Assembly: GCF_021287045.1 (NCBI RefSeq)
Contig: NZ_JAJTBG010000005.1
Span: forward strand, 233,795 to 297,794
DNA length: 64,000 bases
Reading direction: 5' to 3'
From: Oryzomicrobium sp.
GTDB lineage: Bacteria; Pseudomonadota; Gammaproteobacteria; Burkholderiales; Rhodocyclaceae
The position numbers were made by a program, and so were the translations under genes. The number at the start of each line of letters is the position of its first letter. Within the stretch, counting starts at the first letter, position 1. Below are positions 1 to 64,000 of this stretch, in pieces. Below the pieces are notes generated by a model that searched no databases, was not told the DNA's origin, and saw only the letters and a list, made by a program, of their open reading frames with translations.

Positions 1-964
1 TCAGCATCATCATGAACATCAGCAGGGTCGGGCTGCCCATGAAGGGGGCGAGCAGGGCCGAAATCTGGCCGGGAATGTCGGCCACGGTGATCAGGTAGGC
101 CGAGACGAAGGCCGCCGCCACCAGGAACATCACCACCGCCGTGGTCTTGGCCGTGGACAAGAGGGCGTGGTAGATCGCCGTCCAGGTCAGCTCCCGGTAC
201 ACCACCAGGCCGACGAACAGGGCGTAGGCGGCGGCCACCACGCCGGCCTCGGTGGGGGTGAACACGCCGCCCTTGAGGCCGCCGACGATGATCACCGGCA
301 GCACCAGGGCCCAGCCGCCCCGGGCGACGGTGCGCAGCCGTTCGGCCAGGGGCGTCCGGGGCATCACCCGGCTGGCGTCGCGGCGGGCCACCCACCACCA
401 GGTGAGGACCAGGGAGATGGCCATCAGCACCCCGGGGAAGATGCCGGCGAGGAACAGCTTGGTGATCGACACGCCGCCGGCCACGCCGAAGATGATGAAG
501 CCGATGGAGGGGGGAATCACCGGGGCGATGATGCCGGCCGAGGCCACCAGCCCGGCGGAGCGGGCCACGTCGTAGCCGGCGTTGCGCATCATCGGGATGA
601 GCAGGGCGGCCAGGGCGGCGGTGTCGGCCACCGCCGAGCCGGACAGGCTGGCCAGCACCAGGGCCGAGACGATGGCCACATAGCCCAGGCCGCCGCGGAT
701 GTGGCCGACCCAGGCGTTGGCCATGTCCACGATGCGCCGCGACAGGCCGCCGGCGTTCATGAATTCGCCGGCCAGGATGAAGAAGGGCACCGCCATCAGC
801 ACGAAGTTGTCGGCGCCGCTGACCACGTTCTGGGCCAGGATCTGGGCGTCGAACTGGTCCAGGTAGAGCATCAGGCTAGCGCCGCACACCAGCAGGGCGA
901 AGGCGATGGGCATGCCGAGCGCCATGGCGCCGAGCAGGGAGCCGAGGAAGACGGCCAGGGTCAT
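1..964 (-). CDS. dctM: TRAP transporter large permease DctM (partial, runs off left edge)
   Basis: Large integral-membrane subunit of a TRAP-type secondary transporter for organic acids. It forms the ion-coupled translocation channel in the inner membrane. Reading the minus strand from the ATG at 964 gives about 321 codons without a stop before the window edge. The family normally has about 425 residues, so the C-terminal quarter is missing only because the window ends. The sequence is a chain of hydrophobic segments with typical family stretches, including AVPFFILAGEFMN and IIAPVIPPSIGFI. Its ATG overlaps the dctQ stop codon by four bases (ATGA), so the two are translationally coupled. No DctP binding protein is visible in the window; it may lie beyond the left edge. 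The substrate is unknown. Position behind an aromatic monooxygenase operon suggests an aromatic or dicarboxylic acid. Confidence 0.93.
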   Translation of the reverse strand, partial: MTLAVFLGSLLGAMALGMPIAFALLVCGASLMLYLDQFDAQILAQNVVSGADNFVLMAVPFFILAGEFMNAGGLSRRIVDMANAWVGHIRGGLGYVAIVSALVLASLSGSAVADTAALAALLIPMMRNAGYDVARSAGLVASAGIIAPVIPPSIGFIIFGVAGGVSITKLFLAGIFPGVLMAISLVLTWWWVARRDASRVMPRTPLAERLRTVARGGWALVLPVIIVGGLKGGVFTPTEAGVVAAAYALFVGLVVYRELTWTAIYHALLSTAKTTAVVMFLVAAAFVSAYLITVADIPGQISALLAPFMGSPTLLMFMMML

Positions 965-1515
965 CGCCGCGCCTCCCGGTCGTCCTCGTGGGTCGGCAGG
1001 GCCGGTTCGATCAGGTCGCCGTGCTGGACCATCTCGATGTTGGCCTCGCGCTCACCGTGAACCAGGGCCTGGAAGATGTTGTAGAAGATGCTCACCGTCA
1101 GACCCAGGGCCGCCGCCACTCCGGCGGCGTAAAGCACCGCGTAGGGGATGCCGGTGACCGGCATGGCGTTGTCCAGGTTGATGCCGGCCTGCTGCCAGGC
1201 GCCCCAGAAGAGCAGGCCGCACATGACGATCATCAGCACCCCGGACACCAGCACGCAGGCCTGGCGGGCCGGCTTGGGCAGGCGCTTGACCAGGGAATCG
1301 ACCCCCAGGTGGGCGTGCTCCCGGGAGGCCAGGACGGTGCCAAGAAAGACCAGCCAGACGAACAGCAGGCGCGACACCTCCTCGGAGAAGGCGATGCCGG
1401 AATTGAAGCCATAGCGCAGTACCACGTTGCCGAAGACGAGCAGGGCCATCAGCGCCAGGCAGGCGACGATGAGCACTTCCAGGGCCTTGGCGACCAGGGC
1501 GGTGAGGCGGTCCAT
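961..1515 (-). CDS. dctQ: TRAP transporter small permease DctQ
   Basis: Small four-helix membrane subunit of a TRAP transporter and partner of DctM. The 184-residue product shows four hydrophobic segments. The region after helix 2 (FLGTVLASREHAHLGVDSL) is the usual DctQ signature. The C-terminus is a charged cytoplasmic tail. It overlaps dctM by four bases and follows the VOC gene by 68 bases on the same strand, so it is probably the distal part of the long operon that starts at livH. No strong ribosome binding site precedes the ATG, so the exact start is slightly uncertain. Confidence 0.9.
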   Translation of the reverse strand: MDRLTALVAKALEVLIVACLALMALLVFGNVVLRYGFNSGIAFSEEVSRLLFVWLVFLGTVLASREHAHLGVDSLVKRLPKPARQACVLVSGVLMIVMCGLLFWGAWQQAGINLDNAMPVTGIPYAVLYAAGVAAALGLTVSIFYNIFQALVHGEREANIEMVQHGDLIEPALPTHEDDREARR

Positions 1516-1583
1516 GGGATCGGAATTCGGAAAGGCGGAAGAGAATCCGGGGCGGCCACGCAGCGCGGCCGCCCCGGCAGGGC

Positions 1584-2129
1584 TCAGGAGGCGCTACCGT
1601 CGTGCATCCAGGCGGCGTGGCGCGGGGCCTTCTTGGTGCGGGACCACTCTTCGAGCATTTCCCACTTCACGTCGTCGAGCATCTTGGCCATCTTCGGCGT
1701 GCCGGTGTTGGCCGCCAGTTCCAGGCGGTGGCCGCTCGGGTCGAAGAAGTAGATCGACTTGAAGATGGTGTGGTCGGTGGGGCCGACCACGCTGATGCCG
1801 TCGGCCTCGAGCCGGGCCTTGGTGGCGAGCAGCTCGTCCATCGAGTCGACTTCGAGGGCCAGGTGCTGGGTCCATTCCGGGGTGTTGGGGTCCCGGCCCA
1901 TGGGCGGCTTGGTGGGCAGCTCGAAGAAGGCCAGGACGTTGCCGCCGCCGGCGTCGAGGAAGATGTGCATGTACGGGTCCGGCTCCTTGGTGGAGGGCAC
2001 CTCGTTCTCGGCGATGGCCAGGATGAAGCGCATGTTCAGGTACTTGCCGTACCACTCCACGGTTTCCTTGGCGTCCTTGCAGCGGTAGGCCACGTGGTGG
2101 ATCTTCTTGATCATGGTGGTGTGCTCCAT
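1584..2129 (-). CDS. VOC (glyoxalase/extradiol dioxygenase fold) family protein
   Basis: Vicinal-oxygen-chelate metalloprotein of 181 residues containing a full set of paired beta-alpha-beta-beta-beta modules. The start HHVAYRCKDAKETVEWY is the typical VOC opening. Candidate metal ligands are the early His (KIHHVAY), the His in QHLALEV and the Glu in GHRLELA. Members act as glyoxalases, extradiol dioxygenases or isomerases, and the sequence does not say which. It follows a flavin monooxygenase and a DUF2783 gene, so a role in handling a hydroxylated aromatic or a ring-cleavage step is reasonable. An internal ATG five codons in (2114) has a better Shine-Dalgarno (GGAG) and may be the true start. 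Confidence 0.82.
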   Translation of the reverse strand: MEHTTMIKKIHHVAYRCKDAKETVEWYGKYLNMRFILAIAENEVPSTKEPDPYMHIFLDAGGGNVLAFFELPTKPPMGRDPNTPEWTQHLALEVDSMDELLATKARLEADGISVVGPTDHTIFKSIYFFDPSGHRLELAANTGTPKMAKMLDDVKWEMLEEWSRTKKAPRHAAWMHDGSAS

Positions 2130-2145
2130 ATGGGGCGGCCGGGGA

Positions 2146-2373
2146 TCAGACGCCTTCGCGGGCCAGGGTCATGGCCTCGCGCAGCACCGACAGGTCGCCG
2201 ATGTGGTTGGACAGGAGGAGGATCAACCGGGCGTTGAGCAGGGCGCTCTGTTCGTCGGTCAGATCCCGGTGGGTGTCGATCAGCAGCTCGTAGAAGTCGT
2301 CCCCCGGGGAAAAGGCGCGGAAGTAGCGCGCACCGGGTTCGCTGAAATTGGGCTTGAGGTTGAGGTGGGCCAT
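2146..2373 (-). CDS. DUF2783 domain small protein
   Basis: Small 75-residue protein matching the DUF2783 pattern: a short N-terminus, then FYELLIDTHRDLTDEQS, and the conserved core NARLILLLSNHIGD. The family has no proven function. As I recall, it is often encoded next to FAD-dependent aromatic monooxygenases, as here, where it follows the monooxygenase by 15 bases. GAGGGAG upstream of the ATG supports the start. It could be an accessory or stabilising subunit of the neighbouring monooxygenase; that is inference. Confidence 0.8.
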   Translation of the reverse strand: MAHLNLKPNFSEPGARYFRAFSPGDDFYELLIDTHRDLTDEQSALLNARLILLLSNHIGDLSVLREAMTLAREGV

Positions 2374-2388
2374 GTCGTTCTCCCTCGG

Positions 2389-4059
2389 TCAGGCGTTGCA
2401 GGTGGCGCGGGCGACGGCGGCACGCACCCGGGCGGGGTCGAAGGCGCGCCAGCGGCCGGCGACGTGCTGGTCGGGACGGACCAGGTACACCGTGCCGGGC
2501 TGGGCGTCGAAGCGTTCGGCGAAGCGGCCGGCGTAGTCCTCCACCAGGCGCAGGCCGGCCGGGGCAGTGCCGGCGCGGGGGGCGACCAGCACGGCTTCCA
2601 CCGGGATCGGCGCGTCGGACAGGGCGCGCAGGGCGTCGGCGGTGGCGGCGTCCACCGCAGCCGGGTCGGCCACGTAGACCAGGGCGACGAAGCGGCCGCC
2701 CACGGCGTCGAGCAGCCAGCCGTTCTTGCCGGCCTCGCGCAGCGGGGCGTCGTCCATGGGCGCGCCGGGCACCATGTCGCCGCCAAAGGCGGCGGTGTCG
2801 GCGGTGTTGAGCCGCGATTCGGTGAGGAAGGCAGGCACCGACAGGCGGCCCGAATTCACCAGGGCGCGGGCGAAGGCATGGTCCCGGGCCAGGGTCAGCA
2901 CGGCGTTGCGGAAGGTGAGCGAGGTCTTGCTCTTGGGGGTGATGAAGTCGGTGGAGCGGGTCGAGTTCATGATGTTCTCGTCCGCCGCCGCCACCCGCTC
3001 CTCGCTGTAGGTGTCGAGCAGGCTTTCGGGGGCCTTGCCTTCCATCACCAGCTTGAGCTTCCACACCAGGTTGTCGGTGTCCTGGATGCCGGAGTTGGCG
3101 CCCCGGGCGCCGAAAGGCGAGACCTGGTGGGCGGCGTCTCCGACGAACAGCACCCGGCCGTGGCGGAAGTCGTTCATGCGCCGGCACTGGAAGGTGTACA
3201 CGCTGACCCATTCCAGATCGAACTCGCGCTCGTCGCCGAGCATGGCCTTGATGCGCGGGATGACCTTCTCGGGCTTCTTCTCTTCTTCCGGATCGGCCTG
3301 CCAGCCGAGCTGGAAGTCGATGCGCCAGACGTTGTCGGCCTGGCGGTGCAGCAGCACCGACTGGCCCGGGTGGAAGGGCGGGTCGAACCAGAACCAGCGC
3401 TCGGCGGGGAAGTCGGCCTTCATCACCACGTCGGCGATGAGGAAGCGGTCCATGAAGATCTTGCCTTCGATCTCCAGGTTCATCATGCGCCGGATCGGGC
3501 TGCGGGCGCCGTCGGCGACGATCAGCCAATCAGTGTCCAGGGAGTAGATACCGTCCGGGGTTTCCACCTGGAGGGAGGCGCCGTCGCCGGCGGGGGACAC
3601 GGAAACCACCTTGTTGCGGAAGCGCAGGTCCAGGTTGGGCAGCTCCTTGGCCCGGTTCACCAGGAACTCTTCCAGGTAGTACTGCTGCAGGTTGATCATG
3701 CCCGGGCGCTTGTGGTCGGGCTGGGGCAGCAGGTTGAAGTTGTAGACTTCCTCGTCGCGGAAGAAGGTGCGGCCGACGTTCCAGCTCACCCCCTTGTCCA
3801 CGCAAGCGTCGCCCACGCCGATGCGGTCGAGCACCTCCAGGGCGCGCTTGGCGTAGCACACGCCGCGGGAGCCGATCGAGACGGTGTCGTCGTCGTCGAG
3901 CACCACCACCGGCACGCCGGTCTGGGCCAGCTCGATGGCTCCGGCCAGGCCCACGGGCCCGGCGCCGACCACCACCACCGGGTAACGGCCCGGCCCCTGG
4001 CCGCGCTGCTCGGGCGGCGCGACGTAGTCGTACTTCGGGTACTGATAGGTTGATAGCAC
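2389..4059 (-). CDS. FAD-dependent aromatic monooxygenase (MhpA/PheA-like, class A)
   Basis: Single-component flavoprotein hydroxylase of 556 residues. The N-terminal Rossmann motif GAGPVGL (around residue 33) binds FAD. A DG motif (IVADGARSPIRR) lies in the middle, and the GD motif VLFVGDAAHQVSPFGARG binds the FAD ribose and pyrophosphate. These three motifs define the p-hydroxybenzoate-hydroxylase-like class, which inserts one O atom into a phenolic ring using NAD(P)H and O2. A C-terminal thioredoxin-like region of about 150 residues is present, as in MhpA and phenol hydroxylases. The start is GTG with GAGGAG upstream. The substrate is not determinable; candidates are 3-hydroxyphenyl-propionate, -acetate or a hydroxybenzoate. 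It lies in one operon with Liv transport genes and is likely catabolic. Confidence 0.88.
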   Translation of the reverse strand: MLSTYQYPKYDYVAPPEQRGQGPGRYPVVVVGAGPVGLAGAIELAQTGVPVVVLDDDDTVSIGSRGVCYAKRALEVLDRIGVGDACVDKGVSWNVGRTFFRDEEVYNFNLLPQPDHKRPGMINLQQYYLEEFLVNRAKELPNLDLRFRNKVVSVSPAGDGASLQVETPDGIYSLDTDWLIVADGARSPIRRMMNLEIEGKIFMDRFLIADVVMKADFPAERWFWFDPPFHPGQSVLLHRQADNVWRIDFQLGWQADPEEEKKPEKVIPRIKAMLGDEREFDLEWVSVYTFQCRRMNDFRHGRVLFVGDAAHQVSPFGARGANSGIQDTDNLVWKLKLVMEGKAPESLLDTYSEERVAAADENIMNSTRSTDFITPKSKTSLTFRNAVLTLARDHAFARALVNSGRLSVPAFLTESRLNTADTAAFGGDMVPGAPMDDAPLREAGKNGWLLDAVGGRFVALVYVADPAAVDAATADALRALSDAPIPVEAVLVAPRAGTAPAGLRLVEDYAGRFAERFDAQPGTVYLVRPDQHVAGRWRAFDPARVRAAVARATCNA

Positions 4060-4163
4060 TTCCGGTCTCCTCGTTCTTTGCCCCGCCGCCCTGGGTCATT
4101 GGTGTCGTTATGGCCGGCGGGGTACCTCCTTCAGGTGTTGCTTCCTAGCTGGGGTCGCAGCGT

Positions 4164-5129
4164 TTAGCCCGCCTGTTGCAAGGCGTGCCACATTTCCTTG
4201 TCCCGTTCCGCCGTCCAGATGCGCGGGTGCTTGATGCCGCTGGCCTCGTCCACTGCCCGGGTCACGTCGAAGGGCAGGCAGTGCTCGTAGATGAAGACCT
4301 GGGCGAACTTGGGGTCCATGGCCTTGCGGATGTGGGCCATGGCCTGGTTGAGGGTGAGGCCCTGGGCCACCGCCTCCTTGGCGCCGGCGAACAGGGTGCT
4401 GACGAAGTCCCGGGTGTAGGCCAAGCCCTCGGCCACCTTGGCCGGGGTGTCCAGGGCCGGGCCCCGGCCGGGGATGAGCTTTTCCGCGCCCAGGGCGGCG
4501 ATGGCGTCCAGGGTGGCGGGCCATTCCTCGAGCTGGGCGTCGCCGGTGTAGCAGGCCGCCTCGCACTCCACCAGGTCGCCGGAGAACAGCACCTTCTCGG
4601 AAGGCACCCAGACCACGGTGTCGCCCTTGGTGTGGCCGGGGCCCAGGTGCATCACCTTGATCTCGACGCCGCCCATGAACAGGGTCATCTCGTCCTTGAA
4701 CACCAGGGTCGGCCAGGTCAGGCCGGGGATGCTCTCGAAGGCCTGGAACAAGCGGGGGAAACGCTCGTACTCGGACTGCATGTCCTGGGCGCCGCGCTCG
4801 ACGATCAGCTCATAGGTGCCCTGGCTGGCGATGATCTGCTCCAGGCCCTCGGGCTTGTAGCCGGCGGCGCCGAGCACGCGCACGGCGTGGTAGTGGGACA
4901 GCACCACGTGCTTGATCGGCTTGTCGGTGACCTTGCGGATCTCGGCGATCAGGCGGCCAGCCATCACCGGGGTGGCCAGGGCGTCCACGATCAGGACGCC
5001 CTCGTCGGTGATGATCACGCCGGCGTTGGGGTCGCCCTCGGCGGTGTAACCCCAGCAATGCTCGGACAGCTGGGTGAAGGTGGTCTTCTTCTCTTCGAGG
5101 TCGGCGACGGAGGCGAATTGCTTGCTCAT
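4164..5129 (-). CDS. MBL-fold hydrolase with altered metal motif
   Basis: Metallo-beta-lactamase-fold protein of 321 residues. Fold features include ITDEGVLIVDALATP (strand and turn near residue 40-54), the metal loop at 79-84, HLGPGHTKGD (His ligand) and VLFSGDLVE (bridging Asp). The usual HxHxDH motif reads H79-Y-H81-A-V-R84, so the Asp and third His that build the second metal site are replaced by Val and Arg. A mononuclear site or a non-hydrolytic role is therefore likely. AGGAG precedes the ATG. It lies between the hemerythrin-LivF fusion and the monooxygenase on the same strand. It might open a lactone or thioester in the aromatic pathway, which is inference from context only. Confidence 0.8.
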   Translation of the reverse strand: MSKQFASVADLEEKKTTFTQLSEHCWGYTAEGDPNAGVIITDEGVLIVDALATPVMAGRLIAEIRKVTDKPIKHVVLSHYHAVRVLGAAGYKPEGLEQIIASQGTYELIVERGAQDMQSEYERFPRLFQAFESIPGLTWPTLVFKDEMTLFMGGVEIKVMHLGPGHTKGDTVVWVPSEKVLFSGDLVECEAACYTGDAQLEEWPATLDAIAALGAEKLIPGRGPALDTPAKVAEGLAYTRDFVSTLFAGAKEAVAQGLTLNQAMAHIRKAMDPKFAQVFIYEHCLPFDVTRAVDEASGIKHPRIWTAERDKEMWHALQQAG

Positions 5130-5152
5130 GGGGGACGGCTCCTAAGGGGGAA

Positions 5153-6472
5153 TCACATGCCGAGGTAGGCGGCACGAACCTGTTCGTTGTTGAGCAGCTC
5201 CTGGCCGGAGCCGCTCAGGGTGGTGTTGCCGGTTTCGAGCACGTAGGCCCGGTCGGCGATGGCCAGGGCGGCGAAGGCGTTCTGTTCGACGAGGAAGATG
5301 GTCATGCCCTGGGATTTGAGGGTCTTGACCACGTTGAACACCTCTTCGACCAGGAGCGGCGCCAGGCCCATGGAGGGCTCGTCGAGCAGCAGCAGCTTGG
5401 GCCGGGCCATCAGGGCGCGGCCGATGGCGAGCATCTGCTGCTGGCCGCCGGACAGGGTGCCGGCGGGCAGGTGGCGCTTTTCCTTGAGGATCGGGAACAT
5501 GGCGTAGACCCGCTCCATGTCCTCGGCCAGGTTGGCCGCGGGCTGGGTGTAGGCGCCCAGGCGCAGGTTGTCCTCGATCGACAGGGGCCCGAACACCTGG
5601 CGGCCTTCCGGTACCTGGCTGATGCCGCGGCGCACGCGCAGGTCGGAACGCAGGCCGGTGATGTCCTGGCCGTCGAAGTGGATGCTGCCGGCGGTGAGGG
5701 GCTGGACGCCGGAGATGGCGCGCAGCAGGGTGGTCTTGCCGGCGCCGTTGGCGCCCACCAGGGCCACCAGCTCGCCGCGGCGCACTTCCAGGTCAATGCC
5801 CTTCAGGGCCTGGATGCGGCCGTAGGCGCTCTGCACGCCGCGCACCGACATCAGCAGGTCGCCCCGGGGCGCGGCCTCGCCGGCGGCCAGGACGCCGGCC
5901 TCGTGGCTACCCAGGCCGACGGATTCGGGGGCCAGGCTGACCACCCGGTGATACAGCTCGCGGAACTCGCCCTGGACCTTCTCACCGAACAGGGGGTCGC
6001 TGTTGTCGAGGAAGGCCCGGTCGATGTCGTGCCAGTCGTCGCCGGTGAGCGCCTGGCGGGCCAGGGGCAGGATCTCCTTTTCCTCGGTGCGGATGTGGCC
6101 CTTCAGCCCGGAGGTGTAGGCGCGCAGGGTGGTGGCGAAGGCCTGATTGCCCAGCGCGCCGCTGGCGGTGGCGGCCAGGGCGGCGCGCAGGGTGGCCAGG
6201 TTGCCCGGCCCCTGGCGGTGCTCCGCTTCCAGCTGGTCGAGCAGGGGGCCGGCCGCGTCGCTGCGCTGGCGCAGGCGGCGGAACAGGAAATCGTCTTCCT
6301 TGGGGTGGTGGGCCCGGTCGATGAAGTGTTCCAGGTAGTCGAAGACCGAGGTAAAGAAGGGCACGTCCACCGCCGCCGTGCCGCCGTCGAGCTCGTCGGC
6401 CAGGTGGTCCACAGTGGTGGCGATGCGCCACAGGTTGCGATGTTCCTCGCTGATGATGCGCAGGGCTTCCAT
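5153..6472 (-). CDS. Hemerythrin-LivF fusion: HHE domain joined to branched-chain-type ABC ATPase
   Basis: A 439-residue continuous reading frame with two unrelated domains. Residues 1-175 form a hemerythrin/HHE four-helix domain with candidate diiron ligands H11, H56, E59, H85, H126 and E130. Residues 205-439 are a complete LivF-type ATPase with Walker A GANGAGKTT (240-248), LSGGQ (340-344) and LLLLDEP (360-366). The LivF part is the second ATPase of the LivHMGF uptake system encoded upstream. Normal LivF is about 235 residues and starts directly at the ATPase. Here GGGAGA precedes the ATG of the hemerythrin part, and no good ribosome site precedes the internal Met at residue 208, so one fused product is expected. 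An O2- or redox-sensing input to transport is an inference. Confidence 0.9.
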   Translation of the reverse strand: MEALRIISEEHRNLWRIATTVDHLADELDGGTAAVDVPFFTSVFDYLEHFIDRAHHPKEDDFLFRRLRQRSDAAGPLLDQLEAEHRQGPGNLATLRAALAATASGALGNQAFATTLRAYTSGLKGHIRTEEKEILPLARQALTGDDWHDIDRAFLDNSDPLFGEKVQGEFRELYHRVVSLAPESVGLGSHEAGVLAAGEAAPRGDLLMSVRGVQSAYGRIQALKGIDLEVRRGELVALVGANGAGKTTLLRAISGVQPLTAGSIHFDGQDITGLRSDLRVRRGISQVPEGRQVFGPLSIEDNLRLGAYTQPAANLAEDMERVYAMFPILKEKRHLPAGTLSGGQQQMLAIGRALMARPKLLLLDEPSMGLAPLLVEEVFNVVKTLKSQGMTIFLVEQNAFAALAIADRAYVLETGNTTLSGSGQELLNNEQVRAAYLGM

Positions 6473-6496
6473 CTAGTTGTCTCCCTCTCCCGTTGC

Positions 6497-7261
6497 CTAG
6501 GCGTGGGCGCCCAGGTAGGCGGCGATCACGTCCGGGTTGCGCCGCACTTCCTCGCCGGTGCCCTCGGCCAGCTTCTTGCCGTAATCGAGCACCAGGATGC
6601 GGTCGGACAGGTTCATCACCATCTTCATGTCGTGCTCCACCAGCACCACGGTGACGCCGGAATCGGCCACCTTGCGCACCAGTTCGTCCACCTCCAGGGT
6701 TTCCTTGGGGTTGAGGCCGGCGGCGGGCTCGTCGAGGAACAGCAGGCGCGGCTTCATGGCCAGGGCCCGGGCGATCTCCAGGCGCTTCAGGGCGCCATAG
6801 GGCATGCAGTCGGCCCGGGAGCCGACGTACTTCTCCAGGCCGACGAAGGCCATCAGTTCGGCGGCCTCCTGGCGCAGCTGGCGGTCCCGGCCGGCCAGGC
6901 CGGGAAAGCGCAGGGCGGCCTTGATCAGGTTGCGGTCGAGGCGCAGGTGGGCGCCGACCATGACGTTCTCCAGGGCGCTCATGTTCATGCACACCTGGAG
7001 GTTCTGGAACGTGCGGGCGACACCGCGCCGGGCCAGTTCGTTAGGCGACTTGCCGGCCAGGTTCTCGCCGTCGAGGACGATCTCGCCCTCGCTCGGGGTA
7101 TAGACCCCGGTGATCAGGTTGAACAGGGTGGTCTTGCCCGCCCCGTTGGGGCCGATCACCGAATAGACGATGCCGGCGTCGATGGAGAAGCTGACGTTCT
7201 GCACGGCCTTGACGCCGCCGAACACCTTGGACAATTGACGGACTTCGAGCAGGGGCATCAT
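6497..7261 (-). CDS. livG: ABC transporter ATP-binding protein LivG
   Basis: First cytoplasmic ATPase of a branched-chain amino acid-type (HAAT) ABC importer, 254 residues. Walker A GPNGAGKTT, the Q-loop region and LLFLDEPAAGLNP are visible. The C-terminus has the LivG-type extension (RNPDVIAAYLGAHA). The signature motif reads PYGALKRLE rather than LSGG, a variation common in LivG proteins. The start ATG overlaps the livM stop (ATGA). In this family the same architecture imports aromatic acids, and the neighbouring paa genes favour an aromatic substrate. Confidence 0.92.
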   Translation of the reverse strand: MMPLLEVRQLSKVFGGVKAVQNVSFSIDAGIVYSVIGPNGAGKTTLFNLITGVYTPSEGEIVLDGENLAGKSPNELARRGVARTFQNLQVCMNMSALENVMVGAHLRLDRNLIKAALRFPGLAGRDRQLRQEAAELMAFVGLEKYVGSRADCMPYGALKRLEIARALAMKPRLLFLDEPAAGLNPKETLEVDELVRKVADSGVTVVLVEHDMKMVMNLSDRILVLDYGKKLAEGTGEEVRRNPDVIAAYLGAHA

Positions 7262-8190
7262 TCGCTCCTTCCCAGCTTGGCGGCCAGGGTGGGCACCAGG
7301 CCCTTGGGCAGGAAAATCATGCAGAGCATGAGGATGGCGCCGAAGGCCACCGTCTCCCAGCCTTCGAAGGTGGCGAGGGCCTGGGGCAGGGCGGTGAGCA
7401 GCACGGCGCCGACCACGGAGCCGTACACCGAGGCCATGCCGCCGATCACCACCATGGTGACCAGCTCGATGGAGTGGAAGAAATCGGCCACGTTGGGGGT
7501 GACGAAGCCGACGTAGTGGGCGGTGACGCTGCCCATGATCGAGGCGAACACCGCCGACATGACGAAGATGGCGACCTTGTAGCGGACCACGTCCACCCCC
7601 ACCACCTGGGAGGCCACTTCCGAGCCGTGCAGGGCGCGCAGGGCGCGGCCGAAGGGCGAATCGATCAGGTTGAGGGAGGCCCACACGCTGATCGACAGCA
7701 CCAGGGCCATCACCCAGTACCAGGCCTTCTCGCCGGCGATCTCCCAGCCGGCCAGGCTCATCGGCACCACCGGCATGCCGTCCGGGCCGCCGGTGTAGGC
7801 GGCCTCGTTCTTCATGGCGATGGCCAGGATGAAGCCCAGGCCCAGGGTGGCCATGGCCAGGTAGTGGCCCTTCAGCTTGAAGATGGGCCGGGCCACCAGG
7901 GCGGCGAGCAGGCCCGCCGCCGCCGCGCCGGCGGCCATGGCCGCCAGGGGGGGCCAGTTGAAGTGGCTGGTGAGGATGGCCGAGGCGTAGGCGCCGATGC
8001 CGATGAAGCCGGCGTGGCCCAGGCTGATCTGGCCGGCGAAGCCGATCAGCAGGTTGAGGCCGAGCACGATCACGGCGTTGATGGCCATGCGGATGACCAG
8101 GTCGTAGTGGAAGCCGTTCTGCAAAAACAGGGGCAGCACCAGCAGCACGGCGACGATCACCGCCAGGCCGAAGTAACGGGATTTGCGCAT
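7258..8190 (-). CDS. livM: ABC transporter permease LivM
   Basis: Inner-membrane permease of the HAAT-type importer, 310 residues. The start chosen is the ATG at 8190 (MRKSRYFGL), which opens a hydrophobic first helix. The longer frame upstream is out of keeping with the family and overlaps livH. The LivM signature GFAGQISLGHAGFIGIGAYASA is present in the first third. Hydrophobic segments continue to the C-terminus, which ends in FLPKGL. It is two bases from livH and overlaps livG by four, so it belongs to the livHMGF operon. Confidence 0.93.
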   Translation of the reverse strand: MRKSRYFGLAVIVAVLLVLPLFLQNGFHYDLVIRMAINAVIVLGLNLLIGFAGQISLGHAGFIGIGAYASAILTSHFNWPPLAAMAAGAAAAGLLAALVARPIFKLKGHYLAMATLGLGFILAIAMKNEAAYTGGPDGMPVVPMSLAGWEIAGEKAWYWVMALVLSISVWASLNLIDSPFGRALRALHGSEVASQVVGVDVVRYKVAIFVMSAVFASIMGSVTAHYVGFVTPNVADFFHSIELVTMVVIGGMASVYGSVVGAVLLTALPQALATFEGWETVAFGAILMLCMIFLPKGLVPTLAAKLGRSE

Positions 8191-8192
8191 GG

Positions 8193-9068
8193 TCACACCC
8201 GATCCGTGACTTTGGCGCCGAACAGGCCCCGGGGCATGAAGAAGAGGATCAGCAGGATCAGCACGAAGGGCACCGCGTCCTTGTAGGCCGACGAGATGTA
8301 GCCGGCGGCCATGGCCTCCACCACCCCCACCAGCAGGCCGCCGAGCACGGCCCCCAGGCCGTTGCCCAGGCCACCCACCACCGCGGCGACGAAGCCCTTG
8401 AGGCCGAGCATGATCCCCACGTCGTAGGAGGTCAGGGTGATCGGCGTCACCAGGATGCCGCCCAGGGCGCCCAGGGCCGCCGACATGGCGAAGCTGATGA
8501 ACAGCACCCAGTTGGTGTTGATGCCGACCAGCTCCGAGGCCAGGCGGTTGTACGAAGTGGCCAGCATGGCCTTGCCGTACAGGGTGCGGTTGAAGAAGTA
8601 CCAGAGGCCCACCACCACCAGGGCGGTGACGCCCAGCACCCACAGGCTCTGGGGTTGCAGGGTGGCGCCCAGCACCTCGATCGGCTCGTTGCCGGAGAAG
8701 GCCGGCAGGGAGAAGGTGCCCTTGCCCAGCCAGACCTGGATCAGGCCGCGGATCACCAGGGAGGCGCCGATGGTGATGATGATCAGGGTCACCGTCTCGG
8801 CCCCCTTGACCGGTTCGATGGCCAGCTTTTCCACCACCACGCCAACCACGGCAGGCACCAGGATCGCCAGGGTCAGGGCCACCGGCATGGGCAGGCCCAT
8901 CTGGGAGAAGAACACCGCGAGCATGCCGCCGAGCATGATGAATTCGCCCTGGGCGAAGTTGATCACGTTGCTGGCGTTGTAGATCAGGGTGAAGCCCAGG
9001 GCGGCCAGGGCGTAGGTGGCGCCGACGGTGACCCCGGAAAAGAGGAATTGCAGGAACTGGGCAAGCAT
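8193..9068 (-). CDS. livH: ABC transporter permease LivH
   Basis: Inner-membrane permease of the HAAT-type importer, 291 residues, and the first gene of the minus-strand operon. The typical LivH opening GVTVGATYALAALGFTLIYNA and the NFAQGEF motif are present near the N-terminus. The start is taken at ATG 9068 because it gives the family length; a GGGGGG tract lies just upstream. An in-frame TTG at 9089 would add seven residues. Substrate binding would be provided by LivK, encoded 12 kb away at 21981. Confidence 0.92.
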   Translation of the reverse strand: MLAQFLQFLFSGVTVGATYALAALGFTLIYNASNVINFAQGEFIMLGGMLAVFFSQMGLPMPVALTLAILVPAVVGVVVEKLAIEPVKGAETVTLIIITIGASLVIRGLIQVWLGKGTFSLPAFSGNEPIEVLGATLQPQSLWVLGVTALVVVGLWYFFNRTLYGKAMLATSYNRLASELVGINTNWVLFISFAMSAALGALGGILVTPITLTSYDVGIMLGLKGFVAAVVGGLGNGLGAVLGGLLVGVVEAMAAGYISSAYKDAVPFVLILLILFFMPRGLFGAKVTDRV

Positions 9069-9187
9069 CACAGCCCCCCGTTCGCGCAAGCGATGGCGGC
9101 CCGGCGGCGGGCCTGGTTTGTCTCCTTCATGTGACCTCCTTTTTTGTGGCGGGCAGTCAGCGGCTGGTCCCGAGCCTCCCGAAACTC

Positions 9188-9216
9188 ATTCTGGAATACG
9201 TAACTAATTCTGTCAA
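9188..9216 (-). promoter_or_regulatory. Sigma70-like promoter of the livH operon
   Basis: On the minus strand a perfect -35 TTGACA (9216-9211) is followed by 17 bases and a -10 CAGAAT (9193-9188, four of six matches). It lies about 120 bases upstream of livH and just past the terminator of the iclR gene. The spacer contains GTTACGTATT, whose complement AATACGTAAC (9195-9204) recurs upstream of livK. Confidence 0.55.
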
Positions 9217-9226
9217 TCGAAAATGA

Positions 9227-9273
9227 TACAAAAAAATAGCCGCATCGAAATAAACGTATCGATGCGGCTATTT
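9227..9273 (-). terminator. Rho-independent terminator of the iclR-type gene
   Basis: A 14-bp perfect inverted repeat (AAATAGCCGCATCG at 9234-9247, complement at 9260-9273) with a 12-base loop. On the minus strand it is followed directly by a T run. It lies 22 bases after the regulator stop codon and insulates it from the livH promoter. Confidence 0.85.
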
Positions 9274-9294
9274 GATTGTTTATCAATGGATTTT

Positions 9295-10104
9295 CTACAT
9301 TTTCGGCCCCGGCGGCTGGCCCGTGTGGCCCAGCCGGCTCGACAGATCGGCGGCGGCGGTGCGCAGGGCGCGCACCACCTTGCCCTCCGCCGCCATGTCG
9401 AACATGCCCTGCACCCCCACCACCAGCATGGCGATGGTCAGCTCGCCCTTGAAGTTGAACACCGGTGCCGCCAGGGCCTCGACCCCGGGCACCAGGTAGT
9501 AGCCGGACACGGCGGCGAAACCGTCCCGGCGCACCGCGTCGAGCATGGCGCGCACCTTGGGCCAGGTGCGCAGGTCGTCGGGCAGCTCCGGATTGGCCAT
9601 CTCGCGCTCGATCAGGGGCCGCACCGCCTCCTCGGCCAGGTAGGCGGCGAAGACCCGGCCGCTGGCCGAGGTGAGCATTTCCAGGGCGGTGCCGGTGACC
9701 ACGTTGACCGTGATCGGCCGGCGCGGCCGTTCCCAGCGCACGATCACCGGGCCGTGCTCGCTCCACACCGCCAGGGCGGTGGTCTCGTTGATCTCGTCGC
9801 GCAAGGCGGCGATCGCCGCCAGGCCGAGGCGGATGCGGTCGAGCCGGTCGATGGAGACCAGGCCGACGTTGAGGGCGAAGGAGCCCAGGTCGTAGCGGGA
9901 GGTGTGGGGGTCCTGTTCCACCAGGCCGGAGCGGATCAGGCTGACCAGGTAGCGGTGCACCTTGGAGGCGGGCATCCCCGCCGCCGCCGCGATGTCCTTG
10001 AGGGCCATGGAGCGCTGGCCGTTCACCATCACCCGGAAGATGTCCATGCCGATCTCCAGGGACTGGACCCCGTGTTTGCCGTCGGACTCGTCACTCATGC
10101 GCAT
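9295..10104 (-). CDS. IclR family transcriptional regulator
   Basis: DNA-binding regulator of 269 residues. The N-terminal winged helix-turn-helix (SMALKDIAAAAGMPASKVHRYL, about residues 31-52) is followed by a C-terminal effector-binding GAF-like domain typical of IclR proteins, containing TALAVWSEHGPVIVRWE and SGRVFAAYL. Such proteins control aromatic-acid operons in response to pathway acids or CoA esters. It sits between the livH operon and divergent paaY, with a perfect IclR-like palindrome in the divergent gap. It is probably autoregulatory and controls paaY and possibly livH. A second in-frame ATG is two codons downstream. Confidence 0.9.
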   Translation of the reverse strand: MRMSDESDGKHGVQSLEIGMDIFRVMVNGQRSMALKDIAAAAGMPASKVHRYLVSLIRSGLVEQDPHTSRYDLGSFALNVGLVSIDRLDRIRLGLAAIAALRDEINETTALAVWSEHGPVIVRWERPRRPITVNVVTGTALEMLTSASGRVFAAYLAEEAVRPLIEREMANPELPDDLRTWPKVRAMLDAVRRDGFAAVSGYYLVPGVEALAAPVFNFKGELTIAMLVVGVQGMFDMAAEGKVVRALRTAAADLSSRLGHTGQPPGPKM

Positions 10105-10132
10105 TCCTTGATATTCTGAATTTCAAAACATG

Positions 10133-10147
10133 TTCCACCAAATGGAA
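10133..10147. promoter_or_regulatory. Candidate IclR operator
   Basis: Perfect inverted repeat TTCCA-N5-TGGAA in the 72-base gap between the iclR gene and divergent paaY. Its size and core resemble IclR-family 15-bp palindromes. It is positioned to control both genes; binding is inferred. Confidence 0.45.
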
Positions 10148-10176
10148 TTATGCCATTCCCCCAGGAGACTCACACC

Positions 10177-10803
10177 ATGTCCAGCGCCCCCACCCTCCGC
10201 GTCTACGCCATCGACGGCATCGTCCCGGTGGTCGATCCCAGCGCCTTCGTCCATCCCAGCGCCGTGCTGATCGGCGACGTCATCGTCGGCCCGGGCTGCT
10301 ACGTCGGCCCCGGCGCCAGCCTGCGCGGCGACTTCGGCCGGCTGATCCTGGAGGCCGGCGCCAACCTCCAGGACACCTGCGTGATGCACGGTTTTCCCGG
10401 CACCGACACGGTGGTCGAGGAGGACGGCCACATCGGCCACGGCGCCGTGCTGCACGGCTGCCGCATCGGCCGCAACGCCCTGATCGGCATGAACGCGGTG
10501 ATCATGGACAACGCCGTGGTGGGCGAGGCGGCCATCGTCGCCGCCTGCGCCTTCGTCAAGGCCGGGGCGGAAATCCCGGCCCGGCACCTGGCCGCCGGGG
10601 TGCCGGCCAAGGTGGTGCGGGAATTGAGCGAGGAGGAGATCGCCTGGAAGGTGGCGGGCACCCGCACCTACCAGGATCTGACCAAGCGCTGCCTGGCCAC
10701 CCTGGTGGAAACCGCGCCGCTGGCCGCAGTGGAGCCGGACCGGCCGCGCATCCACATCTCCGGCGTGGTGCCCCTGGTGGAGGCCAAGCAGGGCAAGGGT
10801 TAA
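10177..10803 (+). CDS. paaY: PaaY-like hexapeptide-repeat protein (thioesterase/gamma-carbonic-anhydrase fold)
   Basis: Left-handed beta-helix protein of 208 residues with repeated hexapeptide turns ([43 protein letters not shown]). Metal-ligand histidines fit the gamma-carbonic anhydrase pattern ([13 protein letters not shown]). PaaY acts in phenylacetate degradation as a rescue thioesterase that removes dead-end CoA esters. The start at 10177 has AGGAG upstream and matches the family length (about 196 residues in E. coli); a longer in-frame start at 10150 lacks this. It is convergent with paaX and close to the other paa genes. Confidence 0.88.
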
Positions 10804-11119
10804 GCCGCTTCGGCTTTAGCCTTCGGAAAATCCGAAGGATTGGCCCACCGAAAAGGCCAAAGTCCGCGACAGTATTTGAGTTTAGCCATTTGCGCTCCGC
10901 CAGCCTACGCAAAAACCGAAGGCTGGGCGCGGTACGCCCACGGCCCCCACGACCAGCCAATCCCCTAACCCGCCGGCCGCCCGGCCCGCGCAACGCCGCC
11001 CCGACCGGAGCGAGGCCGATGCCGGCGGGCGGTGCGGAACAGCGGGGAAGCAATGCGAAAACCGCAGGGGAACGGCGGCGGCGGAATGAACCGCCCCGCC
11101 ACCCCGGCACGCCGCGGCC
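10804..11119. other. Convergent intergenic region with two hairpins
   Basis: 316 bases between paaY and paaX, which end towards each other. Two hairpins stand in tandem: CCTTCGGA-N3-TCCGAAGG (10820-10838) and TTGGCC-N9-GGCCAA (10840-10860). Neither has a clear T run on either strand, so they are weak or Rho-assisted termination or RNA-stability elements. No supported coding sequence was seen in the rest. Confidence 0.5.
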
Positions 11120-12076
11120 CTACAGGGCGATGGCGGCGAGGGGATCGTCGTCCGGGAAGCGGTCGGCGAAGGACGGGTCCAGGGGCGGAAAGCCCCCGTC
11201 GGCCAGGCGCAGGTGCGCTTGCAGGTGGCGCTCGGAAGGCTCCACCAGGCGCCGGTAGAGGTCGCGGCAGAGCAGCCGGGCGCGCTGGCCGGGCCAGTCC
11301 GGCGGCAGCAGCACGTCGGGCAGCTCCGGGTCGCGCAGCAGCATGCGCCGGTAGTCGTGGATGAGCAGGATGCGCAGCAGGAAAGCCTCTTCGTCCCCCA
11401 CCTCGGCGTGCCGGTCGCGGCGCAGGTCGGCCAGGATCGGCAGGTAGGTGGCGACGAACTCGCCGTAGTCGGCGGCCAGGTCCTCCAGGTCCCAGGCGCG
11501 GCGCACCAGGTCGGCGTCGTTGGCCGACAGGCCCGAGAGGGAATCGGCGGCCAAGAGCGGCATCAGCCGGCCGAGGAAGTCGGCCATGCCCTCGGCCACC
11601 AGGGCGTCCAGGGCCGCGGTCAGGTCGGCGCTGGGGTGTACGAAGCAGTCCGCCCCCAGAGCGCCGAAGCCCTGCCAGAACAGGGCGTTGCGCAGCCGTT
11701 CCCGCTCCCGGGGGTCGAACTCGCCCACCGCCAGGATCAGGCGCCAGCGCCGATCCCACTGGGGGGCGTGGGAGGAATAGATGTGCCGCGAGGCTTCCTC
11801 GAAGCGGCGGTGGCCGGCCGGGGTCAGTTCGTAGTCGGCGCGGCGGCCCTTGGCCTCGGCGCGCAGCCACTCGTCCTTGGCCAGGCGGAACACCGAGGTG
11901 CGCACCAGCCGTTCGGACAGTTCGAGGGGTTCGAGCAGGCGGATCAGGCTGCCCAGCCAGATGCGGCCGCCGTGGGGCAGCACTGCGTCGCCGAACACGG
12001 AGGTGATCAGGGACCCCGCCTGGACGCGGCGCTGCTGGCGGAAGGCATCGAGGCGACGGCGGATGGATTCGGTCAC
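11120..12076 (-). CDS. paaX: PaaX family phenylacetyl-CoA-responsive repressor
   Basis: Transcriptional repressor of 318 residues, the length of E. coli PaaX. It has the PaaX N-terminal winged helix (AGSLITSVFGDAV, GGRIWLGSLIRLL, ERLVRTSVFRL), the central FWQGFGAL region, and the C-terminal LLIHDYRRMLLRDPELP and LLPPDWPGQRAR motifs that are hallmarks of the family. PaaX normally releases DNA on binding phenylacetyl-CoA, so its presence argues that a phenylacetyl-CoA-like ester is the signal here. The start is GTG at 12076 and lacks a clear Shine-Dalgarno. The likely targets are the divergent promoters at 14483-14738. Confidence 0.93.
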   Translation of the reverse strand: MTESIRRRLDAFRQQRRVQAGSLITSVFGDAVLPHGGRIWLGSLIRLLEPLELSERLVRTSVFRLAKDEWLRAEAKGRRADYELTPAGHRRFEEASRHIYSSHAPQWDRRWRLILAVGEFDPRERERLRNALFWQGFGALGADCFVHPSADLTAALDALVAEGMADFLGRLMPLLAADSLSGLSANDADLVRRAWDLEDLAADYGEFVATYLPILADLRRDRHAEVGDEEAFLLRILLIHDYRRMLLRDPELPDVLLPPDWPGQRARLLCRDLYRRLVEPSERHLQAHLRLADGGFPPLDPSFADRFPDDDPLAAIAL

Positions 12077-12236
12077 GGCGGGGTCGGGGTAAGGGCGAAA
12101 GCGGGCAATGTTAACGGGGCGTCACCGGCATCGCCAGTGCGCCCCGCAAATCCGGCCAAAAAGTCCGGGCAAAAGTCTTGTTCCGGCATCGGGCTGCGAA
12201 TCCGGCCGAGAGTCAGGCCAGGACCTAGACCAGGAT
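12077..12236. other. Intergenic gap between reductase gene and paaX
   Basis: 160 bases upstream of paaX on the minus strand and downstream of the reductase stop. It contains CCGGCC and AATCCGGCC repeats but no clear terminator or coding sequence. Confidence 0.4.
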
Positions 12237-13286
12237 TCAGGCCGACAGCAGGTGGGCCGGGTCGGCCACCTCGATCTGCTGCTGGGAGAAGAAGCCTTCG
12301 GTGTGCAGCATATCGTCGCGCACCCCCAGGGCCTTGGCGGCGGCGACGCAGGCGTCGGTGAATTCCGGGCTGCCGGCGACGAACACGGTGTGCTTGGACA
12401 GGTCCGGGTAGAGCTTGGGCAGCAGGGCGTCCAGACGGCCGTGCAGGTAGCCCTCGGCCTCTTCCCGGGTCAGGGTCACCTTGTAGTCGAAGTTGCGGTG
12501 CTTGGTGCGCCACCAGGCCATCATGCCCTGGCTGTAGACGTCGTCCCGGGTGCGGGCCGAGAAGAGCAGGTTCACCGGCTTGCGGTAGCCGCGGCGCAGG
12601 GCCGCCTCGGCCAGGGCCAGGATCGGCGCCAGGCCGGTGCCGGCGGCCAGGCACAGCACCGGGGCGTCCACCGAGGGGTCGCCGATGAAGGTGCCGTAGG
12701 GGCCGGAAATCTTGACGTTGTCGCCCACCTTGAGGCTGTCGTGAATCCAGGCGCTGGTCAGGCCGCCGTCGGCGCGGGCCACCTGGAGCACCAGCTCGCC
12801 GTCGGGGCGGGGGGCGTTGGAAATCGAATAGGCGCGGGCCGGGATGTCGGCGCCGGGGTTGCCGATGGTGACGTACTGGCCGGGCCAGTAGCGCAGCGGC
12901 GGCGCCACCGGGCGCAGGCGCAGTTCCATCACCCGGTTGGCGATGAGGCGCTTGTCCACCACCACGAACAGGGCGTTTTCCTTGGGCGGGAAGAGCTTGG
13001 GCCGGGCGTCCTCGGTGCCCCACTCGATCACCAGCTCGTCGGAGATCGGCTTGGCCATGCACATCAGGCCGTAACCCTGGCGGCGCTCGTCGGCGGACAG
13101 GGCCATGTCGAGGACGATGCCCTGGTCGAATTGGCCGGACAGCACCTTGACCTTGCATTCGCCACAGGCGCCGGCCCGGCAGTTGTTGGGCAGTGCGTAG
13201 CCCGCATTCTCCAGGGCCATCAGGACGGTGTCGCCGGAGCGGCATTCGACCGCGCGGCCGGAAGGTTGCATGACGATACGGGCCAT
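12237..13286 (-). CDS. Ferredoxin-NAD(P)H reductase, N-terminal [2Fe-2S] type (oxygenase reductase component)
   Basis: Electron-transfer protein of 349 residues. Residues 1-90 are a plant-type ferredoxin with cluster ligands C36, C41, C44 and C76. Residues about 105-205 form the FAD domain with RAYS (151-154), and residues 205-349 the NAD(P)H domain with AGTGLAP (215-221). The ferredoxin-first order is that of phenol hydroxylase, methane monooxygenase and benzoate dioxygenase reductases. PaaE has the ferredoxin at the C-terminus, and BoxA carries 4Fe-4S clusters, so this is neither. It lies 101 bases behind the diiron protein gene on the same strand, making it the obvious electron donor. GGAGAG precedes the ATG. 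Confidence 0.9.
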   Translation of the reverse strand: MARIVMQPSGRAVECRSGDTVLMALENAGYALPNNCRAGACGECKVKVLSGQFDQGIVLDMALSADERRQGYGLMCMAKPISDELVIEWGTEDARPKLFPPKENALFVVVDKRLIANRVMELRLRPVAPPLRYWPGQYVTIGNPGADIPARAYSISNAPRPDGELVLQVARADGGLTSAWIHDSLKVGDNVKISGPYGTFIGDPSVDAPVLCLAAGTGLAPILALAEAALRRGYRKPVNLLFSARTRDDVYSQGMMAWWRTKHRNFDYKVTLTREEAEGYLHGRLDALLPKLYPDLSKHTVFVAGSPEFTDACVAAAKALGVRDDMLHTEGFFSQQQIEVADPAHLLSA

Positions 13287-13329
13287 GGAACGTCTCTCCT
13301 CGTTGCTTTTATCGGTTTCTCTTGGGGTG

Positions 13330-13357
13330 AAAGGGCCGGCCACCCGGCCGGCCCTTT
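13330..13357 (-). promoter_or_regulatory. Strong intercistronic hairpin between diiron and reductase genes
   Basis: Perfect 12-bp stem (AAAGGGCCGGCC at 13330-13341, complement at 13346-13357) with a four-base loop. It has no proper T run, so partial termination or mRNA processing and stabilisation is more likely than full termination. It would allow more diiron protein than reductase to be made. Confidence 0.55.
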
Positions 13358-13387
13358 CGGTACTGCGCGCTGCCGGCTGGGCGGCGA

Positions 13388-14416
13388 TCAGAACACCGGG
13401 ATGATGTCGTCCATCTCGACGTCGCTGATTTCCTTGCCGGTGATGCCCACTTCGGGGATCGCCGGGAACTCGATGCCGTAGCGGTCGAGCACGCCCTTCA
13501 GGTTGAGCATGGCGTTGCGCCAGTTTTCCAGCTTCATCTCGTAGGTCGGGATGCCGAAGCCAGCCATGCGCGCCACTTCCTCGGCTTCGCGCTGGGTGGC
13601 GATGAAGTCGGAGGGCAGGTCCCAGAACTCCATCGGCGGCTCGAACAGCACGGCCGAGAGGAACAGATAGCCGGCGCGGATCTGCTTGGTCACCACGTCC
13701 TTGTTGGCCTGGTTGAGCTTGGGATAGTCGCGCTCCATCACCGCCATGCAGATGGCCATGTGTCGGCCTTCGTCCCGGCCGATGTTGCGGAAGCCTTCCT
13801 TGAAGACCGCTTCCCGGGAGTTGTCGTACATCTGCTTGAAGATGGTGGCGGCGGCGATCTCGCCCATCAGGAAGGAGCTGAACAGCACGGCCAGGTCGTA
13901 CTTGGGCACGGCCTGCTTGTAGCCGGTCCAGTAGCGGCCGCCGTTGAAGTACAGCCACTTGGCGTTCTTCTGCAGACGGCGGCCCAGATCGGTCTTGGGC
14001 TCGTAGGTAATGGGATCGGGGTGGGCGAGCAGCTTGGTGATGGCCAGGCCGCACATGATTTCGTGGTTCTGCTCGTCGCGGGTCACGGAGAAGAAGCACT
14101 TGCGCACCGGATCTTCTTCATGGACCTCGTAGGTCTTGATCAGGGCCTCGGCGAAGACCGGGGGGGCGGACGCGTCGAACACCGACAGCAGGGTCCACCA
14201 GTAGGCGATCGCCTCGCGCTCTTCCCAGGAATAGCTGTCCACGTCCAGGGTGTCCCAGGGCAGCTTTTCGGGGTCCCAGTTCTCGCGCAGGGCGGCTTCC
14301 CAGACTTCTTGCAGCTTCTTGGTGTGGGAGTGCCAGGACAGGGGGTAGACGTTCGGTTGCTGAGTCTCGGGCGGGAGCTCCATCGAATCGGAAAAACGTT
14401 CCTTGTGGTTTGCCAT
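13388..14416 (-). CDS. Ferritin-like diiron oxygenase candidate replacing PaaABC
   Basis: Soluble 342-residue helical protein with a carboxylate-bridged diiron signature: E115-x-x-H118 (RDEQNHE) and E216-x-x-H219 (RDEGRHM), with E90 (VFAE) and E186 (FLMGE) as the remaining carboxylates. The E186-to-E216 distance of 30 fits the ferritin/R2/AurF-type four-helix bundle. It is not PaaA (no sequence match, different length) and not BoxB (which is about 470 residues). It belongs to a ferritin-like group I cannot name. The GGAGGAG site fixes the start at 14416; an upstream in-frame extension of 21 residues is unlikely. It is divergent from paaN and followed by a matching reductase. The inferred role is O2-dependent attack on an aryl-CoA or aryl acid feeding PaaG and PaaN. 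Confidence 0.8.
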   Translation of the reverse strand: MANHKERFSDSMELPPETQQPNVYPLSWHSHTKKLQEVWEAALRENWDPEKLPWDTLDVDSYSWEEREAIAYWWTLLSVFDASAPPVFAEALIKTYEVHEEDPVRKCFFSVTRDEQNHEIMCGLAITKLLAHPDPITYEPKTDLGRRLQKNAKWLYFNGGRYWTGYKQAVPKYDLAVLFSSFLMGEIAAATIFKQMYDNSREAVFKEGFRNIGRDEGRHMAICMAVMERDYPKLNQANKDVVTKQIRAGYLFLSAVLFEPPMEFWDLPSDFIATQREAEEVARMAGFGIPTYEMKLENWRNAMLNLKGVLDRYGIEFPAIPEVGITGKEISDVEMDDIIPVF

Positions 14417-14482
14417 ATCTCCTCCAGCTATGTGTGGGTTCAAGGTGCCCGGCCGAGCGTCGTCACCCGTGCCGTCCAATTC

Positions 14483-14511
14483 ATCATGTTACCTACAAAA
14501 TCGTTTGTCAA
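14483..14511 (-). promoter_or_regulatory. Promoter of the diiron-reductase operon
   Basis: On the minus strand TTGACA (14511-14506), 17 bases, then CATGAT (14488-14483), about 65 bases upstream of the ATG. The spacer ends in TTTTGTAGGTAAC, resembling TTTTGTAAC in the opposing paaN promoter. This makes it a candidate shared PaaX operator. Confidence 0.55.
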
Positions 14512-14709
14512 CGTTTTTTGTATCGTATTTTTTGGCTAGGCAGCGGGCGACGAATCGGAACCCGGCGTTTTCCGCCCCTCTTCCCCCCCCCTCGCCATGG
14601 GCCTTGAACAGCCACAAAGCGGCATGAACACGTTATTCCGGGCCATTCCGGGGATGAGCCGCCGCGGGTGTGCCAGTTTCCTGTCCGCCGCTCGATATGA
14701 TACAAACCA

Positions 14710-14738
14710 TTGACACGGAGTAACTCGTTTTGTAACGT
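14710..14738 (+). promoter_or_regulatory. Promoter of the paaN operon
   Basis: TTGACA (14710-14715) with a poor -10 TAACGT (14733-14738) 17 bases later, about 88 bases before the start. GTAAC occurs twice as a direct repeat in and after the spacer (14720-14724 and 14732-14736). A weak -10 fits a promoter under activator or repressor control. The rest of the divergent gap (14417-14825) shows no coding sequence. Confidence 0.5.
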
Positions 14739-14825
14739 GTAATTCATGCCCTTCCCCATCGGGGTCCTGGGCACCACTGATTACCAGGCCCTCGCGCCCA
14801 CCCCAACGGAAAGATGGAGACAACG

Positions 14826-16487
14826 ATGGTTCACCCCCTGTTCGAAAAGCATCGGGCCACCCTGGACGGCGCCCTGGCCGCCATCCAGAGCCGCGGCTAC
14901 TGGTCCGCCTACGCGGAAATGCCCAGCCCCAAGGTCTATGGCGAGACCGCCATGGACGACGGCAAGCGCGCCTTCGAGGCCCACCTGGGCAAGCGCTTCG
15001 AACTGGACCAGCCCGGGACGACCGGCTGGGCCGGCGACGAGGCCTCCCCCTACGGCCTGCCGCTGCGCGTCTCCTACCCGCAATGCGACCCCCAGGCCCT
15101 GATCGACGCCGGCCTGGCGGCCATGGTCGGCTGGCAGAAGATCGGCGCCGCCGGCCGCGCCGGGGTCTGCCTGGAAATTCTCGACCGCCTCAACAAGCAG
15201 AGCTTCGAACTGGCCCACGCGGTGATGATGACCACCGGCCAGGGCTGGATGATGGCCTTCCAGGCCGGCGCCCCCCACGCCCAGGACCGGGGCCTGGAGG
15301 CGGTGGCCTACGCCTGGCGCGAGCAGAGCTTCGTCCCCGCCGAGGCACGCTGGGAGAAGCCCCAGGGCAAGAACCCGCCCCTGGTGATGCAGAAGCACTT
15401 CGAGATCGTCGGCCGAGGCGTGGCCCTGGTGATCGGCTGCGGCACCTTCCCCACCTGGAACACCTACCCGGGCCTGTTCGCCGCCCTGGGCACCGGCAAC
15501 CCGGTGATCGTCAAGCCGCACAGCAACGCCATCCTGCCGGCGGCCATCACCGTGCGCACCATCCGCGCCGTGCTGGCGGAAAACGGCATCGACCCCAACC
15601 TGGTGACCCTGGCGGTGATCCCCCAGCGCGCCGCCACCCAGCAGCTGGCCACCCACCCGGCGGTGAAATCCATCGACTTCACCGGCGGCAACACCTTCGG
15701 CCAGTGGCTGGTCGACAACTGCCGCCAGGCCCAGGTCTATGCCGAGCTGGCCGGGGTGAACAACATCGTGGTCGATTCCACCGACGCCTACCGGGCCATG
15801 CTCAAGAACCTGGCCTTCACCCTGTCCCTCTACTCGGGCCAGATGTGCACCACCTCCCAGGCCCTGTTCGTCCCCGCCGGCGGCATCGACACCGACGAGG
15901 GCCACAAGAGCTTCGACGAGGTGTGCGCCGACCTGGCCGGCGCCATCGACGCCTTCCTGGCCAAGCCGGAAGTGGCCACCGCCGTACTCGGCGCGATCCA
16001 GTCCGCCGACACCCTCAACCGCATCGCCAGCGCCCCGTCCCTGGGCAAGGTGGTGCTCGACTCGAAGAAGATCGCCAACCCCGAGTTCCCCCTGGCCGAG
16101 GTGCGCACCCCGGTGCTGCTGGCCTGCGACGCCACGGACGAGGCCGCCTACATGGAAGAGCGCTTCGGCCCGATCAGCTTCGTCGTCAAGGTGGCCGACA
16201 CCGCCGCCGGCATCGCCCTGTCGGAGCGGGTGGTGCGCCAGCACGGCGCCCTCACCGTGGGCCTCTACTCGACCCGCCCCGAGGTCATCGACGCCATGAC
16301 CGAAGCCACCTGGCGCGGCAAGGTAGCCCTGTCGATCAACCTCACCGGCGCCGTGTTCGTGAACCAGTCGGCGGCCTTCTCCGACTACCACGGCACCGGC
16401 GGCAATCCGGCGGCCAACGCCTCCTACGCCGACTCGGCCTTCGTCGCCAACCGCTTCCGCGTCGTGCAGCGGCGCTACCACGTCTAA
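14826..16487 (+). CDS. paaN: PaaN/PaaZ-type ring-opening aldehyde dehydrogenase (no hydratase domain)
   Basis: Aldehyde dehydrogenase-fold enzyme of 553 residues matching the PaaN branch of phenylacetate degradation proteins. In the pathway it oxidises the semialdehyde made when the oxepin-CoA ring is hydrolysed. The catalytic Cys is C341 (SGQMCTTSQ), the general-base Glu is in YAELAGVNN, and the N-terminus HPLFEKHRATLD is typical. Unlike E. coli PaaZ (681 residues), there is no C-terminal MaoC-like hydrolase domain, so ring hydrolysis needs another enzyme. The start at 14826 is preferred over 14814 because GGAGA lies just upstream. It is the first gene of the plus-strand paa operon and ends ten bases before paaG. 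Confidence 0.88.
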   Translation: MVHPLFEKHRATLDGALAAIQSRGYWSAYAEMPSPKVYGETAMDDGKRAFEAHLGKRFELDQPGTTGWAGDEASPYGLPLRVSYPQCDPQALIDAGLAAMVGWQKIGAAGRAGVCLEILDRLNKQSFELAHAVMMTTGQGWMMAFQAGAPHAQDRGLEAVAYAWREQSFVPAEARWEKPQGKNPPLVMQKHFEIVGRGVALVIGCGTFPTWNTYPGLFAALGTGNPVIVKPHSNAILPAAITVRTIRAVLAENGIDPNLVTLAVIPQRAATQQLATHPAVKSIDFTGGNTFGQWLVDNCRQAQVYAELAGVNNIVVDSTDAYRAMLKNLAFTLSLYSGQMCTTSQALFVPAGGIDTDEGHKSFDEVCADLAGAIDAFLAKPEVATAVLGAIQSADTLNRIASAPSLGKVVLDSKKIANPEFPLAEVRTPVLLACDATDEAAYMEERFGPISFVVKVADTAAGIALSERVVRQHGALTVGLYSTRPEVIDAMTEATWRGKVALSINLTGAVFVNQSAAFSDYHGTGGNPAANASYADSAFVANRFRVVQRRYHV

Positions 16488-16497
16488 GGAGGGCGCC

Positions 16498-17289
16498 GTG
16501 AGCTTCGAAACCATCGCCTTCGCCGTCGAGGCCGGCATCGCCCGCCTCACCCTGAACCGGCCCGACCGGCTCAACAGCTTCACCGACCGGATGCACGAGG
16601 AAGTGCGCGCAGCCCTGACCCGGGTCGAGACCGACCCGGCAATCCGCGTCCTGGTGCTGGCCGGGGCCGGCCGGGGCTTCTGTGCCGGCCAGGACCTGAA
16701 CGACCGCTCGGTTTCCGCCGGCGACGCCGCCCCGGACCTGGGCGCCTCGGTGGAAAAGAACTACAAGCCCCTGGTGCTGCGCCTGCAGAACCTGCGCGTG
16801 CCCACCGTCTGCGCCGTCAATGGCGTGGCCGCCGGGGCCGGGGCCAGCCTGGCCCTGGCCTGCGACGTGGTGGTGGCGGGCCGCTCGGCCAGCTTCCTCC
16901 AGGCTTTCTCCAAGATCGGCCTGATCCCGGACACCGGCGGCACCTGGTTCCTGCCCCAGCGCGTCGGCATGGCCCGGGCCATGGGCCTGGCCCTGCTGGC
17001 GGAAAAGCTGCCGGCGGAAAAGGCCGCCGAATGGGGCCTGATCTGGCAGTGCGTGGACGACGCCGAGCTGGCCGCCACGGTGGACGCCCTGGCCGCCCAG
17101 TTCGCCAGCGCCCCGACCCGGGCCCTGGTGCGCACCCGCCAGCTGATGCGCGCCTCCATGAGCCAGGACCTGGCCGCCCAGCTCGACGCCGAGCGCGACG
17201 CCATGCGCGAGCTGGGCCAGTCGCCGGACTACCGGGAAGGCGTGGCCGCCTTCATGGAAAAGCGCGCGCCGCGCTTCACGGGGCAGTGA
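16498..17289 (+). CDS. paaG: 2-(1,2-epoxy-1,2-dihydrophenyl)acetyl-CoA isomerase PaaG
   Basis: Crotonase-fold isomerase of 263 residues. In the paa pathway it converts the ring epoxide of phenylacetyl-CoA to oxepin-CoA and shifts double bonds later. It carries the PaaG-specific segments AGAGRGFCAGQDLNDR, GVAAGAGASLALACD and KIGLIPDTGGTWFLP, and the C-terminal DYREGVAAFMEKRAPRFTG, which closely matches E. coli PaaG. The start is GTG with AAGGAGGG at ideal spacing. Its presence implies that the pathway makes an aryl-CoA epoxide. It overlaps paaH by one base (TGATG). Confidence 0.93.
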   Translation: MSFETIAFAVEAGIARLTLNRPDRLNSFTDRMHEEVRAALTRVETDPAIRVLVLAGAGRGFCAGQDLNDRSVSAGDAAPDLGASVEKNYKPLVLRLQNLRVPTVCAVNGVAAGAGASLALACDVVVAGRSASFLQAFSKIGLIPDTGGTWFLPQRVGMARAMGLALLAEKLPAEKAAEWGLIWQCVDDAELAATVDALAAQFASAPTRALVRTRQLMRASMSQDLAAQLDAERDAMRELGQSPDYREGVAAFMEKRAPRFTGQ

Positions 17290-18833
17290 TGAGCACCGCC
17301 ACTGCTGCCCCCCTGCCCTCCTCCGCCCCGGTGGCGGTGGTCGGCGCCGGCGCCATGGGCGCCGGCATCGCCCAGGTGGCGGCCCTGGCCGGCCATCCGG
17401 TGCGCCTGCTCGACAACCGCCCCGGCGCCGCCGCCCGCGCGGTGGACGAGTTGCGCGCCACCCTGGCCAAGCTGGCCGCCAAGGGCAAGCTCGACCCCGC
17501 CCAGGCCGATGCCGCCGCATCGCGCCTCGCCGCCGTCGACTCCCTCGACGGCCTGGCCGACGCCGCCCTGGTGGTGGAAGCCATCGTCGAGAACCTGGAA
17601 GCCAAGCGCGCCCTGTTCCGCGACCTGGAAGCCCGGGTCGGCGAGCACTGCCTGTTCGGCACCAACACCTCGTCGATCTCGGTCACCGCCATCGCCGCCG
17701 GGTTGGCCCGGCCAGAGCGCCTGGCCGGCCTGCACTTCTTCAACCCGGCGCCGCTGATGGCCCTGGTGGAGATCGTCAGCGGCCTGGCCACCGCCCCGGC
17801 CGTGGCCGACACCCTGTTCGCCACCGCCGCCGCCTGGGGCAAGACCCCGGTCCACGCCCGCTCCACCCCCGGCTTCATCGTCAACCGGGTGGCCCGCCCC
17901 TACTACGCCGAGGCCCTGCGCCTGGTGAGCGAGGGCGCCGCCGACACCGCCACCCTGGACGCCCTGTACCGGGAGGCCGGCGGTTTCCGCATGGGGCCCT
18001 TCGAGCTGATGGACCTGATCGGCCACGACGTGAACTTCGCCGTCACCTCGTCGGTGTGGAAGGCCTACTACCACGACCCGCGCTTCACCCCCTCCCTGGT
18101 CCAGGAAGAACTGGTCAACGCCGGCTACCTGGGGCGCAAGAGCGGGCGCGGCTTCTACGCCTACGGCGAAGGCGCAAGCACAGCGGCTGCGGCCCCGGCC
18201 AGCGCCGCCGCGGCGCCCTGCCCGGCCAAGATCACCCTGTTCGGCGCCAGCCCGGCGGCCAACGCCCTGGCTCAGCGCCTGAGTGCTGCCGGGGTGGCCC
18301 ACGGCCGCAGCCCGGCGGCCGACGACGGCCGCCTGGCCGAGGCCGACGGGGCGGTGCTGTACGTCACCGACGGGCGCACCGCCACACGTCGGGCGGCGGA
18401 AAGCGGCGTGGCGGCGACGGTACTGATCGATCTGGCCCTGGACTACGCCGCCGCCCCGCGCCTGGCCCTGGCCTGCGCCCTGCAATGCCCCGAGGCGGTG
18501 CGCGCGGCGGCGATCGGCCTGCTCCAGGCCGCCGGGTTCGCGGTGGCGGAGCTGGCCGACGTGCCCGGCCTGGCGCTGATGCGCACCGTGGCCATGCTCG
18601 CCAACGAGGCCGCCGACGCGGTGAACCAGGGCGTCTGTTCCCCTGACGCGGTGGACGCGGCGATGCGCCTGGGCACCAACTACCCCTGCGGCCCCCTGGC
18701 CTGGGCCGAACGCGTCGGCCCGGCCGCCGTGGTGGCCGTGCTGGGCCACCTGGCCGCCACCTACGGCGAGGACCGCTACCGGATTTCGCCCTTCCTGCAA
18801 CAACGGGTTCACGCCGGAAAGGACCTGCATTGA
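17289..18833 (+). CDS. paaH: 3-hydroxyacyl-CoA dehydrogenase PaaH
   Basis: NAD-dependent 3-hydroxyadipyl-CoA dehydrogenase of the paa beta-oxidation steps, 514 residues. The N-terminal Rossmann motif is GAGAMGAGIAQ. NTSSISVTAIA, GLHFFNPAPLMALVE and STPGFIVNRVARPYY are classic for the family. Residues about 190-290 form the first helical domain. After an Ala-rich linker (about 295-315) comes a second degenerate Rossmann-like part and a second C-terminal helical domain (MLANEAADAVNQGV, NYPCGPLAW), as in PaaH proteins. It is translationally coupled to paaG and paaI (overlaps of one base). Confidence 0.93.
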   Translation: MSTATAAPLPSSAPVAVVGAGAMGAGIAQVAALAGHPVRLLDNRPGAAARAVDELRATLAKLAAKGKLDPAQADAAASRLAAVDSLDGLADAALVVEAIVENLEAKRALFRDLEARVGEHCLFGTNTSSISVTAIAAGLARPERLAGLHFFNPAPLMALVEIVSGLATAPAVADTLFATAAAWGKTPVHARSTPGFIVNRVARPYYAEALRLVSEGAADTATLDALYREAGGFRMGPFELMDLIGHDVNFAVTSSVWKAYYHDPRFTPSLVQEELVNAGYLGRKSGRGFYAYGEGASTAAAAPASAAAAPCPAKITLFGASPAANALAQRLSAAGVAHGRSPAADDGRLAEADGAVLYVTDGRTATRRAAESGVAATVLIDLALDYAAAPRLALACALQCPEAVRAAAIGLLQAAGFAVAELADVPGLALMRTVAMLANEAADAVNQGVCSPDAVDAAMRLGTNYPCGPLAWAERVGPAAVVAVLGHLAATYGEDRYRISPFLQQRVHAGKDLH

Positions 18834-19327
18834 TGAGCCACTCCCACACCTCCCACGACCCCCAGGCCGCCCAGCAGTTGGCCGAGGCGGTCGCCGACGC
18901 CATGTGGTCCCGGGACCAGGCCACCCGCACGCTCGGCATGCGCCTGGTCAGCGTCGGCCCGGGCCGGGCCACCCTGGCCATGACGGTGCGCCCGGACATG
19001 ACCAACGGCCATGCCATGTGCCACGGCGGGCTGATCTTCACCCTGGCCGACAGCGCCTTCGCCTACGCGTGCAATAGTTACAACCTGAACACGGTGGCCT
19101 CGGCCTGCCACATCGACTTCCTCGCCCCGGCCAAGGTTGGCGACGAGCTGGAAGCCGAGGCGGTGGAACGTTCCGCGTCGGGCCGCACCGGGGTCTACGA
19201 CATCACCGTGCGCAACCGCCACGGCAAGACCGTCGCCCTGTTCCGGGGCAAGTCGTACCGTATCAGCGGCGAGGTGATCGCCGGCCTGGCGGGCGCCGCC
19301 GAGACCACCACGAGCCGCCATTCCTAA
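18833..19327 (+). CDS. paaI: PaaI hotdog-fold thioesterase
   Basis: Acyl-CoA thioesterase of 164 residues with the hotdog motif MCHGGLIFTLADSAFAYACN (the catalytic Asp is in TLAD) and the second strand VASACHIDFLAPAKVGDELE. PaaI removes hydroxylated phenylacetyl-CoA by-products to free CoA, a repair role in the paa pathway. It starts one base inside the paaH stop (TGATG) with AAGGA upstream. An in-frame TTG precedes it and is unlikely to be used. It lies between paaH and paaK in the same operon. Confidence 0.92.
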   Translation: MSHSHTSHDPQAAQQLAEAVADAMWSRDQATRTLGMRLVSVGPGRATLAMTVRPDMTNGHAMCHGGLIFTLADSAFAYACNSYNLNTVASACHIDFLAPAKVGDELEAEAVERSASGRTGVYDITVRNRHGKTVALFRGKSYRISGEVIAGLAGAAETTTSRHS

Positions 19328-19365
19328 GAGCGGCATCGCACTACTAAAACACTGGAGACAAACCC

Positions 19366-20691
19366 ATGCCTGTGAAGCAGCCCCAACCCGGCGACCTGGA
19401 GCCGATCGAAAAGGCCAGCCGCGACGAGATCGCCGCCCTGCAACTCGAACGGCTCAAGGCCACCCTGCGCAACGCCTACGAGAACGTCCCCCACTACCGC
19501 AAGAAGTTCGACGAGGCGGGGGTCCATCCCGAGGACCTGAAGACCCTGGCCGACCTGGCCAGGTTTCCCTTCACCACCAAGCACGACCTGCGCGACAACT
19601 ACCCCTTCGGCATGTTCGCCGTGCCGCGGGAGAAGGTCGCCCGGGTGCACGCTTCGTCCGGCACCACCGGCAAGCCGACGGTGGTGGGCTACACCCTGAA
19701 GGACATCGACACCTGGGCCAACCTGGTGGCGCGCTCGATCCGCGCCGCCGGCGGCCGCCCCGGCGACATGGTGCACGTGGCCTACGGCTACGGCCTGTTC
19801 ACCGGCGGCCTGGGCGCCCACTACGGCGCCGAGCGGGCCGGCTGTACCGTGGTACCCATGTCCGGCGGCCAGACCGAAAAGCAGATCCAGCTCATCCAGG
19901 ACTTCAAGCCGGACATCATCATGGTGACCCCGTCCTACGCCCTGGTGATCGCCGAGGAGTTCATCAAGCAGGGCCTGGACCCGGCCGCCTGTTCGCTCAA
20001 GGTCGGCATCTTCGGCGCCGAGCCCTGGGGCGAGGGGATGCGCGCCGAGATCGAGCGCAAGCTCGGCATCGACGCCATGGACATCTACGGCCTGTCCGAA
20101 GTGATGGGCCCCGGCGTGGCCAGCGAATGCATCGAATCCAAGGACGGCCCGGTGATCTGGGAGGACCACTTCTACCCCGAGATCATCGACCCCTCCACCG
20201 GCGAAGTGCTGCCCGACGGCAGCGAGGGCGAGCTGGTGTTCACCTCCCTGTCCAAGGAGGCGATGCCGATCATCCGCTACCGCACCCGGGACCTGACCCG
20301 CCTGCTGGCCCCCACCTCGCGCAGCTTCCGGCGCATGGGCAAGATCACCGGCCGCTCCGACGACATGCTGATCATCCGCGGCGTGAACGTCTTCCCCACC
20401 CAGATCGAAGAGCAGATCCTGCGCGAGACGCGCCTGTCCGGGAACTACCAGCTGGTGGTGACCCGCTCCGGCCTGCTCGACGAGCTGGAGGTGCGCTGCG
20501 AGCTGCAACTGCCCCAGTCCGGCATCCTCTCGGCCGGCGAGATCCAGGCCATCGCCAAGACCTTGCAGCACCAGATCAAGACCCTGATCGGCGTGTCCTC
20601 CAAGGTCACGGTGCTGGAGTTCGGCCAGATCCCGCGCACCCAGGTGGGCAAGGCCAAGCGCGTCATCGACGAACGCCAGCAGCGGGGATAA
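19366..20691 (+). CDS. paaK: Phenylacetate-CoA ligase PaaK
   Basis: AMP-forming aryl-CoA ligase of 441 residues, the usual PaaK length (437 in E. coli). It activates phenylacetate or an analogue to its CoA thioester with ATP. Visible motifs are YENVPHYRKKFDEAGV, the P-loop ASSGTTGKPTVVGYT, GAEPWGEGMR, the adenylate-binding IYGLSEVMGPG, YRTRDLTRLL, and the hinge GRSDDMLIIRGVNVFPTQIE. The C-terminal domain has the lysine region TQVGKAKRVID. It opens the pathway and supplies the CoA ester expected to be the PaaX inducer. Its fit to PaaK makes phenylacetate the leading substrate. Confidence 0.94.
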   Translation: MPVKQPQPGDLEPIEKASRDEIAALQLERLKATLRNAYENVPHYRKKFDEAGVHPEDLKTLADLARFPFTTKHDLRDNYPFGMFAVPREKVARVHASSGTTGKPTVVGYTLKDIDTWANLVARSIRAAGGRPGDMVHVAYGYGLFTGGLGAHYGAERAGCTVVPMSGGQTEKQIQLIQDFKPDIIMVTPSYALVIAEEFIKQGLDPAACSLKVGIFGAEPWGEGMRAEIERKLGIDAMDIYGLSEVMGPGVASECIESKDGPVIWEDHFYPEIIDPSTGEVLPDGSEGELVFTSLSKEAMPIIRYRTRDLTRLLAPTSRSFRRMGKITGRSDDMLIIRGVNVFPTQIEEQILRETRLSGNYQLVVTRSGLLDELEVRCELQLPQSGILSAGEIQAIAKTLQHQIKTLIGVSSKVTVLEFGQIPRTQVGKAKRVIDERQQRG

Positions 20692-20694
20692 GCC

Positions 20695-21912
<1,218 letters not shown>

Positions 21913-21943
21913 CCAAAAGAATTTTTTTATATAGAATTCTTTC

Positions 21944-21956
21944 TACAATACGTAAC
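21944..21956 (+). promoter_or_regulatory. livK -10 region and shared AATACGTAAC element
   Basis: TACAAT (21944-21949, five of six to the -10 consensus) lies in an AT-rich 68-base gap before livK, with a T-rich but poor -35. It overlaps AATACGTAAC (21947-21956), identical to 9195-9204 in the livH promoter. livK therefore probably has its own regulated promoter besides readthrough from paaJ. Confidence 0.45.
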
Positions 21957-21980
21957 ACCACTTGAGTGGAGGAGACACCC

Positions 21981-23129
21981 ATGAAGAAGTCCTGGAAAAC
22001 CCTGCTGGCCGGTAGCGCCCTGGTACTGGGCGGCATCTCCGGCGCCTTCGCCGCCGATCCGATCAAGATCGGGTCCATCCTGTCGGTCACCGGCCCCGCC
22101 GCCTTCCTCGGCGACCCGGAGCTGAAGACCCTGCAGATGTACGTGGACGACATCAACAAGAAGGGCGGCGTCCTGGGCCGTCCCCTGCAACTGGTGCACT
22201 ACGACGACGGCAGCGACGCCAACAAGGCCAACAGCTTCGCCAAGCGCCTGATCGACGACGACAAGGTAGACGTCATCGTCGGCGGCACCACCACCGGCTC
22301 CACCATGTCGATGGTGCCCCTGGTCGAGCGCGCCGGCGTGCCCTTCATCTCCCTGGCCGGGGCGGTCGTGATCGTCGAGCCGGTGAAGAAGTGGGTGTTC
22401 AAGACCCCCCACACCGACCGCATGGCCGCCGAGAAGGTGTTCGAGGACATGAAGAAGCGCGGCATCGCCAAGGTGGCCCTGCTCTCCGAAACCAGCGGCT
22501 TCGGCCAGTCCGGCAAGAAGGAGACCGAGGCGGTGGCCGGCAAGTACGGCATCACCCTGGTGGCCAACGAAACCTACGGTCCCAAGGACACCGACGTCAG
22601 CCCGCAGCTGACCAAGATCAAGAACGCCCCGGGCGTCCAGGCGGTGTTCGTGTTCGGTCTCGGCCAGGGCCCGGCCATCGTCACCAAGAACTACAAGCAG
22701 CTGGGCATCACCCTGCCCCTCTACCAGTCCCACGGCGTGGCCTCCGAGGAATACATCAAGCTCTCCGGCCCCGCCGCCGAGGGCGTGCGCCTGCCCGCCG
22801 CGGCCCTGCTGGTGGCCGACAAGCTGCCCGCCAGCGATCCGCAGAAGCCGGTGGTGGTGGCCTACACCAAGGCCTTCAACGAAAAGTGGAAGGCCGACGT
22901 GTCCACCTTCGGCGGCCACGCCTACGACGGCCTGATGCTGGCGGTGGACGCCATCAAGCGCGCCGGCGGCACCGACAAGGCCAAGGTGCGCGACGCCATC
23001 GAAGCCACCAAGGGCTACATCGGCACCGGCGGCAAGGTGACCATGTCCCCCACCGACCACATGGGCCTCGACCTGTCCGCCTTCCGCCTGCTGGAAATCA
23101 AGAACGGCGACTGGACCCTGGTCCAGTAA
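21981..23129 (+). CDS. livK: Periplasmic substrate-binding protein LivK-type
   Basis: Periplasmic ligand-binding protein of a HAAT-type ABC importer, 382 residues. A Sec signal peptide (MKKSWKTLL...AFAA, about residues 1-25) is followed by the type I periplasmic fold starting DPIKIGSILSVTGPAAFLG. Members of this branch bind aromatic acids such as benzoate and phenylacetate derivatives as well as amino acids. GGAGGAGA fixes the start at 21981. The only Liv permeases in the window are encoded at 5153-9068, 12 kb away, and a shared promoter element suggests they are co-regulated partners. Confidence 0.9.
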   Translation: MKKSWKTLLAGSALVLGGISGAFAADPIKIGSILSVTGPAAFLGDPELKTLQMYVDDINKKGGVLGRPLQLVHYDDGSDANKANSFAKRLIDDDKVDVIVGGTTTGSTMSMVPLVERAGVPFISLAGAVVIVEPVKKWVFKTPHTDRMAAEKVFEDMKKRGIAKVALLSETSGFGQSGKKETEAVAGKYGITLVANETYGPKDTDVSPQLTKIKNAPGVQAVFVFGLGQGPAIVTKNYKQLGITLPLYQSHGVASEEYIKLSGPAAEGVRLPAAALLVADKLPASDPQKPVVVAYTKAFNEKWKADVSTFGGHAYDGLMLAVDAIKRAGGTDKAKVRDAIEATKGYIGTGGKVTMSPTDHMGLDLSAFRLLEIKNGDWTLVQ

Positions 23130-23153
23130 GGCCTCCCCGTCTCTCCCCTTGGG

Positions 23154-23179
23154 GCCGCCCGCGGGCGGCCTTTCTTTTG
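23154..23179 (+). terminator. Rho-independent terminator after livK
   Basis: Perfect eight-base palindromic arms GGCCGCCC and GGGCGGCC (23154-23171) with a two-base centre, followed by TTTCTTTT. It ends the paaN-livK transcription unit. Confidence 0.85.
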
Positions 23180-23217
23180 CCCGGAATTTCCCCCGGACGC
23201 TCCCGAAGGTACTCCCC

Positions 23218-24036
23218 ATGTCCGACCTCGACCCCGCATTCTCCGCCTACGCCACCCTGCGCCTCGACCGGGACGGCCCGGTGGGCACCCTGACCCTGAA
23301 TCGCCCTGAACGGCACAACGCCTTCGACGACGTGCTGGTGGGCGAACTCGACGCCGCCCTCAAGGAACTGGCCGCCCACCCCGCCGTGCGGGTGGTGGTG
23401 CTGGCCTCCGCGGGCAAGAGCTTTTGCGCCGGCGCCGACCTGAACTGGATGAAGCGGGCCGCAGCCTACAGCAGCGACGAGAACCTGGCCGACTCGCGCC
23501 GCCTGGCGGCCATGCTGCACACCCTGCACAGCCTGGGCAAACCGACCATCGCCCGGGTCCAGGGCGCCGCCTACGGCGGGGGCGTCGGGTTGATCGCCGC
23601 CTGCGACATGGCGGTGGCCCTGGCCGGCCAGCCCCTGGCCCTGACCGAGGTCAAGCTGGGCATTCTGCCGGCGGTGATCAGCCCCTACGTAATCGCCGCC
23701 CTGGGCGAGCGCCAGGCCCGCCGCTACATGCTCACCGCCGAGCGCTTCGATACCGGCACCGCCCACCGCCTGGGCCTGGTGCACGAACTGGCCGGCGACG
23801 AGGCCGAACTGGACGCCAAGGTGGCCGCCCTGGCCGGCGCCCTGGCCGCCAACAGCCCGCAGGCCGTGGGGGCGTGCAAGGACCTGATCGGCGCCGTGGC
23901 CGGCCAGCCGATCGGCCCGGCGGTGATGGAGGACACGGCCCGACGCATCACCGCCATCCGCGCCAGCGACGAGGGCCGGGAAGGCATAGCCGCCTTCCTG
24001 GAAAAACGCCCGCCGGCCTGGCTCGCCGGCCGCTGA
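23218..24036 (+). CDS. Enoyl-CoA hydratase/isomerase family protein (LiuC-like)
   Basis: Crotonase-fold protein of 272 residues. Motifs are SFCAGADLNWMKR (oxyanion hole), GAAYGGGVGLIAACD and LTEVKLGILPAVISPY, with the catalytic Glu in LTEVKLG. This combination is closest to methylglutaconyl-CoA hydratases of leucine breakdown (LiuC). It lies just behind the paa operon but after a terminator, and no other liu genes are present. It may therefore serve as the PaaF-type 2,3-dehydroadipyl-CoA hydratase missing from the cluster. The start at ATG 23218 is preceded by GAAGG. Confidence 0.82.
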   Translation: MSDLDPAFSAYATLRLDRDGPVGTLTLNRPERHNAFDDVLVGELDAALKELAAHPAVRVVVLASAGKSFCAGADLNWMKRAAAYSSDENLADSRRLAAMLHTLHSLGKPTIARVQGAAYGGGVGLIAACDMAVALAGQPLALTEVKLGILPAVISPYVIAALGERQARRYMLTAERFDTGTAHRLGLVHELAGDEAELDAKVAALAGALAANSPQAVGACKDLIGAVAGQPIGPAVMEDTARRITAIRASDEGREGIAAFLEKRPPAWLAGR

Positions 24037-24066
24037 AGACCGCTCCGCCCCGCGCCCGGCAGGGCG

Positions 24067-24111
24067 GAAAAACGACAAGGCCCGCCGGGATGACCGGCGG
24101 GCCTTGTCGTT
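24067..24111 (-). terminator. Terminator between convergent crotonase and cphA genes
   Basis: An 18-bp perfect stem (24071-24088 with 24094-24111) and a five-base loop. The T run is on the minus strand, so it mainly stops cphA transcription; the stem can also act on the plus strand. Confidence 0.85.
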
Positions 24112-24139
24112 GGCACCCCTCAATGCGAGGGGCCCGGGG

Positions 24140-26710
24140 TCAGGCGTTGGCGATGCGCTGCTTGATGTGGGCCAGGGCCTCTTCCACCTGGTCGATCAGG
24201 ATCAGGCACAGGTCCCCGTCCTGCAAGCGCTCCAGGGCGGTGTCGATGGCCAGGAACTCGCCGCGAATCTCGTCCACCGTCACGGTGCGCTTGGCGTTGG
24301 CCAGGCCCTGGCGCAGCAGGCCCAGCACCTCGCCGTCGGCGCGGCCGCGCTGGCAGGCATCCTGGTAGAGGAGCACCTCGTCGAAGGCGTCGCCGAGGAT
24401 TTCGGTCTGGCGGCGGATGTCCTCGTCGCGGCGGTCGCCGGCACCGCTGATCACCACCGAGCGGCGCTTGGCCGGCAGGGCGTCCACGGCGTTCACCAGG
24501 GCCTGGATGGCGTCCGGGTTGTGGCCGTAGTCGGCGATCAGGGTGGCGCCCTTGTAGTCGAACAAGTTGAAACGCCCCGGGGCGGTGCTGTCGTCGCTGA
24601 CGAAGGTCGCCAGGCCGCGGCGGATCACGTCCCAGTCCAGGCCCAGGGCCCAGGCGGCACCCACGGCGGCCATCACGTTCTCGACCTGGAAGAGGATCGC
24701 CCCGTTGCGGGTCAGCGGCACCCCGGCCAGGGCCAGGCGCACTTCGTTGGCGCCCTGGGCGGCGACGATGGAGTCCCCGTCCCGGTACAGCACCCGGTTG
24801 CCCTGGGCGCGGTGGGTGGCCATCACCGGATGGCTGCGGTCCAGGGCGAAGAAGGTCACCGTGCCCGGGCAGGAATCGGCCATGACGACCACGTGGGGAT
24901 CGGCGGCGTTGAGCACGGCCACCCCGCTGGGCGCCACGTTCTGCACGATGACGCGCTTGACCACCGCCAGGTCTTCCACGGTGTTGATGTAGGACAGGCC
25001 CAGGTGGTCGCCGATGCCGATGTTGGTCACCACCGCCACGTTGCAGCGGTCGAAGGCCAGGCCCTCGCGCAGCACGCCGCCCCGGGCGGTTTCGAGCACG
25101 GCGGCATCCACGTCCGGATGGAGCAGCACGTTGCGCGCGCTCTTCGGGCCGGAGCAGTCGCCGGTGTCGATGCGCCGGCCGGCGATGTACACGCCGTCGG
25201 TGCCGGTCATGCCGACGCGCAGGCCGGAGACGGTCTGCAAGTGGGCGATCAGGCGCACCGTGGTGGTCTTGCCGTTGGTGCCGGCCACCGCCACCACCGG
25301 GATGCGGCCGTCGTCGCCGTCCTTGTACATGTTGGCGACGATGGCCTCGCCCACGGCGCGGCCCTTGCCGTAGGAGGGTTGCAGGTGCATGCGCAGGCCG
25401 GGGGCGGCATTCACCTCGACGATGCCGCCGCCCTGCTCTTCCAGGGGCTTGTGCACGGTCTCGCAGACCACGTCCACGCCGGCGATGTCCAGGCCCACCA
25501 TCTTGGCCGCGGCCACGGCCCGGGCGGCCAGCTCGGGGTGCACGTCGTCGGTGACGTCGGTGGCGGTGCCGCCGGTGGACAGGTTGGCGTTGTTGCGCAG
25601 GATCGCCCGGGCGCCCTTGGGCGGCACGGACTCGGCGGTGTAGCCCTGCTCGGCCAGGCGGGCCAGGGCGATGTCGTCGAAGCGGATTTTGGTCAGGGAG
25701 GTGGCGTGGCCCTCGCCGCGGCGCGGGTCGCTGTTCACCAGGTCCACCAGTTCGCGCACGGTGTGCACGCCGTCGCCGATGACGTGGGGCGGCTCGCGCC
25801 GGGCGGCGGCGACCATCTTGTCGCCCACCACCAGCACCCGGTAGTCCTGGCCGGGCAGGAAGCGCTCGACCATGATGTCGTCGCGGAACTCCACGGCGGC
25901 GGCATAGGCGGCCAGCACCTGTTCCCGGGTCTGGATGTTCACGGTGATGCCCTTGCCCTGGTTGCCGTCCTGGGGCTTGACCACCACCGGCCCGCCGATC
26001 TCCTGGGCAGCGGCCCAGGCGTCCTCAGCGTCCTTCACCGGCCGGCCGGTGGGCACCGGCACCCCGGCGGCGTGGAGCAGCTTCTTGGTCAGCTCCTTGT
26101 CCTGGGCGATTGATTCGGCGATGGCGCTGGACAGGTCGGTCTCGGCGGCCTGGATGCGGCGCTGCTTGCTGCCCCAGCCGAACTGGACCAGGCTGCCCGA
26201 AGTCAGGCGGCGGAAGGGGATGCCCCGGGCCACGGCGGCGGCGACGATGGAGCCGGTGGAGGGGCCGAGGCGCTCGTCCTCGTCCAGTTCACGCAACTGG
26301 GCCAGGGCGCCGGCCAGGTCGAAGGGGGCGTCGTCCAGGGCGGCGCGGCACAGGGCCTCGGCCAGGTCGAAGGCCAGGCGGCCCACCGCCTCTTCGGTGT
26401 ATTCGACCACCACCTGGTACACCCCGGGTTCCACCGTGGCGCCGGTACGACTGAAAGTCACCGGGCAGCCAGCCTCGGCCTGGAGCCCCAGGGCCGCGGC
26501 TTCCAGGGCGTGGGCCAGGGAAATCTGCTCGGCCTGACTGATGGATTGCAGCGATCCGATCTCGGGGAAGCGGGCGCGCAGACGGGCCTCGAACTCGCCC
26601 AGGCTGGCCAGGGAGCGCTCCGGCTCGTCGCAGGTGACGATGGCCTCGATGGCCGTGTGCCGGCTCCACAGGTTGGGGCCGCGCAGGGCGCGGATTCGCG
26701 TAACTTCCAT
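24140..26710 (-). CDS. cphA: Cyanophycin synthetase CphA
   Basis: ATP-dependent polymerase of 856 residues that makes cyanophycin (multi-L-arginyl-poly-L-aspartate), a nitrogen and carbon reserve deposited in the cytoplasm. Three domains are visible: an N-terminal primer-binding part (1-160), an ATP-grasp domain (about 215-470; VPVPTGRPVKD, VVKPQDGNQGKGI, VNAAPGLRMHL), and a Mur-ligase-like domain with P-loop AGTNGKTTTVRL (around 480) that adds arginine. The Mur C-terminal domain (ADYGHNPDAIQALV, ISGAGDRRDEDI) is complete. It follows the shorter paralogue cphA' by 119 bases on the same strand. The ATG at 26710 gives the expected MEVTRIRAL start. No cyanophycinase gene is in the window. Confidence 0.95.
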   Translation of the reverse strand: MEVTRIRALRGPNLWSRHTAIEAIVTCDEPERSLASLGEFEARLRARFPEIGSLQSISQAEQISLAHALEAAALGLQAEAGCPVTFSRTGATVEPGVYQVVVEYTEEAVGRLAFDLAEALCRAALDDAPFDLAGALAQLRELDEDERLGPSTGSIVAAAVARGIPFRRLTSGSLVQFGWGSKQRRIQAAETDLSSAIAESIAQDKELTKKLLHAAGVPVPTGRPVKDAEDAWAAAQEIGGPVVVKPQDGNQGKGITVNIQTREQVLAAYAAAVEFRDDIMVERFLPGQDYRVLVVGDKMVAAARREPPHVIGDGVHTVRELVDLVNSDPRRGEGHATSLTKIRFDDIALARLAEQGYTAESVPPKGARAILRNNANLSTGGTATDVTDDVHPELAARAVAAAKMVGLDIAGVDVVCETVHKPLEEQGGGIVEVNAAPGLRMHLQPSYGKGRAVGEAIVANMYKDGDDGRIPVVAVAGTNGKTTTVRLIAHLQTVSGLRVGMTGTDGVYIAGRRIDTGDCSGPKSARNVLLHPDVDAAVLETARGGVLREGLAFDRCNVAVVTNIGIGDHLGLSYINTVEDLAVVKRVIVQNVAPSGVAVLNAADPHVVVMADSCPGTVTFFALDRSHPVMATHRAQGNRVLYRDGDSIVAAQGANEVRLALAGVPLTRNGAILFQVENVMAAVGAAWALGLDWDVIRRGLATFVSDDSTAPGRFNLFDYKGATLIADYGHNPDAIQALVNAVDALPAKRRSVVISGAGDRRDEDIRRQTEILGDAFDEVLLYQDACQRGRADGEVLGLLRQGLANAKRTVTVDEIRGEFLAIDTALERLQDGDLCLILIDQVEEALAHIKQRIANA

Positions 26711-26829
26711 GAAGACGATTTCCTGTTGGTCCCGGCCGCCGCGCCTCGCGTCATCGGGCGGCGGCCGCTATGAAGAATGAGGTCGGCCTCGTTCGGATGG
26801 GGACGGGTGTCGGGTCCGCGACGGATCGC

Positions 26830-29016
26830 TCAGGCGCGCTTGCCCGGCTCGCCGGGCAGCACGTCGAAGGTCTCGACCCCGGCCCGGATCAGCTCGGGGG
26901 CGATGCCCAGGGCCCAGGCGGCGCCGACTGCGGCGAGCAGGTTCTCGACCTGCAGGTCGTCCACGCTGCCGCCCGCGGCCACCAGGGGCACGGCGGTGAC
27001 GGCGGTGAGCGGCGTCTCGTCGCTTCCCTTGGCCAGAACCACCTGGCCATCGCCCACGAACACGGCGCGGCCGCCGGCGGCGCGATGCTCGGCCAGGGCC
27101 GGCAGGTCGGCGGACAGGCCGAAGAAAATCACCTCGCCGTCGCACAGGGGCGCCATTTCCACCACCTGGGGGTCCCGTGCGTTGAGCACCGCCACGCCAG
27201 AGGGCAGCACCACGTCCACCTGGGTGCGCAGGGCCTTGTACACCTGGTCCGGCTCGAACACGTCCAGATCGGCCAGGCCCTCGGCGCCGTTGAGGTTGGT
27301 GACCACACCCACCTGGCAGCGGTCGTAGGCCAGGCCCTCGCTGAAGATGGCGCGGGGGCTGTTCTCGAACACGGCGGCCTGCACCGAGCGGTTGAGCAGC
27401 ACGCGGCGGGCGGCGGCCCAGTTGGCGCTGTCGGCCTTTTCCACCTGGCGGCGGTCGAGGAATAGGCCGTCGCTGCACGCCAGGCCGGTGTGCTTGCCGC
27501 TCAGGCTGAGGAGACGGGACACCACCCGGGCGACCACGGTCTTGCCGTGGGTGCCGGTGACGCCGACGATGGGGATGCGGCCGTCCTCGCCCTCGGGGAA
27601 GAGGTGGTCGACGATGGCCCGGCCCACCGGGCGGGGCTTGCCCTCGGCAGGCTTGAGGTGCATCAGCAGGCCGGGGCCGGCGTTGACCTCGACGATGGCG
27701 CCGCCCTGTTCTTCGAGGGGACGGGAAATGTCCTCGGCCACCAGGTCGACCCCGGCGATGTCCAGGCCCACCACCCGGGCGGCCAGGGAGACGGCGGCGG
27801 CCACGTCCGGATGGACCTCGTCGGTGACGTCGATGGCCACGTTGCCGCTGCGCTGGACCAGCACGGTGCGGCCCTCGGCGGGCACCGCGTCGCCGGAAAG
27901 GCCCTGGCGCGACAGTTCCAGACGGGCGGCGGAATCGAGGCGGATGAAATTGAGCGGGTGGTCCTCGCTGCGGCCGCGGCGCGGGTCGGAGTTGATCTGG
28001 CTCTCGATCAGTTCGCTCACCGTGGAGCGGCCGTCGCCGACCACGCAGGCCATGTCGCCCCGGGCGGCGGCGACCATCTTGCCGCCCACCACCAGCAGGC
28101 GGTGCTCGTTGCCGGGAATGAAGCGCTCGACGATGACGCCGCTGCCTTCATCGACGGCCACCGCATAGGCGGCCTCGACCTCCTCGCGGGTGGTCAGGTT
28201 GGTGAACACGCCCCGGCCGTGGTTGCCGTCGTAGGGCTTGACCACCACCGGCAGGCCGATATCCTCGGCGGCGTCCCAGGCGTCCTCCACGTCGTCCACC
28301 AGGCGGCCCTCGGGCACCGGCACGCCGCAGGACGACAGCAGGGTCTTGGTCAGGTCCTTGTCCCGGGAGATGCCTTCGGCGATGGCACTGGTGCGGTCGG
28401 TCTCGGCAGTCCAGATGCGCCGTTGGGCGGCGCCGTAGCCGAGTTGTACCAGGTTGGCCTCGGACAGGCGGGTGTAGGGGATGTCCCGGTCGTCGGCGCC
28501 ATCCACGATGCAGGCGGTGCTCGGCCCCAGGCACAGGGAATCGGTCAGGTCGCGTAGGTGCTCGACCGCCGCGGCGACGTCGAAGGGCCGGTCCTCGATG
28601 GCGGCCATCACCAGGTCCCGGGCGGCGTGCAGGGCGGCGCGGGTGACCTCTTCATGCCAGGCGCGGACGATCACCTTGTAGACGCCGCGGGTGGACATTT
28701 CCCGGGCCTTGCCGAAGCCGCCGGGCAGGCCGGCCAGGTTCTGCAATTCGAGGGTGACGTGTTCGAGGATGTGGGCCGGCCAGGTGCCTTCCTGGACCCG
28801 GCGCAGGAAGCCGCCGCGCTCGCCGTAGCTGCACCGGTGCTCGATCAGGGAGGGAAGCCAGCTGGAAAGACGCTCGTAGAAGCCGGGGATGGTGTTGGAG
28901 GGACATTCCTCCAGTTCGCCGATATCGACCCAGGCTTCGAGAACCGGCCGGTAGGTCCAGATATTCGGTCCGCGCAGGGAAACGATGCGCAGGAACTCAA
29001 TGTCTTTCTTTTTCAT
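26830..29016 (-). CDS. cphA': Second cyanophycin synthetase CphA' lacking Mur C-terminal domain
   Basis: CphA paralogue of 728 residues. It shares the N-terminal domain (FLRIVSLRGPNIWTYRPVLEAWVDIG), the ATP-grasp domain (VVKPYDGNHGRGV, VNAGPGLLMHL) and a Mur-type P-loop GTHGKTVVARVV. The sequence ends at ETFDVLPGEPGKRA, exactly where CphA enters its Mur-ligase C-terminal domain. About 130 residues are therefore absent, with a clean stop and no frameshift. Tandem cphA and cphA' are known in several betaproteobacteria, where CphA' may act as an accessory or alternative polymerase. The ATG at 29016 is chosen because the longer frame adds a non-homologous leader. It is probably the first gene of a two-gene operon with cphA. 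Confidence 0.92.
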   Translation of the reverse strand: MKKKDIEFLRIVSLRGPNIWTYRPVLEAWVDIGELEECPSNTIPGFYERLSSWLPSLIEHRCSYGERGGFLRRVQEGTWPAHILEHVTLELQNLAGLPGGFGKAREMSTRGVYKVIVRAWHEEVTRAALHAARDLVMAAIEDRPFDVAAAVEHLRDLTDSLCLGPSTACIVDGADDRDIPYTRLSEANLVQLGYGAAQRRIWTAETDRTSAIAEGISRDKDLTKTLLSSCGVPVPEGRLVDDVEDAWDAAEDIGLPVVVKPYDGNHGRGVFTNLTTREEVEAAYAVAVDEGSGVIVERFIPGNEHRLLVVGGKMVAAARGDMACVVGDGRSTVSELIESQINSDPRRGRSEDHPLNFIRLDSAARLELSRQGLSGDAVPAEGRTVLVQRSGNVAIDVTDEVHPDVAAAVSLAARVVGLDIAGVDLVAEDISRPLEEQGGAIVEVNAGPGLLMHLKPAEGKPRPVGRAIVDHLFPEGEDGRIPIVGVTGTHGKTVVARVVSRLLSLSGKHTGLACSDGLFLDRRQVEKADSANWAAARRVLLNRSVQAAVFENSPRAIFSEGLAYDRCQVGVVTNLNGAEGLADLDVFEPDQVYKALRTQVDVVLPSGVAVLNARDPQVVEMAPLCDGEVIFFGLSADLPALAEHRAAGGRAVFVGDGQVVLAKGSDETPLTAVTAVPLVAAGGSVDDLQVENLLAAVGAAWALGIAPELIRAGVETFDVLPGEPGKRA

Positions 29017-29473
29017 AAATCCAAGGGTGTGGCCGGACGTACTGGCTGGGTGCGCGGCAAAACTAAAAGGGGAAGTTCGCCAACCCATTAACGTGGCAGG
29101 CCCGGATTGGGTTTACTGCACCGGTCCGCCACCGTGTAACGTGCTGTAACGGGGATCATACAACTCCGCCGCCCCCTTCGTCGCGCCCCGCGCGCGGCGG
29201 CGGCGATTTTTCCGCCAACAACGGTGAAAAACCGCCGCCGGTGCTTCGGTATACTGTGCCCCTGGCCCGGCCCCGCCGGTGTTTCCGCCCGCCCTCGCCG
29301 GCATGGCGCGAACGCCCCGCCGCCCGGCCGTTTCCCCGGCGTTATCACCCTCTCGCGCTCCCGTCCGAGGGAGGGCAATGCTCCGGATTCACGTCGCCAC
29401 ACCGGGCCGTCCCCGCCGGAACGGCGGCGTCACTTTCCTGGCTTTCCGCCCCGGCGCGGAAAGGTATTTCCCG
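29017..29473. other. Divergent regulatory gap of the cyanophycin block
   Basis: 457 bases between cphA' (minus) and the ABC transporter (plus). GTGTAACGTGCTGTAACG (29133-29150) holds a TGTAACG direct repeat that could be an operator. GGTATACTGTG (about 29248) offers a -10 for the plus gene. The long open frames through this gap have no ribosome sites or homology and are not called. Confidence 0.35.
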
Positions 29474-31789
29474 ATGAGCACCGTTTCTTCCGCTGCGACC
29501 AGCCTCCCCGCCCTTTCCGCCGCCCCCGCCGCCCTGCCCGGGCACTGGGCCGGCGACGCCGCGCCCCCCGTCGCCGCCGGCGAGACCCTGGCAGCCTGGG
29601 TCGAAACCGACCTGGATGCGCGCCTGCGCTTCGCCCCCGGCCTGGTGGCGCTGACCGACCGGCGCCTGCTCGCCCGCGCCCCCGGCGACACGACCTGGCA
29701 GTCCTGGAACCTGGGTGCTGGCCTCGCCGTGCAGCATTCCGACCACGCCGGCGTGGGCACCCTGGAACTGATCGACACCAGCGGCGGCGCCCCACGGCAC
29801 CTGGCCGCCTGGCGCTACACCCTGGGCCACAACCCGGCGGCCCTGCGCCTGATCGACCGCTTCGAGAGCCTGCGCGACAGCCTGGTGAGCGGCACGCCGG
29901 AAGCGGTGCCCGACGCCGGGATCTGCCCCCAGTGCAAGGCGCCCCTGCCCGCCGGCCAGGACGAGTGCCCGATCTGCACCCGGGAGACCGCCACCCCGCC
30001 GTCCACCTGGACCCTGTTCCGCCTGTGGCGCTTCGCCAAGCCCTACAACGGCCGGCTCCTGGCCGGCTTCCTGCTCACCCTGGCGTCCACCGCCGCCACC
30101 CTGGTGCCGCCCTACCTGACCATGCCGCTGATGGACAAGGTGCTGATCCCCTACCAGAACGGCACCCCCATCGACGTGGGCCTGGTCACCCTGTACCTGG
30201 GCGGCCTGCTCGGCGCCGCACTGGTGGCCTGGGGCCTGGGCTGGGCCAAGACTTACATCCTGGCCCTGGTGTCGGAGCGCATCGGCGCCGACCTGCGCAC
30301 CACCACCTACGAGCACCTGCTCAAGCTGTCCCAGGAATACTTCGGCGGCAAGCGCACCGGCGACCTGATGGCGCGCATCGGTTCCGAAACCGACCGCATC
30401 TGCGTGTTCCTGTCGCTGCACCTGCTCGACTTCGCCACCGACGTGCTGATGATCGTCATGACCGCGGCGATCCTGGTGTCGATCAACCCCTGGCTGGCCC
30501 TGGTGACCCTGCTGCCCCTGCCCTTCATCGCCTGGATGATCCACGTGGTGCGCGACAAGCTGCGCCACGGCTTCGAGAAGGTGGACCGCATCTGGTCCGA
30601 GGTGACCAACGTGCTCGCCGACACCATCCCGGGCATCCGCGTGGTCAAGGCCTTCGCCCAGGAAAAGCGCGAGGCGGCACGCTTCCGCGAGGCCAACCTG
30701 CACAACCTGGCGGTCAACGACCGGGTGAACAAGGTGTGGTCCCTGTTCACCCCCACCGTCACCCTGCTCACCGAGGTGGGCCTGCTGGTGGTGTGGGCCT
30801 TCGGCGTGTGGCAGATCTCCCGCGACCAGATCACCGTCGGCGTGCTCACCGCCTTCCTCGCCTACATCGGCCGCTTCTACACCCGGCTCGACTCCATGAG
30901 CCGCATCGTCTCGGTGACCCAGAAGGCCGCCGCCGGCGCCAAGCGCATCTTCGACATCCTCGACCACGTCTCCAGCGTGCCCGAGCCGGCCCATCCAGTG
31001 CTCCTGCCCGAGGTGAAGGGCCGCATCGACATCCGCGACATCGGCTTCCGCTACGGCAACCGGGCGGTGATCCGGGGCATGAACCTGTCCATCGCCCCGG
31101 GCGAGATGATCGGCCTGGTGGGCCACAGCGGCTCGGGCAAGAGCACCATGGTCAACCTCATCTGCCGCTTCTACGACGTGGCCGAGGGGGCGATCCTGAT
31201 CGACGGGGTGGACATCCGCTCGGTGCCCATCGCCGACTACCGGCGCAACATCGGCCTGGTGTTGCAGGAACCCTTCCTGTTCTTCGGCACCATCGCCGAG
31301 AACATCGCCTACGGCAAACCCGACGCCACCCGCGACGAGATCATCGCCGCCGCCCGGGCCGCCCACGCCCACGACTTCATCCTGCGTCTGCCCCACGGCT
31401 ACGACTCCCTGGTGGGCGAGCGCGGCCAGGCCCTGTCCGGCGGCGAGCGCCAGCGCATCTCCATCGCCCGGGCCCTGCTGATCAACCCGCGCCTCTTGAT
31501 CCTGGACGAAGCCACCTCGTCGGTGGATACCACCACCGAGAAGGAAATCCAGAAGGCCCTGGACAATCTGGTGCAGGGCCGCACCACCATCGCCATCGCC
31601 CACCGCCTGTCCACCCTGCGCAAGGCCGACCGGCTGGTGGTGATGGACCGGGGCCAGATCGTCGAAGTGGGCAACCACGACGAGCTGATGGCCCTGGAAG
31701 GCCACTACTACCGCCTCTACCAGGCCCAGGCGCGCAACGCCGACAGCGAGGAATCTTCCTCCCCCTCCGCCGCCGGCGAAAACGACTGA
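29474..31789 (+). CDS. Cyanophycin-associated exporter-type ABC transporter with zinc ribbon
   Basis: ABC half-transporter of 771 residues fusing membrane and ATPase domains. An unusual N-terminal region (1-175) of PH-like character ends in a zinc ribbon C151-x2-C154-x10-C165-x2-C168. Six transmembrane segments follow (about 195-470). The ATPase has Walker A GHSGSGKST (about 550), LSGGERQ and LLILDEATSSVD. The start at 29474 has AAGG upstream; longer frames lack homology. It is divergent from cphA' and followed by a DUF1854 gene. Both are recognised as cyanophycin-associated in related genomes. What is moved is unknown; peptides, arginine or polymer-related material are possible. Confidence 0.88.
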   Translation: MSTVSSAATSLPALSAAPAALPGHWAGDAAPPVAAGETLAAWVETDLDARLRFAPGLVALTDRRLLARAPGDTTWQSWNLGAGLAVQHSDHAGVGTLELIDTSGGAPRHLAAWRYTLGHNPAALRLIDRFESLRDSLVSGTPEAVPDAGICPQCKAPLPAGQDECPICTRETATPPSTWTLFRLWRFAKPYNGRLLAGFLLTLASTAATLVPPYLTMPLMDKVLIPYQNGTPIDVGLVTLYLGGLLGAALVAWGLGWAKTYILALVSERIGADLRTTTYEHLLKLSQEYFGGKRTGDLMARIGSETDRICVFLSLHLLDFATDVLMIVMTAAILVSINPWLALVTLLPLPFIAWMIHVVRDKLRHGFEKVDRIWSEVTNVLADTIPGIRVVKAFAQEKREAARFREANLHNLAVNDRVNKVWSLFTPTVTLLTEVGLLVVWAFGVWQISRDQITVGVLTAFLAYIGRFYTRLDSMSRIVSVTQKAAAGAKRIFDILDHVSSVPEPAHPVLLPEVKGRIDIRDIGFRYGNRAVIRGMNLSIAPGEMIGLVGHSGSGKSTMVNLICRFYDVAEGAILIDGVDIRSVPIADYRRNIGLVLQEPFLFFGTIAENIAYGKPDATRDEIIAAARAAHAHDFILRLPHGYDSLVGERGQALSGGERQRISIARALLINPRLLILDEATSSVDTTTEKEIQKALDNLVQGRTTIAIAHRLSTLRKADRLVVMDRGQIVEVGNHDELMALEGHYYRLYQAQARNADSEESSSPSAAGEND

Positions 31790-31813
31790 CCGCGCCCCGC
31801 GAAAGACCCCGCG

Positions 31814-32299
31814 ATGACCGCCACCCCCGCCCCCCTGCCCGCCTTCACCCTGCGCCGCGCCGCCAACGGCCGGCTGGAACTGACCGACGCCGCCGGCGAA
31901 ACCCACTCCGGCGTGGTGCCGGTGCGCGCCTTCCCCATCTCCGCCCCCGACGGCGGCCTGTCCCTGGTTTCCGCCGACGGCCACGAGCTGGTCTGGATCG
32001 ACCGCCTCGACGCCCTCCCCGAGCCGGCCCGCAGCCTGGTCGCCGAGGAACTTGCCGGCCGCGAGTTCATGCCCCTGATCCAGCGCATCCGCGCCGTCTC
32101 CAGCTTCGTCACGCCGAGCACCTGGGAGGTGGATACGGACCGGGGCGCCACCGCCTTCGTCCTCAAGGGCGAGGAAGACATCCGCCGCCTCGCCCAGGGG
32201 CGGCTGCTGATCGCCGACAGCCACGGCATCCACTACCTGATCCGCGACCTGGCGGCCCTGGACAAGGGCAGCCGCAAGATTCTCGACCGCTTCCTCTGA
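31814..32299 (+). CDS. DUF1854 family protein, cyanophycin-associated
   Basis: A 161-residue cytosolic protein matching DUF1854. The pattern is an N-terminal GVVPVRAFPISAPDGGLSLV segment, WIDRLDALP, and EFMPLIQRIRAVSSF, followed by TWEVDTDRG. The family has no assigned reaction but accompanies cyanophycin synthetases and the preceding ABC transporter. It lies 24 bases behind that gene, so the two are probably co-expressed and may work together. Confidence 0.85.
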   Translation: MTATPAPLPAFTLRRAANGRLELTDAAGETHSGVVPVRAFPISAPDGGLSLVSADGHELVWIDRLDALPEPARSLVAEELAGREFMPLIQRIRAVSSFVTPSTWEVDTDRGATAFVLKGEEDIRRLAQGRLLIADSHGIHYLIRDLAALDKGSRKILDRFL

Positions 32300-32318
32300 T
32301 GCGGCGCGGCCCGGCCCC

Positions 32319-33020
32319 TCAGGCGCCGGAGCCTGAATTGGAATTGGAGTTGGCGTCGGGATCGGCGCCGGAACCTGGCTCCGGCTCCGGTCGCGCCGGC
32401 ATTGCCAGGGCGGCCACCACCCGATCGTCGTCCACCTGGTCGAATTCCCGGTAGTACTGGCCCACCGCCGCGAAATCGTCGGGCACGGACAGGCACACTG
32501 CCTCGTCGCACCAGGGGCGCACCAGGGCCAGGGCCTCCCGGGAGGCCACGGGCACGGCGCAGATCAGCCACCGCGGTCCCCGGGCGCGCACCGCGTGCAG
32601 GGCGGCCAGCATGGTGGCGCCGGTGGCGAGGCCGTCGTCCACCACGATCGCCACCCGGCCGGCCGGATCGATGGGCGGACGCACCGGGGTGTAGCGGGCG
32701 CGGCGGCGGCGCATCACCTCCCGTTGCGCGGCGCTCTCCCGGGCCACGTAGGCGTCGTCCGCCCCGGCCAGCCGGGCATGGTCGGCCAGCCAAGTCCAGC
32801 CCGACTCGTCCACCGCGCCGATGGCGAATTCGGGCATTCCCGGCGCCCCCAGCTTGCGCACCAGCACCACGTCCAACTCCCCGTCCAGGGCGGCGGCGAT
32901 GCGCCGCCCCATCGGTACCCCGCCCCGGGGAACGGCCAGCACCAGGGGATGCTGTCCCCGCCACGGTGCCAAGGCCCGGGCCAGCAGGTCGGCGGCGTCA
33001 TCCCGGTCGGCGAACCACAT
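32319..33020 (-). CDS. Phosphoribosyltransferase family protein
   Basis: Type I phosphoribosyltransferase-fold protein of 233 residues. The PRPP loop is VAIVVDDGLATGATMLAAL (around 140-158). The N-terminal PRGGVPMGRRIAAAL and VRKLGAPGMPEFAIGAV are typical of the family of free-standing PRTases annotated as ComF/Hpt-like or predicted phosphoribosyltransferases. The last about 20 residues are a low-complexity tail rich in Pro, Gly, Asn and Ser. The start at ATG 33020 (MWFADRDDAADLLA) is the conserved one. It lies 20 bases behind the PyrR-like gene. The base accepted is unknown. Confidence 0.82.
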   Translation of the reverse strand: MWFADRDDAADLLARALAPWRGQHPLVLAVPRGGVPMGRRIAAALDGELDVVLVRKLGAPGMPEFAIGAVDESGWTWLADHARLAGADDAYVARESAAQREVMRRRRARYTPVRPPIDPAGRVAIVVDDGLATGATMLAALHAVRARGPRWLICAVPVASREALALVRPWCDEAVCLSVPDDFAAVGQYYREFDQVDDDRVVAALAMPARPEPEPGSGADPDANSNSNSGSGA

Positions 33021-33040
33021 GGCGCATCCCCCCGTCCGGC

Positions 33041-33610
33041 TCAGGCGGCGGGCCGCCGCTCCAGTTGGAGCAGTTCGATGCGGAAATCCGCCTCGTAGGG
33101 CGGCACGTTGCACTCCACCACGTCCGGCGGCGCCACGTCGAGGCGCAGCCCGGCCACGTCGGTGCGCAGCGGCAGGCGCGCCACGCCCCGGTCCACCAGC
33201 ACGGCGACGCGAATCTCGGCAGGCCCCTTGGCGGCCAGGTAGCCTACCGCCCGAAGCAGGGAATGGCCGGTGTACAGCACGTCGTCCACCACCACCAGGG
33301 TGTAGCCGGCCAAGTCCAGTTCGGCCTGACCGGCCTGTTCGGTGAAGCGGGTGTCCGGGTGGAGCAGGGTCAGATCGTCGGCGTAGCGCTTGATCGCCAA
33401 GTCCAGGCGCAGCGGCGGCGCCACGCCCAAACCGACCAAGGCCGCCGCCAGACGGTCCGCCAGGGGCGCACCCCGGCGCAGGATGCCCACCATCCCCAGC
33501 CGGGGCCGACCGGCCACCAGGGGAGCGAGGCGGGCGGCCATGGCAGCCACCACCGCCTCCAGCTGGGCGGGGGAATAGAGGCAGGTTCGGGTTCCGGCGG
33601 GGCGCTCCAT
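33041..33610 (-). CDS. PyrR-like phosphoribosyltransferase
   Basis: PRTase-fold protein of 189 residues resembling PyrR bifunctional pyrimidine regulators/uracil PRTases. It has GMVGILRRGAPLADRLAAAL, the PRPP motif LVVVDDVLYTGHSLLRA (about 108-124) and the C-terminal VLVDRG followed by hydrophobic strands. PyrR in gram-negatives is usually an enzyme rather than an attenuator. It pairs with the downstream PRTase and lies near two NAD-salvage genes. Assignment as pyrR is possible but not certain because no pyr genes are adjacent. Confidence 0.82.
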   Translation of the reverse strand: MERPAGTRTCLYSPAQLEAVVAAMAARLAPLVAGRPRLGMVGILRRGAPLADRLAAALVGLGVAPPLRLDLAIKRYADDLTLLHPDTRFTEQAGQAELDLAGYTLVVVDDVLYTGHSLLRAVGYLAAKGPAEIRVAVLVDRGVARLPLRTDVAGLRLDVAPPDVVECNVPPYEADFRIELLQLERRPAA

Positions 33611-33828
33611 GGCGGCCTCCTCAGGTCCGGCGCGGCGGCGCGATACCCCGGCCGCCGGGCCTTCTCTTGATTACAGCACAGCCGTCGCCATCGTCCAGCA
33701 AAATGGCCTTTCCCTCGCCGAGCCGGCATATATAGTGAAGTGGGAGTCCATCCAGGCCGCCCCGCCCGGCTCCGGCCAGCGGCCGGAGCCCCATGGCGGA
33801 AGCGTCGCCGCCGCCGGGAGCCCCCGCC

Positions 33829-34347
33829 ATGAAAACCCACCACCTGCCCGCCCGGGGCCCGGTTTCCGCCGGACGCCACCAGCTCTGGGAAGAGAAGATT
33901 CACGACAGCTACCGGCGCAGCGCCAAGCTGCGGCAGCCCGCCGCCTGCACCGGCTGCGGCGCGGTGTACCGCCAGGGCCGCTGGGTCCGCCATCCCGACG
34001 AGGACGCCCCGGCCGGCAACACCCTATGCCCGGCCTGCCTGCGTTTGCGCGACCACTTCCCCGCCGGTTACGTGATCCTGCACGGTGCCGACCTCGGCGC
34101 CCGGCGCGGCGAACTGCTGCGCCTGATCCGCCACGAGGAAGCCGGACGGAACGGTAAAGGCGGCGACGGCAGCGCCCAGGCCCGGGTCATGGCCATCGAG
34201 GAAGGCGAGGGAGAGTGGCTGGTGACCACCACCGACACCCACCTGGCCCGGCGCATCGGCGAGGCCCTGCACCGGACCTGCCGGGGCACCCTGGACTTCC
34301 GCTACAGCCCGGGGCGCAACCTGTTGCGGGTGCACTGGACCGCCTGA
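33829..34347 (+). CDS. BCAM0308-type zinc-finger protein
   Basis: A 172-residue cytosolic protein. A zinc finger CTGCGAVYRQGRW...CPAC (about 45-75) is followed by an alpha/beta domain with the family core RVMAIEEGEGEWLVTTTDTHLARRIGEAL. It matches the uncharacterised BCAM0308 group, which has a C-terminal part reminiscent of nucleic-acid-binding ribosome factors; function unknown. The start at 33829 (MKTHHLPA) is preferred to an in-frame start 12 codons earlier. It lies 218 bases from the divergent PyrR-like gene, with a possible -10 TATATA near 33729. Confidence 0.75.
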   Translation: MKTHHLPARGPVSAGRHQLWEEKIHDSYRRSAKLRQPAACTGCGAVYRQGRWVRHPDEDAPAGNTLCPACLRLRDHFPAGYVILHGADLGARRGELLRLIRHEEAGRNGKGGDGSAQARVMAIEEGEGEWLVTTTDTHLARRIGEALHRTCRGTLDFRYSPGRNLLRVHWTA

Positions 34348-34414
34348 CCGCCCCAACCGCGACGGCCCCCTGCTGGCCCCGGCCCCCCCGCCCCCCCATC
34401 TGCGAGGCCCTGCC

Positions 34415-35026
34415 GTGCCACCGCCCTCGGACGCCCCCGCCCTGCCGCGCCTGCCCGGCCCGGGCGACGCCCTGCTCGTCGTGGACGTGCAGAACGACTT
34501 CCTGCCCGGCGGCGCCCTGGGCGTGGCCGACGGGGACCGGGTGATCGCCCCCCTCAACCGTTACATCCACCTCTTTCTGCAAGCGGGACTGCCCCTGGTG
34601 TTCACCCGGGACTGGCATCCGCCGGACCATTGCTCGTTCCAGGCCCGGGGCGGCCCCTGGCCCCCCCACTGCGTCGCCGGCAGCCCGGGGGCGGCCTTCC
34701 CCGCCGGCCTGCATATACCGGCCGGGGCCACCGTCGTCTCCAAGGGCGCCAGCGCCGAGGCGGACGCCTATTCCGCCTTCCAGGGCACCGGCCTGGGGGC
34801 CTACCTGCAACGCCTGGGCTGCCGCCGGGTCTTCGTCGGCGGCCTGGCCACCGACTACTGCGTGCTGGCCACGGTGCGCGACGCCCTGGTCCAGGGGCTG
34901 GAAGCAGTGCTGCTGCGCGACGCGGTGCGGCCGGTGGACGTCAGCCCCGGCGACGGGCAGCGGGCCGAGGACGAAATGCTGCGCCTCGGCGCATTCCCCC
35001 TGATCTGGGACGAGGTCGCGCCATGA
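34415..35026 (+). CDS. pncA: Nicotinamidase/isochorismatase-fold hydrolase PncA
   Basis: Cysteine hydrolase of 203 residues converting nicotinamide to nicotinate in NAD salvage. The catalytic triad is visible: Asp in LLVVDVQNDFLPGG, Lys in TVVSKGASAEADAYSAF and Cys in VGGLATDYCVLATV. The metal-site His residues are in TRDWHPPDHCSF. A GTG start with GAGG seven bases upstream is used. It overlaps pncB by four bases (ATGA), so the two successive enzymes of the salvage pathway are coupled. Confidence 0.92.
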   Translation: MPPPSDAPALPRLPGPGDALLVVDVQNDFLPGGALGVADGDRVIAPLNRYIHLFLQAGLPLVFTRDWHPPDHCSFQARGGPWPPHCVAGSPGAAFPAGLHIPAGATVVSKGASAEADAYSAFQGTGLGAYLQRLGCRRVFVGGLATDYCVLATVRDALVQGLEAVLLRDAVRPVDVSPGDGQRAEDEMLRLGAFPLIWDEVAP

Positions 35027-36372
35027 ACACCGATTGCAGCCCCCTGCTCACCGACCTGTACGAACTGACCATGTTGCAGGCCTACCTGGACGAGGGCATG
35101 GCCGACACGGCAGTGTTCGAATTCTTCGTCCGTGCCCTGCCGCCGTCGTGGAACTTCCTGATGGCGGCGGGCATCGAGCAGGCGGTGGATTACCTGGCCA
35201 CCCTGCGCTTCCGCGACGACGACCTGCGCTGGCTGCGCGACACCGGCCGCTTCCACCCGGTTTTTCTCGACTGGCTGGGCGACTTCCGCTTCGCCGGCGA
35301 CGTCTATGCCATGCGCGAAGGCACCGTGTTCTTTCCCGACGAGCCGGTGCTGCGGGTGGTGGCCCCCCTGGCCCAGGCCCAATTCGTCGAGAGCCGGCTG
35401 ATCAACCTGCTCAACTATTCCTGCCTGGTGGCGAGCAAGGCTGCCCGCTGCGTGCTGGCGGCGCCGGGGCGCCAGCTGGTGGATTTCGGCCTGCGCCGCG
35501 CCCACGGGGCCGAGGCCGGGCTGCTCGCCGCCCGCTCCAGCTACCTGGCCGGCTTTGCCGGCACCGCCACGGTGCTCGCCGGGCGGCGCTACGGCATCCC
35601 CCTGTTCGGCACCATGGCCCACTCCTACATCCAGGCCCATGACCGGGAGGCCCAGGCTTTCAGCCATTTTTCCGCTTCCCACCCCCGGGACGTGACCCTG
35701 CTGGTGGACACCTACGACAGCGAGGCGGCAGCAGCCAAGGTGGCGGTCCTGGCCCCGGATCTGCGCCAACGCGGGGTGAGCCTGAAGGCCCTGCGCCTGG
35801 ACAGCGGCGACCTGGCGGAACTGTCCAGGCGGGTGCGAGCCATTCTCGACCAGGCGGGCCTGGCCGAGGTGCGCATCTTCGCCAGCGGCAACCTGGACGA
35901 GCGCGAGATCGCCCGGCTGGTCGCGGCCGGCGCCCCCATCGACGGTTTCGGCGTGGGCACCCACCTGTCCACCTCGGCCGATGCGCCCTACCTGGATTCG
36001 GCCTACAAGCTCCAGGTCTATGCCGGCAAGTCGCGGCGCAAGCGCTCCCCGGGCAAGGCCACCTGGCCTGGGGAAAAGCAGGTCTACCGGGTGTATCGGG
36101 ACGACGGCCGGCCCAGCTACGACGTGGTGGCCCTGGCCTGCGAGCCGCCGCCACCGGAACACAGCCGAGCCCTCTTGCACCAAGTAATGCACCAGGGCCG
36201 CCGGGAGCCTCCCCTGGAGCCCCTGGACCTCCTGCGTCATCACGCCGACGCCGAACTGGCCCTGCTCCCTGCCGAACTGCGCCGGCTGGACCCGGCGCCC
36301 ACGCCCTACCCGGTGCAGATCAGCGCGCCGCTGCGGGCCCTGGCCCACAAGCTGGACCAGCAGACGCACTAG
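35023..36372 (+). CDS. pncB: Nicotinate phosphoribosyltransferase PncB
   Basis: Enzyme of 449 residues making nicotinate mononucleotide from nicotinate, PRPP and ATP. Family motifs include LLTDLYELTMLQAYL, FFVRALPPSWNFLMAAG, the active-site DFGLRRAHGAEAGLLAARSSY, GTMAHSYIQAH, LRLDSGDLAELSR (PRPP contact) and FGVGTHL. It is coupled to pncA by an ATGA overlap. Length and motifs are complete. Confidence 0.94.
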   Translation: MNTDCSPLLTDLYELTMLQAYLDEGMADTAVFEFFVRALPPSWNFLMAAGIEQAVDYLATLRFRDDDLRWLRDTGRFHPVFLDWLGDFRFAGDVYAMREGTVFFPDEPVLRVVAPLAQAQFVESRLINLLNYSCLVASKAARCVLAAPGRQLVDFGLRRAHGAEAGLLAARSSYLAGFAGTATVLAGRRYGIPLFGTMAHSYIQAHDREAQAFSHFSASHPRDVTLLVDTYDSEAAAAKVAVLAPDLRQRGVSLKALRLDSGDLAELSRRVRAILDQAGLAEVRIFASGNLDEREIARLVAAGAPIDGFGVGTHLSTSADAPYLDSAYKLQVYAGKSRRKRSPGKATWPGEKQVYRVYRDDGRPSYDVVALACEPPPPEHSRALLHQVMHQGRREPPLEPLDLLRHHADAELALLPAELRRLDPAPTPYPVQISAPLRALAHKLDQQTH

Positions 36373-36433
36373 CCGCCCGGGGCACGCCGGGCGTGGCGAT
36401 TCACAATCTCACAGCCTCACAACCGCTCCACGG

Positions 36434-36892
36434 CTAGTCCGCGCCGCCGCCCTTTTCCAGGGCCGCCAGGCGCGCGCGCAGGGCCTTTTCTTCCTGGTAG
36501 CGGGCGGTGGCGTCCCGGGCCACCGCCAGGGCGCCCAGCACCTGCCCCTGGGCGTCGGCGACCACGGCGAAGCTCATGTCCACGTACAGGGTGCCCCCGG
36601 CGGCGGTCTGGGCCCGGGTGACCAGGACGCGCCGGCCGAGCCGGGTGGCGCCCTGGGCCAGGGCCCGGTCGTAGCCCTGCCAGTGGGCGGGACGCAGCCG
36701 CTCGGGAATGATCAGGTCCAGGCTGCGGCCCACCGCCTCGGCGGCGGTGAAGCCGAACAGGGCCTCGGCCGAGGGGTTCCAGGCCCGGATCACCCCCTCC
36801 TTGTCGGCGAAGACCAGGGCCTCGGCCATGTGGGCCACCAGCAGGGCCGCCAGGGGGCCGTCGGGCAGCCCGGTTGGATCGTGGTGTGCCAT
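36434..36892 (-). CDS. PAS domain protein
   Basis: A 152-residue single PAS domain protein. The PAS core runs MAEALVFADKEGVIRAWNPSAEALFGFTAAEAVGRSL through GGTLYVDMSFAVVADAQGQVLGALAVARDAT, then a short C-terminal helix. It has no output domain, so it would act by binding a partner or a ligand or cofactor. GGGAGG precedes the ATG. It is divergent from a small hypothetical gene. Confidence 0.85.
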   Translation of the reverse strand: MAHHDPTGLPDGPLAALLVAHMAEALVFADKEGVIRAWNPSAEALFGFTAAEAVGRSLDLIIPERLRPAHWQGYDRALAQGATRLGRRVLVTRAQTAAGGTLYVDMSFAVVADAQGQVLGALAVARDATARYQEEKALRARLAALEKGGGAD

Positions 36893-36951
36893 GGTGCGTC
36901 CTCCCGCTACGTTGCTGATGGGTGCCGACGCCGCGTCGGCGATTGCCGCAA

Positions 36952-36979
36952 TTGCATTGCGCCGGTGCCGGTTTATAGT
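36952..36979 (+). promoter_or_regulatory. Promoter of small ORF
   Basis: TTGCAT (36952-36957), 16 bases, TATAGT (36974-36979), ending 31 bases before the ATG at 37011. Confidence 0.5.
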
Positions 36980-37010
36980 CGTTGGACCCCCGACCTCACC
37001 GCGATACGCC

Positions 37011-37241
37011 ATGCCCGCCCCGCTCCTCGTTCCCCGCCGGACCTACCTGATCGAGCTGTGCAGCGGCGAGCGGCGGCACTGGCAGTACCTGGGCGAGGAC
37101 GATACCGGCGCCTGGTGGCGCGACCGGGACAGCGGCCGGGAATTCAGCGAGGCCAGCCTGATGTACGCCTGGACGGTGCTCGGCGAAGCGTTGCCGGAAA
37201 CTCCCGCAGCGCCCGAACCTCCGGCCGGCGGTCAATCCTGA
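37011..37241 (+). CDS. Small hypothetical protein
   Basis: A 76-residue protein that I do not recognise. It starts MPAPLLVPRRTYLIELC, has a compact beta-rich middle (RRHWQYLGEDDTGAWWRD) and an Ala/Pro-rich tail. A well-formed promoter lies directly upstream, and the leader is short. The nearest Shine-Dalgarno is weak. Confidence 0.55.
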   Translation: MPAPLLVPRRTYLIELCSGERRHWQYLGEDDTGAWWRDRDSGREFSEASLMYAWTVLGEALPETPAAPEPPAGGQS

Positions 37242-37346
37242 CCCTGGGTCCGCAAGCCGCCCGCACCGCCCTCCGTTCAGCATAGCCGCCCCGCCCGGCG
37301 CCGGGCAGTGTCGACATGGCGCAGCCGCCGGTTCCGCCCGTTCCCC

Positions 37347-38063
37347 CTACTCGCTGGTGCTCGGACTCCAGAACGCCTGGCTGACCAGGGGCGAGGCGGC
37401 CAGGCGGGCCACCAGGCCGTCCAGATGGTCGCCGTCCACCGCCGTGGCCGCCAGGGTGGCCTCGATTTCCACCGCGTCCTCGCCGAAGGCGTGGATTTCC
37501 AGGTCCTGCACCGGGTAGCCGCCCCCTTCCAGGGCCGCCTCGAGCATGGTCAGCACTTCCTTCTGGCGCCCCCGCTCGACGATCACGTAGACCGTGTTGG
37601 TCACTTCCACCGAGGCCACGTCCAGGGGCTGGCGGTTCACCGCGTTCACGATCGGCCGCAGCAGGGTGTTGGCGGCCAGCACGTAGACCGTGCCCACCAC
37701 CGCCTCCAGGATCAGGTCGGCCCCGGCGCAGGCGCCGATGGCCGCCGAACCCCACAGGGTGGCGGCGGTGTTGAGGCCGCGCACGTTGCCTTCCTCACGC
37801 ATGATCACGCCGGCGCCGAGGAAGCCGATACCGGAGACCACGTAGGCCACCACCCGCACCGCCCCGTCGTGGCCGCTCATGCGGTTGGCCATGTCCACGA
37901 AGATGGCCGCCCCCACCGCCACCAGTACGTTGGTGCGCAGCCCGGCGGTGCGCTGCCGGTACTGGCGCTCGAACCCCACCAGGCCGCCGAGGACGAAGGC
38001 GGCGGTGAGGCTGACGAGGGAATCGAGCAGGGAGGAGAGGTTGACGTTGTTCAAGGCTTCCAT
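37347..38063 (-). CDS. MgtC/SapB family membrane protein
   Basis: Inner-membrane protein of 238 residues. The N-terminal half has about four hydrophobic helices with the MgtC signature LGGLVGFERQYRQRTAGLRTNVLVAVGAA and GIGFLGAGVIM, then RGLNTAATLW. The C-terminal half is a soluble ACT-like domain (TNTVYVIVERGRQKEVLTMLE). MgtC proteins modulate ATP synthase and magnesium adaptation. No magnesium riboswitch was seen upstream. Confidence 0.9.
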   Translation of the reverse strand: MEALNNVNLSSLLDSLVSLTAAFVLGGLVGFERQYRQRTAGLRTNVLVAVGAAIFVDMANRMSGHDGAVRVVAYVVSGIGFLGAGVIMREEGNVRGLNTAATLWGSAAIGACAGADLILEAVVGTVYVLAANTLLRPIVNAVNRQPLDVASVEVTNTVYVIVERGRQKEVLTMLEAALEGGGYPVQDLEIHAFGEDAVEIEATLAATAVDGDHLDGLVARLAASPLVSQAFWSPSTSE

Positions 38064-38168
38064 GGGGTCTCCAGAAAGGCGTCCGGCGCCAGGGGCCGAA
38101 CCGGCCGGGCGCCAGTGTCGCCGCGCCCGGTTACAGCCAGGGCATCGCGCCCGTAGTAGCGGGCCGAA

Positions 38169-39356
38169 TCAAGCCGGCCGCAGCGTCTCCGCCTCCGCAC
38201 CCACCCAGCGCCACAGCAGCAGGGCGGCGGCCAGGGCGCAGGCGGCGGAAAAGGTGAAGGCGGCCCAGGGGGCGACGCCCTGGTACAGGGCGCCGAACGC
38301 CAGGGAGGCGGGCAGCAGGCAGACGCCCGCCGTCAGGTTGAACCAGCCGAAGGCGGTGCCCTGGCGGCCGGCCGGGGCCAGATCGGCCACCAGGGCCTTT
38401 TCCACTCCCTCGGTGGCGGCCATGAACAGGCCGTAGCCGGCGAACAGCAGATAGAGCAGGGGGCCGTCGCCGCCGATCAGCCCCAGACCCAGGTAGAAGA
38501 GGCCGTAGGCCAGGTAGCCGGCCACCAGCAGCCGCACCCGGCCGACCCGGTCGGACAGGCCCGACAGGGGTGTCGAGGCGAGCATCGCCACCGCCGAGAC
38601 GGCGGCCCACAGGAGCGGCACCTGGGCCTCGGGCACTCCCAGTTCCCGGGCGCGCAGCAGCAGGAACATGTTGGACGAGTTACCCAGGGTGAACAGGGCC
38701 ACCACCGCCAGGTAGCGGCGCAGCCGGCCGGGCAGCCGGGCCAGGTGCCAGTCGATCTTGCGGGACTCCCGGGACACGGCCCCGGCAGGCTCCCGCAGCC
38801 CGGCGGCCAGGGCCAGGCACAGGGCCGCCGGCAAGGCCGACCAGAGGAAGACGTCGCGCAACGGCAAGCCGGCGCCGAGCAGCAGGGCGGCCAGCAGGGG
38901 GCCGACCACCGCCCCGGCGTTGTCCATGGCCCGGTGCAGGCCGAAGGCCAGGCCGCGCCGCTCCGGCGGCACGCTGGTGGCGAGCAGGGCGTCCCGGGGC
39001 GAGGTGCGCAGGCCCTTGCCGACCCGGTCGGCAAAGCGCAGCGCCAGCAGCCCGGGCCAGGCCGTGACGAAGGCGATCAGGGGGCGGGCCGCCCCGGCCA
39101 GGCCGTAGCCGAACACCACCCAGGGGGTGCTGCGCCGGGTCCGGTCCACCACCACGCCGGACACCAGCTTGAGCAGGCTGGCGGTAGCCTCGGCGATGCC
39201 CTCGATCAGCCCCAGGGCCCGGGGGCCGGCCATCAGCACCGACGACAGGTAGAGCGGCACGAGGGGGTAGAGCATCTCGCTGGCGCTGTCGTTGACCAGG
39301 CTGATCAGGCCGAGCAGCCAGACGGTGCGCGGCAGGGAGGTCAGCGCGGCCAGCAT
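38169..39356 (-). CDS. MFS transporter
   Basis: Major facilitator of 395 residues with about twelve hydrophobic helices. The loop 2-3 region reads GVVVDRTRRSTPWVVFGYGLAG, and FADRVGKGLRTSPRDALLA lies in the first half, a motif set common in a group annotated as drug or sugar MFS exporters. The C-terminal half contains SGLSDRVGRVRLLVAGYLAYG. Substrate unknown. It follows the LysR gene by 52 bases on the same strand and could be its partner. Confidence 0.88.
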   Translation of the reverse strand: MLAALTSLPRTVWLLGLISLVNDSASEMLYPLVPLYLSSVLMAGPRALGLIEGIAEATASLLKLVSGVVVDRTRRSTPWVVFGYGLAGAARPLIAFVTAWPGLLALRFADRVGKGLRTSPRDALLATSVPPERRGLAFGLHRAMDNAGAVVGPLLAALLLGAGLPLRDVFLWSALPAALCLALAAGLREPAGAVSRESRKIDWHLARLPGRLRRYLAVVALFTLGNSSNMFLLLRARELGVPEAQVPLLWAAVSAVAMLASTPLSGLSDRVGRVRLLVAGYLAYGLFYLGLGLIGGDGPLLYLLFAGYGLFMAATEGVEKALVADLAPAGRQGTAFGWFNLTAGVCLLPASLAFGALYQGVAPWAAFTFSAACALAAALLLWRWVGAEAETLRPA

Positions 39357-39408
39357 GGGCGGGGCGTCCGCAGGGTTGGCGGGTGCGGTTGGCGACCGGC
39401 GGGACCGG

Positions 39409-40305
39409 TCACTCCGCCGGGCCGTCGTCCACCGGCGGGCCGAAGGGGATGCCGCCGGCGGCCAGGTCGAGGAACAGGCGGCGGGCGATGGGGTGGCCGC
39501 CGTCGCCGCGCAGGTAGAGGTGGTAGGCCACGTCCGGCAGCCGGGGCAGCCCCTCGGCGGGGCCGAGCACGCGCAGGGTGGGGTCGAGCAGGTCGATGCT
39601 GCGGGCGGTGACCCCCAGGCCGGCGCGCAGGGCGGCCTTGATGCCGATCAGGGTGGGGGATTCGTAGCTGATGCGCCAGGGCACGGCGGCGTCGGCGGGC
39701 TGGGCCTCCAGGGTCTGCAAGGCGAGCTGGCGGAAGATGCTTGGCTCGTCGGCCAGGATCAGGGGCAGGGGGTCGCCGCGCCGGTAGGAGAATTCCTCGG
39801 CGCACAGCCAGACCGTGGGCGAGGTGCGCAGGGTCAGGCCGGGCAGGGTCGGGTCGAGGCGGGTAGACAGGGTCATGTCCAGGTCGCCGCGGCGCAGGTC
39901 GTCCATGAGGAAGGGGCTGCGCCCGACGTGGATCTGGATCTGCACCTGGGGATAGGCCTTGGCGAAGCCGGCGAGCAGCCCGGGCAGCAGGGTGTCGGCC
40001 ACGTCATGGGGCGCGCCGATGCGCAGGGTGGCCCCCTCCCCCGCCCCGGCCAGGGCGTGCAGGGTCTGGTCGTTGAGGGCCAGCAGGCGCCGGGCGTAGC
40101 CGAGCAGCCGGGTGCCCTGGGCGGTGAGGCGCCGGCTCCGGCCGGATTTCTCGAACAGGGGGAAGCCCAGTTCCGCCTCCAGCCGGTGCATCTGGTGGGT
40201 GACGGCGGATTGGGTCTTGTGCAGCCGGACGGCGGCGGCGGCGAAACCGCCGTGGTCCACCACGGTCTGCAAGGTGCGCAGCAGGGCCAGATCCAAGGTC
40301 TTCAT
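39409..40305 (-). CDS. LysR family transcriptional regulator
   Basis: Regulator of 298 residues. The N-terminal helix-turn-helix reads [39 protein letters not shown] (about 9-47), and a periplasmic-binding-protein-like effector domain follows. Divergent from the cysteine-dioxygenase-like and rhodanese genes, with a repeated 12-base AT motif in the 110-base gap. It is very likely their activator, responding to a sulfur compound (inference). Confidence 0.9.
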
Positions 40306-40399
40306 ATATTAATTTCCTTCATGTTTCCCGACAGGATAATTCAATTGCCCCACGACTGGCGCGGACCTTAAACTTTTTGCCGTCCCGATATATTAATTT
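40304..40399. repeat. 12-bp direct repeat ATATATTAATTT in the LysR/dioxygenase divergent promoter
   Basis: Perfect copies at 40304-40315 (at the LysR start codon) and 40388-40399 (just before the dioxygenase ribosome site), 84 bases apart. They contain the palindrome ATTAAT and stand out in a GC-rich background. Candidate LysR contact sites. Confidence 0.5.
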
Positions 40400-40415
40400 T
40401 TTTCAAGGATCGCCC

Positions 40416-41003
40416 ATGTCCCTCGCCGACGAACGCCGCCACGCCGTGGCCCAGGCCATCGCCGCCATGCAGCGCCTGGCCGCCCGCCAGCCCTTCGACC
40501 GGGCCGCCCTGGCCGCCATCCTGGACGAGGTGAAGGCCCTGGCCGCCCGGTCCGAATGGTGGAGCGGCGCCGAGTTCGCCCCGCCCGAAGAGGGGGAGCG
40601 CCAGGCCCGCTACTTCATCCACGAAGAGGCGGACCGCAGCTTCGCCCTGTACCTGAACGTGATGCGCCCGGGCAAGCGCATCCCGCCCCACGACCACACC
40701 ACCTGGGCCTGCGTCGCCGCCGTCGCGGGCGAGGAGCACAACGAGGTGTACAACCGGCTGGACGACGGCGCGGTGCCGGGCCGGGCCGAGCTGCGCCTGC
40801 GCGAAACCGTGGTGGTAGGCCCGGGCAACGGCATCGCCTTGATGCCCGACGACATTCACGCCGTGCAGATTCGCGGCGACCAGGTGATCCGCCACCTGCA
40901 CATGTACGGCCGTGCCCTGGAAACCCTGACCGGGCGCACCGTCTTCGACGTGGACGCCGGCACCTGCCAGCCCATGGCCATCGGCGTCACCACCCGGCGC
41001 TGA
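40416..41003 (+). CDS. Cysteine dioxygenase-type cupin (thiol dioxygenase)
   Basis: Cupin-fold non-heme iron dioxygenase of 195 residues. The iron ligands are H92 and H94 (PPHDHTTW) and H160 (VIRHLH). These enzymes oxidise cysteine or 3-mercaptopropionate-like thiols to sulfinates. AAGGAT precedes the ATG. It lies 21 bases before a multi-domain rhodanese and is divergent from a LysR gene. This arrangement suggests a sulfur-oxidation module for an organic thiol, with the rhodanese handling the released sulfur. The exact thiol is not determined. Confidence 0.85.
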
Positions 41004-41024
41004 CGCCGCCGCAGCGCATCGCCC

Positions 41025-42668
41025 ATGACCGCCCCTCGCATCACCCCCGCTACCCTCAAGGACTGGCTCCACGACGGCGCCGAGCTCGCCCTGTGCGATG
41101 TGCGCGAAGCCGGCCAGTTCGGCGAATCCCACCTGCTCCACGCCGTGCCCCTGCCCTACAGCCGGCTGGAACTGGACGCCCCGCGCCTGCTGCCCAACCG
41201 CCGGGTGCGCCTGGTCCTGTGCGACGACGGCAGCGGCGGCAGCGGCGACACCGGCAGCGTGGCCGACCGGGCGGCGGCCCGCCTGGCCGCCCTGGGCTAC
41301 CGGCCCCAGGTGCTCGCCGGCGGCACCGCCGCCTGGGCCGCCGCCGGCTTCGCCCTGTTCGCCGGGGTGAACGTGCCCTCCAAGACCTTCGGCGAGCTTG
41401 TCGAGCACCGCTGCCACACGCCCCGCGTCACCCCGGACCGGCTCGCCGCCTGGCAGGCCGAAGGCCGCGACCTGGTGGTGGTGGACGGCCGCCCCTTCGC
41501 CGAATACCGCAAGATGAACATCCCCGGGGCGGTGTGCTGCCCCAACGGCGAGCTGGCCCTGCGCATCGACGCCCTGGCCCCCCGGCCGGACACCACCATC
41601 GTGGTCAACTGCGCCGGCCGCACCCGCAGCCTGATCGGCGCCCAGACCCTGATCGACCTGGGCCTGCCCAACCCGGTATACGCCCTGGAGAACGGCACCC
41701 AGGGCTGGGTGCTGGCCGACCGGGCCCTGGAGCACGGCAGCGCCCGGCGCTACCCGGACGACGCCCGCCCGGCCGACCCGGAGGCCCGCCGCCACCAGGC
41801 CCGCCGCCTGGCGCGGCGCTGGGGCGTGGGCCGCCTCGACGGCCCCCGGGCCGCCGCCCTGCTCGCCGACCCCGGGCGCAGCACCTTCTTGTGCGACGTG
41901 CGCAGCCCCGAAGAATTCACCGCCGGCACCCTGCCCGGCGCCCAGTCCGCCCCTGGCGGTCAGCTCATCCAGGCCACCGACCAGTACGTGGGAGTGCGCC
42001 GCGCCCGGCTGGTGCTGTTCGACGACGACGGCATCCGCGCCCCGGTGGTGGCCGCCTGGCTGGCCCGCCTGGGCTTCGAGGCCTGGGTGCTTGCAGGGGT
42101 GGAAGCCACGGCCGGGGGCGGGCTCGCCGCCCCGGGCTTCACGCCCGTCGCCCCGCCCGTTGCCGATCCACCGGCCCTTCCCACCATCACTCCGCCGGCG
42201 GTGCAGGAGCGTCTCGACCGGGGCGCCCTGCTCCTCGACCTGCGCCCGAGCATGGCCCACCGCCGGGGGCGCATTCCCGGCTCGCTGTGGACGATCCGGC
42301 CGCGCCTCGCCGCCCTGCCCCTGGCCGGCCGCGCCCTGGTGCTGGTGGCCGACGACCCGGCCGTGGCCGCCCTGGCGGCAGACGAAGCCCGCAGCCTGGG
42401 CGCCGCCTCGGTGGAACTGCTGGCTGGCGGCACCGCCGCCTGGGAGGCCGCTGGCCATCTCCTGGCCCCCAGTCCGGCCCTGCCCGCCGACGCAGACTGC
42501 ATCGACTACCTGTTCTTCGTGCACGACCGCCACGACGGCAACCGGGAGGCGGCGCGCCGCTACCTGGCCTGGGAAACCGGGCTGGTGGCCCAGCTCGACG
42601 CCCGGGAGCGGGCCGAACTCGACGCCTGCACCGCTCCGGCGGAGGCTGAGGAGGAACCCGCCCCCTGA
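41025..42668 (+). CDS. Four-domain rhodanese sulfurtransferase
   Basis: A 547-residue protein with four rhodanese-like domains, about 1-115, 125-240, 265-375 and 385-490. Domain 2 has the active Cys C196 in VVNCAGRTRS. Domain 1 has a Cys (C66, VLCDDGSG) in the right loop. Domains 3 (LVLFDDDG) and 4 (LVLVADDP) lack it and are structural. Each domain keeps an AGG- or AGV-type end (VLAGGTAAW twice). The last about 60 residues form a separate helical tail. It is coupled with the upstream thiol dioxygenase gene. It would carry persulfide sulfur from a dioxygenase-linked thiol pathway. Confidence 0.87.
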   Translation: MTAPRITPATLKDWLHDGAELALCDVREAGQFGESHLLHAVPLPYSRLELDAPRLLPNRRVRLVLCDDGSGGSGDTGSVADRAAARLAALGYRPQVLAGGTAAWAAAGFALFAGVNVPSKTFGELVEHRCHTPRVTPDRLAAWQAEGRDLVVVDGRPFAEYRKMNIPGAVCCPNGELALRIDALAPRPDTTIVVNCAGRTRSLIGAQTLIDLGLPNPVYALENGTQGWVLADRALEHGSARRYPDDARPADPEARRHQARRLARRWGVGRLDGPRAAALLADPGRSTFLCDVRSPEEFTAGTLPGAQSAPGGQLIQATDQYVGVRRARLVLFDDDGIRAPVVAAWLARLGFEAWVLAGVEATAGGGLAAPGFTPVAPPVADPPALPTITPPAVQERLDRGALLLDLRPSMAHRRGRIPGSLWTIRPRLAALPLAGRALVLVADDPAVAALAADEARSLGAASVELLAGGTAAWEAAGHLLAPSPALPADADCIDYLFFVHDRHDGNREAARRYLAWETGLVAQLDARERAELDACTAPAEAEEEPAP

Positions 42669-42724
42669 CCGCCCGCTCCGCAAACGACACATCGGATGGC
42701 AGCGCTGGAAAAGTCCAAAGACAA

Positions 42725-42762
42725 CGGGCCGGTCCCGAAGGAGCCGGCCCGCCGGACACCGC
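42725..42762 (-). terminator. Terminator of the surface-protein operon
   Basis: Stem CGGGCCGG...CCGGCCCG (42725-42751) with inner pairing, followed on the minus strand by a T-rich TTGTCTTT. It lies 33 bases after the OmpA-type gene stop. Confidence 0.65.
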
Positions 42763-42794
42763 CTCGCCGTCTTGTCGCCATGGCGGCGGAACGG

Positions 42795-45700
42795 TCACAT
42801 GGTGCTGAGGACGTTGAGGAACCAGCCGCGGCTGCGGTAGGACAGGTTGGTCAGGTCGTCCGAATAGGTGGTGAAGTTGTAGCCCGCCCCCACCTTCACG
42901 TGCTGGCCCACGTGGCGGTACACCGCCACCAGGGCGCCCGCCCGGGCGTCCCCGGCTTCCTTGGCCCGCAGGTTGCGCAGCTCGGTCACGATGTCCCACT
43001 CCCGAATCCAGTGCCAGTCGGCGCGCAGCACCACCAGGTCGGCACGGCTCGAATACCACTCACCGTCCACCTTGCCGGTCTTCAGCTCGCCGATGCGCAG
43101 GCCGTACTTGAGGCCCAGGGATAGCCAGGGACGGGCGTCCCAGATGGTGTCCACCGAGAACACCTGGCTCTTCTGGGCGTAATCCACGGTGGTTCCGGTG
43201 GTGGTCACCTGGCCCGGGGAAGGCAGGTTGTAGAAGTTGGTGTACTTGAACAGGGTGTTCCAGCGGTCATTGTCCACCGGACGGTAGGCGGCGCCCGCCA
43301 CGATTTCGTGGAAATCGCCGTCGTAGAACGCCCCCTGGCTGTTGCTGCTGCGTGAGATGTTGAACTTGCCGAGCAGGCGCCAGGCCCGGTCCAGCTGCTG
43401 GCCGAAGGTGTTACGCATCAGCCAGGTGTGGCGGGTGCCGCCGAGGGAGGTATCGTCGGAGCGGAATTCCAGGGCGCCGGCGTACTTGGTGCCCTGATTC
43501 TTGTAGCCTACGTTGAGCCCCAGGGCGCGGCGTTCCAGGTCGCCGGCCAGGGGGTCGCTGATCTTGCCGAATTCCACCTTCGCCCCGTAGTTCCACCGGT
43601 CGTTCGGCGCCAGGTCCACCCCGAACGCCTGGGTCAGGCTTTGCGGACCGGCGCCGCTGGTCGTGCGGGTCTGGCCGAATACCCGCATCTCGTCGCTCAC
43701 CCGGTAGTCGCTGCCGCTGATCCAGCTGCCGTAGCGGCCCCGGTAGGTCACGTCCGGACTTTCCGTTTCCATCCGGTAATTGAGGTAGGCGTTGCTCCGG
43801 TCCGAAATCCGATAGTCGGCGCCGAGCAACCCGCCGCCCCCCATGCTGCCCTCGGAGGCTTCGGCGTTGAGCTTGACCCGGTCGTTCACCCGCCAGCTGC
43901 CCCCCAACCCCGCCCGGTTGTTTTCGTCCCGGTTGCCGCTGCGCGCCGCCGTGCCTTGCATGAAGCCGTAGGCCGACCAGTCTTCCTTCTCGCCGGGCTG
44001 GCCGTCCTCCTTGTTGGGGCGGTAGTCCACCTTGGCGATCAGGTCGGTGCGGTTGCCGTTCTGGGACAGGATGGGGCTGGCGTTGGCCACCCGGGTGATG
44101 CGTTCGTCCTGGCGGGCGCCGACGGTGACACCCCACTCGTCGGTGGCGGCGACGCGCACGGCGGCCTCGGCGTTACGGTAGTCCTGGGTGTCGGCCTTGC
44201 GGTCGTCGGCCTTGACCTGGACTTCCACCGCCTCGCCCACCGGCACCGCGGCGCGCACGCCGGTCTGGCGCACGGCCTCGCCGTTGAGGGCGATCTGGCC
44301 CGGGCCGGAGAAGCCCCGTTGCCGGTCCTGCACGTAGGCGCTGACCTTGCCCTTGCCGCCGTCGCTCACCTCGGCCAGGTCCACGCTCGCTTCCACGCGG
44401 CTGGCCGTGGCGTCGCGGGCCGCGCCGCTGCTCTGGTTGGCGAAGGCGAAACCGCCGTCGATGGAGGTGGTGCTGACGCCGGCGCTGCCGGAGGAGCGGG
44501 CCACCTCGGCCTTGACCCGGGTGCCCGGGGCCACCCGCACCGTCACGTCCACGCCCTTCAGGGTCTGGTCGTTGCCGCTCTCGCCCTGGTGGTAGCTGGT
44601 CAGGCCAAGGCGCAGGTAGTCGTTCACCCAGTGGTTGGCCTGCACGCCGGTGGCCAGGTTGCTCACCGCGGTGATGCCCGGCACGTATTCGTAGGTGGTT
44701 ACCAGGTACAGCGGGTTGCCGGACAGGCCGCTGGTGTAGAACAGGCTGGTGCCCCCGGCGGTGGAGGGCAGCAGGTCGCGCAGCATGATGCGGCCCTGCA
44801 GGTAGTTGATTTCGTAGTCTTGGGCCGGCGTCAGCTGCTTGCGGTCGATCACCAGGCCCGAATCCTTGTCGCGCACTTCCACCCACACCCGTTCCGAACC
44901 CCGGGTCAGATCCTGGTGGCGCAGGTAGTAGAGGGAACCGCCGGTGCCACGGAACTCGTCCCGGGTGCCGACCGTGCCCGGGTCGGCGGCGAAGGCGTCC
45001 ACGTTGCTACGCCGTTCGCCGAAGCCGGTGGCCTCTTCCGAGCGGTAGACGCCCCGAGCGCCGTAGAGCCCGCGGGAATACTGGATCAGTTCGGAACCGT
45101 TCCACTGGGTGCGGAAGTTGCCCCACATCACCTGGGAGTCACCCTTCTCCAAGCGCACGTAGAACTTGCCCTGGGTCGGCGCGTCGTCCACCGTCGTGCT
45201 GTCGTCACCGTACACCGGGTAGTAGGCGTCCGGGTCGATGTTGCGCAGCAGGTAGCGCGGGTCCTTCGCCGAGAAGTTACTGAACAGGTCCTTGAGCGGT
45301 TGTTCCCGGGTGTCGGCGGCGGCGGTCAGCAGCCAGTCGCCCTTGACCTTGCCCTTCAGGTAAAAGGCACCCCGGCCATCAACGTAGCTTTCCTGCTGGT
45401 AGTGCTGGGTGTCGTTGGTCACCAGCGCCGCCGGGCCCCGCACCGTGTTGTTGCCCAGGGTCAGGTCCCCTACCGCAATGTAGAACCAGTCGTTGTCGGG
45501 AATCGACAGGTTGCGCCGGAAGCTGGCGCTGCGGCCGTCGGCGTCGGTGACGTTCACTTCGACGCTGTGGGGGCCGGCCGGCAGAATCTGGCGCAGCACG
45601 AAGCGGCCTTCGCCATCCAGGGGAACCGGCAGGCCCAGGGCGGATACGCGCTGACCCGGCTTGATGCCCTTGCCGCTGACCGTGATGGTGCCGCCACGTA

Positions 45701-46994
45701 CCGGGATGTTGCTGACCATCAGGGCGTTTTCGCCCCACCCGGTCAGGGCTTCGCGCTCCGGCGTCGATAGGTCGTTCACCGGTCGCGGGTGGCTCGCCAC
45801 GTTCAGCGCCTTGAGCGCCGTTTCGTCGAACCGGCCTTGCTCGTCGTAGACCCGCAGCAGGTAGGCGTATTCGTCGTTGCCTTCGGCCGGCACGGGCCAC
45901 TTGGCGCCTTTCGACCAGTCGAAGGGGATCACCGCCAGAGGGGCGCCGTCGGGGCGCTGGCCCTTGCGGAAGAGGCGCACTTCGGCTCGCTTCACCCAGA
46001 ACTGGTAGTTGCTCCAGCCGCGGAAGCTGGCTTCCGTGCCGCGCAACACCAGGTCCTTGTCCGGCCACACGTTCAGCCCGGGCTTGGCTGCCAGGTCGTC
46101 GTACTTCACCTGGATGTCGGCCCGTTCCAGGGCTACGTCGGTGCAGCGCTGGCGGTCCGCTTCGTTGACCAGGGCGCCGCTCATGTCTTCGCCGTCCACC
46201 GTGATCCGGAACGGCAGGTCCGCATCACCGGTCTGCGGTGTACAAGGTGCCGCTGGCAGCGCAGGAACCGGGGCGGGCGCCACGGCCACGGCAGCGCCTT
46301 CGTGCCAGATGCTGATCTCGACCCGGCGATTGCGCGCCATGCCTTCGGGCGTGGCGTTGCTGGCGACCGGGGAGGTTTCGCCTTTGCCGCCCATGGCCAC
46401 CGCTTGTGCCGGCAGGTTCAGCTCGCGGCGCAGGTAGTCGGCCACGGCCAGGGCCCGGGCTTCGGAGAGGCCCTGGTTGTCCCGGAACAGCCGCCGGGCA
46501 TTGGCCGAGAGGCGCTGGTTGTCGGTGTGGCCTACCACCGACAGGCGCAGGCCGGGCTTGCCGGTGTAGCTCTTGGCCAGGGCCGTGAGGCGGGCCTGGG
46601 CGGCGGGCAGCAGGTCGGCTTTGCCCGATTCGAACAGGGCCCCCACGCCGCTTTCGCTGAGGGTTTCCTGCTGCTGGGCGCGCCGCGCCGGCAGGACGGC
46701 GGCGGCCGCGCGCATGGCCCGGGCTTCCGCCAGGGTCACCCCGGAGGGCAGCGGGTAGGCAAAGCCTTCCGGTTGCACTTCCCCGGGCGACGGCACCGGG
46801 TGCACTTCCACACGACCGTTGTCGATGCGCTTGCCCTGACGCCGTTCGTCGCCGTCGTCATCGGCCCAACCCGGCGCGACGCTGCTGAGCATCGCCAGGG
46901 CGGCCAGGGTGGCGGCCACGGAGCGCTTGGGCGCCAGGCGGGCCAGATTGAACTGGGAGTTCACAGTCTTCACGTTCTTGTGCTGGCGTTTCAT
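42795..46994 (-). CDS. Giant outer-membrane protein with OmpA domain and C-terminal beta-barrel
   Basis: A 1399-residue exported protein. A signal peptide-like segment (AATLAALAMLSSVAPGWA) ends near residue 44. Residues about 110-235 are an OmpA C-terminal-like peptidoglycan-binding domain (VVGHTDNQRLS, NRRVEISIW). Residues about 250-560 are Ig-like or carboxypeptidase-regulatory-like. Residues 560-1399 are rich in alternating beta strands with aromatic ends, as in a large outer-membrane barrel (TTYEYVPGITAVSN, NAYLNYRME, final strand SRGWFLNVLSTM). It overlaps the preceding 2608-residue gene by four bases, so it probably anchors or exports that protein. Confidence 0.78.
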   Translation of the reverse strand: MKRQHKNVKTVNSQFNLARLAPKRSVAATLAALAMLSSVAPGWADDDGDERRQGKRIDNGRVEVHPVPSPGEVQPEGFAYPLPSGVTLAEARAMRAAAAVLPARRAQQQETLSESGVGALFESGKADLLPAAQARLTALAKSYTGKPGLRLSVVGHTDNQRLSANARRLFRDNQGLSEARALAVADYLRRELNLPAQAVAMGGKGETSPVASNATPEGMARNRRVEISIWHEGAAVAVAPAPVPALPAAPCTPQTGDADLPFRITVDGEDMSGALVNEADRQRCTDVALERADIQVKYDDLAAKPGLNVWPDKDLVLRGTEASFRGWSNYQFWVKRAEVRLFRKGQRPDGAPLAVIPFDWSKGAKWPVPAEGNDEYAYLLRVYDEQGRFDETALKALNVASHPRPVNDLSTPEREALTGWGENALMVSNIPVRGGTITVSGKGIKPGQRVSALGLPVPLDGEGRFVLRQILPAGPHSVEVNVTDADGRSASFRRNLSIPDNDWFYIAVGDLTLGNNTVRGPAALVTNDTQHYQQESYVDGRGAFYLKGKVKGDWLLTAAADTREQPLKDLFSNFSAKDPRYLLRNIDPDAYYPVYGDDSTTVDDAPTQGKFYVRLEKGDSQVMWGNFRTQWNGSELIQYSRGLYGARGVYRSEEATGFGERRSNVDAFAADPGTVGTRDEFRGTGGSLYYLRHQDLTRGSERVWVEVRDKDSGLVIDRKQLTPAQDYEINYLQGRIMLRDLLPSTAGGTSLFYTSGLSGNPLYLVTTYEYVPGITAVSNLATGVQANHWVNDYLRLGLTSYHQGESGNDQTLKGVDVTVRVAPGTRVKAEVARSSGSAGVSTTSIDGGFAFANQSSGAARDATASRVEASVDLAEVSDGGKGKVSAYVQDRQRGFSGPGQIALNGEAVRQTGVRAAVPVGEAVEVQVKADDRKADTQDYRNAEAAVRVAATDEWGVTVGARQDERITRVANASPILSQNGNRTDLIAKVDYRPNKEDGQPGEKEDWSAYGFMQGTAARSGNRDENNRAGLGGSWRVNDRVKLNAEASEGSMGGGGLLGADYRISDRSNAYLNYRMETESPDVTYRGRYGSWISGSDYRVSDEMRVFGQTRTTSGAGPQSLTQAFGVDLAPNDRWNYGAKVEFGKISDPLAGDLERRALGLNVGYKNQGTKYAGALEFRSDDTSLGGTRHTWLMRNTFGQQLDRAWRLLGKFNISRSSNSQGAFYDGDFHEIVAGAAYRPVDNDRWNTLFKYTNFYNLPSPGQVTTTGTTVDYAQKSQVFSVDTIWDARPWLSLGLKYGLRIGELKTGKVDGEWYSSRADLVVLRADWHWIREWDIVTELRNLRAKEAGDARAGALVAVYRHVGQHVKVGAGYNFTTYSDDLTNLSYRSRGWFLNVLSTM

Positions 46995-49900
46995 TGGCGC
47001 TCTCCCTTCGCGTCGCCGTCGAAGGACTCCGTTTCGATCACCAGCGGCGGTGTCGCTCGTTCCTCCTCTTTTTCCTTGGCAGTCAGTTCGGCATAGCCGG
47101 CCTTGATGCGGCGGCTCAGTGCGGACAGGCGCTTGCTAGCCAGCCCGTCGTTGCCGGCGGTCCGGTAGGCGATGCGCAATACGCTGGGGCGTTCGCGCAG
47201 CTGGGTCAGCAGGGCCGGCAGGCGCTTCTCCCACTGGGGCGCCAGGGCCGTCTCGCCGGCCACGAAGGCCCGGCCGTCCACTTCCAGCCGCACCACCTTG
47301 TGCACCGTCGCGCCGAAATTCAGCTTCACCATCTTGCCGCGCGTCACCCGCACGTCACGCGGGTTCTCCGTCGTCAGCCGGTAGCCCGACGGCAGCGTCC
47401 GTTCGTCCAGCTTCATCACGAAGTTGCTGCCACGGTCCGCTTGCGGGATCGCCGCGCAGGCCACGTGGAAGCGGCCTTCCGCGTCCGTCGTCACCAGCAG
47501 GCCGCGCGCCGTCACCACCCGCACGTTCGGAATCCCCGGCTCGCCCTGGTCCTGGTAGCCGTTGGCGTTCTTGTCGTCGAACACCTTCCCGATGATGTCC
47601 GAGCAGTCGAACGTCGGATCGGGCACCACCCGCACGGTGGCGCTGCCGACATTGGAGACGCGGCTCTGCACCAGGTTGTTGAGGGCCCAGGCCTGGTTCA
47701 CGTACTCGCCTTCGCCCACGCCGGCACCGATCACCAGGACCAGCTTGTAGGTCTTCTTCTCGCCCGGGGCGAAACTCTGGTTGCGCCAGGTCACCAGGCG
47801 GCCGGAGATGCTGGGCTCCAGGGGCAGGCCGTTGTAGGTGGCCGAGCCGTTGCGGTACTTGAAGCCGGCGGGCAGCTGATCCTGCACGTCGATGTTGGCC
47901 AGGGTCGCCCCCAGGGTGTTGGTGGCGGTGATGGTGTAGGGCACCAGGTCGCCCTTGGTCACGTTGAGCATGGGCGTGGTCTTGCTCACCACGATGGCGC
48001 CGCCCAGCACCGGATCCAGGGGCAGATGGTTGTTCAGCACGTTGGCCGACGTCCCGTTCAGGTTGAAGCTGAAGTAGTACTGGGTGGTGTTGGCGCCGCC
48101 CAGCACCGCGCCGACGCAAGCCGCCGGGTTGGCGTTGGGGATGGCCGCCGAAGGCGCCGTGTTGCTGGCCTGGATGAGGGCCGGATCGGGCAGCGGACCC
48201 ACCGTCAGGGTGCCCACGCAGGCCGGAATGAGGGTCGACGGGGCCGGCAGGTAGCCCGGCGCGCTAACGCCGAGCACGTAGGTGCCGGCCGGCGCGCCCG
48301 CCGTCAGCAGGAACTGGTAGAAGCCATTGGCGCCGGTGACCTGGCTGGCGCTGCCGCTCAGCAGGTGGATGGCGGGGTTGAACCCGGCCGGGCCGCTGAT
48401 GGTGACGGTGGCACCGGCCACCGGCTGGCGGGTCACGGCGTCGTAGACGATGCCGCTGGGGTCCAGGGGCAGGCTCTGCTCGACGATGTTGTCGCCGGCC
48501 AGCAGCGTCATGCCGGTGAGGACGCCGTTCTGCACCGTGGCGCCCGCCGGGTTGCCGCTGTTGGTGCCGCCGTTGGGCTGGGTGCTGTCGCGCACGCCCG
48601 GGGCGGGCACGATGCCCTGCTCGTTGGTGACGCTGCGACCATACACGGTACCAGTGAGCGGATCGCGGAAGCGCACTTCGTAGCCGCTGCCCGGCGCCAG
48701 ACCGGCGACGGTGTACTTGCCGTCGGGACCGGTGGTGGTGGTCGCCACCACTACGCCGCCGAGCAGCACCTCGACCCGCCAGCCGGCCATCTTCGGATCG
48801 CTGGCACTGGGGATGCGGTCGTGGTTCTGATCCAGCCAGATGGTGCCGCTCAACCGGGCAGTGGTGGCCACCGGCACCGGGTCGGTGGCGGTGTTGTTGC
48901 CGTCGAAGCCTGGAGGCTCGCCGCCGCCGGAGATCACCGCGGTGTTGGTCAGGATCTGGCCGGCCAGACCGTTGGCCACCACCACGTGCAGGGTGATCGG
49001 GTTGCCGGTGCCGTTGGCCGGGATGGGCACGGTGCTGGTGCAGGTGACCACGCTGGCGCCGACGCTGCCGAGGCAGGACCAGCCGGTGCCCGTGGCCACC
49101 GCGCCGACGGTCATGCCGGCCGGCAGGGTATCGGTGATGGTGACGGTGCCGGAGGTGGCCACCGTGCCGATGTTGCGCGGCGTGATGGTGAAGTAGCCGG
49201 TTCCGGAGCCTTCGCCGAAACTGGCCGGGGCGTGGGTCTTGGCGATCGCCAGGTCAGGGGCGGCTCCCGGCACTTCGGCGAAGTTGTTGTTGGCCGACAC
49301 CGTATTGGCGCCGGTCAGGTTGATGTTGGCGATGGCGCTCGGCAGGGTGGCTACCGGGGTGGCCGTGCCGCCGGTGCTGCCGGCGGTGGTGATGCCGTTG
49401 GTGGTACCCGGCGGCTGCACCGGCTGGGTCACGGTATAGGTGCCTTCCGGCAGGCCGGTGAAGCGGTAGCTGCCGTCCGGCGCCGTGGTGGCGCTGCGGG
49501 AGACGGCGTTGCCGTTCACGTCGGTGCCGGTCAGGTTCACCGTCTGGCCGCCGATGCCGTGGTCGTTGCCGTCGATCAGGCCGTTGTTGTTGAAATCGAG
49601 GAAGATCGAACCGGACAGGGTACGGCCGTTGCTGATCTCGGCGAAGTTGTTGCCGCCGGCCACCGTGTTGGGCGGCAGGACGATGTTGCTGATCCGGCTC
49701 GGCAGCACGGCCGGCGTGGTGGCGGTCCCCGCCGTACCGCCGTTGGGCACGGCGCCGGCGGTGGTGATGCCGTTGGAGGTGCCGGCCGGCTGGTTGGGCT
49801 CGCGCACCGAGTAGGTGCCGGGCTGGAGGTTGTCGAAGCGGTAGCTGCCGTCGGCGGCGGTCACGGTGGTGGCGACGACGGTGCCGCCGGCATCGAGCAG

Positions 49901-52900
49901 TTCCACGGGAACGCCGGCGATGCCGCTGTCGGTGCCATTGAACAGGCCGTCGTTGTTCTGGTCGAGGAACACCAGGCCGGTGATGCTGGAAGGCACTACT
50001 TCGGCGAAGTTGTTGTTCACCGAGCCGCTGATCTCGCCGCTGCCGCCGTTGCCATTGAGGACGATGCCGGTGATCTGGCTGGTGGTGGGCGTCGGGTTGG
50101 TGGCGCTGCCGGCGGTGCCGGTGCTGCCATTGATGCCGACGATGGTGCCGGCAGTGGTGATGCCGTTGGTGGTACCGGCCGGCTGCACCGGCTGGCACAC
50201 CGAGTAGGTACCCGCCGCCAGACTGGCGAACAGGTAGTTGCCCAGCACGTCGGTGGTGGCCGTGGCCACCAGGGGGCCGACGCAGGAGCCGCCGCTGTGC
50301 AGTTCGACGGTGGTGCCGGCGATGGGGGTGTCGGTGCCGGACTGGAAGGTGCCGTTGGGCACCACGCTGTTGTCCTTGAACACCTTGCCGCCGATATAGC
50401 CCAGGGTGTTGAGGCTCAGGGCGGCGTTGGCCGGCTGCTGGTTGTTGCCCACGTCGGTCTGCAGGGCGCCGGCGGGAATGTTGTTGTTGTAGGTGCCGGC
50501 GGTGCTGCCGGTGGTCACGTCCACACTGATGGAGCAACCGCCCACGGGCACCTGGGCGCCGCTGGCGTAGGTCACGGTGGCGCTGCCGGCCGTGGCGATG
50601 ACGGTACCCGGGCAGGTCTTGCCGACGTTGGGGGGCGACGCCACCACCACGTTGTCCGGAGCGGTGGGCAGGGTGTCCACCAGGGGGGCGCTGAGGGTGA
50701 TGGCCGACGCGTTGTCGTTGCCGATGAAGATGGTCAGGGTGGACTTGCCGTTGGGCGGGATCACCGCCGGCGAGAACTGCTTGCCCACCGTGGGCGGCGT
50801 GGACACCAGCAGACGGGCGCTGGTGGCTTCCTCGCTGACCACGCCTTCGGCGGTGCCGACCGCGCCGGAGGGGATGGTGTTGGTATAGGAGCCAGGCACG
50901 TTGCTGAGCACGTTCACGCTGACGGTGCACGCCCCGTTGGCGGGAATCGTGGCGCCGCTCAGGCGCAGGCTGGTGCCCGAGGCCGGGGCGATCACCGTGC
51001 CGCCGACGCAGGTGGTGGCGGCAGCCGGGGTCTGGGCGATGACCAGGCCATTGGGCAGGGTGTCGGTGAACCCGGCGCCGGTCAGGGGCGCGGCATTGGG
51101 GTTGGCCAGGCGCACGGTCAGCACCGCCGTGGCGCCAGGCGCCCGGCTGGCGGTGCCGGTGGTGAAGCCGCCCGGGTTGCCGGCGTCCAGGGTCTTGCCG
51201 TCGATGGCCTTGTTGACCACCAGGGCCGCCTTGGCGCGCAGGGTGTCGCTGGTGGGCTGGGAGTTGGTGGCCGGAGAGCCGCCGGACGTGGCGGTGACGC
51301 CGCCGGCGGGAATGGTGTTGACGTAGTCGCCCTGGGCCGCCACCAGCACGTCGATCTCGACCTGGCAGGAGGCGGACACACCGCCCGAGGCCGCACCCAG
51401 GCTGGCGCCGGAGACTTGCACCTGGTTGGCCGCAGGCGAGCTGACGTTGGCGCCGACGCAGGTGGTGGTGGCGTTGGGGCCGCTCGGCACGGTCACCCCG
51501 GCAGGCAGGGTGTCGGTCACCGCCAGGTCGGCCAGGGGCAGGCTGGTGGGGTTGAAGAAGGTGATGCGCAGGCGCGAGCGCTGCCCCGGCTTGACCACGT
51601 TGGGAATGAACTGCTTGTTCACCCCGATGTTGCTCTGGGTGGTCAGGCTGGTGGTGGCCTGGCCGGTGTTGGACAGGCCCTGGTCGGTGACGATGGCGTT
51701 GGCCGGGATGTAGTTGGTCACGCCGCCCACCGAGGTGGAGGTGACGCTGACAGTGACCGTGCAGCTGGCGCTGGCTGCCAGGGATACGCCGCTCAGGCCC
51801 ACCGAGGTGCCGCCGGCCGCCGCCGTGACGGTGCCGCCCGGGCAGGTGGTGGAGGCATTCGGGGTGGCGGCGATGCGCCAGCCGTTGAGCGCGCCGGCAG
51901 CGGTGCCATCCACCGTGAAGTAGTCGGTCACGCGCAGGTTGGTGACGGCCTGGGTACCGTTGTTCACGGTGATGGTCAGCTGGCTCGCCTGCCCCGGGAA
52001 GGTCAGGGTGCTGGGGTTGGTGGACTTGGCCACCGACAGGGTCACCGGCGGGGCATAGACCAGGGTGCCGCTCACCGGCAGCACGTTGCGCACGCCGCCG
52101 TCGGCGGTGATGTTGCCGCCCGGAATGGTGTTGACCCAGTTGGCGGAGCCGGTGGCGACCACGTCGAAGAGGAAGTCGCAGGTGCCGTTGCCGGCCAGGG
52201 CCGCGCCGGTCATGGTGGCGCTGTTGGCACCCGCAGTGGCGGTGATGGCCGGAGAGCCGGCGCAGGTGGAATAGGCGTTGGGCGGATTGGCCAGGACCAT
52301 GCCGGCGGGCAGGGGGTCGATGGCGCTCACCCCGGTGAGGGCTACGGCGCCGGCGTTGGACAGGCGCACGGTGACGGTGGAACGGCCGCCGGAGGAAACG
52401 CTGGCCGGGTTGAAGGTCTTGGCCGCCGTCAGGGACGAGGTATAGACCAGCTGGGCCGTGTTGGTAGAAACGGGGGACAGGCTGCCCGTCGTACCGTTGG
52501 CATAGGTTTGGGTGCCGCCCAGGGTGGCAATATTGTTGTAGGTACCGGCCGGGCCGATCACGTCCACCATCAGGTAGCAGGTGCCGTTGGCGCCGGTGCC
52601 GTTGTTGGCCCGGGCAGGCACCGTCGCCCCGTTCATGGCGACCGAGGTGCTGCCGGAACTGGCGGTGAAGGTCGGGCTGCCGCAGGTGCTGGCAACGTTC
52701 GACGGTGTGGCGATGCGCAATTGGCCGCCGCTGGCATCCGTCGGCAGGGTGTCGGAAATGGTGACGTTGGTCAGGGGGTTGGCCGACTGGTTCGTCAGGA
52801 CAATGGCCATCCGAACCACGGACCCCTCGGGCTTGCTCAGCTGCGGGTTGGCGGGGGCGCTGCCCGGCATGGCGGAACCCGGCGCGTAGAAGACCTTGTA

Positions 52901-54817
52901 GGCACTCAGCACGGCGGTGCTGACCGACGGGTTGCTCGGGGTACTCGCGGTACCGCCGTTGCAGGTGGCGCCGCCGTTGTAGCAGACGTCCCCGGCATTG
53001 ATGACGTTGGCCAGGGCGGCGCCGTTGGCGGCCCCGGTGTCGGCCATGGCCCAGAAAGTGATGGCGCAGGACCCCGGCGTGTTGACGTCGGTGCGACCAG
53101 GCAGGGTGGCCACGGTGAAGGCCGGCGCGCTGGCGCCGGTGGCACCGCTGACCGACAGGGGGGCGCAGGCTCCGGTGACCGAGGGGGTGTAGTCCTTGCC
53201 GTTGATGACGCCAGTGAGATAGGTCAGAGATGCGGGCAGGTGGTCGGTCACCGTCACGTTGGTGACGGGCGAGGTGCCGTAGTTCTCGATGGTCACCGTG
53301 TAGCGCACCGGGTTGCCCGGGGAGACGGTGGTCGGGCTGGCGCTCTTGGTCACGCGCAGGTCGTCGGCCACCAGCACGGACGCCGACGCCGCCTGGCTGA
53401 CCACATTCGGAGTAGTGACCGTGACGGCGTTGGCCGGAATGGTGTTGGTGTACGAAACGGGGGTGCCGATGCTCTGCACCGTGCCGGTATAGGGCACGGT
53501 GATGGTGCAGGTGCCGCCGGCGGCGATGGTGCTGTTGGATGTCTGGGTAATGCCGGTGCCGCCGCCGGTGACGGCGTAGGTACCGTTCGTGCCGCCCGGG
53601 CAGTTCACCGTGGGCGTACCGGTCACCTTCAGGCCATAGGCGGCGTTGCCGATGCCGTCGATCGGGCTGTCGGAGAACGCGCTGACCGTCAGCGGCGCAT
53701 TGCCGACGTTGCTCAGGGTAATGGTGAAGGCGTCGGAATTGCCGCTCGACAGGTAGGGATGGTTGAAGCCTTTGGTCACCCGCAGGGGCGAAGTGACGGT
53801 GATGTTGGCAGTGGCGTTGGTCAGCGGCACCAGGCCCAGGTCGTTGCCGAACTGGGTGCTGCGGTCGATGGTGTTGGTCAGGGCGCTGGTGCTGTATTGG
53901 CCGTTGCTGAAGACGCCGACCACGTCCACCTTCAGGGTGCAGGTGCCGCTTGCCTTGACCGTGCCGCCGCTGGCGCTGACCGAGCTGGCCCCGGCAGTGG
54001 GGGCAAAGGCCGCCGGGGTGCCGCCGCCGGTACACGTGGACGAGGCGTTGGGCGGGCTGGCGACCTGGATCGCCGGGTTGCCGGCCAGGGTCGGGAAGAC
54101 GTCGTCGATGCTGAAGTTGGGAATGTCGACCGGGCTGGTGTTGTTCACCACGATGGTCAGGGTCACGGCCGAGCCGCCGATCACGGCGGAACCGGAGCCG
54201 AAGCTCTTGCTGATGGAGGGCGGCGTGACGGCACGCACGTTCACGCTCTGGTTCACCGTCCCACCGTTCTGTACCGCCGCCCCGTCGTTACCGGTGACCG
54301 AGCCGCTGGCGATCACGTAGTTGTAGGTGGCGGAGTTACCGCTGTTGGAGCCGGCGGTGACCGGGATGGTGATGACGCACACCCCGTCGCTGCCGTTGGC
54401 CCGGGCCGGGATCACCCCGCCGGACAGGCTGATGCTCTGGCTGCCGACGACGGCGCTGAAGACGCCGCTGCCGGGGCCGGTGCTGGGGCCGGCCGGATTG
54501 GTGCAGGTGTAGGTCGCGGCGCCGGCGACCTTCAGCCCGTTGGGCAGGGCGCCGGGCAGGCTGTTGCTGAAGGCGACGTTGGTGACGGAAGCCGTGTCGT
54601 TGCTGTTCGACAGGGTGATCTGGAGTTGGGTCGTCTGGCCCGGATAGATGTCCGTGGGCTGCCCGTTCGCCAGGGTGACCGATGCGCCCAGGGCCGCCAG
54701 GGCCGGGCCCGACGCCAGGCCGAGCAGGCCGGCGGCAAGGGCGAGCCGCCACTGCCGGACATGGCGGCGGCAGGCGGTTGCGACACGGGATGAAAGGCGC
54801 TCGATCGGCTCGGGCAT
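46991..54817 (-). CDS. 2608-residue DUF11/SdrD-B repeat surface protein
   Basis: Giant secreted or surface protein with a signal peptide (about 1-41, ending GPALAALG). Residues about 45-1470 are roughly ten or more DUF11-type repeats, each with a VxxxDTLPAGM- or NNTIPAGxV-like core. About 1470-1900 are SdrD B-like domains (VFLDQNNDGLFNGTDSGIAG, IFLDFNNNGLIDGNDHGIGG). Further DUF11 and carboxypeptidase-regulatory-like modules follow. Near 2390 another B-like domain (VFDDKNANGYQDQGEPGIP) leads to a C-terminal OmpA-like segment. Such modules form extended Ca-binding stalks in adhesins and sheath proteins. No LPxTG or clear T1SS signal was seen. It is translationally coupled to the OmpA-barrel gene. 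The equally long open frame on the opposite strand is a codon-bias shadow. Confidence 0.85.
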   Translation of the reverse strand: MPEPIERLSSRVATACRRHVRQWRLALAAGLLGLASGPALAALGASVTLANGQPTDIYPGQTTQLQITLSNSNDTASVTNVAFSNSLPGALPNGLKVAGAATYTCTNPAGPSTGPGSGVFSAVVGSQSISLSGGVIPARANGSDGVCVITIPVTAGSNSGNSATYNYVIASGSVTGNDGAAVQNGGTVNQSVNVRAVTPPSISKSFGSGSAVIGGSAVTLTIVVNNTSPVDIPNFSIDDVFPTLAGNPAIQVASPPNASSTCTGGGTPAAFAPTAGASSVSASGGTVKASGTCTLKVDVVGVFSNGQYSTSALTNTIDRSTQFGNDLGLVPLTNATANITVTSPLRVTKGFNHPYLSSGNSDAFTITLSNVGNAPLTVSAFSDSPIDGIGNAAYGLKVTGTPTVNCPGGTNGTYAVTGGGTGITQTSNSTIAAGGTCTITVPYTGTVQSIGTPVSYTNTIPANAVTVTTPNVVSQAASASVLVADDLRVTKSASPTTVSPGNPVRYTVTIENYGTSPVTNVTVTDHLPASLTYLTGVINGKDYTPSVTGACAPLSVSGATGASAPAFTVATLPGRTDVNTPGSCAITFWAMADTGAANGAALANVINAGDVCYNGGATCNGGTASTPSNPSVSTAVLSAYKVFYAPGSAMPGSAPANPQLSKPEGSVVRMAIVLTNQSANPLTNVTISDTLPTDASGGQLRIATPSNVASTCGSPTFTASSGSTSVAMNGATVPARANNGTGANGTCYLMVDVIGPAGTYNNIATLGGTQTYANGTTGSLSPVSTNTAQLVYTSSLTAAKTFNPASVSSGGRSTVTVRLSNAGAVALTGVSAIDPLPAGMVLANPPNAYSTCAGSPAITATAGANSATMTGAALAGNGTCDFLFDVVATGSANWVNTIPGGNITADGGVRNVLPVSGTLVYAPPVTLSVAKSTNPSTLTFPGQASQLTITVNNGTQAVTNLRVTDYFTVDGTAAGALNGWRIAATPNASTTCPGGTVTAAAGGTSVGLSGVSLAASASCTVTVSVTSTSVGGVTNYIPANAIVTDQGLSNTGQATTSLTTQSNIGVNKQFIPNVVKPGQRSRLRITFFNPTSLPLADLAVTDTLPAGVTVPSGPNATTTCVGANVSSPAANQVQVSGASLGAASGGVSASCQVEIDVLVAAQGDYVNTIPAGGVTATSGGSPATNSQPTSDTLRAKAALVVNKAIDGKTLDAGNPGGFTTGTASRAPGATAVLTVRLANPNAAPLTGAGFTDTLPNGLVIAQTPAAATTCVGGTVIAPASGTSLRLSGATIPANGACTVSVNVLSNVPGSYTNTIPSGAVGTAEGVVSEEATSARLLVSTPPTVGKQFSPAVIPPNGKSTLTIFIGNDNASAITLSAPLVDTLPTAPDNVVVASPPNVGKTCPGTVIATAGSATVTYASGAQVPVGGCSISVDVTTGSTAGTYNNNIPAGALQTDVGNNQQPANAALSLNTLGYIGGKVFKDNSVVPNGTFQSGTDTPIAGTTVELHSGGSCVGPLVATATTDVLGNYLFASLAAGTYSVCQPVQPAGTTNGITTAGTIVGINGSTGTAGSATNPTPTTSQITGIVLNGNGGSGEISGSVNNNFAEVVPSSITGLVFLDQNNDGLFNGTDSGIAGVPVELLDAGGTVVATTVTAADGSYRFDNLQPGTYSVREPNQPAGTSNGITTAGAVPNGGTAGTATTPAVLPSRISNIVLPPNTVAGGNNFAEISNGRTLSGSIFLDFNNNGLIDGNDHGIGGQTVNLTGTDVNGNAVSRSATTAPDGSYRFTGLPEGTYTVTQPVQPPGTTNGITTAGSTGGTATPVATLPSAIANINLTGANTVSANNNFAEVPGAAPDLAIAKTHAPASFGEGSGTGYFTITPRNIGTVATSGTVTITDTLPAGMTVGAVATGTGWSCLGSVGASVVTCTSTVPIPANGTGNPITLHVVVANGLAGQILTNTAVISGGGEPPGFDGNNTATDPVPVATTARLSGTIWLDQNHDRIPSASDPKMAGWRVEVLLGGVVVATTTTGPDGKYTVAGLAPGSGYEVRFRDPLTGTVYGRSVTNEQGIVPAPGVRDSTQPNGGTNSGNPAGATVQNGVLTGMTLLAGDNIVEQSLPLDPSGIVYDAVTRQPVAGATVTISGPAGFNPAIHLLSGSASQVTGANGFYQFLLTAGAPAGTYVLGVSAPGYLPAPSTLIPACVGTLTVGPLPDPALIQASNTAPSAAIPNANPAACVGAVLGGANTTQYYFSFNLNGTSANVLNNHLPLDPVLGGAIVVSKTTPMLNVTKGDLVPYTITATNTLGATLANIDVQDQLPAGFKYRNGSATYNGLPLEPSISGRLVTWRNQSFAPGEKKTYKLVLVIGAGVGEGEYVNQAWALNNLVQSRVSNVGSATVRVVPDPTFDCSDIIGKVFDDKNANGYQDQGEPGIPNVRVVTARGLLVTTDAEGRFHVACAAIPQADRGSNFVMKLDERTLPSGYRLTTENPRDVRVTRGKMVKLNFGATVHKVVRLEVDGRAFVAGETALAPQWEKRLPALLTQLRERPSVLRIAYRTAGNDGLASKRLSALSRRIKAGYAELTAKEKEEERATPPLVIETESFDGDAKGERQ

Positions 54818-55276
54818 GGTCGTGCTTCCACAAATGACGGTTTCGGGAAGACGGCATGGCCCGGTGCAGTTCCGCTGGAACGGAATGCGCCGCGATATGG
54901 CGGTAGGGAAAGGTTGCGGCGGTTATGGCCGCATGCCCGTCGCCAGCGTGGCGATGGGCATTTCGCGAGACTCCCTGGGCGCCGGCTCTTGGTGGCCATG
55001 GCTACGGCGCTATCAGCCGCAGCATGCGTCTTACTCGGCCCGCATGTTAGGGAGACGTCGGCAAAGACTCACGCACAGACAATTGTCATACCTGCCTGAA
55101 AACTGACAATTCCTCACACTCGCCAAAAACATTGCCCAGCAAGGCTTTCAAGCGAACCGCCCCGGCGCCGGGCACAAAAAAACCCGCCTGTCGGACGGGT
55201 TGGAGAATGAGGCTTGGAGAGAGGGCCCGACACGGACGGTCGGTTGCACAGGGCGGCGCCGGTCGCGGCGGAAGGA
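54818..55276. other. Promoter region of the surface operon with TGACAATT inverted repeat
   Basis: 459 bases between the surface operon and the response regulator gene, both on the minus strand. It holds the palindrome GACAATTGTC (55078-55087) and a third half-site, giving AATTGTCA-N15-TGACAATT (55081-55111), a plausible response-regulator site. A terminator lies at 55175-55201. No coding sequence is supported. Confidence 0.5.
55175..55201 (-). terminator. Terminator of the response regulator gene
   Basis: AACCCG...CGGGTT hairpin (55181-55201) followed on the minus strand by seven T. It lies about 75 bases after the stop codon. Confidence 0.8.
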
Positions 55277-56026
55277 TCAATCCCGTTCGACACCCCGTTC
55301 GGAACGGGGAATGAACAGATAGCCGGTGCCCCGCACCGCCCTCAGGGGCAAGGCCATGCCCGCACCGGTGGCCTTGCGCCGCAGGCGGCTGACCAGGGTG
55401 TCGAGGCGGTGGAAATCGTATTCGTAGGGGTCGCCGCCCAGGGCCACCGCCAGGTCTTCCCGGGATACGGCCTCGCCGGCCCGGGCCCACAGGCATCGCA
55501 GGAAGCCTCGCTCCTGGGCGGTCAGGGGAATCGAACTGCCCTCGGGGTCGAACAGGGTCCAGCCATCCGGAGACAGGGACCAACTCCGGGAGTTGTCCTG
55601 GGCCCTGCCGTCGACGGCGCCTTCCGCGACCCCGGCCAGTCCGTTGAGATGCAGGCGCCGGGCCAGGCTGCCGATGGACGCCACCAGTTCGCGCAGATCG
55701 ACGGGTTTGACCAGATACATGTCGGCACCGCCCAGGAGCGCGCGCACCCGGTCCTCGGTCTGGCCCCGAGCGGTGAGCATGATGATGCCCATGGAGCCCA
55801 GCCCGCGCAGGCGTTCGGCCACGGAAAATCCATCCTCGCCGGGCAACCCCACATCGAGGATCAAGATGTCGCACGGCGCCGCCAACAGGGCGGCATAAAG
55901 CTCCCGCGAACCGGGAAAGTCGCGCACACCGAAGCCTGCCTCCCGCAGGGCCTCGACAATCTCTTCGCGAAAGTCCGCCTCATCCTCGACAACGCAAATT
56001 TCCAGCCGTTTGTTAGCGGCTTGCAT
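55277..56026 (-). CDS. OmpR/PhoB-type response regulator
   Basis: Two-component response regulator of 249 residues. Receiver domain: acidic pocket EDE (14-16), phospho-acceptor D58 (ILILDVGLPG), T/S in MLTARG and K107 (YLVKP). A linker precedes the C-terminal winged helix (SIPLTAQERGFLRCLWAR, YDFHRLDTLVSRLRRKA, LRAVRGTGYLFI). It is transcribed divergently from the neighbouring histidine kinase, an uncommon but valid arrangement. It is a good candidate regulator of the adjacent surface-protein operon. Confidence 0.92.
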   Translation of the reverse strand: MQAANKRLEICVVEDEADFREEIVEALREAGFGVRDFPGSRELYAALLAAPCDILILDVGLPGEDGFSVAERLRGLGSMGIIMLTARGQTEDRVRALLGGADMYLVKPVDLRELVASIGSLARRLHLNGLAGVAEGAVDGRAQDNSRSWSLSPDGWTLFDPEGSSIPLTAQERGFLRCLWARAGEAVSREDLAVALGGDPYEYDFHRLDTLVSRLRRKATGAGMALPLRAVRGTGYLFIPRSERGVERD

Positions 56027-56195
56027 TATTCATACCCCAGCTTCTATTGTGTTTTCTCCGACTTTTCGCGGACGTTGCGAGAGGAAGCCTTCCTATTCTT
56101 CGTGAGATGATGCTCCTTGCCTAAATAGTAGCGGAGCCTTCAGGCGACAAAAATCACAAATTCTCACAGCCGGCTCTCTTTTTCCGCTTTCCCGC

Positions 56196-58256
56196 ATGCC
56201 TTCGCACCATCGTTTCCCGCCATTCCGGCGCCATGGCGCACTCGGCCTCTGGCTGATTGCCCTGCTCATCGCCCTGCTTTGCCCAGGAGCAGCCCTGGCC
56301 GGGTGCGCGTCGGCCGCAGCCACCGGCGACCCTCACACCCCCAGCGACCTGGCGATGCGCTGGGACCCCAAGGGCGACCTGTCCCTGGCCCAGGTGTCCG
56401 CCCCCGAACAAGCCGGCCAGTTCCAGCCGGTGGCCCGCCGGATGGATGCCAGCTATACCCGCCAGATCCTGTGGCTGCGCGCCTGCCTGCCCCCTGCCGC
56501 CGCAACGGCGGCGGCCTTGCCGCGCTGGCTGCGCGTCGGGCCGTCCCAGCTCGACCTGATCGAGCTGTTCCTGCCCCAGGGCGACGGTTATGTCGCCTAC
56601 CGGAGCGGCGATCGGCTACCCTTTTCCCAGCGCCAGTGGGACTACCGCCTGTTCGCCTTCGCCGTACCCGCGGGCACCGATCCGGATCGCCCGATCTACC
56701 TGCGCATCGCCACCAGCAGCCTGATGGCTCCCACCCTGGACCTGTGGTCCGAGGCCGAATTCCGCCGCCTGACCAACCTCGATTACGCCTTCTACGGGGT
56801 TTATGGCGGCACCATGGTCCTGATGTTCGCGTTCAGCCTGGCCTTCTATATCTGGGTCCGAGAGAAGATCTACCTCGTCTTCGCCATCAACATCCTGGCC
56901 GGTTCCTGCCTGCACCTGCTCAACGCCGGTTTCGGCGGCCAGTTCCTCTATCCCGACGATACGGCCCTGAACAACTGGGTAATCGCCCTGGCCCTGGGGC
57001 CGGTCAAGGCCATCCACGTCTGGTTCTTTACCTGCATTTTCGCCGTGCATCAGAACCTGCCGATGATCTACCGTCTGGCACAACTATTGATGCTGATCGA
57101 TGTCCTGGAGGCCCCCCTCGCCCTGGTCATGGACTGGCGCGACCTGGGCAGCATGACCCGGGTGCTGGGCACGGTGGTGGGCATCTGCGGCATTCCCCTG
57201 ATCGCCTACCTGGGGTGGAAGGACCGGGAACGGCGCGCCTACGCCCTGGCCTTCGTGCCCTGGGTGGTGGCACTGCTGGCCTTGTCCCTCATGCGCCTGG
57301 GCTGGATCAAGTCCAACCTGCTGATCGATTACAGTCAGGAGATCGGCGCCTTCATCCACCTCACCATCCTGCCCATCGTCATCGCCCGCCGTACCTGGCA
57401 GGCCGACAAGGCCAAGGAAAGGGCCCAGCGCCAGGCCCTGGACGAGGCCCACCGGGCGGAACGGGAACTGGAGGAGCGGGTAGCCCGGCGTACCGACGAA
57501 CTCGCCCGGGAAATCCGCATCCGCAACGCTCTCCAGGAACAATTGCAGGAAGCCCTGGAAACCGAACGGGCCGCCCTGGCGGTGCAGCGCCAGTTCGTCA
57601 CCATGCTCTCCCACGAATTCCGCACGCCGCTGGCGATCATCGACACCACCGCCCAGCGCCTGGGCAGCGTGCTGGCCATCGGCCAGCCGGAACTGGCGCC
57701 GCGCACGGGCAAAATCCGCCGGGCCGTGGCACGGCTGCTCAACCTGCTGGAAAACTGCCTGGCCGAGGAACGGCTCGCCACCTCGCACCTGGATTTGCGC
57801 CGGGAGGCGGTGGACCTGCGCGACTTCCTTCAGCAAAGCTACGGGGACGCCACCCTGCTGGCCTCCCGGCGCATCCGCCTGGAACTGCCCGCCGCCCCCC
57901 TGTGGGTGCAGTGCGACCGGCATCTGTTCGACGTCGCCCTGTCCAACCTGGTGGACAACGCCCTCAAATATTCCCCCGAGGAGCGGCCCATCACCATCCG
58001 CCTGGAGCCGGCCTGCGACACCGGCCACATCGCCATCCGGATCAGTGACCAGGGCGACGGCGTCCCGGCCGGGGAGCGGGAACGCATCTTTGACAAGTTC
58101 TACCGCTGCGACGGCAACCCACGCATTTCCGGCGCCGGCCTGGGCCTGCACCTGGCCCGGGAACTGATCCACCGCCACGGCGGCACCCTGAAACTGGAAC
58201 CGCAACAGCCCGGCCAAGGCGCCGCCTTCACCCTGAAGCTGCCCCTGGCCGCCTGA
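56196..58256 (+). CDS. Histidine kinase with 7TMR-DISM sensor
   Basis: Membrane sensor kinase of 686 residues. A signal segment (about 14-36) and an extracellular 7TMR-DISM extracellular-2 type beta domain (about 40-195) precede seven hydrophobic helices (about 205-405) and a coiled coil (415-465). The HisKA domain has phospho-accepting H473 (MLSHEFRTPL). The HATPase has N box LVDNALKYSP, G1 DQGDGVP and G2 GAGLGLHLAREL. DISM sensors often respond to carbohydrates or envelope signals. It faces its likely partner, the regulator at 55277, across a 169-base gap. Confidence 0.92.
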   Translation: MPSHHRFPPFRRHGALGLWLIALLIALLCPGAALAGCASAAATGDPHTPSDLAMRWDPKGDLSLAQVSAPEQAGQFQPVARRMDASYTRQILWLRACLPPAAATAAALPRWLRVGPSQLDLIELFLPQGDGYVAYRSGDRLPFSQRQWDYRLFAFAVPAGTDPDRPIYLRIATSSLMAPTLDLWSEAEFRRLTNLDYAFYGVYGGTMVLMFAFSLAFYIWVREKIYLVFAINILAGSCLHLLNAGFGGQFLYPDDTALNNWVIALALGPVKAIHVWFFTCIFAVHQNLPMIYRLAQLLMLIDVLEAPLALVMDWRDLGSMTRVLGTVVGICGIPLIAYLGWKDRERRAYALAFVPWVVALLALSLMRLGWIKSNLLIDYSQEIGAFIHLTILPIVIARRTWQADKAKERAQRQALDEAHRAERELEERVARRTDELAREIRIRNALQEQLQEALETERAALAVQRQFVTMLSHEFRTPLAIIDTTAQRLGSVLAIGQPELAPRTGKIRRAVARLLNLLENCLAEERLATSHLDLRREAVDLRDFLQQSYGDATLLASRRIRLELPAAPLWVQCDRHLFDVALSNLVDNALKYSPEERPITIRLEPACDTGHIAIRISDQGDGVPAGERERIFDKFYRCDGNPRISGAGLGLHLARELIHRHGGTLKLEPQQPGQGAAFTLKLPLAA

Positions 58257-58443
58257 GCGCCATCAACGCCATCCGGCTCCCGGAGCGCCCTGCGCGGGTA
58301 GCAGCGGTGCGTGGCGATTCCGGGGGGACGTCGGTAGTGACGCCAGGCTGAAACGACTCAACATCAGTCATTTCAAACTTCTGGCCACGGGTTGCGCAGG
58401 CGGTCAGCACGAGCATTGCGACAACGATCATCAACTTCTTCAT
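58228..58443 (-). CDS. Truncated SmpA/OmlA-like lipoprotein remnant
   Basis: A 71-residue frame with a clear lipoprotein signal peptide (MKKLMIVVAMLVLTAC, lipobox LTAC). It is followed by the start typical of small SmpA/OmlA-like lipoproteins (FEMTDVESFQPGVTT). After about residue 37 it turns into a Pro/Arg/Ala-rich stretch that overlaps the antisense of the kinase 3' end. The original second half has been lost. It marks the left border of the low-GC island. It may still be expressed as a short lipopeptide, but is more likely a remnant. Confidence 0.5.
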   Translation of the reverse strand: MKKLMIVVAMLVLTACATRGQKFEMTDVESFQPGVTTDVPPESPRTAATRAGRSGSRMALMALRRPGAASG

Positions 58444-58528
58444 TCTTATTCCCTTACTCCCTTAACAACGTCTATTTGTCACGATAAGTGCGTGGCCGAT
58501 AAGTCTACAACAAATGACATTCGTAGGT

Positions 58529-59026
58529 ATGAAGATATCTCTACGAAAGAAGTTCGGCCAACGTGTGAAGGAACTGCGACAGGCCATCGGGCTATCACAG
58601 GAAGCATTTGCCGACCAGTGCGGATTCGCCCGTAGTTACATGAGTCGAGTTGAACGTGGTGGAGCCAATCCATCGCTGGATGCCGTGCAGACCTTAGCCG
58701 ATGCGCTGAATGTCAAGGTGTTCGAGCTATTCATCGACGAAGCGGACGCGAAAGCAGTTTCTGCCAACGTGGAGCTTGAGGTGCCCTTTGCAAGGGATGG
58801 TTCTTATTTCGGTCCAGAGACGTTCCGATCTACGACCAAGGAATACAACGTCGGCGAGAAAGGTGCCGGCAACACCCTTCGCTTCACTGACTTCAAGGAT
58901 GCACTCGCCTACTTACAAGCACAGCGCATTGCCAAGAGGCCAGTGAAGTGGTGGCGTCCCAACAGAACAGGGAACTGGGGCTTGGTCACCGCAGTTCGAT
59001 GGGCGCCGCTCCCGAGTCGCACCTGA
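58529..59026 (+). CDS. XRE-family helix-turn-helix regulator
   Basis: A 165-residue regulator. Its N-terminal HTH (about 8-62) includes LRQAIGLSQEAFADQCGFARSYMSRVERGGANPS, typical of the XRE/Cro family. The C-terminal half (TDFKDALAYLQAQ, then KWWRPNRTGNWG) is a small domain I have only seen in such regulators of mobile regions. GC content is lower than in the neighbours to the left. The start at 58529 is favoured over 58514. It faces the mobile or defence genes and may regulate them. Confidence 0.82.
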   Translation: MKISLRKKFGQRVKELRQAIGLSQEAFADQCGFARSYMSRVERGGANPSLDAVQTLADALNVKVFELFIDEADAKAVSANVELEVPFARDGSYFGPETFRSTTKEYNVGEKGAGNTLRFTDFKDALAYLQAQRIAKRPVKWWRPNRTGNWGLVTAVRWAPLPSRT

Positions 59027-59178
59027 CCTCTTTCCCACGCCGCAAGGGCAACGATCAGCAATCCAGCGAGTTGGGTGCAGGCGAATCCGTAAGCGCCCTA
59101 GCACGCGCCTACGGGGTTTCCCGGGCAAGTATTATCGGTATTCGAGGTAATGCGAGTCAATCCGTAAACGCCGCGTAA
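59027..59178 (+). pseudogene. Recombinase C-terminal helix-turn-helix remnant
   Basis: The frame ending at 59178 encodes GAGESVSALARAYGVSRASIIGIR, which resembles the C-terminal HTH of serine recombinases/resolvases. The catalytic domain is absent, and the preceding part of the frame is the antiparallel shadow of the XRE gene. It is a scar of an earlier mobile element. Low confidence because of shortness. Confidence 0.4.
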
Positions 59179-59223
59179 GCACCTACAGATTTGTTTTCGA
59201 ATTATCGCTACGGTTACTCAAGA

Positions 59224-61716
59224 TCAGAGGTCTTTTTTCTGGTGGGCCGGGCCTTTTCGTCGAGTTGGAGTTTTATGGTTTCCATTACCATTGTTTGATG
59301 TAGCAATTTTTAGTAGATCGACTTTGGCTTGCTCAAGGCGTATGTTTGCACGGCCTAGCTTTTGTCTATTCGATATTTCTTTTAGATAGTGATTGGTGAC
59401 CTCGTTGACTGCTTTTGCAGTATCGAATTTTTTTGCAATTCTAACGTGATGCTCAGCGAGAGTCACAAGCGGATAATCGGTGTCGTCTTCAATGTGCCTT
59501 GCATCTAGTCTTAGCAAAATACCTTTGGCTAATTCCAGGTTCCTGTAAGCAAGCTCCCGTTGCGATTCCAGTGCGCAAATAAGTAACTGCTGCGCGTATG
59601 CGTGCTCAGTTTGTTTCATTGTCCACGATTCAACGGCTGATTGAAGTTTTCTTAGCGCATGGTCGTGCATATTCATGTCGCGGAGAGCAAGCCCGTATTG
59701 AAGATAAAACAACCCATCCAATTCAAAGAATTTTTCAAAATCTTTGAATATATTTAATATCTTCTCTTTGTCGCCGTGAAAATAATTTCCGAGGAAATTA
59801 TGGTTAATTGTCAACTTGAAGAGCATGACATCATTTCGCGACATATTCTTCGAAATTGGCTTTTCATTCCGAGTCATCGCCAGCAGCAGCCCTCTAATTG
59901 CTTGCTCTTTCAAGTCAAGCGGGGTTTTTCCGTCGAATAGCTTGTCGATATAAACTGGATGCCTAGCTCGTAGCTGGCTGTCTGCATGATGGACAATTCC
60001 CTGAGTATCAAGTAGCAGTGAGTCAATATGGGTTCTTATTCCGAGGCTGTTTAGTGCAGCAAGACATGTATCTCTGGACAGGGTGAGTCCGTGAATGGTT
60101 GCTAGCCCAGTGAGGATAACTAATATCTTTGATTCATTCGTGGCTAATTTATTAAAATCATCTGAAATTATTTGCTCAAACCCATACCCAACCGTCAACT
60201 CGAGCAGACCGATCAATAGTTGGCGCTTTGATTTTTCGATTAGCTGTTTTTTCCTCTCAGGTTCGGAGATTTTTGCTATTTTTGACCATGGTCCGAATTC
60301 TTGAAGTTTGATTAGAATTGCCGAGGCGTCTTTTTCGCTTATTTCACTTGTGTTAAATACACTTGGGTTGTGTGGCCGGAGTGCCCATTCACTTCGTTTT
60401 CGCCAAACATTTAGTCGTTCGCTGACGACAAATATGGCTTTTTTAATTTCTGGATCACCTAGGGATAGGATAATTCCGTCTAGGACGCTACTGGCCCTGT
60501 CGATAAAGAAATAGTAGGGTGCGCTATTGACTTGCTCCAACTTCTTGATTGATTTTTCAAGATAGGCAATAGGTTCATTCAAATAATAAACCGTTTCACC
60601 TTGTTCGCTTAACGTTTTGGCAAGCATCATTAGCGATGTTGTCTTTCCAGAGCCTGCCGGTCCGACTACCGAATACAGCTTGCTATTCTTGCCTGCCACG
60701 GAGGTTTCAATTTTTTTCTGAAAGTGAAGCAAGGCAGGGACGCCTTCAAAGACTTCATCCCAAGTCGGCTTGAAACCGAGGTAAAACTCACGAGTCTTTC
60801 CTCTTTCGATATCTTTTTTCGGCCTCTTATTAATGTCGACCTTGATTATTCTAGAAAAATCAGATACAAAACCATTGCCTCCGTCGGAAATGGCAAGCTC
60901 AGGGTTTCTTGCTAATGCAACTTCTAAAGGTGAGCGATCTCTATTTATTACGCCATCTGTCCATTTGACAAAATCCTCAAGCGTCCCGGAGATGTGCTCT
61001 ATATTTGCTGCTGCTAGTGACCGGCGGTCTAGCTCATCAATTGAAGGGGTTATTAGGTAGGCTTTTCCAGGTGTGCCAGGTGAGCCAGTCCATACATTTT
61101 TGTAATACTCTATTTGCTGATAAAAAAGCGGCTCGTCTAGTTTTGTTCCAATAAAAATAAATGTGTAGTTTAGGAAATCTCTTCCTAGTTGGCGATACCA
61201 TTCGTGTGGGTTATTTGATGCAGCCGCGTATTCTGAAGGTGAAAATATAAATCCTTCGGATGGTTTAGTGATGCAGCCATTCAGTTTGATGATATCAACC
61301 TGAGTAAATAGGGCGTCAAGCTCGTTCCAAGAATCATTTATTGTTCTTATGTTGACGTTTTGTTTCGACTTCCTTATGAACGCTTTGTCAGTTGCATCGT
61401 CGATGTTTAGCGTATAAATTCGTGGCCATACATGTTCTGCTAGGCGCTGTAGGGCAAGTGATGGCGTTACGTTTTTGAAGCGCTCTTCGAGTATTTTTAT
61501 AAGACGAGCACCAAGTGTGTCTTTGGCAACGTTGTATACCTTTCCCAAAGCACCAATCTGGTAAGGGACATCTATTTCTTCGCACAGGTATTTAGATAAT
61601 TGCTCGCCCATGAAAATGTCGCGGGACTTTGAGTCTTTTGATCCATAAGAAGCTCCAGCTCCCAGCAAGAGCATACAGCGTCCCGTTTCTAATGTTTTTA
61701 TCAGTTCTGGCTTCAT
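59224..61716 (-). CDS. SIR2-STAND NTPase, probable anti-phage defence protein
   Basis: An 830-residue AT-rich gene, clearly foreign to its surroundings. Residues 1-about 260 form a SIR2-like domain (LLLGAGAS 17-23, YTLNIDD 101-107, FIFIGTKLDEP 187-196). Residues about 330-640 are a P-loop STAND-like NTPase with Walker A GPAGSGKTT (352-360) and Walker B FFID (403-406). The C-terminal part is helical with TPR-like repeats (YLQYGLALRDMNMHDHALRKL). In defence systems of this design (Avs5 and relatives), phage proteins bound by the C-terminus trigger NAD depletion by SIR2. The catalytic His of SIR2 (normally L-H-G) is Asn here (KLNG, N146). It lies 95 bases from an integrase gene, on the same strand. 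Confidence 0.8.
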   Translation of the reverse strand: MKPELIKTLETGRCMLLLGAGASYGSKDSKSRDIFMGEQLSKYLCEEIDVPYQIGALGKVYNVAKDTLGARLIKILEERFKNVTPSLALQRLAEHVWPRIYTLNIDDATDKAFIRKSKQNVNIRTINDSWNELDALFTQVDIIKLNGCITKPSEGFIFSPSEYAAASNNPHEWYRQLGRDFLNYTFIFIGTKLDEPLFYQQIEYYKNVWTGSPGTPGKAYLITPSIDELDRRSLAAANIEHISGTLEDFVKWTDGVINRDRSPLEVALARNPELAISDGGNGFVSDFSRIIKVDINKRPKKDIERGKTREFYLGFKPTWDEVFEGVPALLHFQKKIETSVAGKNSKLYSVVGPAGSGKTTSLMMLAKTLSEQGETVYYLNEPIAYLEKSIKKLEQVNSAPYYFFIDRASSVLDGIILSLGDPEIKKAIFVVSERLNVWRKRSEWALRPHNPSVFNTSEISEKDASAILIKLQEFGPWSKIAKISEPERKKQLIEKSKRQLLIGLLELTVGYGFEQIISDDFNKLATNESKILVILTGLATIHGLTLSRDTCLAALNSLGIRTHIDSLLLDTQGIVHHADSQLRARHPVYIDKLFDGKTPLDLKEQAIRGLLLAMTRNEKPISKNMSRNDVMLFKLTINHNFLGNYFHGDKEKILNIFKDFEKFFELDGLFYLQYGLALRDMNMHDHALRKLQSAVESWTMKQTEHAYAQQLLICALESQRELAYRNLELAKGILLRLDARHIEDDTDYPLVTLAEHHVRIAKKFDTAKAVNEVTNHYLKEISNRQKLGRANIRLEQAKVDLLKIATSNNGNGNHKTPTRRKGPAHQKKDL

Positions 61717-61811
61717 AGGTGCGAGTAAAATTTAATCTAAAGTAGTGGTTGGATATACGTGCGTCTTGGTGCTTGCCTATGATAGACAAATATCATGACT
61801 TTGGGTCTGTG

Positions 61812-62795
61812 TTAGCCTAGTTTCAGCGCCAACTCTTCAGCTTTTGGATGGTAGTAGCGCCTAAGCATCTGCAACGATGTATGTCCTGTTACTGAGGCAA
61901 GTTCAATCACATTTGGTAGCTTGCTGGCCATACGACTGGCTCCGGTATGTCTGAGATCGTGAAAATGCAGGTCAGCCAGATTGGCGCGTCGGACGGCTCT
62001 GAGGAAGGCGGCTTCCATTGCCGCTATGTTGATCGGGAACAGGCGGTTATCGGGCGAGCAGGGTAGCTTCTCGATAGTCACGACAGCGCGACTGGACAGC
62101 GGCACAAAGCGAGACTGACCGTTCTTGGTGATGGGCAGGAAGATGACCCGCCGTTCCAGATGCACATGATTCCATCTCAGGCTGAGAAGTTCGCCACGAC
62201 GCATGGCGGTCTCGATGGCGACGACTACAAGCGGCTGCATGATCGGGTTTCTGCGCCCGGTCGGAGCGAGTTCGTGCAGTAGCCGGATTTCCTCTGCCTC
62301 CGAAAGCACGCGGTCGCGGCCGGGTGGCATTGTCGGCTTGCGAATCATCTCTACGGGGTTCTGGATGACGATGCCCCATTTCCGTCTGGCGTGGTGGATG
62401 ATCGAAGACATAACCGCCAGGTCACGAATTACGGTATTTGCTTTGCAGGTGCGGAGCCGGTCATCGCGGTAGTCGGCCACCGCCTGCGGGGTGAGGTTCG
62501 CCATGCTCATGCTGGCGATGCGGTGCCGAAGCGTTGCCTTGAGCCGGATCGTTTCCTCGACGTGGCCACGCTTCTTTGGCGTGATGGTCTCCATGTAGCG
62601 CTGGATGATTTCGCCAAAGGTTGTTTGCTCCGCTTCGGTGTGGCTGACAAACTCCCCGCGATCCATCTCGCCTTCAATGGCTCGCGCCCAACGTTCGGCT
62701 TCAGCTTTGGTTGGGAAACTCTTAATCTCGACTGGATAACCACGTCGCCGGACACGAGCTTGCCAGCTTGTGCCTTGCTTACGGAAAGATGCCAT
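61812..62795 (-). CDS. Tyrosine-type site-specific integrase
   Basis: Integrase of 327 residues with an N-terminal Arm/SAM-like DNA-binding part (1-155) and a catalytic domain. The catalytic set is complete: R199 (AMRRGELL), K224, H279-x-x-R282 (HDLRH), H305 (VTGHTS) and Tyr at Y314 or Y315 (RRYYHP). It lies between the SIR2 gene and a 3' piece of moaC, typical of an integrase next to its attachment site. Probably functional. GC is near that of the chromosome, unlike the defence gene. Confidence 0.92.
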   Translation of the reverse strand: MASFRKQGTSWQARVRRRGYPVEIKSFPTKAEAERWARAIEGEMDRGEFVSHTEAEQTTFGEIIQRYMETITPKKRGHVEETIRLKATLRHRIASMSMANLTPQAVADYRDDRLRTCKANTVIRDLAVMSSIIHHARRKWGIVIQNPVEMIRKPTMPPGRDRVLSEAEEIRLLHELAPTGRRNPIMQPLVVVAIETAMRRGELLSLRWNHVHLERRVIFLPITKNGQSRFVPLSSRAVVTIEKLPCSPDNRLFPINIAAMEAAFLRAVRRANLADLHFHDLRHTGASRMASKLPNVIELASVTGHTSLQMLRRYYHPKAEELALKLG

Positions 62796-62934
62796 CGTTG
62801 CTCCTGAGTGGGCTAAACGAGGGCTAAAAAGCGTTTTCCGAGGTTGGGGCTGTCGGTGGCTAGACGAACCTCGTCAGAGGCTCGACGCAAGTCCAGCTTT
62901 TCAGGATTTTGAGGAACCGCAGTAAATCAGCGAC

Positions 62935-63039
62935 TTATTTGTCTGCCGTCCAGGTGCCGGATTTGCCACCAGCCTTCTCCAGGAGGCGAATTCCCTCAAT
63001 GCGCATTCCCCGGTCGGCGGCCTTGCACATGTCGTAGAC
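62935..63039 (-). pseudogene. moaC: 3' end of moaC (candidate attachment-site scar)
   Basis: The minus strand reads [19 protein letters not shown] followed by [15 protein letters not shown] and a stop at 62935-62937. This is the C-terminus of cyclic pyranopterin monophosphate synthase MoaC. Homology begins abruptly near 63039, with nothing of MoaC before it. A piece of about 105 bases ending at a stop codon, beside an integrase, is the pattern left when an element inserts at the 3' end of a gene. The rest of moaC must lie elsewhere, or was replaced. Confidence 0.72.
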
Positions 63040-63222
63040 ATTCCTCCAAGGATTTCAGCTGCATCAGCCTAGTTTCTTCTCTATTTCCTCAATTCGCATA
63101 TGCGTAACGCCTCAAGGAATTAAGGGGGTTAGGCCAAAAATTGAGGCAACCTCCATTACATCCAATCCTCGCTCGAAGAAGGTATCCACCGTCTCTTTAC
63201 ACGAGTGTTACAGCGTCGGCAG
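63040..63222. other. Junction region between moaC scar and second integrase
   Basis: 183 bases with no intact gene. AGCCTAGTTTC at 63065-63075 matches the last codons of the intact integrase (61814-61824). On the minus strand it gives a short frame ending EEIEKKLG and a stop. It may be the tail of a lost integrase; weak evidence. Confidence 0.3.
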
Positions 63223-63905
63223 TTAACCATAACGCATATGCTCAATCGCTGCCACCAATGGAGCCAGAGGGAAATGCTCCCCTCCATAGTTGTCACCGGC
63301 ATCGCGGGATGTATGACCTGTCAGTTGATCGTGAATCTCTTTTGAGATATTTGAGAGACGACAAGCCTCTTTAAACCCATGTCGGAATGAGTGAAAGACC
63401 TTGCGCCGGTCCTTGATGCCGACTGTATCCCTCAGGTAGCGGCTGAACCACTGTGACCAACTGGAAGTAAGTTGGCGGCCACCAGCAGATGACAGCAAAG
63501 GGAAGAGGCGAAGCTGGCCGGCGTCACGCTGCTGCCGCACGTAATCAAGAAACCCGAGGCGCAATAGCTCAGAATGCAACGGCACCCTCCGTCTGGACGA
63601 ATTCGACTTGAGCCGCTTGCCGCTGCCGGGATCGTCTGAGATGCTCAGGTAGTAGGCTCCCTGCTCACACCTCACGTCACTCACCAAGAGCTGCCCTAGC
63701 TCTTCCAGACGTGCCCCTGTCCATAGCCCCAGATACGGCAGCCAGAACGCAGCCTCGCCTTTCCCGCCCTTCGGCCGCTCTCCCTGACTGAATACCGGGG
63801 AGGCAAAAATCCGACCGAGGTCAGCGGCATCGAAAGGCACCCGGCTCTTCTGCTCGACCTTGGGTTTGGCAAGACGGCGACGTCCCCCCGGAATTGAGTA
63901 GCACG
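63223..63905 (-). pseudogene. Tyrosine recombinase interrupted by IS element (C-terminal half)
   Basis: Integrase catalytic domain of about 225 residues: LGLWTGARLEELGQL (Arg), FHSFRHGFKEA (His-x-x-Arg), QLTGHTS (His) and DNYGG (Tyr), with a normal C-terminus. The N-terminal DNA-binding half is missing. Upstream of GGRRRLAKPKVEQK the frame passes into insertion-sequence DNA at about 63905, and the apparent start codon lies inside the IS end. The gene is therefore split by the IS3-type element. It is unlike the intact integrase next to it. Confidence 0.75.
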
Positions 63906-64000
63906 TGACGTTAGAGTCCAATCCATCACGACAAGGAGATTGGACATGAAGAAGCGATTCACCGAAGAACAGATCATTGGCTTTCTGCGGGAAGCAGAGG
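63906..64000 (+). mobile_element. IS3-family insertion sequence, left end (partial)
   Basis: The element appears to begin at TGACGTTAGAGTCC (63906), the point where integrase homology stops, and continues past the window. It contains a transposase start 40 bases in. The exact terminal repeat and the target duplication cannot be seen from one end. Confidence 0.65.
63946..64000 (+). CDS. IS3-family transposase OrfA (partial start)
   Basis: The first 18 codons read MKKRFTEEQIIGFLREAE, the conserved N-terminus of OrfA transposases of the IS3 family (helix-turn-helix subunit). AAGGAG lies nine bases upstream of the ATG. The rest lies beyond the right edge. Confidence 0.85.
   Translation, partial: MKKRFTEEQIIGFLREAE

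Follow-up and report, generated by a model that had tools for sequence, protein, structure and literature searches.

A ferritin-like diiron protein and its reductase as a candidate alternative aryl-CoA epoxidase in a paa locus of Oryzomicrobium sp.

The epoxidation of an aryl-CoA thioester by a single-chain diiron enzyme has a design precedent in BoxAB, the benzoyl-CoA 2,3-epoxidase, in which such an epoxidase works with a reductase. For phenylacetate, PaaA and PaaC have been proposed as genomic markers of aerobic degradation (PMC13186573); that survey applied a final filter that kept ligases beside PaaABCDE, and also lists “other configurations” without the epoxidase. In the DNA analyzed here, a 64,000-nucleotide stretch from Oryzomicrobium sp. 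(the window), genes for a ferritin-like diiron protein and a reductase (12237–14416, minus strand) are divergent from the cluster paaN-G-H-I-K-J.

The plus-strand cluster begins with paaN, coding for an aldehyde dehydrogenase (14814–16487; TIGR02288, 926 bits vs. an equivalog cut-off of 579), which is followed by paaG, 1,2-epoxyphenylacetyl-CoA isomerase (16498–17289; TIGR02280, 398 vs. 345 bits), paaH, 3-hydroxyacyl-CoA dehydrogenase (17283–18833), paaI, thioesterase (18830–19327; TIGR02286, 170 vs. 119 bits), paaK, phenylacetate-CoA ligase (19366–20691; TIGR02155, 729 vs. 646 bits), and paaJ/pcaF, 3-oxoadipyl-CoA thiolase (20695–21912; TIGR02430, 744 vs. 597 bits). On the other side of the pair lie the repressor gene paaX (11120–12076, minus strand; TIGR02277, 273 vs. 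265 bits) and paaY (10150–10803, plus strand; TIGR02287, 329 vs. 320 bits). The preliminary description of the locus had named all of these genes, and each passes its NCBIfam equivalog cut-off except paaH, which falls just below (TIGR02279, 665 vs. 669 bits) and exceeds that of subfamily NF006124. The family scan identified neither PaaF nor an oxepin-CoA hydrolase in the window; NF046063, the alternative oxepin-CoA hydrolase, stayed below its cut-off in 12 of 12 genomes, including those bearing PaaABC. The paa genes are accompanied by a gene for an IclR/PcaR-type regulator (9295–10104, minus strand; TIGR02431, 91 bits, below cut-off), by Liv-type ABC transporter genes (5153–9089, minus strand; the first open reading frame, 5153–6472, was assigned by family scan and the rest were named by inspection), and by a gene for a Liv-type substrate-binding protein (21966–23129, plus strand), for which NCBIfam gave Liv/urea binding proteins as top matches, none reaching its cut-off. 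The binding protein presumably serves aryl-acid uptake; its gene is linked to the pair in relatives as well. The linked transporter has an ATPase that carries a fused hemerythrin domain of the O2-binding type. A module at 1584–5129 contains genes for an FAD monooxygenase, a DUF2783 protein, a metallo-hydrolase, and a glyoxalase-like protein.

The diiron oxygenase candidate is encoded at 13388–14416 on the minus strand (342 amino acids, translation free of internal stops) and is ferritin-like, or R2-like. The residues E115xxH118, E186, and E216xxH219, on which the preliminary description had relied, are present as given there and are invariant in alignments of 13 and 43 sequences. D81 is also invariant in both and aligns with a Glu that is conserved throughout in remote relatives; from these alignments, it is probably the sixth ligand. 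All six R2-type ligand positions are invariant and follow a D/E–ExxH–E–ExxH pattern on four helices; the helices of the AF2 model span residues 64–97, 102–130, 175–199, and 203–233. R2 and R2lox proteins have the same ligand order. Mean pLDDT of the model is 82.6, with only about 64 around D81. The predicted fold is R2/R2lox-like: these proteins head the 50 Foldseek matches listed (probability 0.99–1.00, E-values from 1.5e-3, none at E ≤ 0.001), at TM scores of 0.34–0.53, identities of 11–17%, and rmsd of 5.6–14.3 Å. A sequence search of solved structures gave nothing convincing (best E-values 0.2 and 0.06, over short stretches). The nearest Pfam family is AurF (PF11583), a weak match for 13 of 13 members with E-values down to 9e-6; the window protein stays under the cut-offs of both PF11583 (22.1 vs. 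29.6 bits) and the R2 family PF00268 (16.8 vs. 33.6 bits). A remoter relative, L144, exceeds the AurF cut-off, and an alignment containing it matched the diiron family alignment at 98.7%. BoxB (TIGR03225) was not among the matches at E 0.1. By its ligand pattern, the protein would be a member of the ferritin-like diiron carboxylate proteins, and binding of two irons is predicted. Literature searches, mostly in open-access journals, yielded no paper recognized as describing the diiron protein in phenylacetate degradation.

The adjacent reductase gene (12237–13301, minus strand; 354 amino acids) codes for a BenC/MmoC-like protein, assigned by Pfam, NCBIfam, and PDB matches, with the domain order [2Fe-2S] ferredoxin–FAD–NAD. 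Since Fer2 (residues 12–85) lies ahead of the FAD (122–205) and NAD (218–318) domains, the ferredoxin domain comes first; this order, and the divergence of the pair from paaN, agree with what had been described earlier. The protein scores 159 bits with BenC and is below the BenC and MmoC cut-offs (430 and 500 bits); it reaches 130 bits with PaaE (TIGR02160, cut-off 421) and, not being a BoxA, 30 bits with that family (cut-off 459). Its PDB match is 5ogx (E 3.7e-44), which we take to be GcoB. We propose that the reductase is the electron donor of the diiron protein. Gene adjacency suggests that the pair is a two-component oxygenase with a self-contained ferredoxin–FAD–NAD reductase.

The absence of paaA, paaB, and paaC noted for the locus extends to the whole host genome (3.91 Mb in 26 contigs, 98.66% complete), where neither PaaA/PaaC (PF05138, at E ≤ 0.001) nor PaaB (PF06243) was matched; the same search revealed PaaB in eight of eight genomes bearing PaaA/PaaC. 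A PaaABCDE system located elsewhere in this genome was thereby ruled out, and the diiron pair is the only candidate found in it for the PaaABC(D)E step. Nine further carriers searched for both PaaA/PaaC and PaaB, five of them single-contig assemblies, likewise lack them. The diiron protein was also rejected as a divergent PaaA or PaaC (hhalign probabilities 0.6% and 0.4%) and as a divergent BoxB (0.2%, no profile relation), while the same method detected a weak relation between PaaA and BoxB (E 7e-4, probability 26%); the alignments compared were shallow (Neff 1.3–1.8), so that remote kinship could escape.

Relatives of the diiron protein are encoded in 528 stretches of GTDB contigs. Neighborhoods of the 80 closest loci were inspected over at most 10 kb on each side (the ABCm query of the locus layout was excluded from every count). 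Some paa gene is present in 72 of these loci; paaG or paaN is found in 62, and the reductase gene adjoins the diiron gene in 79. With the arrangement repeated in dozens of loci, a chance neighborhood in one strain was ruled out. One locus combines the pair and paaG with a bona fide PaaZ (978 bits, cut-off 563), and paaA–E were not found within its 21 kb. In three others (L070, L088, L099), a single divergent promoter bearing a PaaR-type site is common to the pair and paaABCDE. A Nonomuraea homologue (48% identical) has neither paa genes nor a reductase match nearby. In a class-wide sample of 321 genomes, a full-length match was obtained only in the window's own genome, and a search of viral contigs led nowhere.

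The divergent promoter region that separates the diiron gene from paaN (14417–14813) has GATACAAA/TTTGTATC sites at two places, 14517 and 14699, which are putative regulator sites; only four such sites exist in the 64-kb window, and one of them (GATACAAA, at 9225) lies ahead of the Liv-type transporter genes. The motif was discovered by k-mer counts. Among the 80 loci, 53 have it upstream of the diiron gene, compared to 21 of 3886 background windows, which are mostly coding, and to an average of 1.5 of 80 after dinucleotide shuffling. Out of 78 GATACAAA sites in the loci, 69 precede diiron, paaN, paaG, or liv genes, and 14 of the 78 precede, in relatives, a gene like that at 8193–9089. The E. 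coli-type PaaX box has the motif TGATTC-N26-GAATCA; no clear match to it was seen in the upstream region of the window, where GATACAAA was found instead. The window GATACAAA sites are putative PaaX sites. Another motif, the PaaR operator, is described for Burkholderia (PMC2770484). As ACCGACCGGTCRRT, it is not present in the window; 13 whole genomes were searched for it, with 0–3 sites per genome, and 8 of the 11 carriers among them have a site upstream of the diiron gene. The eight loci without paa genes all have one of the two motifs before the diiron gene, four the PaaR operator and four GATACAAA; neither motif was found in 20 of 80 loci.

Co-occurrence with PaaABC was surveyed in 50 genomes, some of them MAGs, hand-picked from those of the 80 closest loci, with PaaA/PaaC called missing when no match was stronger than E 1e-40. 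By this measure, 21 of the 50 carriers lack PaaA/PaaC, and all 21 have the pair beside paaG/paaN. None of the 13 surveyed genomes without paaG and paaN in the locus lacks PaaA/PaaC (Fisher p 2e-4; 1e-3 after removal of the three loci standing next to paaABCDE). No match at E 0.001 was obtained in 18 of the 21; the remaining three (G185, G189, G198) have weak matches only (E 3e-7 to 9e-5). Eight such weak PF05138 places in other genomes are open reading frames of 473–474 amino acids, and the two that were scanned are BoxB (920 and 932 bits). Both systems coexist in 29 of the 50 carriers; in another search, 6 of 13 full-length carriers keep PaaA/PaaC. On the diiron tree, in which 16 of 48 forks are open, the PaaABC state changed at least 10 times, 5 of the changes being forced by well-supported branches. 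In an order-wide sample (one underlying search was cut at E 1e-15), PaaG exceeds its cut-off in 62 of 349 genomes and in seven of seven full-length carriers, the window's own genome included (hypergeometric p 4e-6, uncorrected for kinship). Strong PaaA/PaaC matches are lacking in five of the seven PaaG-positive carriers vs. 16 of 55 PaaG-positive non-carriers (p 0.04). The resulting 21 genomes comprise 5 with the diiron protein, 7 with weak PF05138 matches, and 9 with neither; since only 5 of the 21 have the diiron protein, PaaG without PaaABC demands no substitute by itself. A search for literature on phenylacetate growth of PaaABC-less species led nowhere.

The absence of PaaA, PaaB, and PaaC, the clustering with paa genes, the recurrent complementary absence of PaaABC, and the shared promoter motifs make it well supported that the pair would be an alternative two-component aryl-CoA epoxidase within the phenylacetate pathway. 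This part of the preliminary description is supported; its general notion of a simpler replacement does not extend to the carriers that keep PaaA/PaaC. More specifically, the pair is probably a single-subunit diiron phenylacetyl-CoA 1,2-epoxidase that can replace PaaABCE. We infer the metal, electron path, substrate, and product as follows: NAD(P)H would reduce the reductase at its FAD and [2Fe-2S], the reductase would in turn reduce the diiron site of the 342-residue protein, and one catalytic polypeptide, originating in a different branch of the ferritin-like superfamily than PaaABC, would do the job of PaaABC(D)E. Against this reading count the PaaF and oxepin-CoA hydrolase genes not identified in the window, the 20 loci with neither motif, the surroundings of the Nonomuraea homologue, and the PaaG-positive genomes with neither strong PaaA/PaaC nor the diiron protein. 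The coexistence of both systems in many carriers, together with the three shared divergent promoters, suggests that the pair may act on something that PaaABCE does not. Such a substrate could be a close analogue (a hydroxylated or substituted phenylacetate, the corresponding CoA thioester, or the product of a shunt) feeding the same downstream enzymes, with PaaABCE, where present, taking phenylacetyl-CoA. Paralogous clusters on Variovorax plasmids, whose diiron homologues are 52–53% identical (BLAST), point the same way and raise the possibility of other aryl-CoA substrates within the family: they contain an AMP-dependent ligase and an ECH, together with a MaoC-type protein in L034 or a “dehydratase” in L035; L035 and L036 have PaaN-like genes, and L034 and L035 a member of the indolepyruvate ferredoxin oxidoreductase family. 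In Vitreoscilla, the pair has a complete paa set on one side and hpa genes on the other. We nevertheless consider an analogue as the substrate unlikely: specificity for a substituted phenylacetate, also raised in the preliminary description, is not favored because the ligase, isomerase, thioesterase, thiolase, and PaaN of the window pass curated cut-offs; PaaX and PaaR-type operators belong to phenylacetate genes; and in 21 of the 50 carriers surveyed, the search found no PaaA/PaaC to take phenylacetyl-CoA.

Formation of another product from phenylacetate or phenylacetyl-CoA, such as 2-hydroxyphenylacetate, with a homogentisate-like route through the 1584–5129 genes, has in its favor that this module lies in the window and that FAD monooxygenase and metallo-hydrolase relatives are found close to the pair in L042, L097, L098, and L107. 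These are only 4 of 80 loci, although loci reaching no farther than 10 kb per side could miss the module, and PaaG and PaaN, which this route would have no use for, accompany the pair much more often; we regard this route as highly improbable. The closest named families, AurF by sequence and R2/R2lox by fold, speak for a helper co-regulated with paa genes and engaged in iron handling, peroxide defense, AurF-like N-oxygenation, or radical generation, but an oxygenase-type reductase adjoins nearly everywhere and the possible absence of PaaABC would be left unexplained, which makes a helper very hard to credit.

If the pair is the epoxidase, a second, simpler entrance to the common phenylacetate pathway exists, PaaA/PaaC markers overlook many carriers, a two-protein tool for dearomatizing aryl-CoA thioesters becomes available, and the question arises why some genomes hold two enzymes for one step. 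A wider claim, that phenylacetyl-CoA epoxidation evolved twice and that a single-subunit enzyme of the AurF/R2 branch, without detectable kinship to PaaABC, is a full alternative entrance, repeatedly the sole one, in proteobacteria, is tentative, and we lean somewhat against it. The proteobacteria in which the pair would be the only entrance are for the most part facultative denitrifiers, among them Azonexus, Dechloromonas, Castellaniella, and Brachymonas. Better performance of the pair at low O2 might be the reason, which would be in keeping with the hemerythrin domain of the linked transporter.

Compared to known systems, the pair shares with PaaABC(D)E the proposed reaction and diiron chemistry, the paaG, paaN/Z, paaH, paaJ, and paaK partners, PaaR-type operators (in some carriers), and a reductase built of ferredoxin, FAD, and NAD domains. 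It differs in having one catalytic chain, which is neither PF05138 nor PaaB, in place of PaaA, PaaB, and PaaC, in a reductase that starts with the ferredoxin while PaaE has the FNR module first and the ferredoxin last, and in the lack of profile similarity to PaaA or PaaC, as judged from shallow alignments. BoxB is longer (474 amino acids) and shows no profile-level similarity to the diiron protein, and the window reductase is not BoxA. AurF-type N-oxygenases are the nearest Pfam family and R2/R2lox proteins the best fold matches, with the window protein below the cut-off in both cases. BenC, MmoC, and GcoB have the same ferredoxin–FAD–NAD order as the window reductase, whose partner is a ferritin-like protein.

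The diiron protein (342 residues) was located by translation at 13388–14416 on the minus strand, and the reductase (354 residues, 12237–13301, minus strand) starts 86 bases after it. Divergent from the pair lie paaN, paaG, paaH, paaI, paaK and paaJ, in that order; the pair's other flank holds paaX and paaY. Family profiles place a [2Fe-2S] ferredoxin domain first in the reductase, then FAD, then NAD; the reading frames and this domain order bear out the ferredoxin-first arrangement beside a diiron protein claimed in the preliminary description. Against NCBIfam, the reductase scored best with BenC (159 bits), then PaaE (130) and BoxA (30), each under its cut-off, and its top PDB match was 5ogx. 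No family model matched the 342-residue protein over cut-off, and no PDB chain matched it convincingly by sequence; the nearest Pfam family, AurF (22.1 bits, cut-off 29.6), was a weak match in 13 of 13 family members.

The claimed lack of paaA–C held genome-wide: across the 26 contigs of this genome (98.66% complete), PF05138, the PaaA/PaaC family, gave zero matches at E 0.001, and PaaB was absent. The genus was sampled by one further genome, assembled as one 3.5 Mb contig, and it too lacks both. A full-length diiron homologue was detected in 13 of 150 related genomes (own included), besides one partial (G042) and one weak (G092) match. True PaaA/PaaC was present in six of the 13 (G016, G057, G067, G076, G086 and G127), and PF05138 was unmatched in seven (G000, the genome studied here, G001, G013, G019, G032, G053 and G062), in all of which paaN adjoins the diiron gene or lies within 10 kb. 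PaaB repeated this pattern, being missing in 10 of 10 diiron-only genomes and found in eight of eight with PaaA/PaaC (six carriers and two non-carriers). Order-wide (349 genomes, own included), seven genomes had a full-length homologue; all seven had PaaG over cut-off, versus 62 of 349 overall (hypergeometric p 4e-6, kinship ignored), and two had PaaA/PaaC. Sampling 321 genomes across the class gave no full-length match besides that in our own genome.

A scan of GTDB contigs yielded 528 stretches encoding a relative, of which the best 80 (83–90% identical) were kept. Named relatives (for GTDB, from the best 80 of 528) are mostly betaproteobacterial, and include Insolitispirillum (Alphaproteobacteria) and Nonomuraea (Actinomycetota). 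The reductase adjoins the diiron gene in 79 of these 80 loci, the exception (L105) lying at a contig edge. Association with paa genes held for most of these loci (some paa gene ≥55% identical in 72 of the 80, paaG or paaN in 62), but not for eight (three Achromobacter, four Azoarcus/Thauera-type, one Burkholderiaceae), nor for the Nonomuraea copy, which had no paa or reductase match within 12 kb. PaaZ takes the place of PaaN in four loci, L043, L059, L079 and L084 (978 bits in L084, cut-off 563; cut by the contig end in L059), and no paaA–E match was found within these four stretches of 9–21 kb.

For 50 of the 80 loci, the source genomes were screened for PF05138. The proposed replacement of PaaABC was upheld in part: true PaaA/PaaC was missing in 21 carriers, all with paaG or paaN in the locus, but 29 carriers have both systems. 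Isolates among the 21 include Brachymonas denitrificans, Dechloromonas hortensis and D. denitrificans, Insolitispirillum peregrinum, two Azonexus hydrophilus and three Castellaniella. Sixteen of the 50 combine a paaG/paaN locus with PaaA/PaaC, and all 13 carriers with neither gene in the locus have PaaA/PaaC (Fisher p 2e-4; p = 1e-3 leaving out L070, L088 and L099, which adjoin paaABCDE itself; kinship uncorrected in both). Mapped onto the diiron tree, the PaaABC state switches 10 or more times, five of these changes being forced by well-supported branches; PaaABC was therefore repeatedly lost or gained among carriers.

In Burkholderia cenocepacia, ACCGACCGGTCGGT is reported (PMC2770484) to be an operator required for negative regulation of the paaA promoter, with derepression in a mutant of PaaR, a TetR repressor. 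Several genomes in which the pair is separated from the paa operon carry this palindrome (up to two mismatches) 47–190 bases before the diiron gene; in L070, L088 and L099 it lies between that gene and paaA. The pattern ACCGACCGGTCRRT had 18 sites in 13 whole genomes (11 carriers, two non-carriers; backward-pattern control, 3): eight ahead of the diiron gene (G057, G067, G086, G127, G179, G184, G187, G188), four immediately before paaN or paaA (G044, G057, G067, G127), four on the paaA/C contig (G179, G184, G187, G188), and two that fall in none of these classes (G048, G184). No site was found in the whole genomes of carriers G000, G013 and G016; G016 has a one-base variant. Upstream of the diiron gene, GATACAAA, which we infer to be a putative PaaX site, occurred in 53 of 80 loci versus 21 of 3886 other windows (100 dinucleotide shuffles: mean 1.5, maximum 4, of 80), and PaaR-like sites in seven versus 11 of 3886 (shuffles: none). 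The two never occurred together in the 80 loci, and 20 upstream regions, L041 and L044 among them, had neither. Loci without paa genes divide between PaaR-like sites (L106, L113, L116, L117) and GATACAAA (L104, L111, L112, L115), four of eight each. The 80 loci contain 78 copies of GATACAAA: 55 precede the diiron gene, paaN or paaG, and 14 the liv transporter; the window has four, at 9225 (before liv), 14517 and 14699 (diiron/paaN intergenic) and 60863.

In the linked transporter, the LivF-type ATPase (5153–6472, minus strand) begins with a hemerythrin domain (PF01814, E 4.8e-17, residues 4–138), and the fusion is matched near full length in 35 of the 40 loci, among the 80, whose ATPase exceeds 55% identity. 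It seems unusual for a presumed aryl-acid importer to bear a domain of this O2-binding type. A minus-strand module at 1584–5129 encodes a glyoxalase-like protein, DUF2783, an FAD monooxygenase (NF006002) and a metallo-beta-lactamase-fold protein; relatives of the monooxygenase and metallo-hydrolase lie near the pair in four of 80 loci (L042, L097, L098, L107) and near paaN in L024.

D81, E115, H118, E186, E216 and H219 do not vary across 13 sequences as distant as 48% identity, nor across 43 close ones. An AlphaFold2 model (43-row alignment, mean pLDDT 82.6, pTM 0.85) places these candidate ligands on four long helices, but residues 81–90 average a pLDDT of just 64. Foldseek ranked R2lox and R2 best in PDB (probability ~1, E from 1.5e-3, TM 0.34–0.53, rmsd 5.6–14.3 Å), and nothing matched at E 0.001; an R2/R2lox-type fold class is therefore likely from the model, with no close structure known. 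Hhalign found no relation to BoxB, PaaA or PaaC (probability 0.2–0.6%), and gave 98.7% with a remoter ferritin-like set whose invariant Glu aligns with D81; of two members scanned, one exceeds the AurF cut-off and the other matches nothing. In the most likely cycle, the reductase would pass electrons to the diiron(II) site, which would activate O2 and transfer an epoxide onto the phenylacetyl-CoA ring, the product going next to PaaG.

Coexistence of the pair with PaaABC, under one common divergent promoter in three loci, needs an explanation: the second enzyme for the same step might extend the O2 range, the rate or the range of substrates. The family may act on more than one aryl-CoA, since the homologues in Variovorax belong to a paralogous ligase/ECH cluster that includes an indolepyruvate ferredoxin oxidoreductase family protein. 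On Variovorax plasmids L034–L036, such catabolic clusters comprise the diiron homologue, reductase, AMP-dependent ligase, ECH, thiolase and Liv transporter, with a PaaN-like gene in L035 and L036 and the indolepyruvate oxidoreductase annotated in L034 and L035 (L036 is unannotated); an aryl-pyruvate or aryl-acetate pathway is possible.

PaaG is an imperfect marker, because among the 21 of 62 PaaG-positive genomes of the order without strong PaaA/C, five have the diiron protein, seven a weak PF05138 match (adjoining paaG in G030 only) and nine neither. A short divergent PF05138 protein lies near paaN in three genomes without strong PaaA/C or diiron match (L029 8192–8929, L030 8201–8905, L031 7959–8663), immediately before paaG in L029 and L031; the L031 protein (234 residues scanned) scored 57 bits with TIGR02156 against 280. 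It is perhaps a third epoxidase type. Family models identified neither PaaF nor PaaN's oxepin-CoA hydrolase partner in the window, and NF046063, the alternative model for the oxepin-CoA-opening hydrolase of PaaN-type pathways, was over cut-off in 0 of 12 genomes, G000 included; the hydrolase gap is common to PaaABC-bearing relatives. A search of mainly open-access literature gave no description of the pair in phenylacetate clusters. Many such clusters in Betaproteobacteria genuinely include the pair, which is best interpreted as a replacement for PaaABCE drawn from a different branch of proteins.
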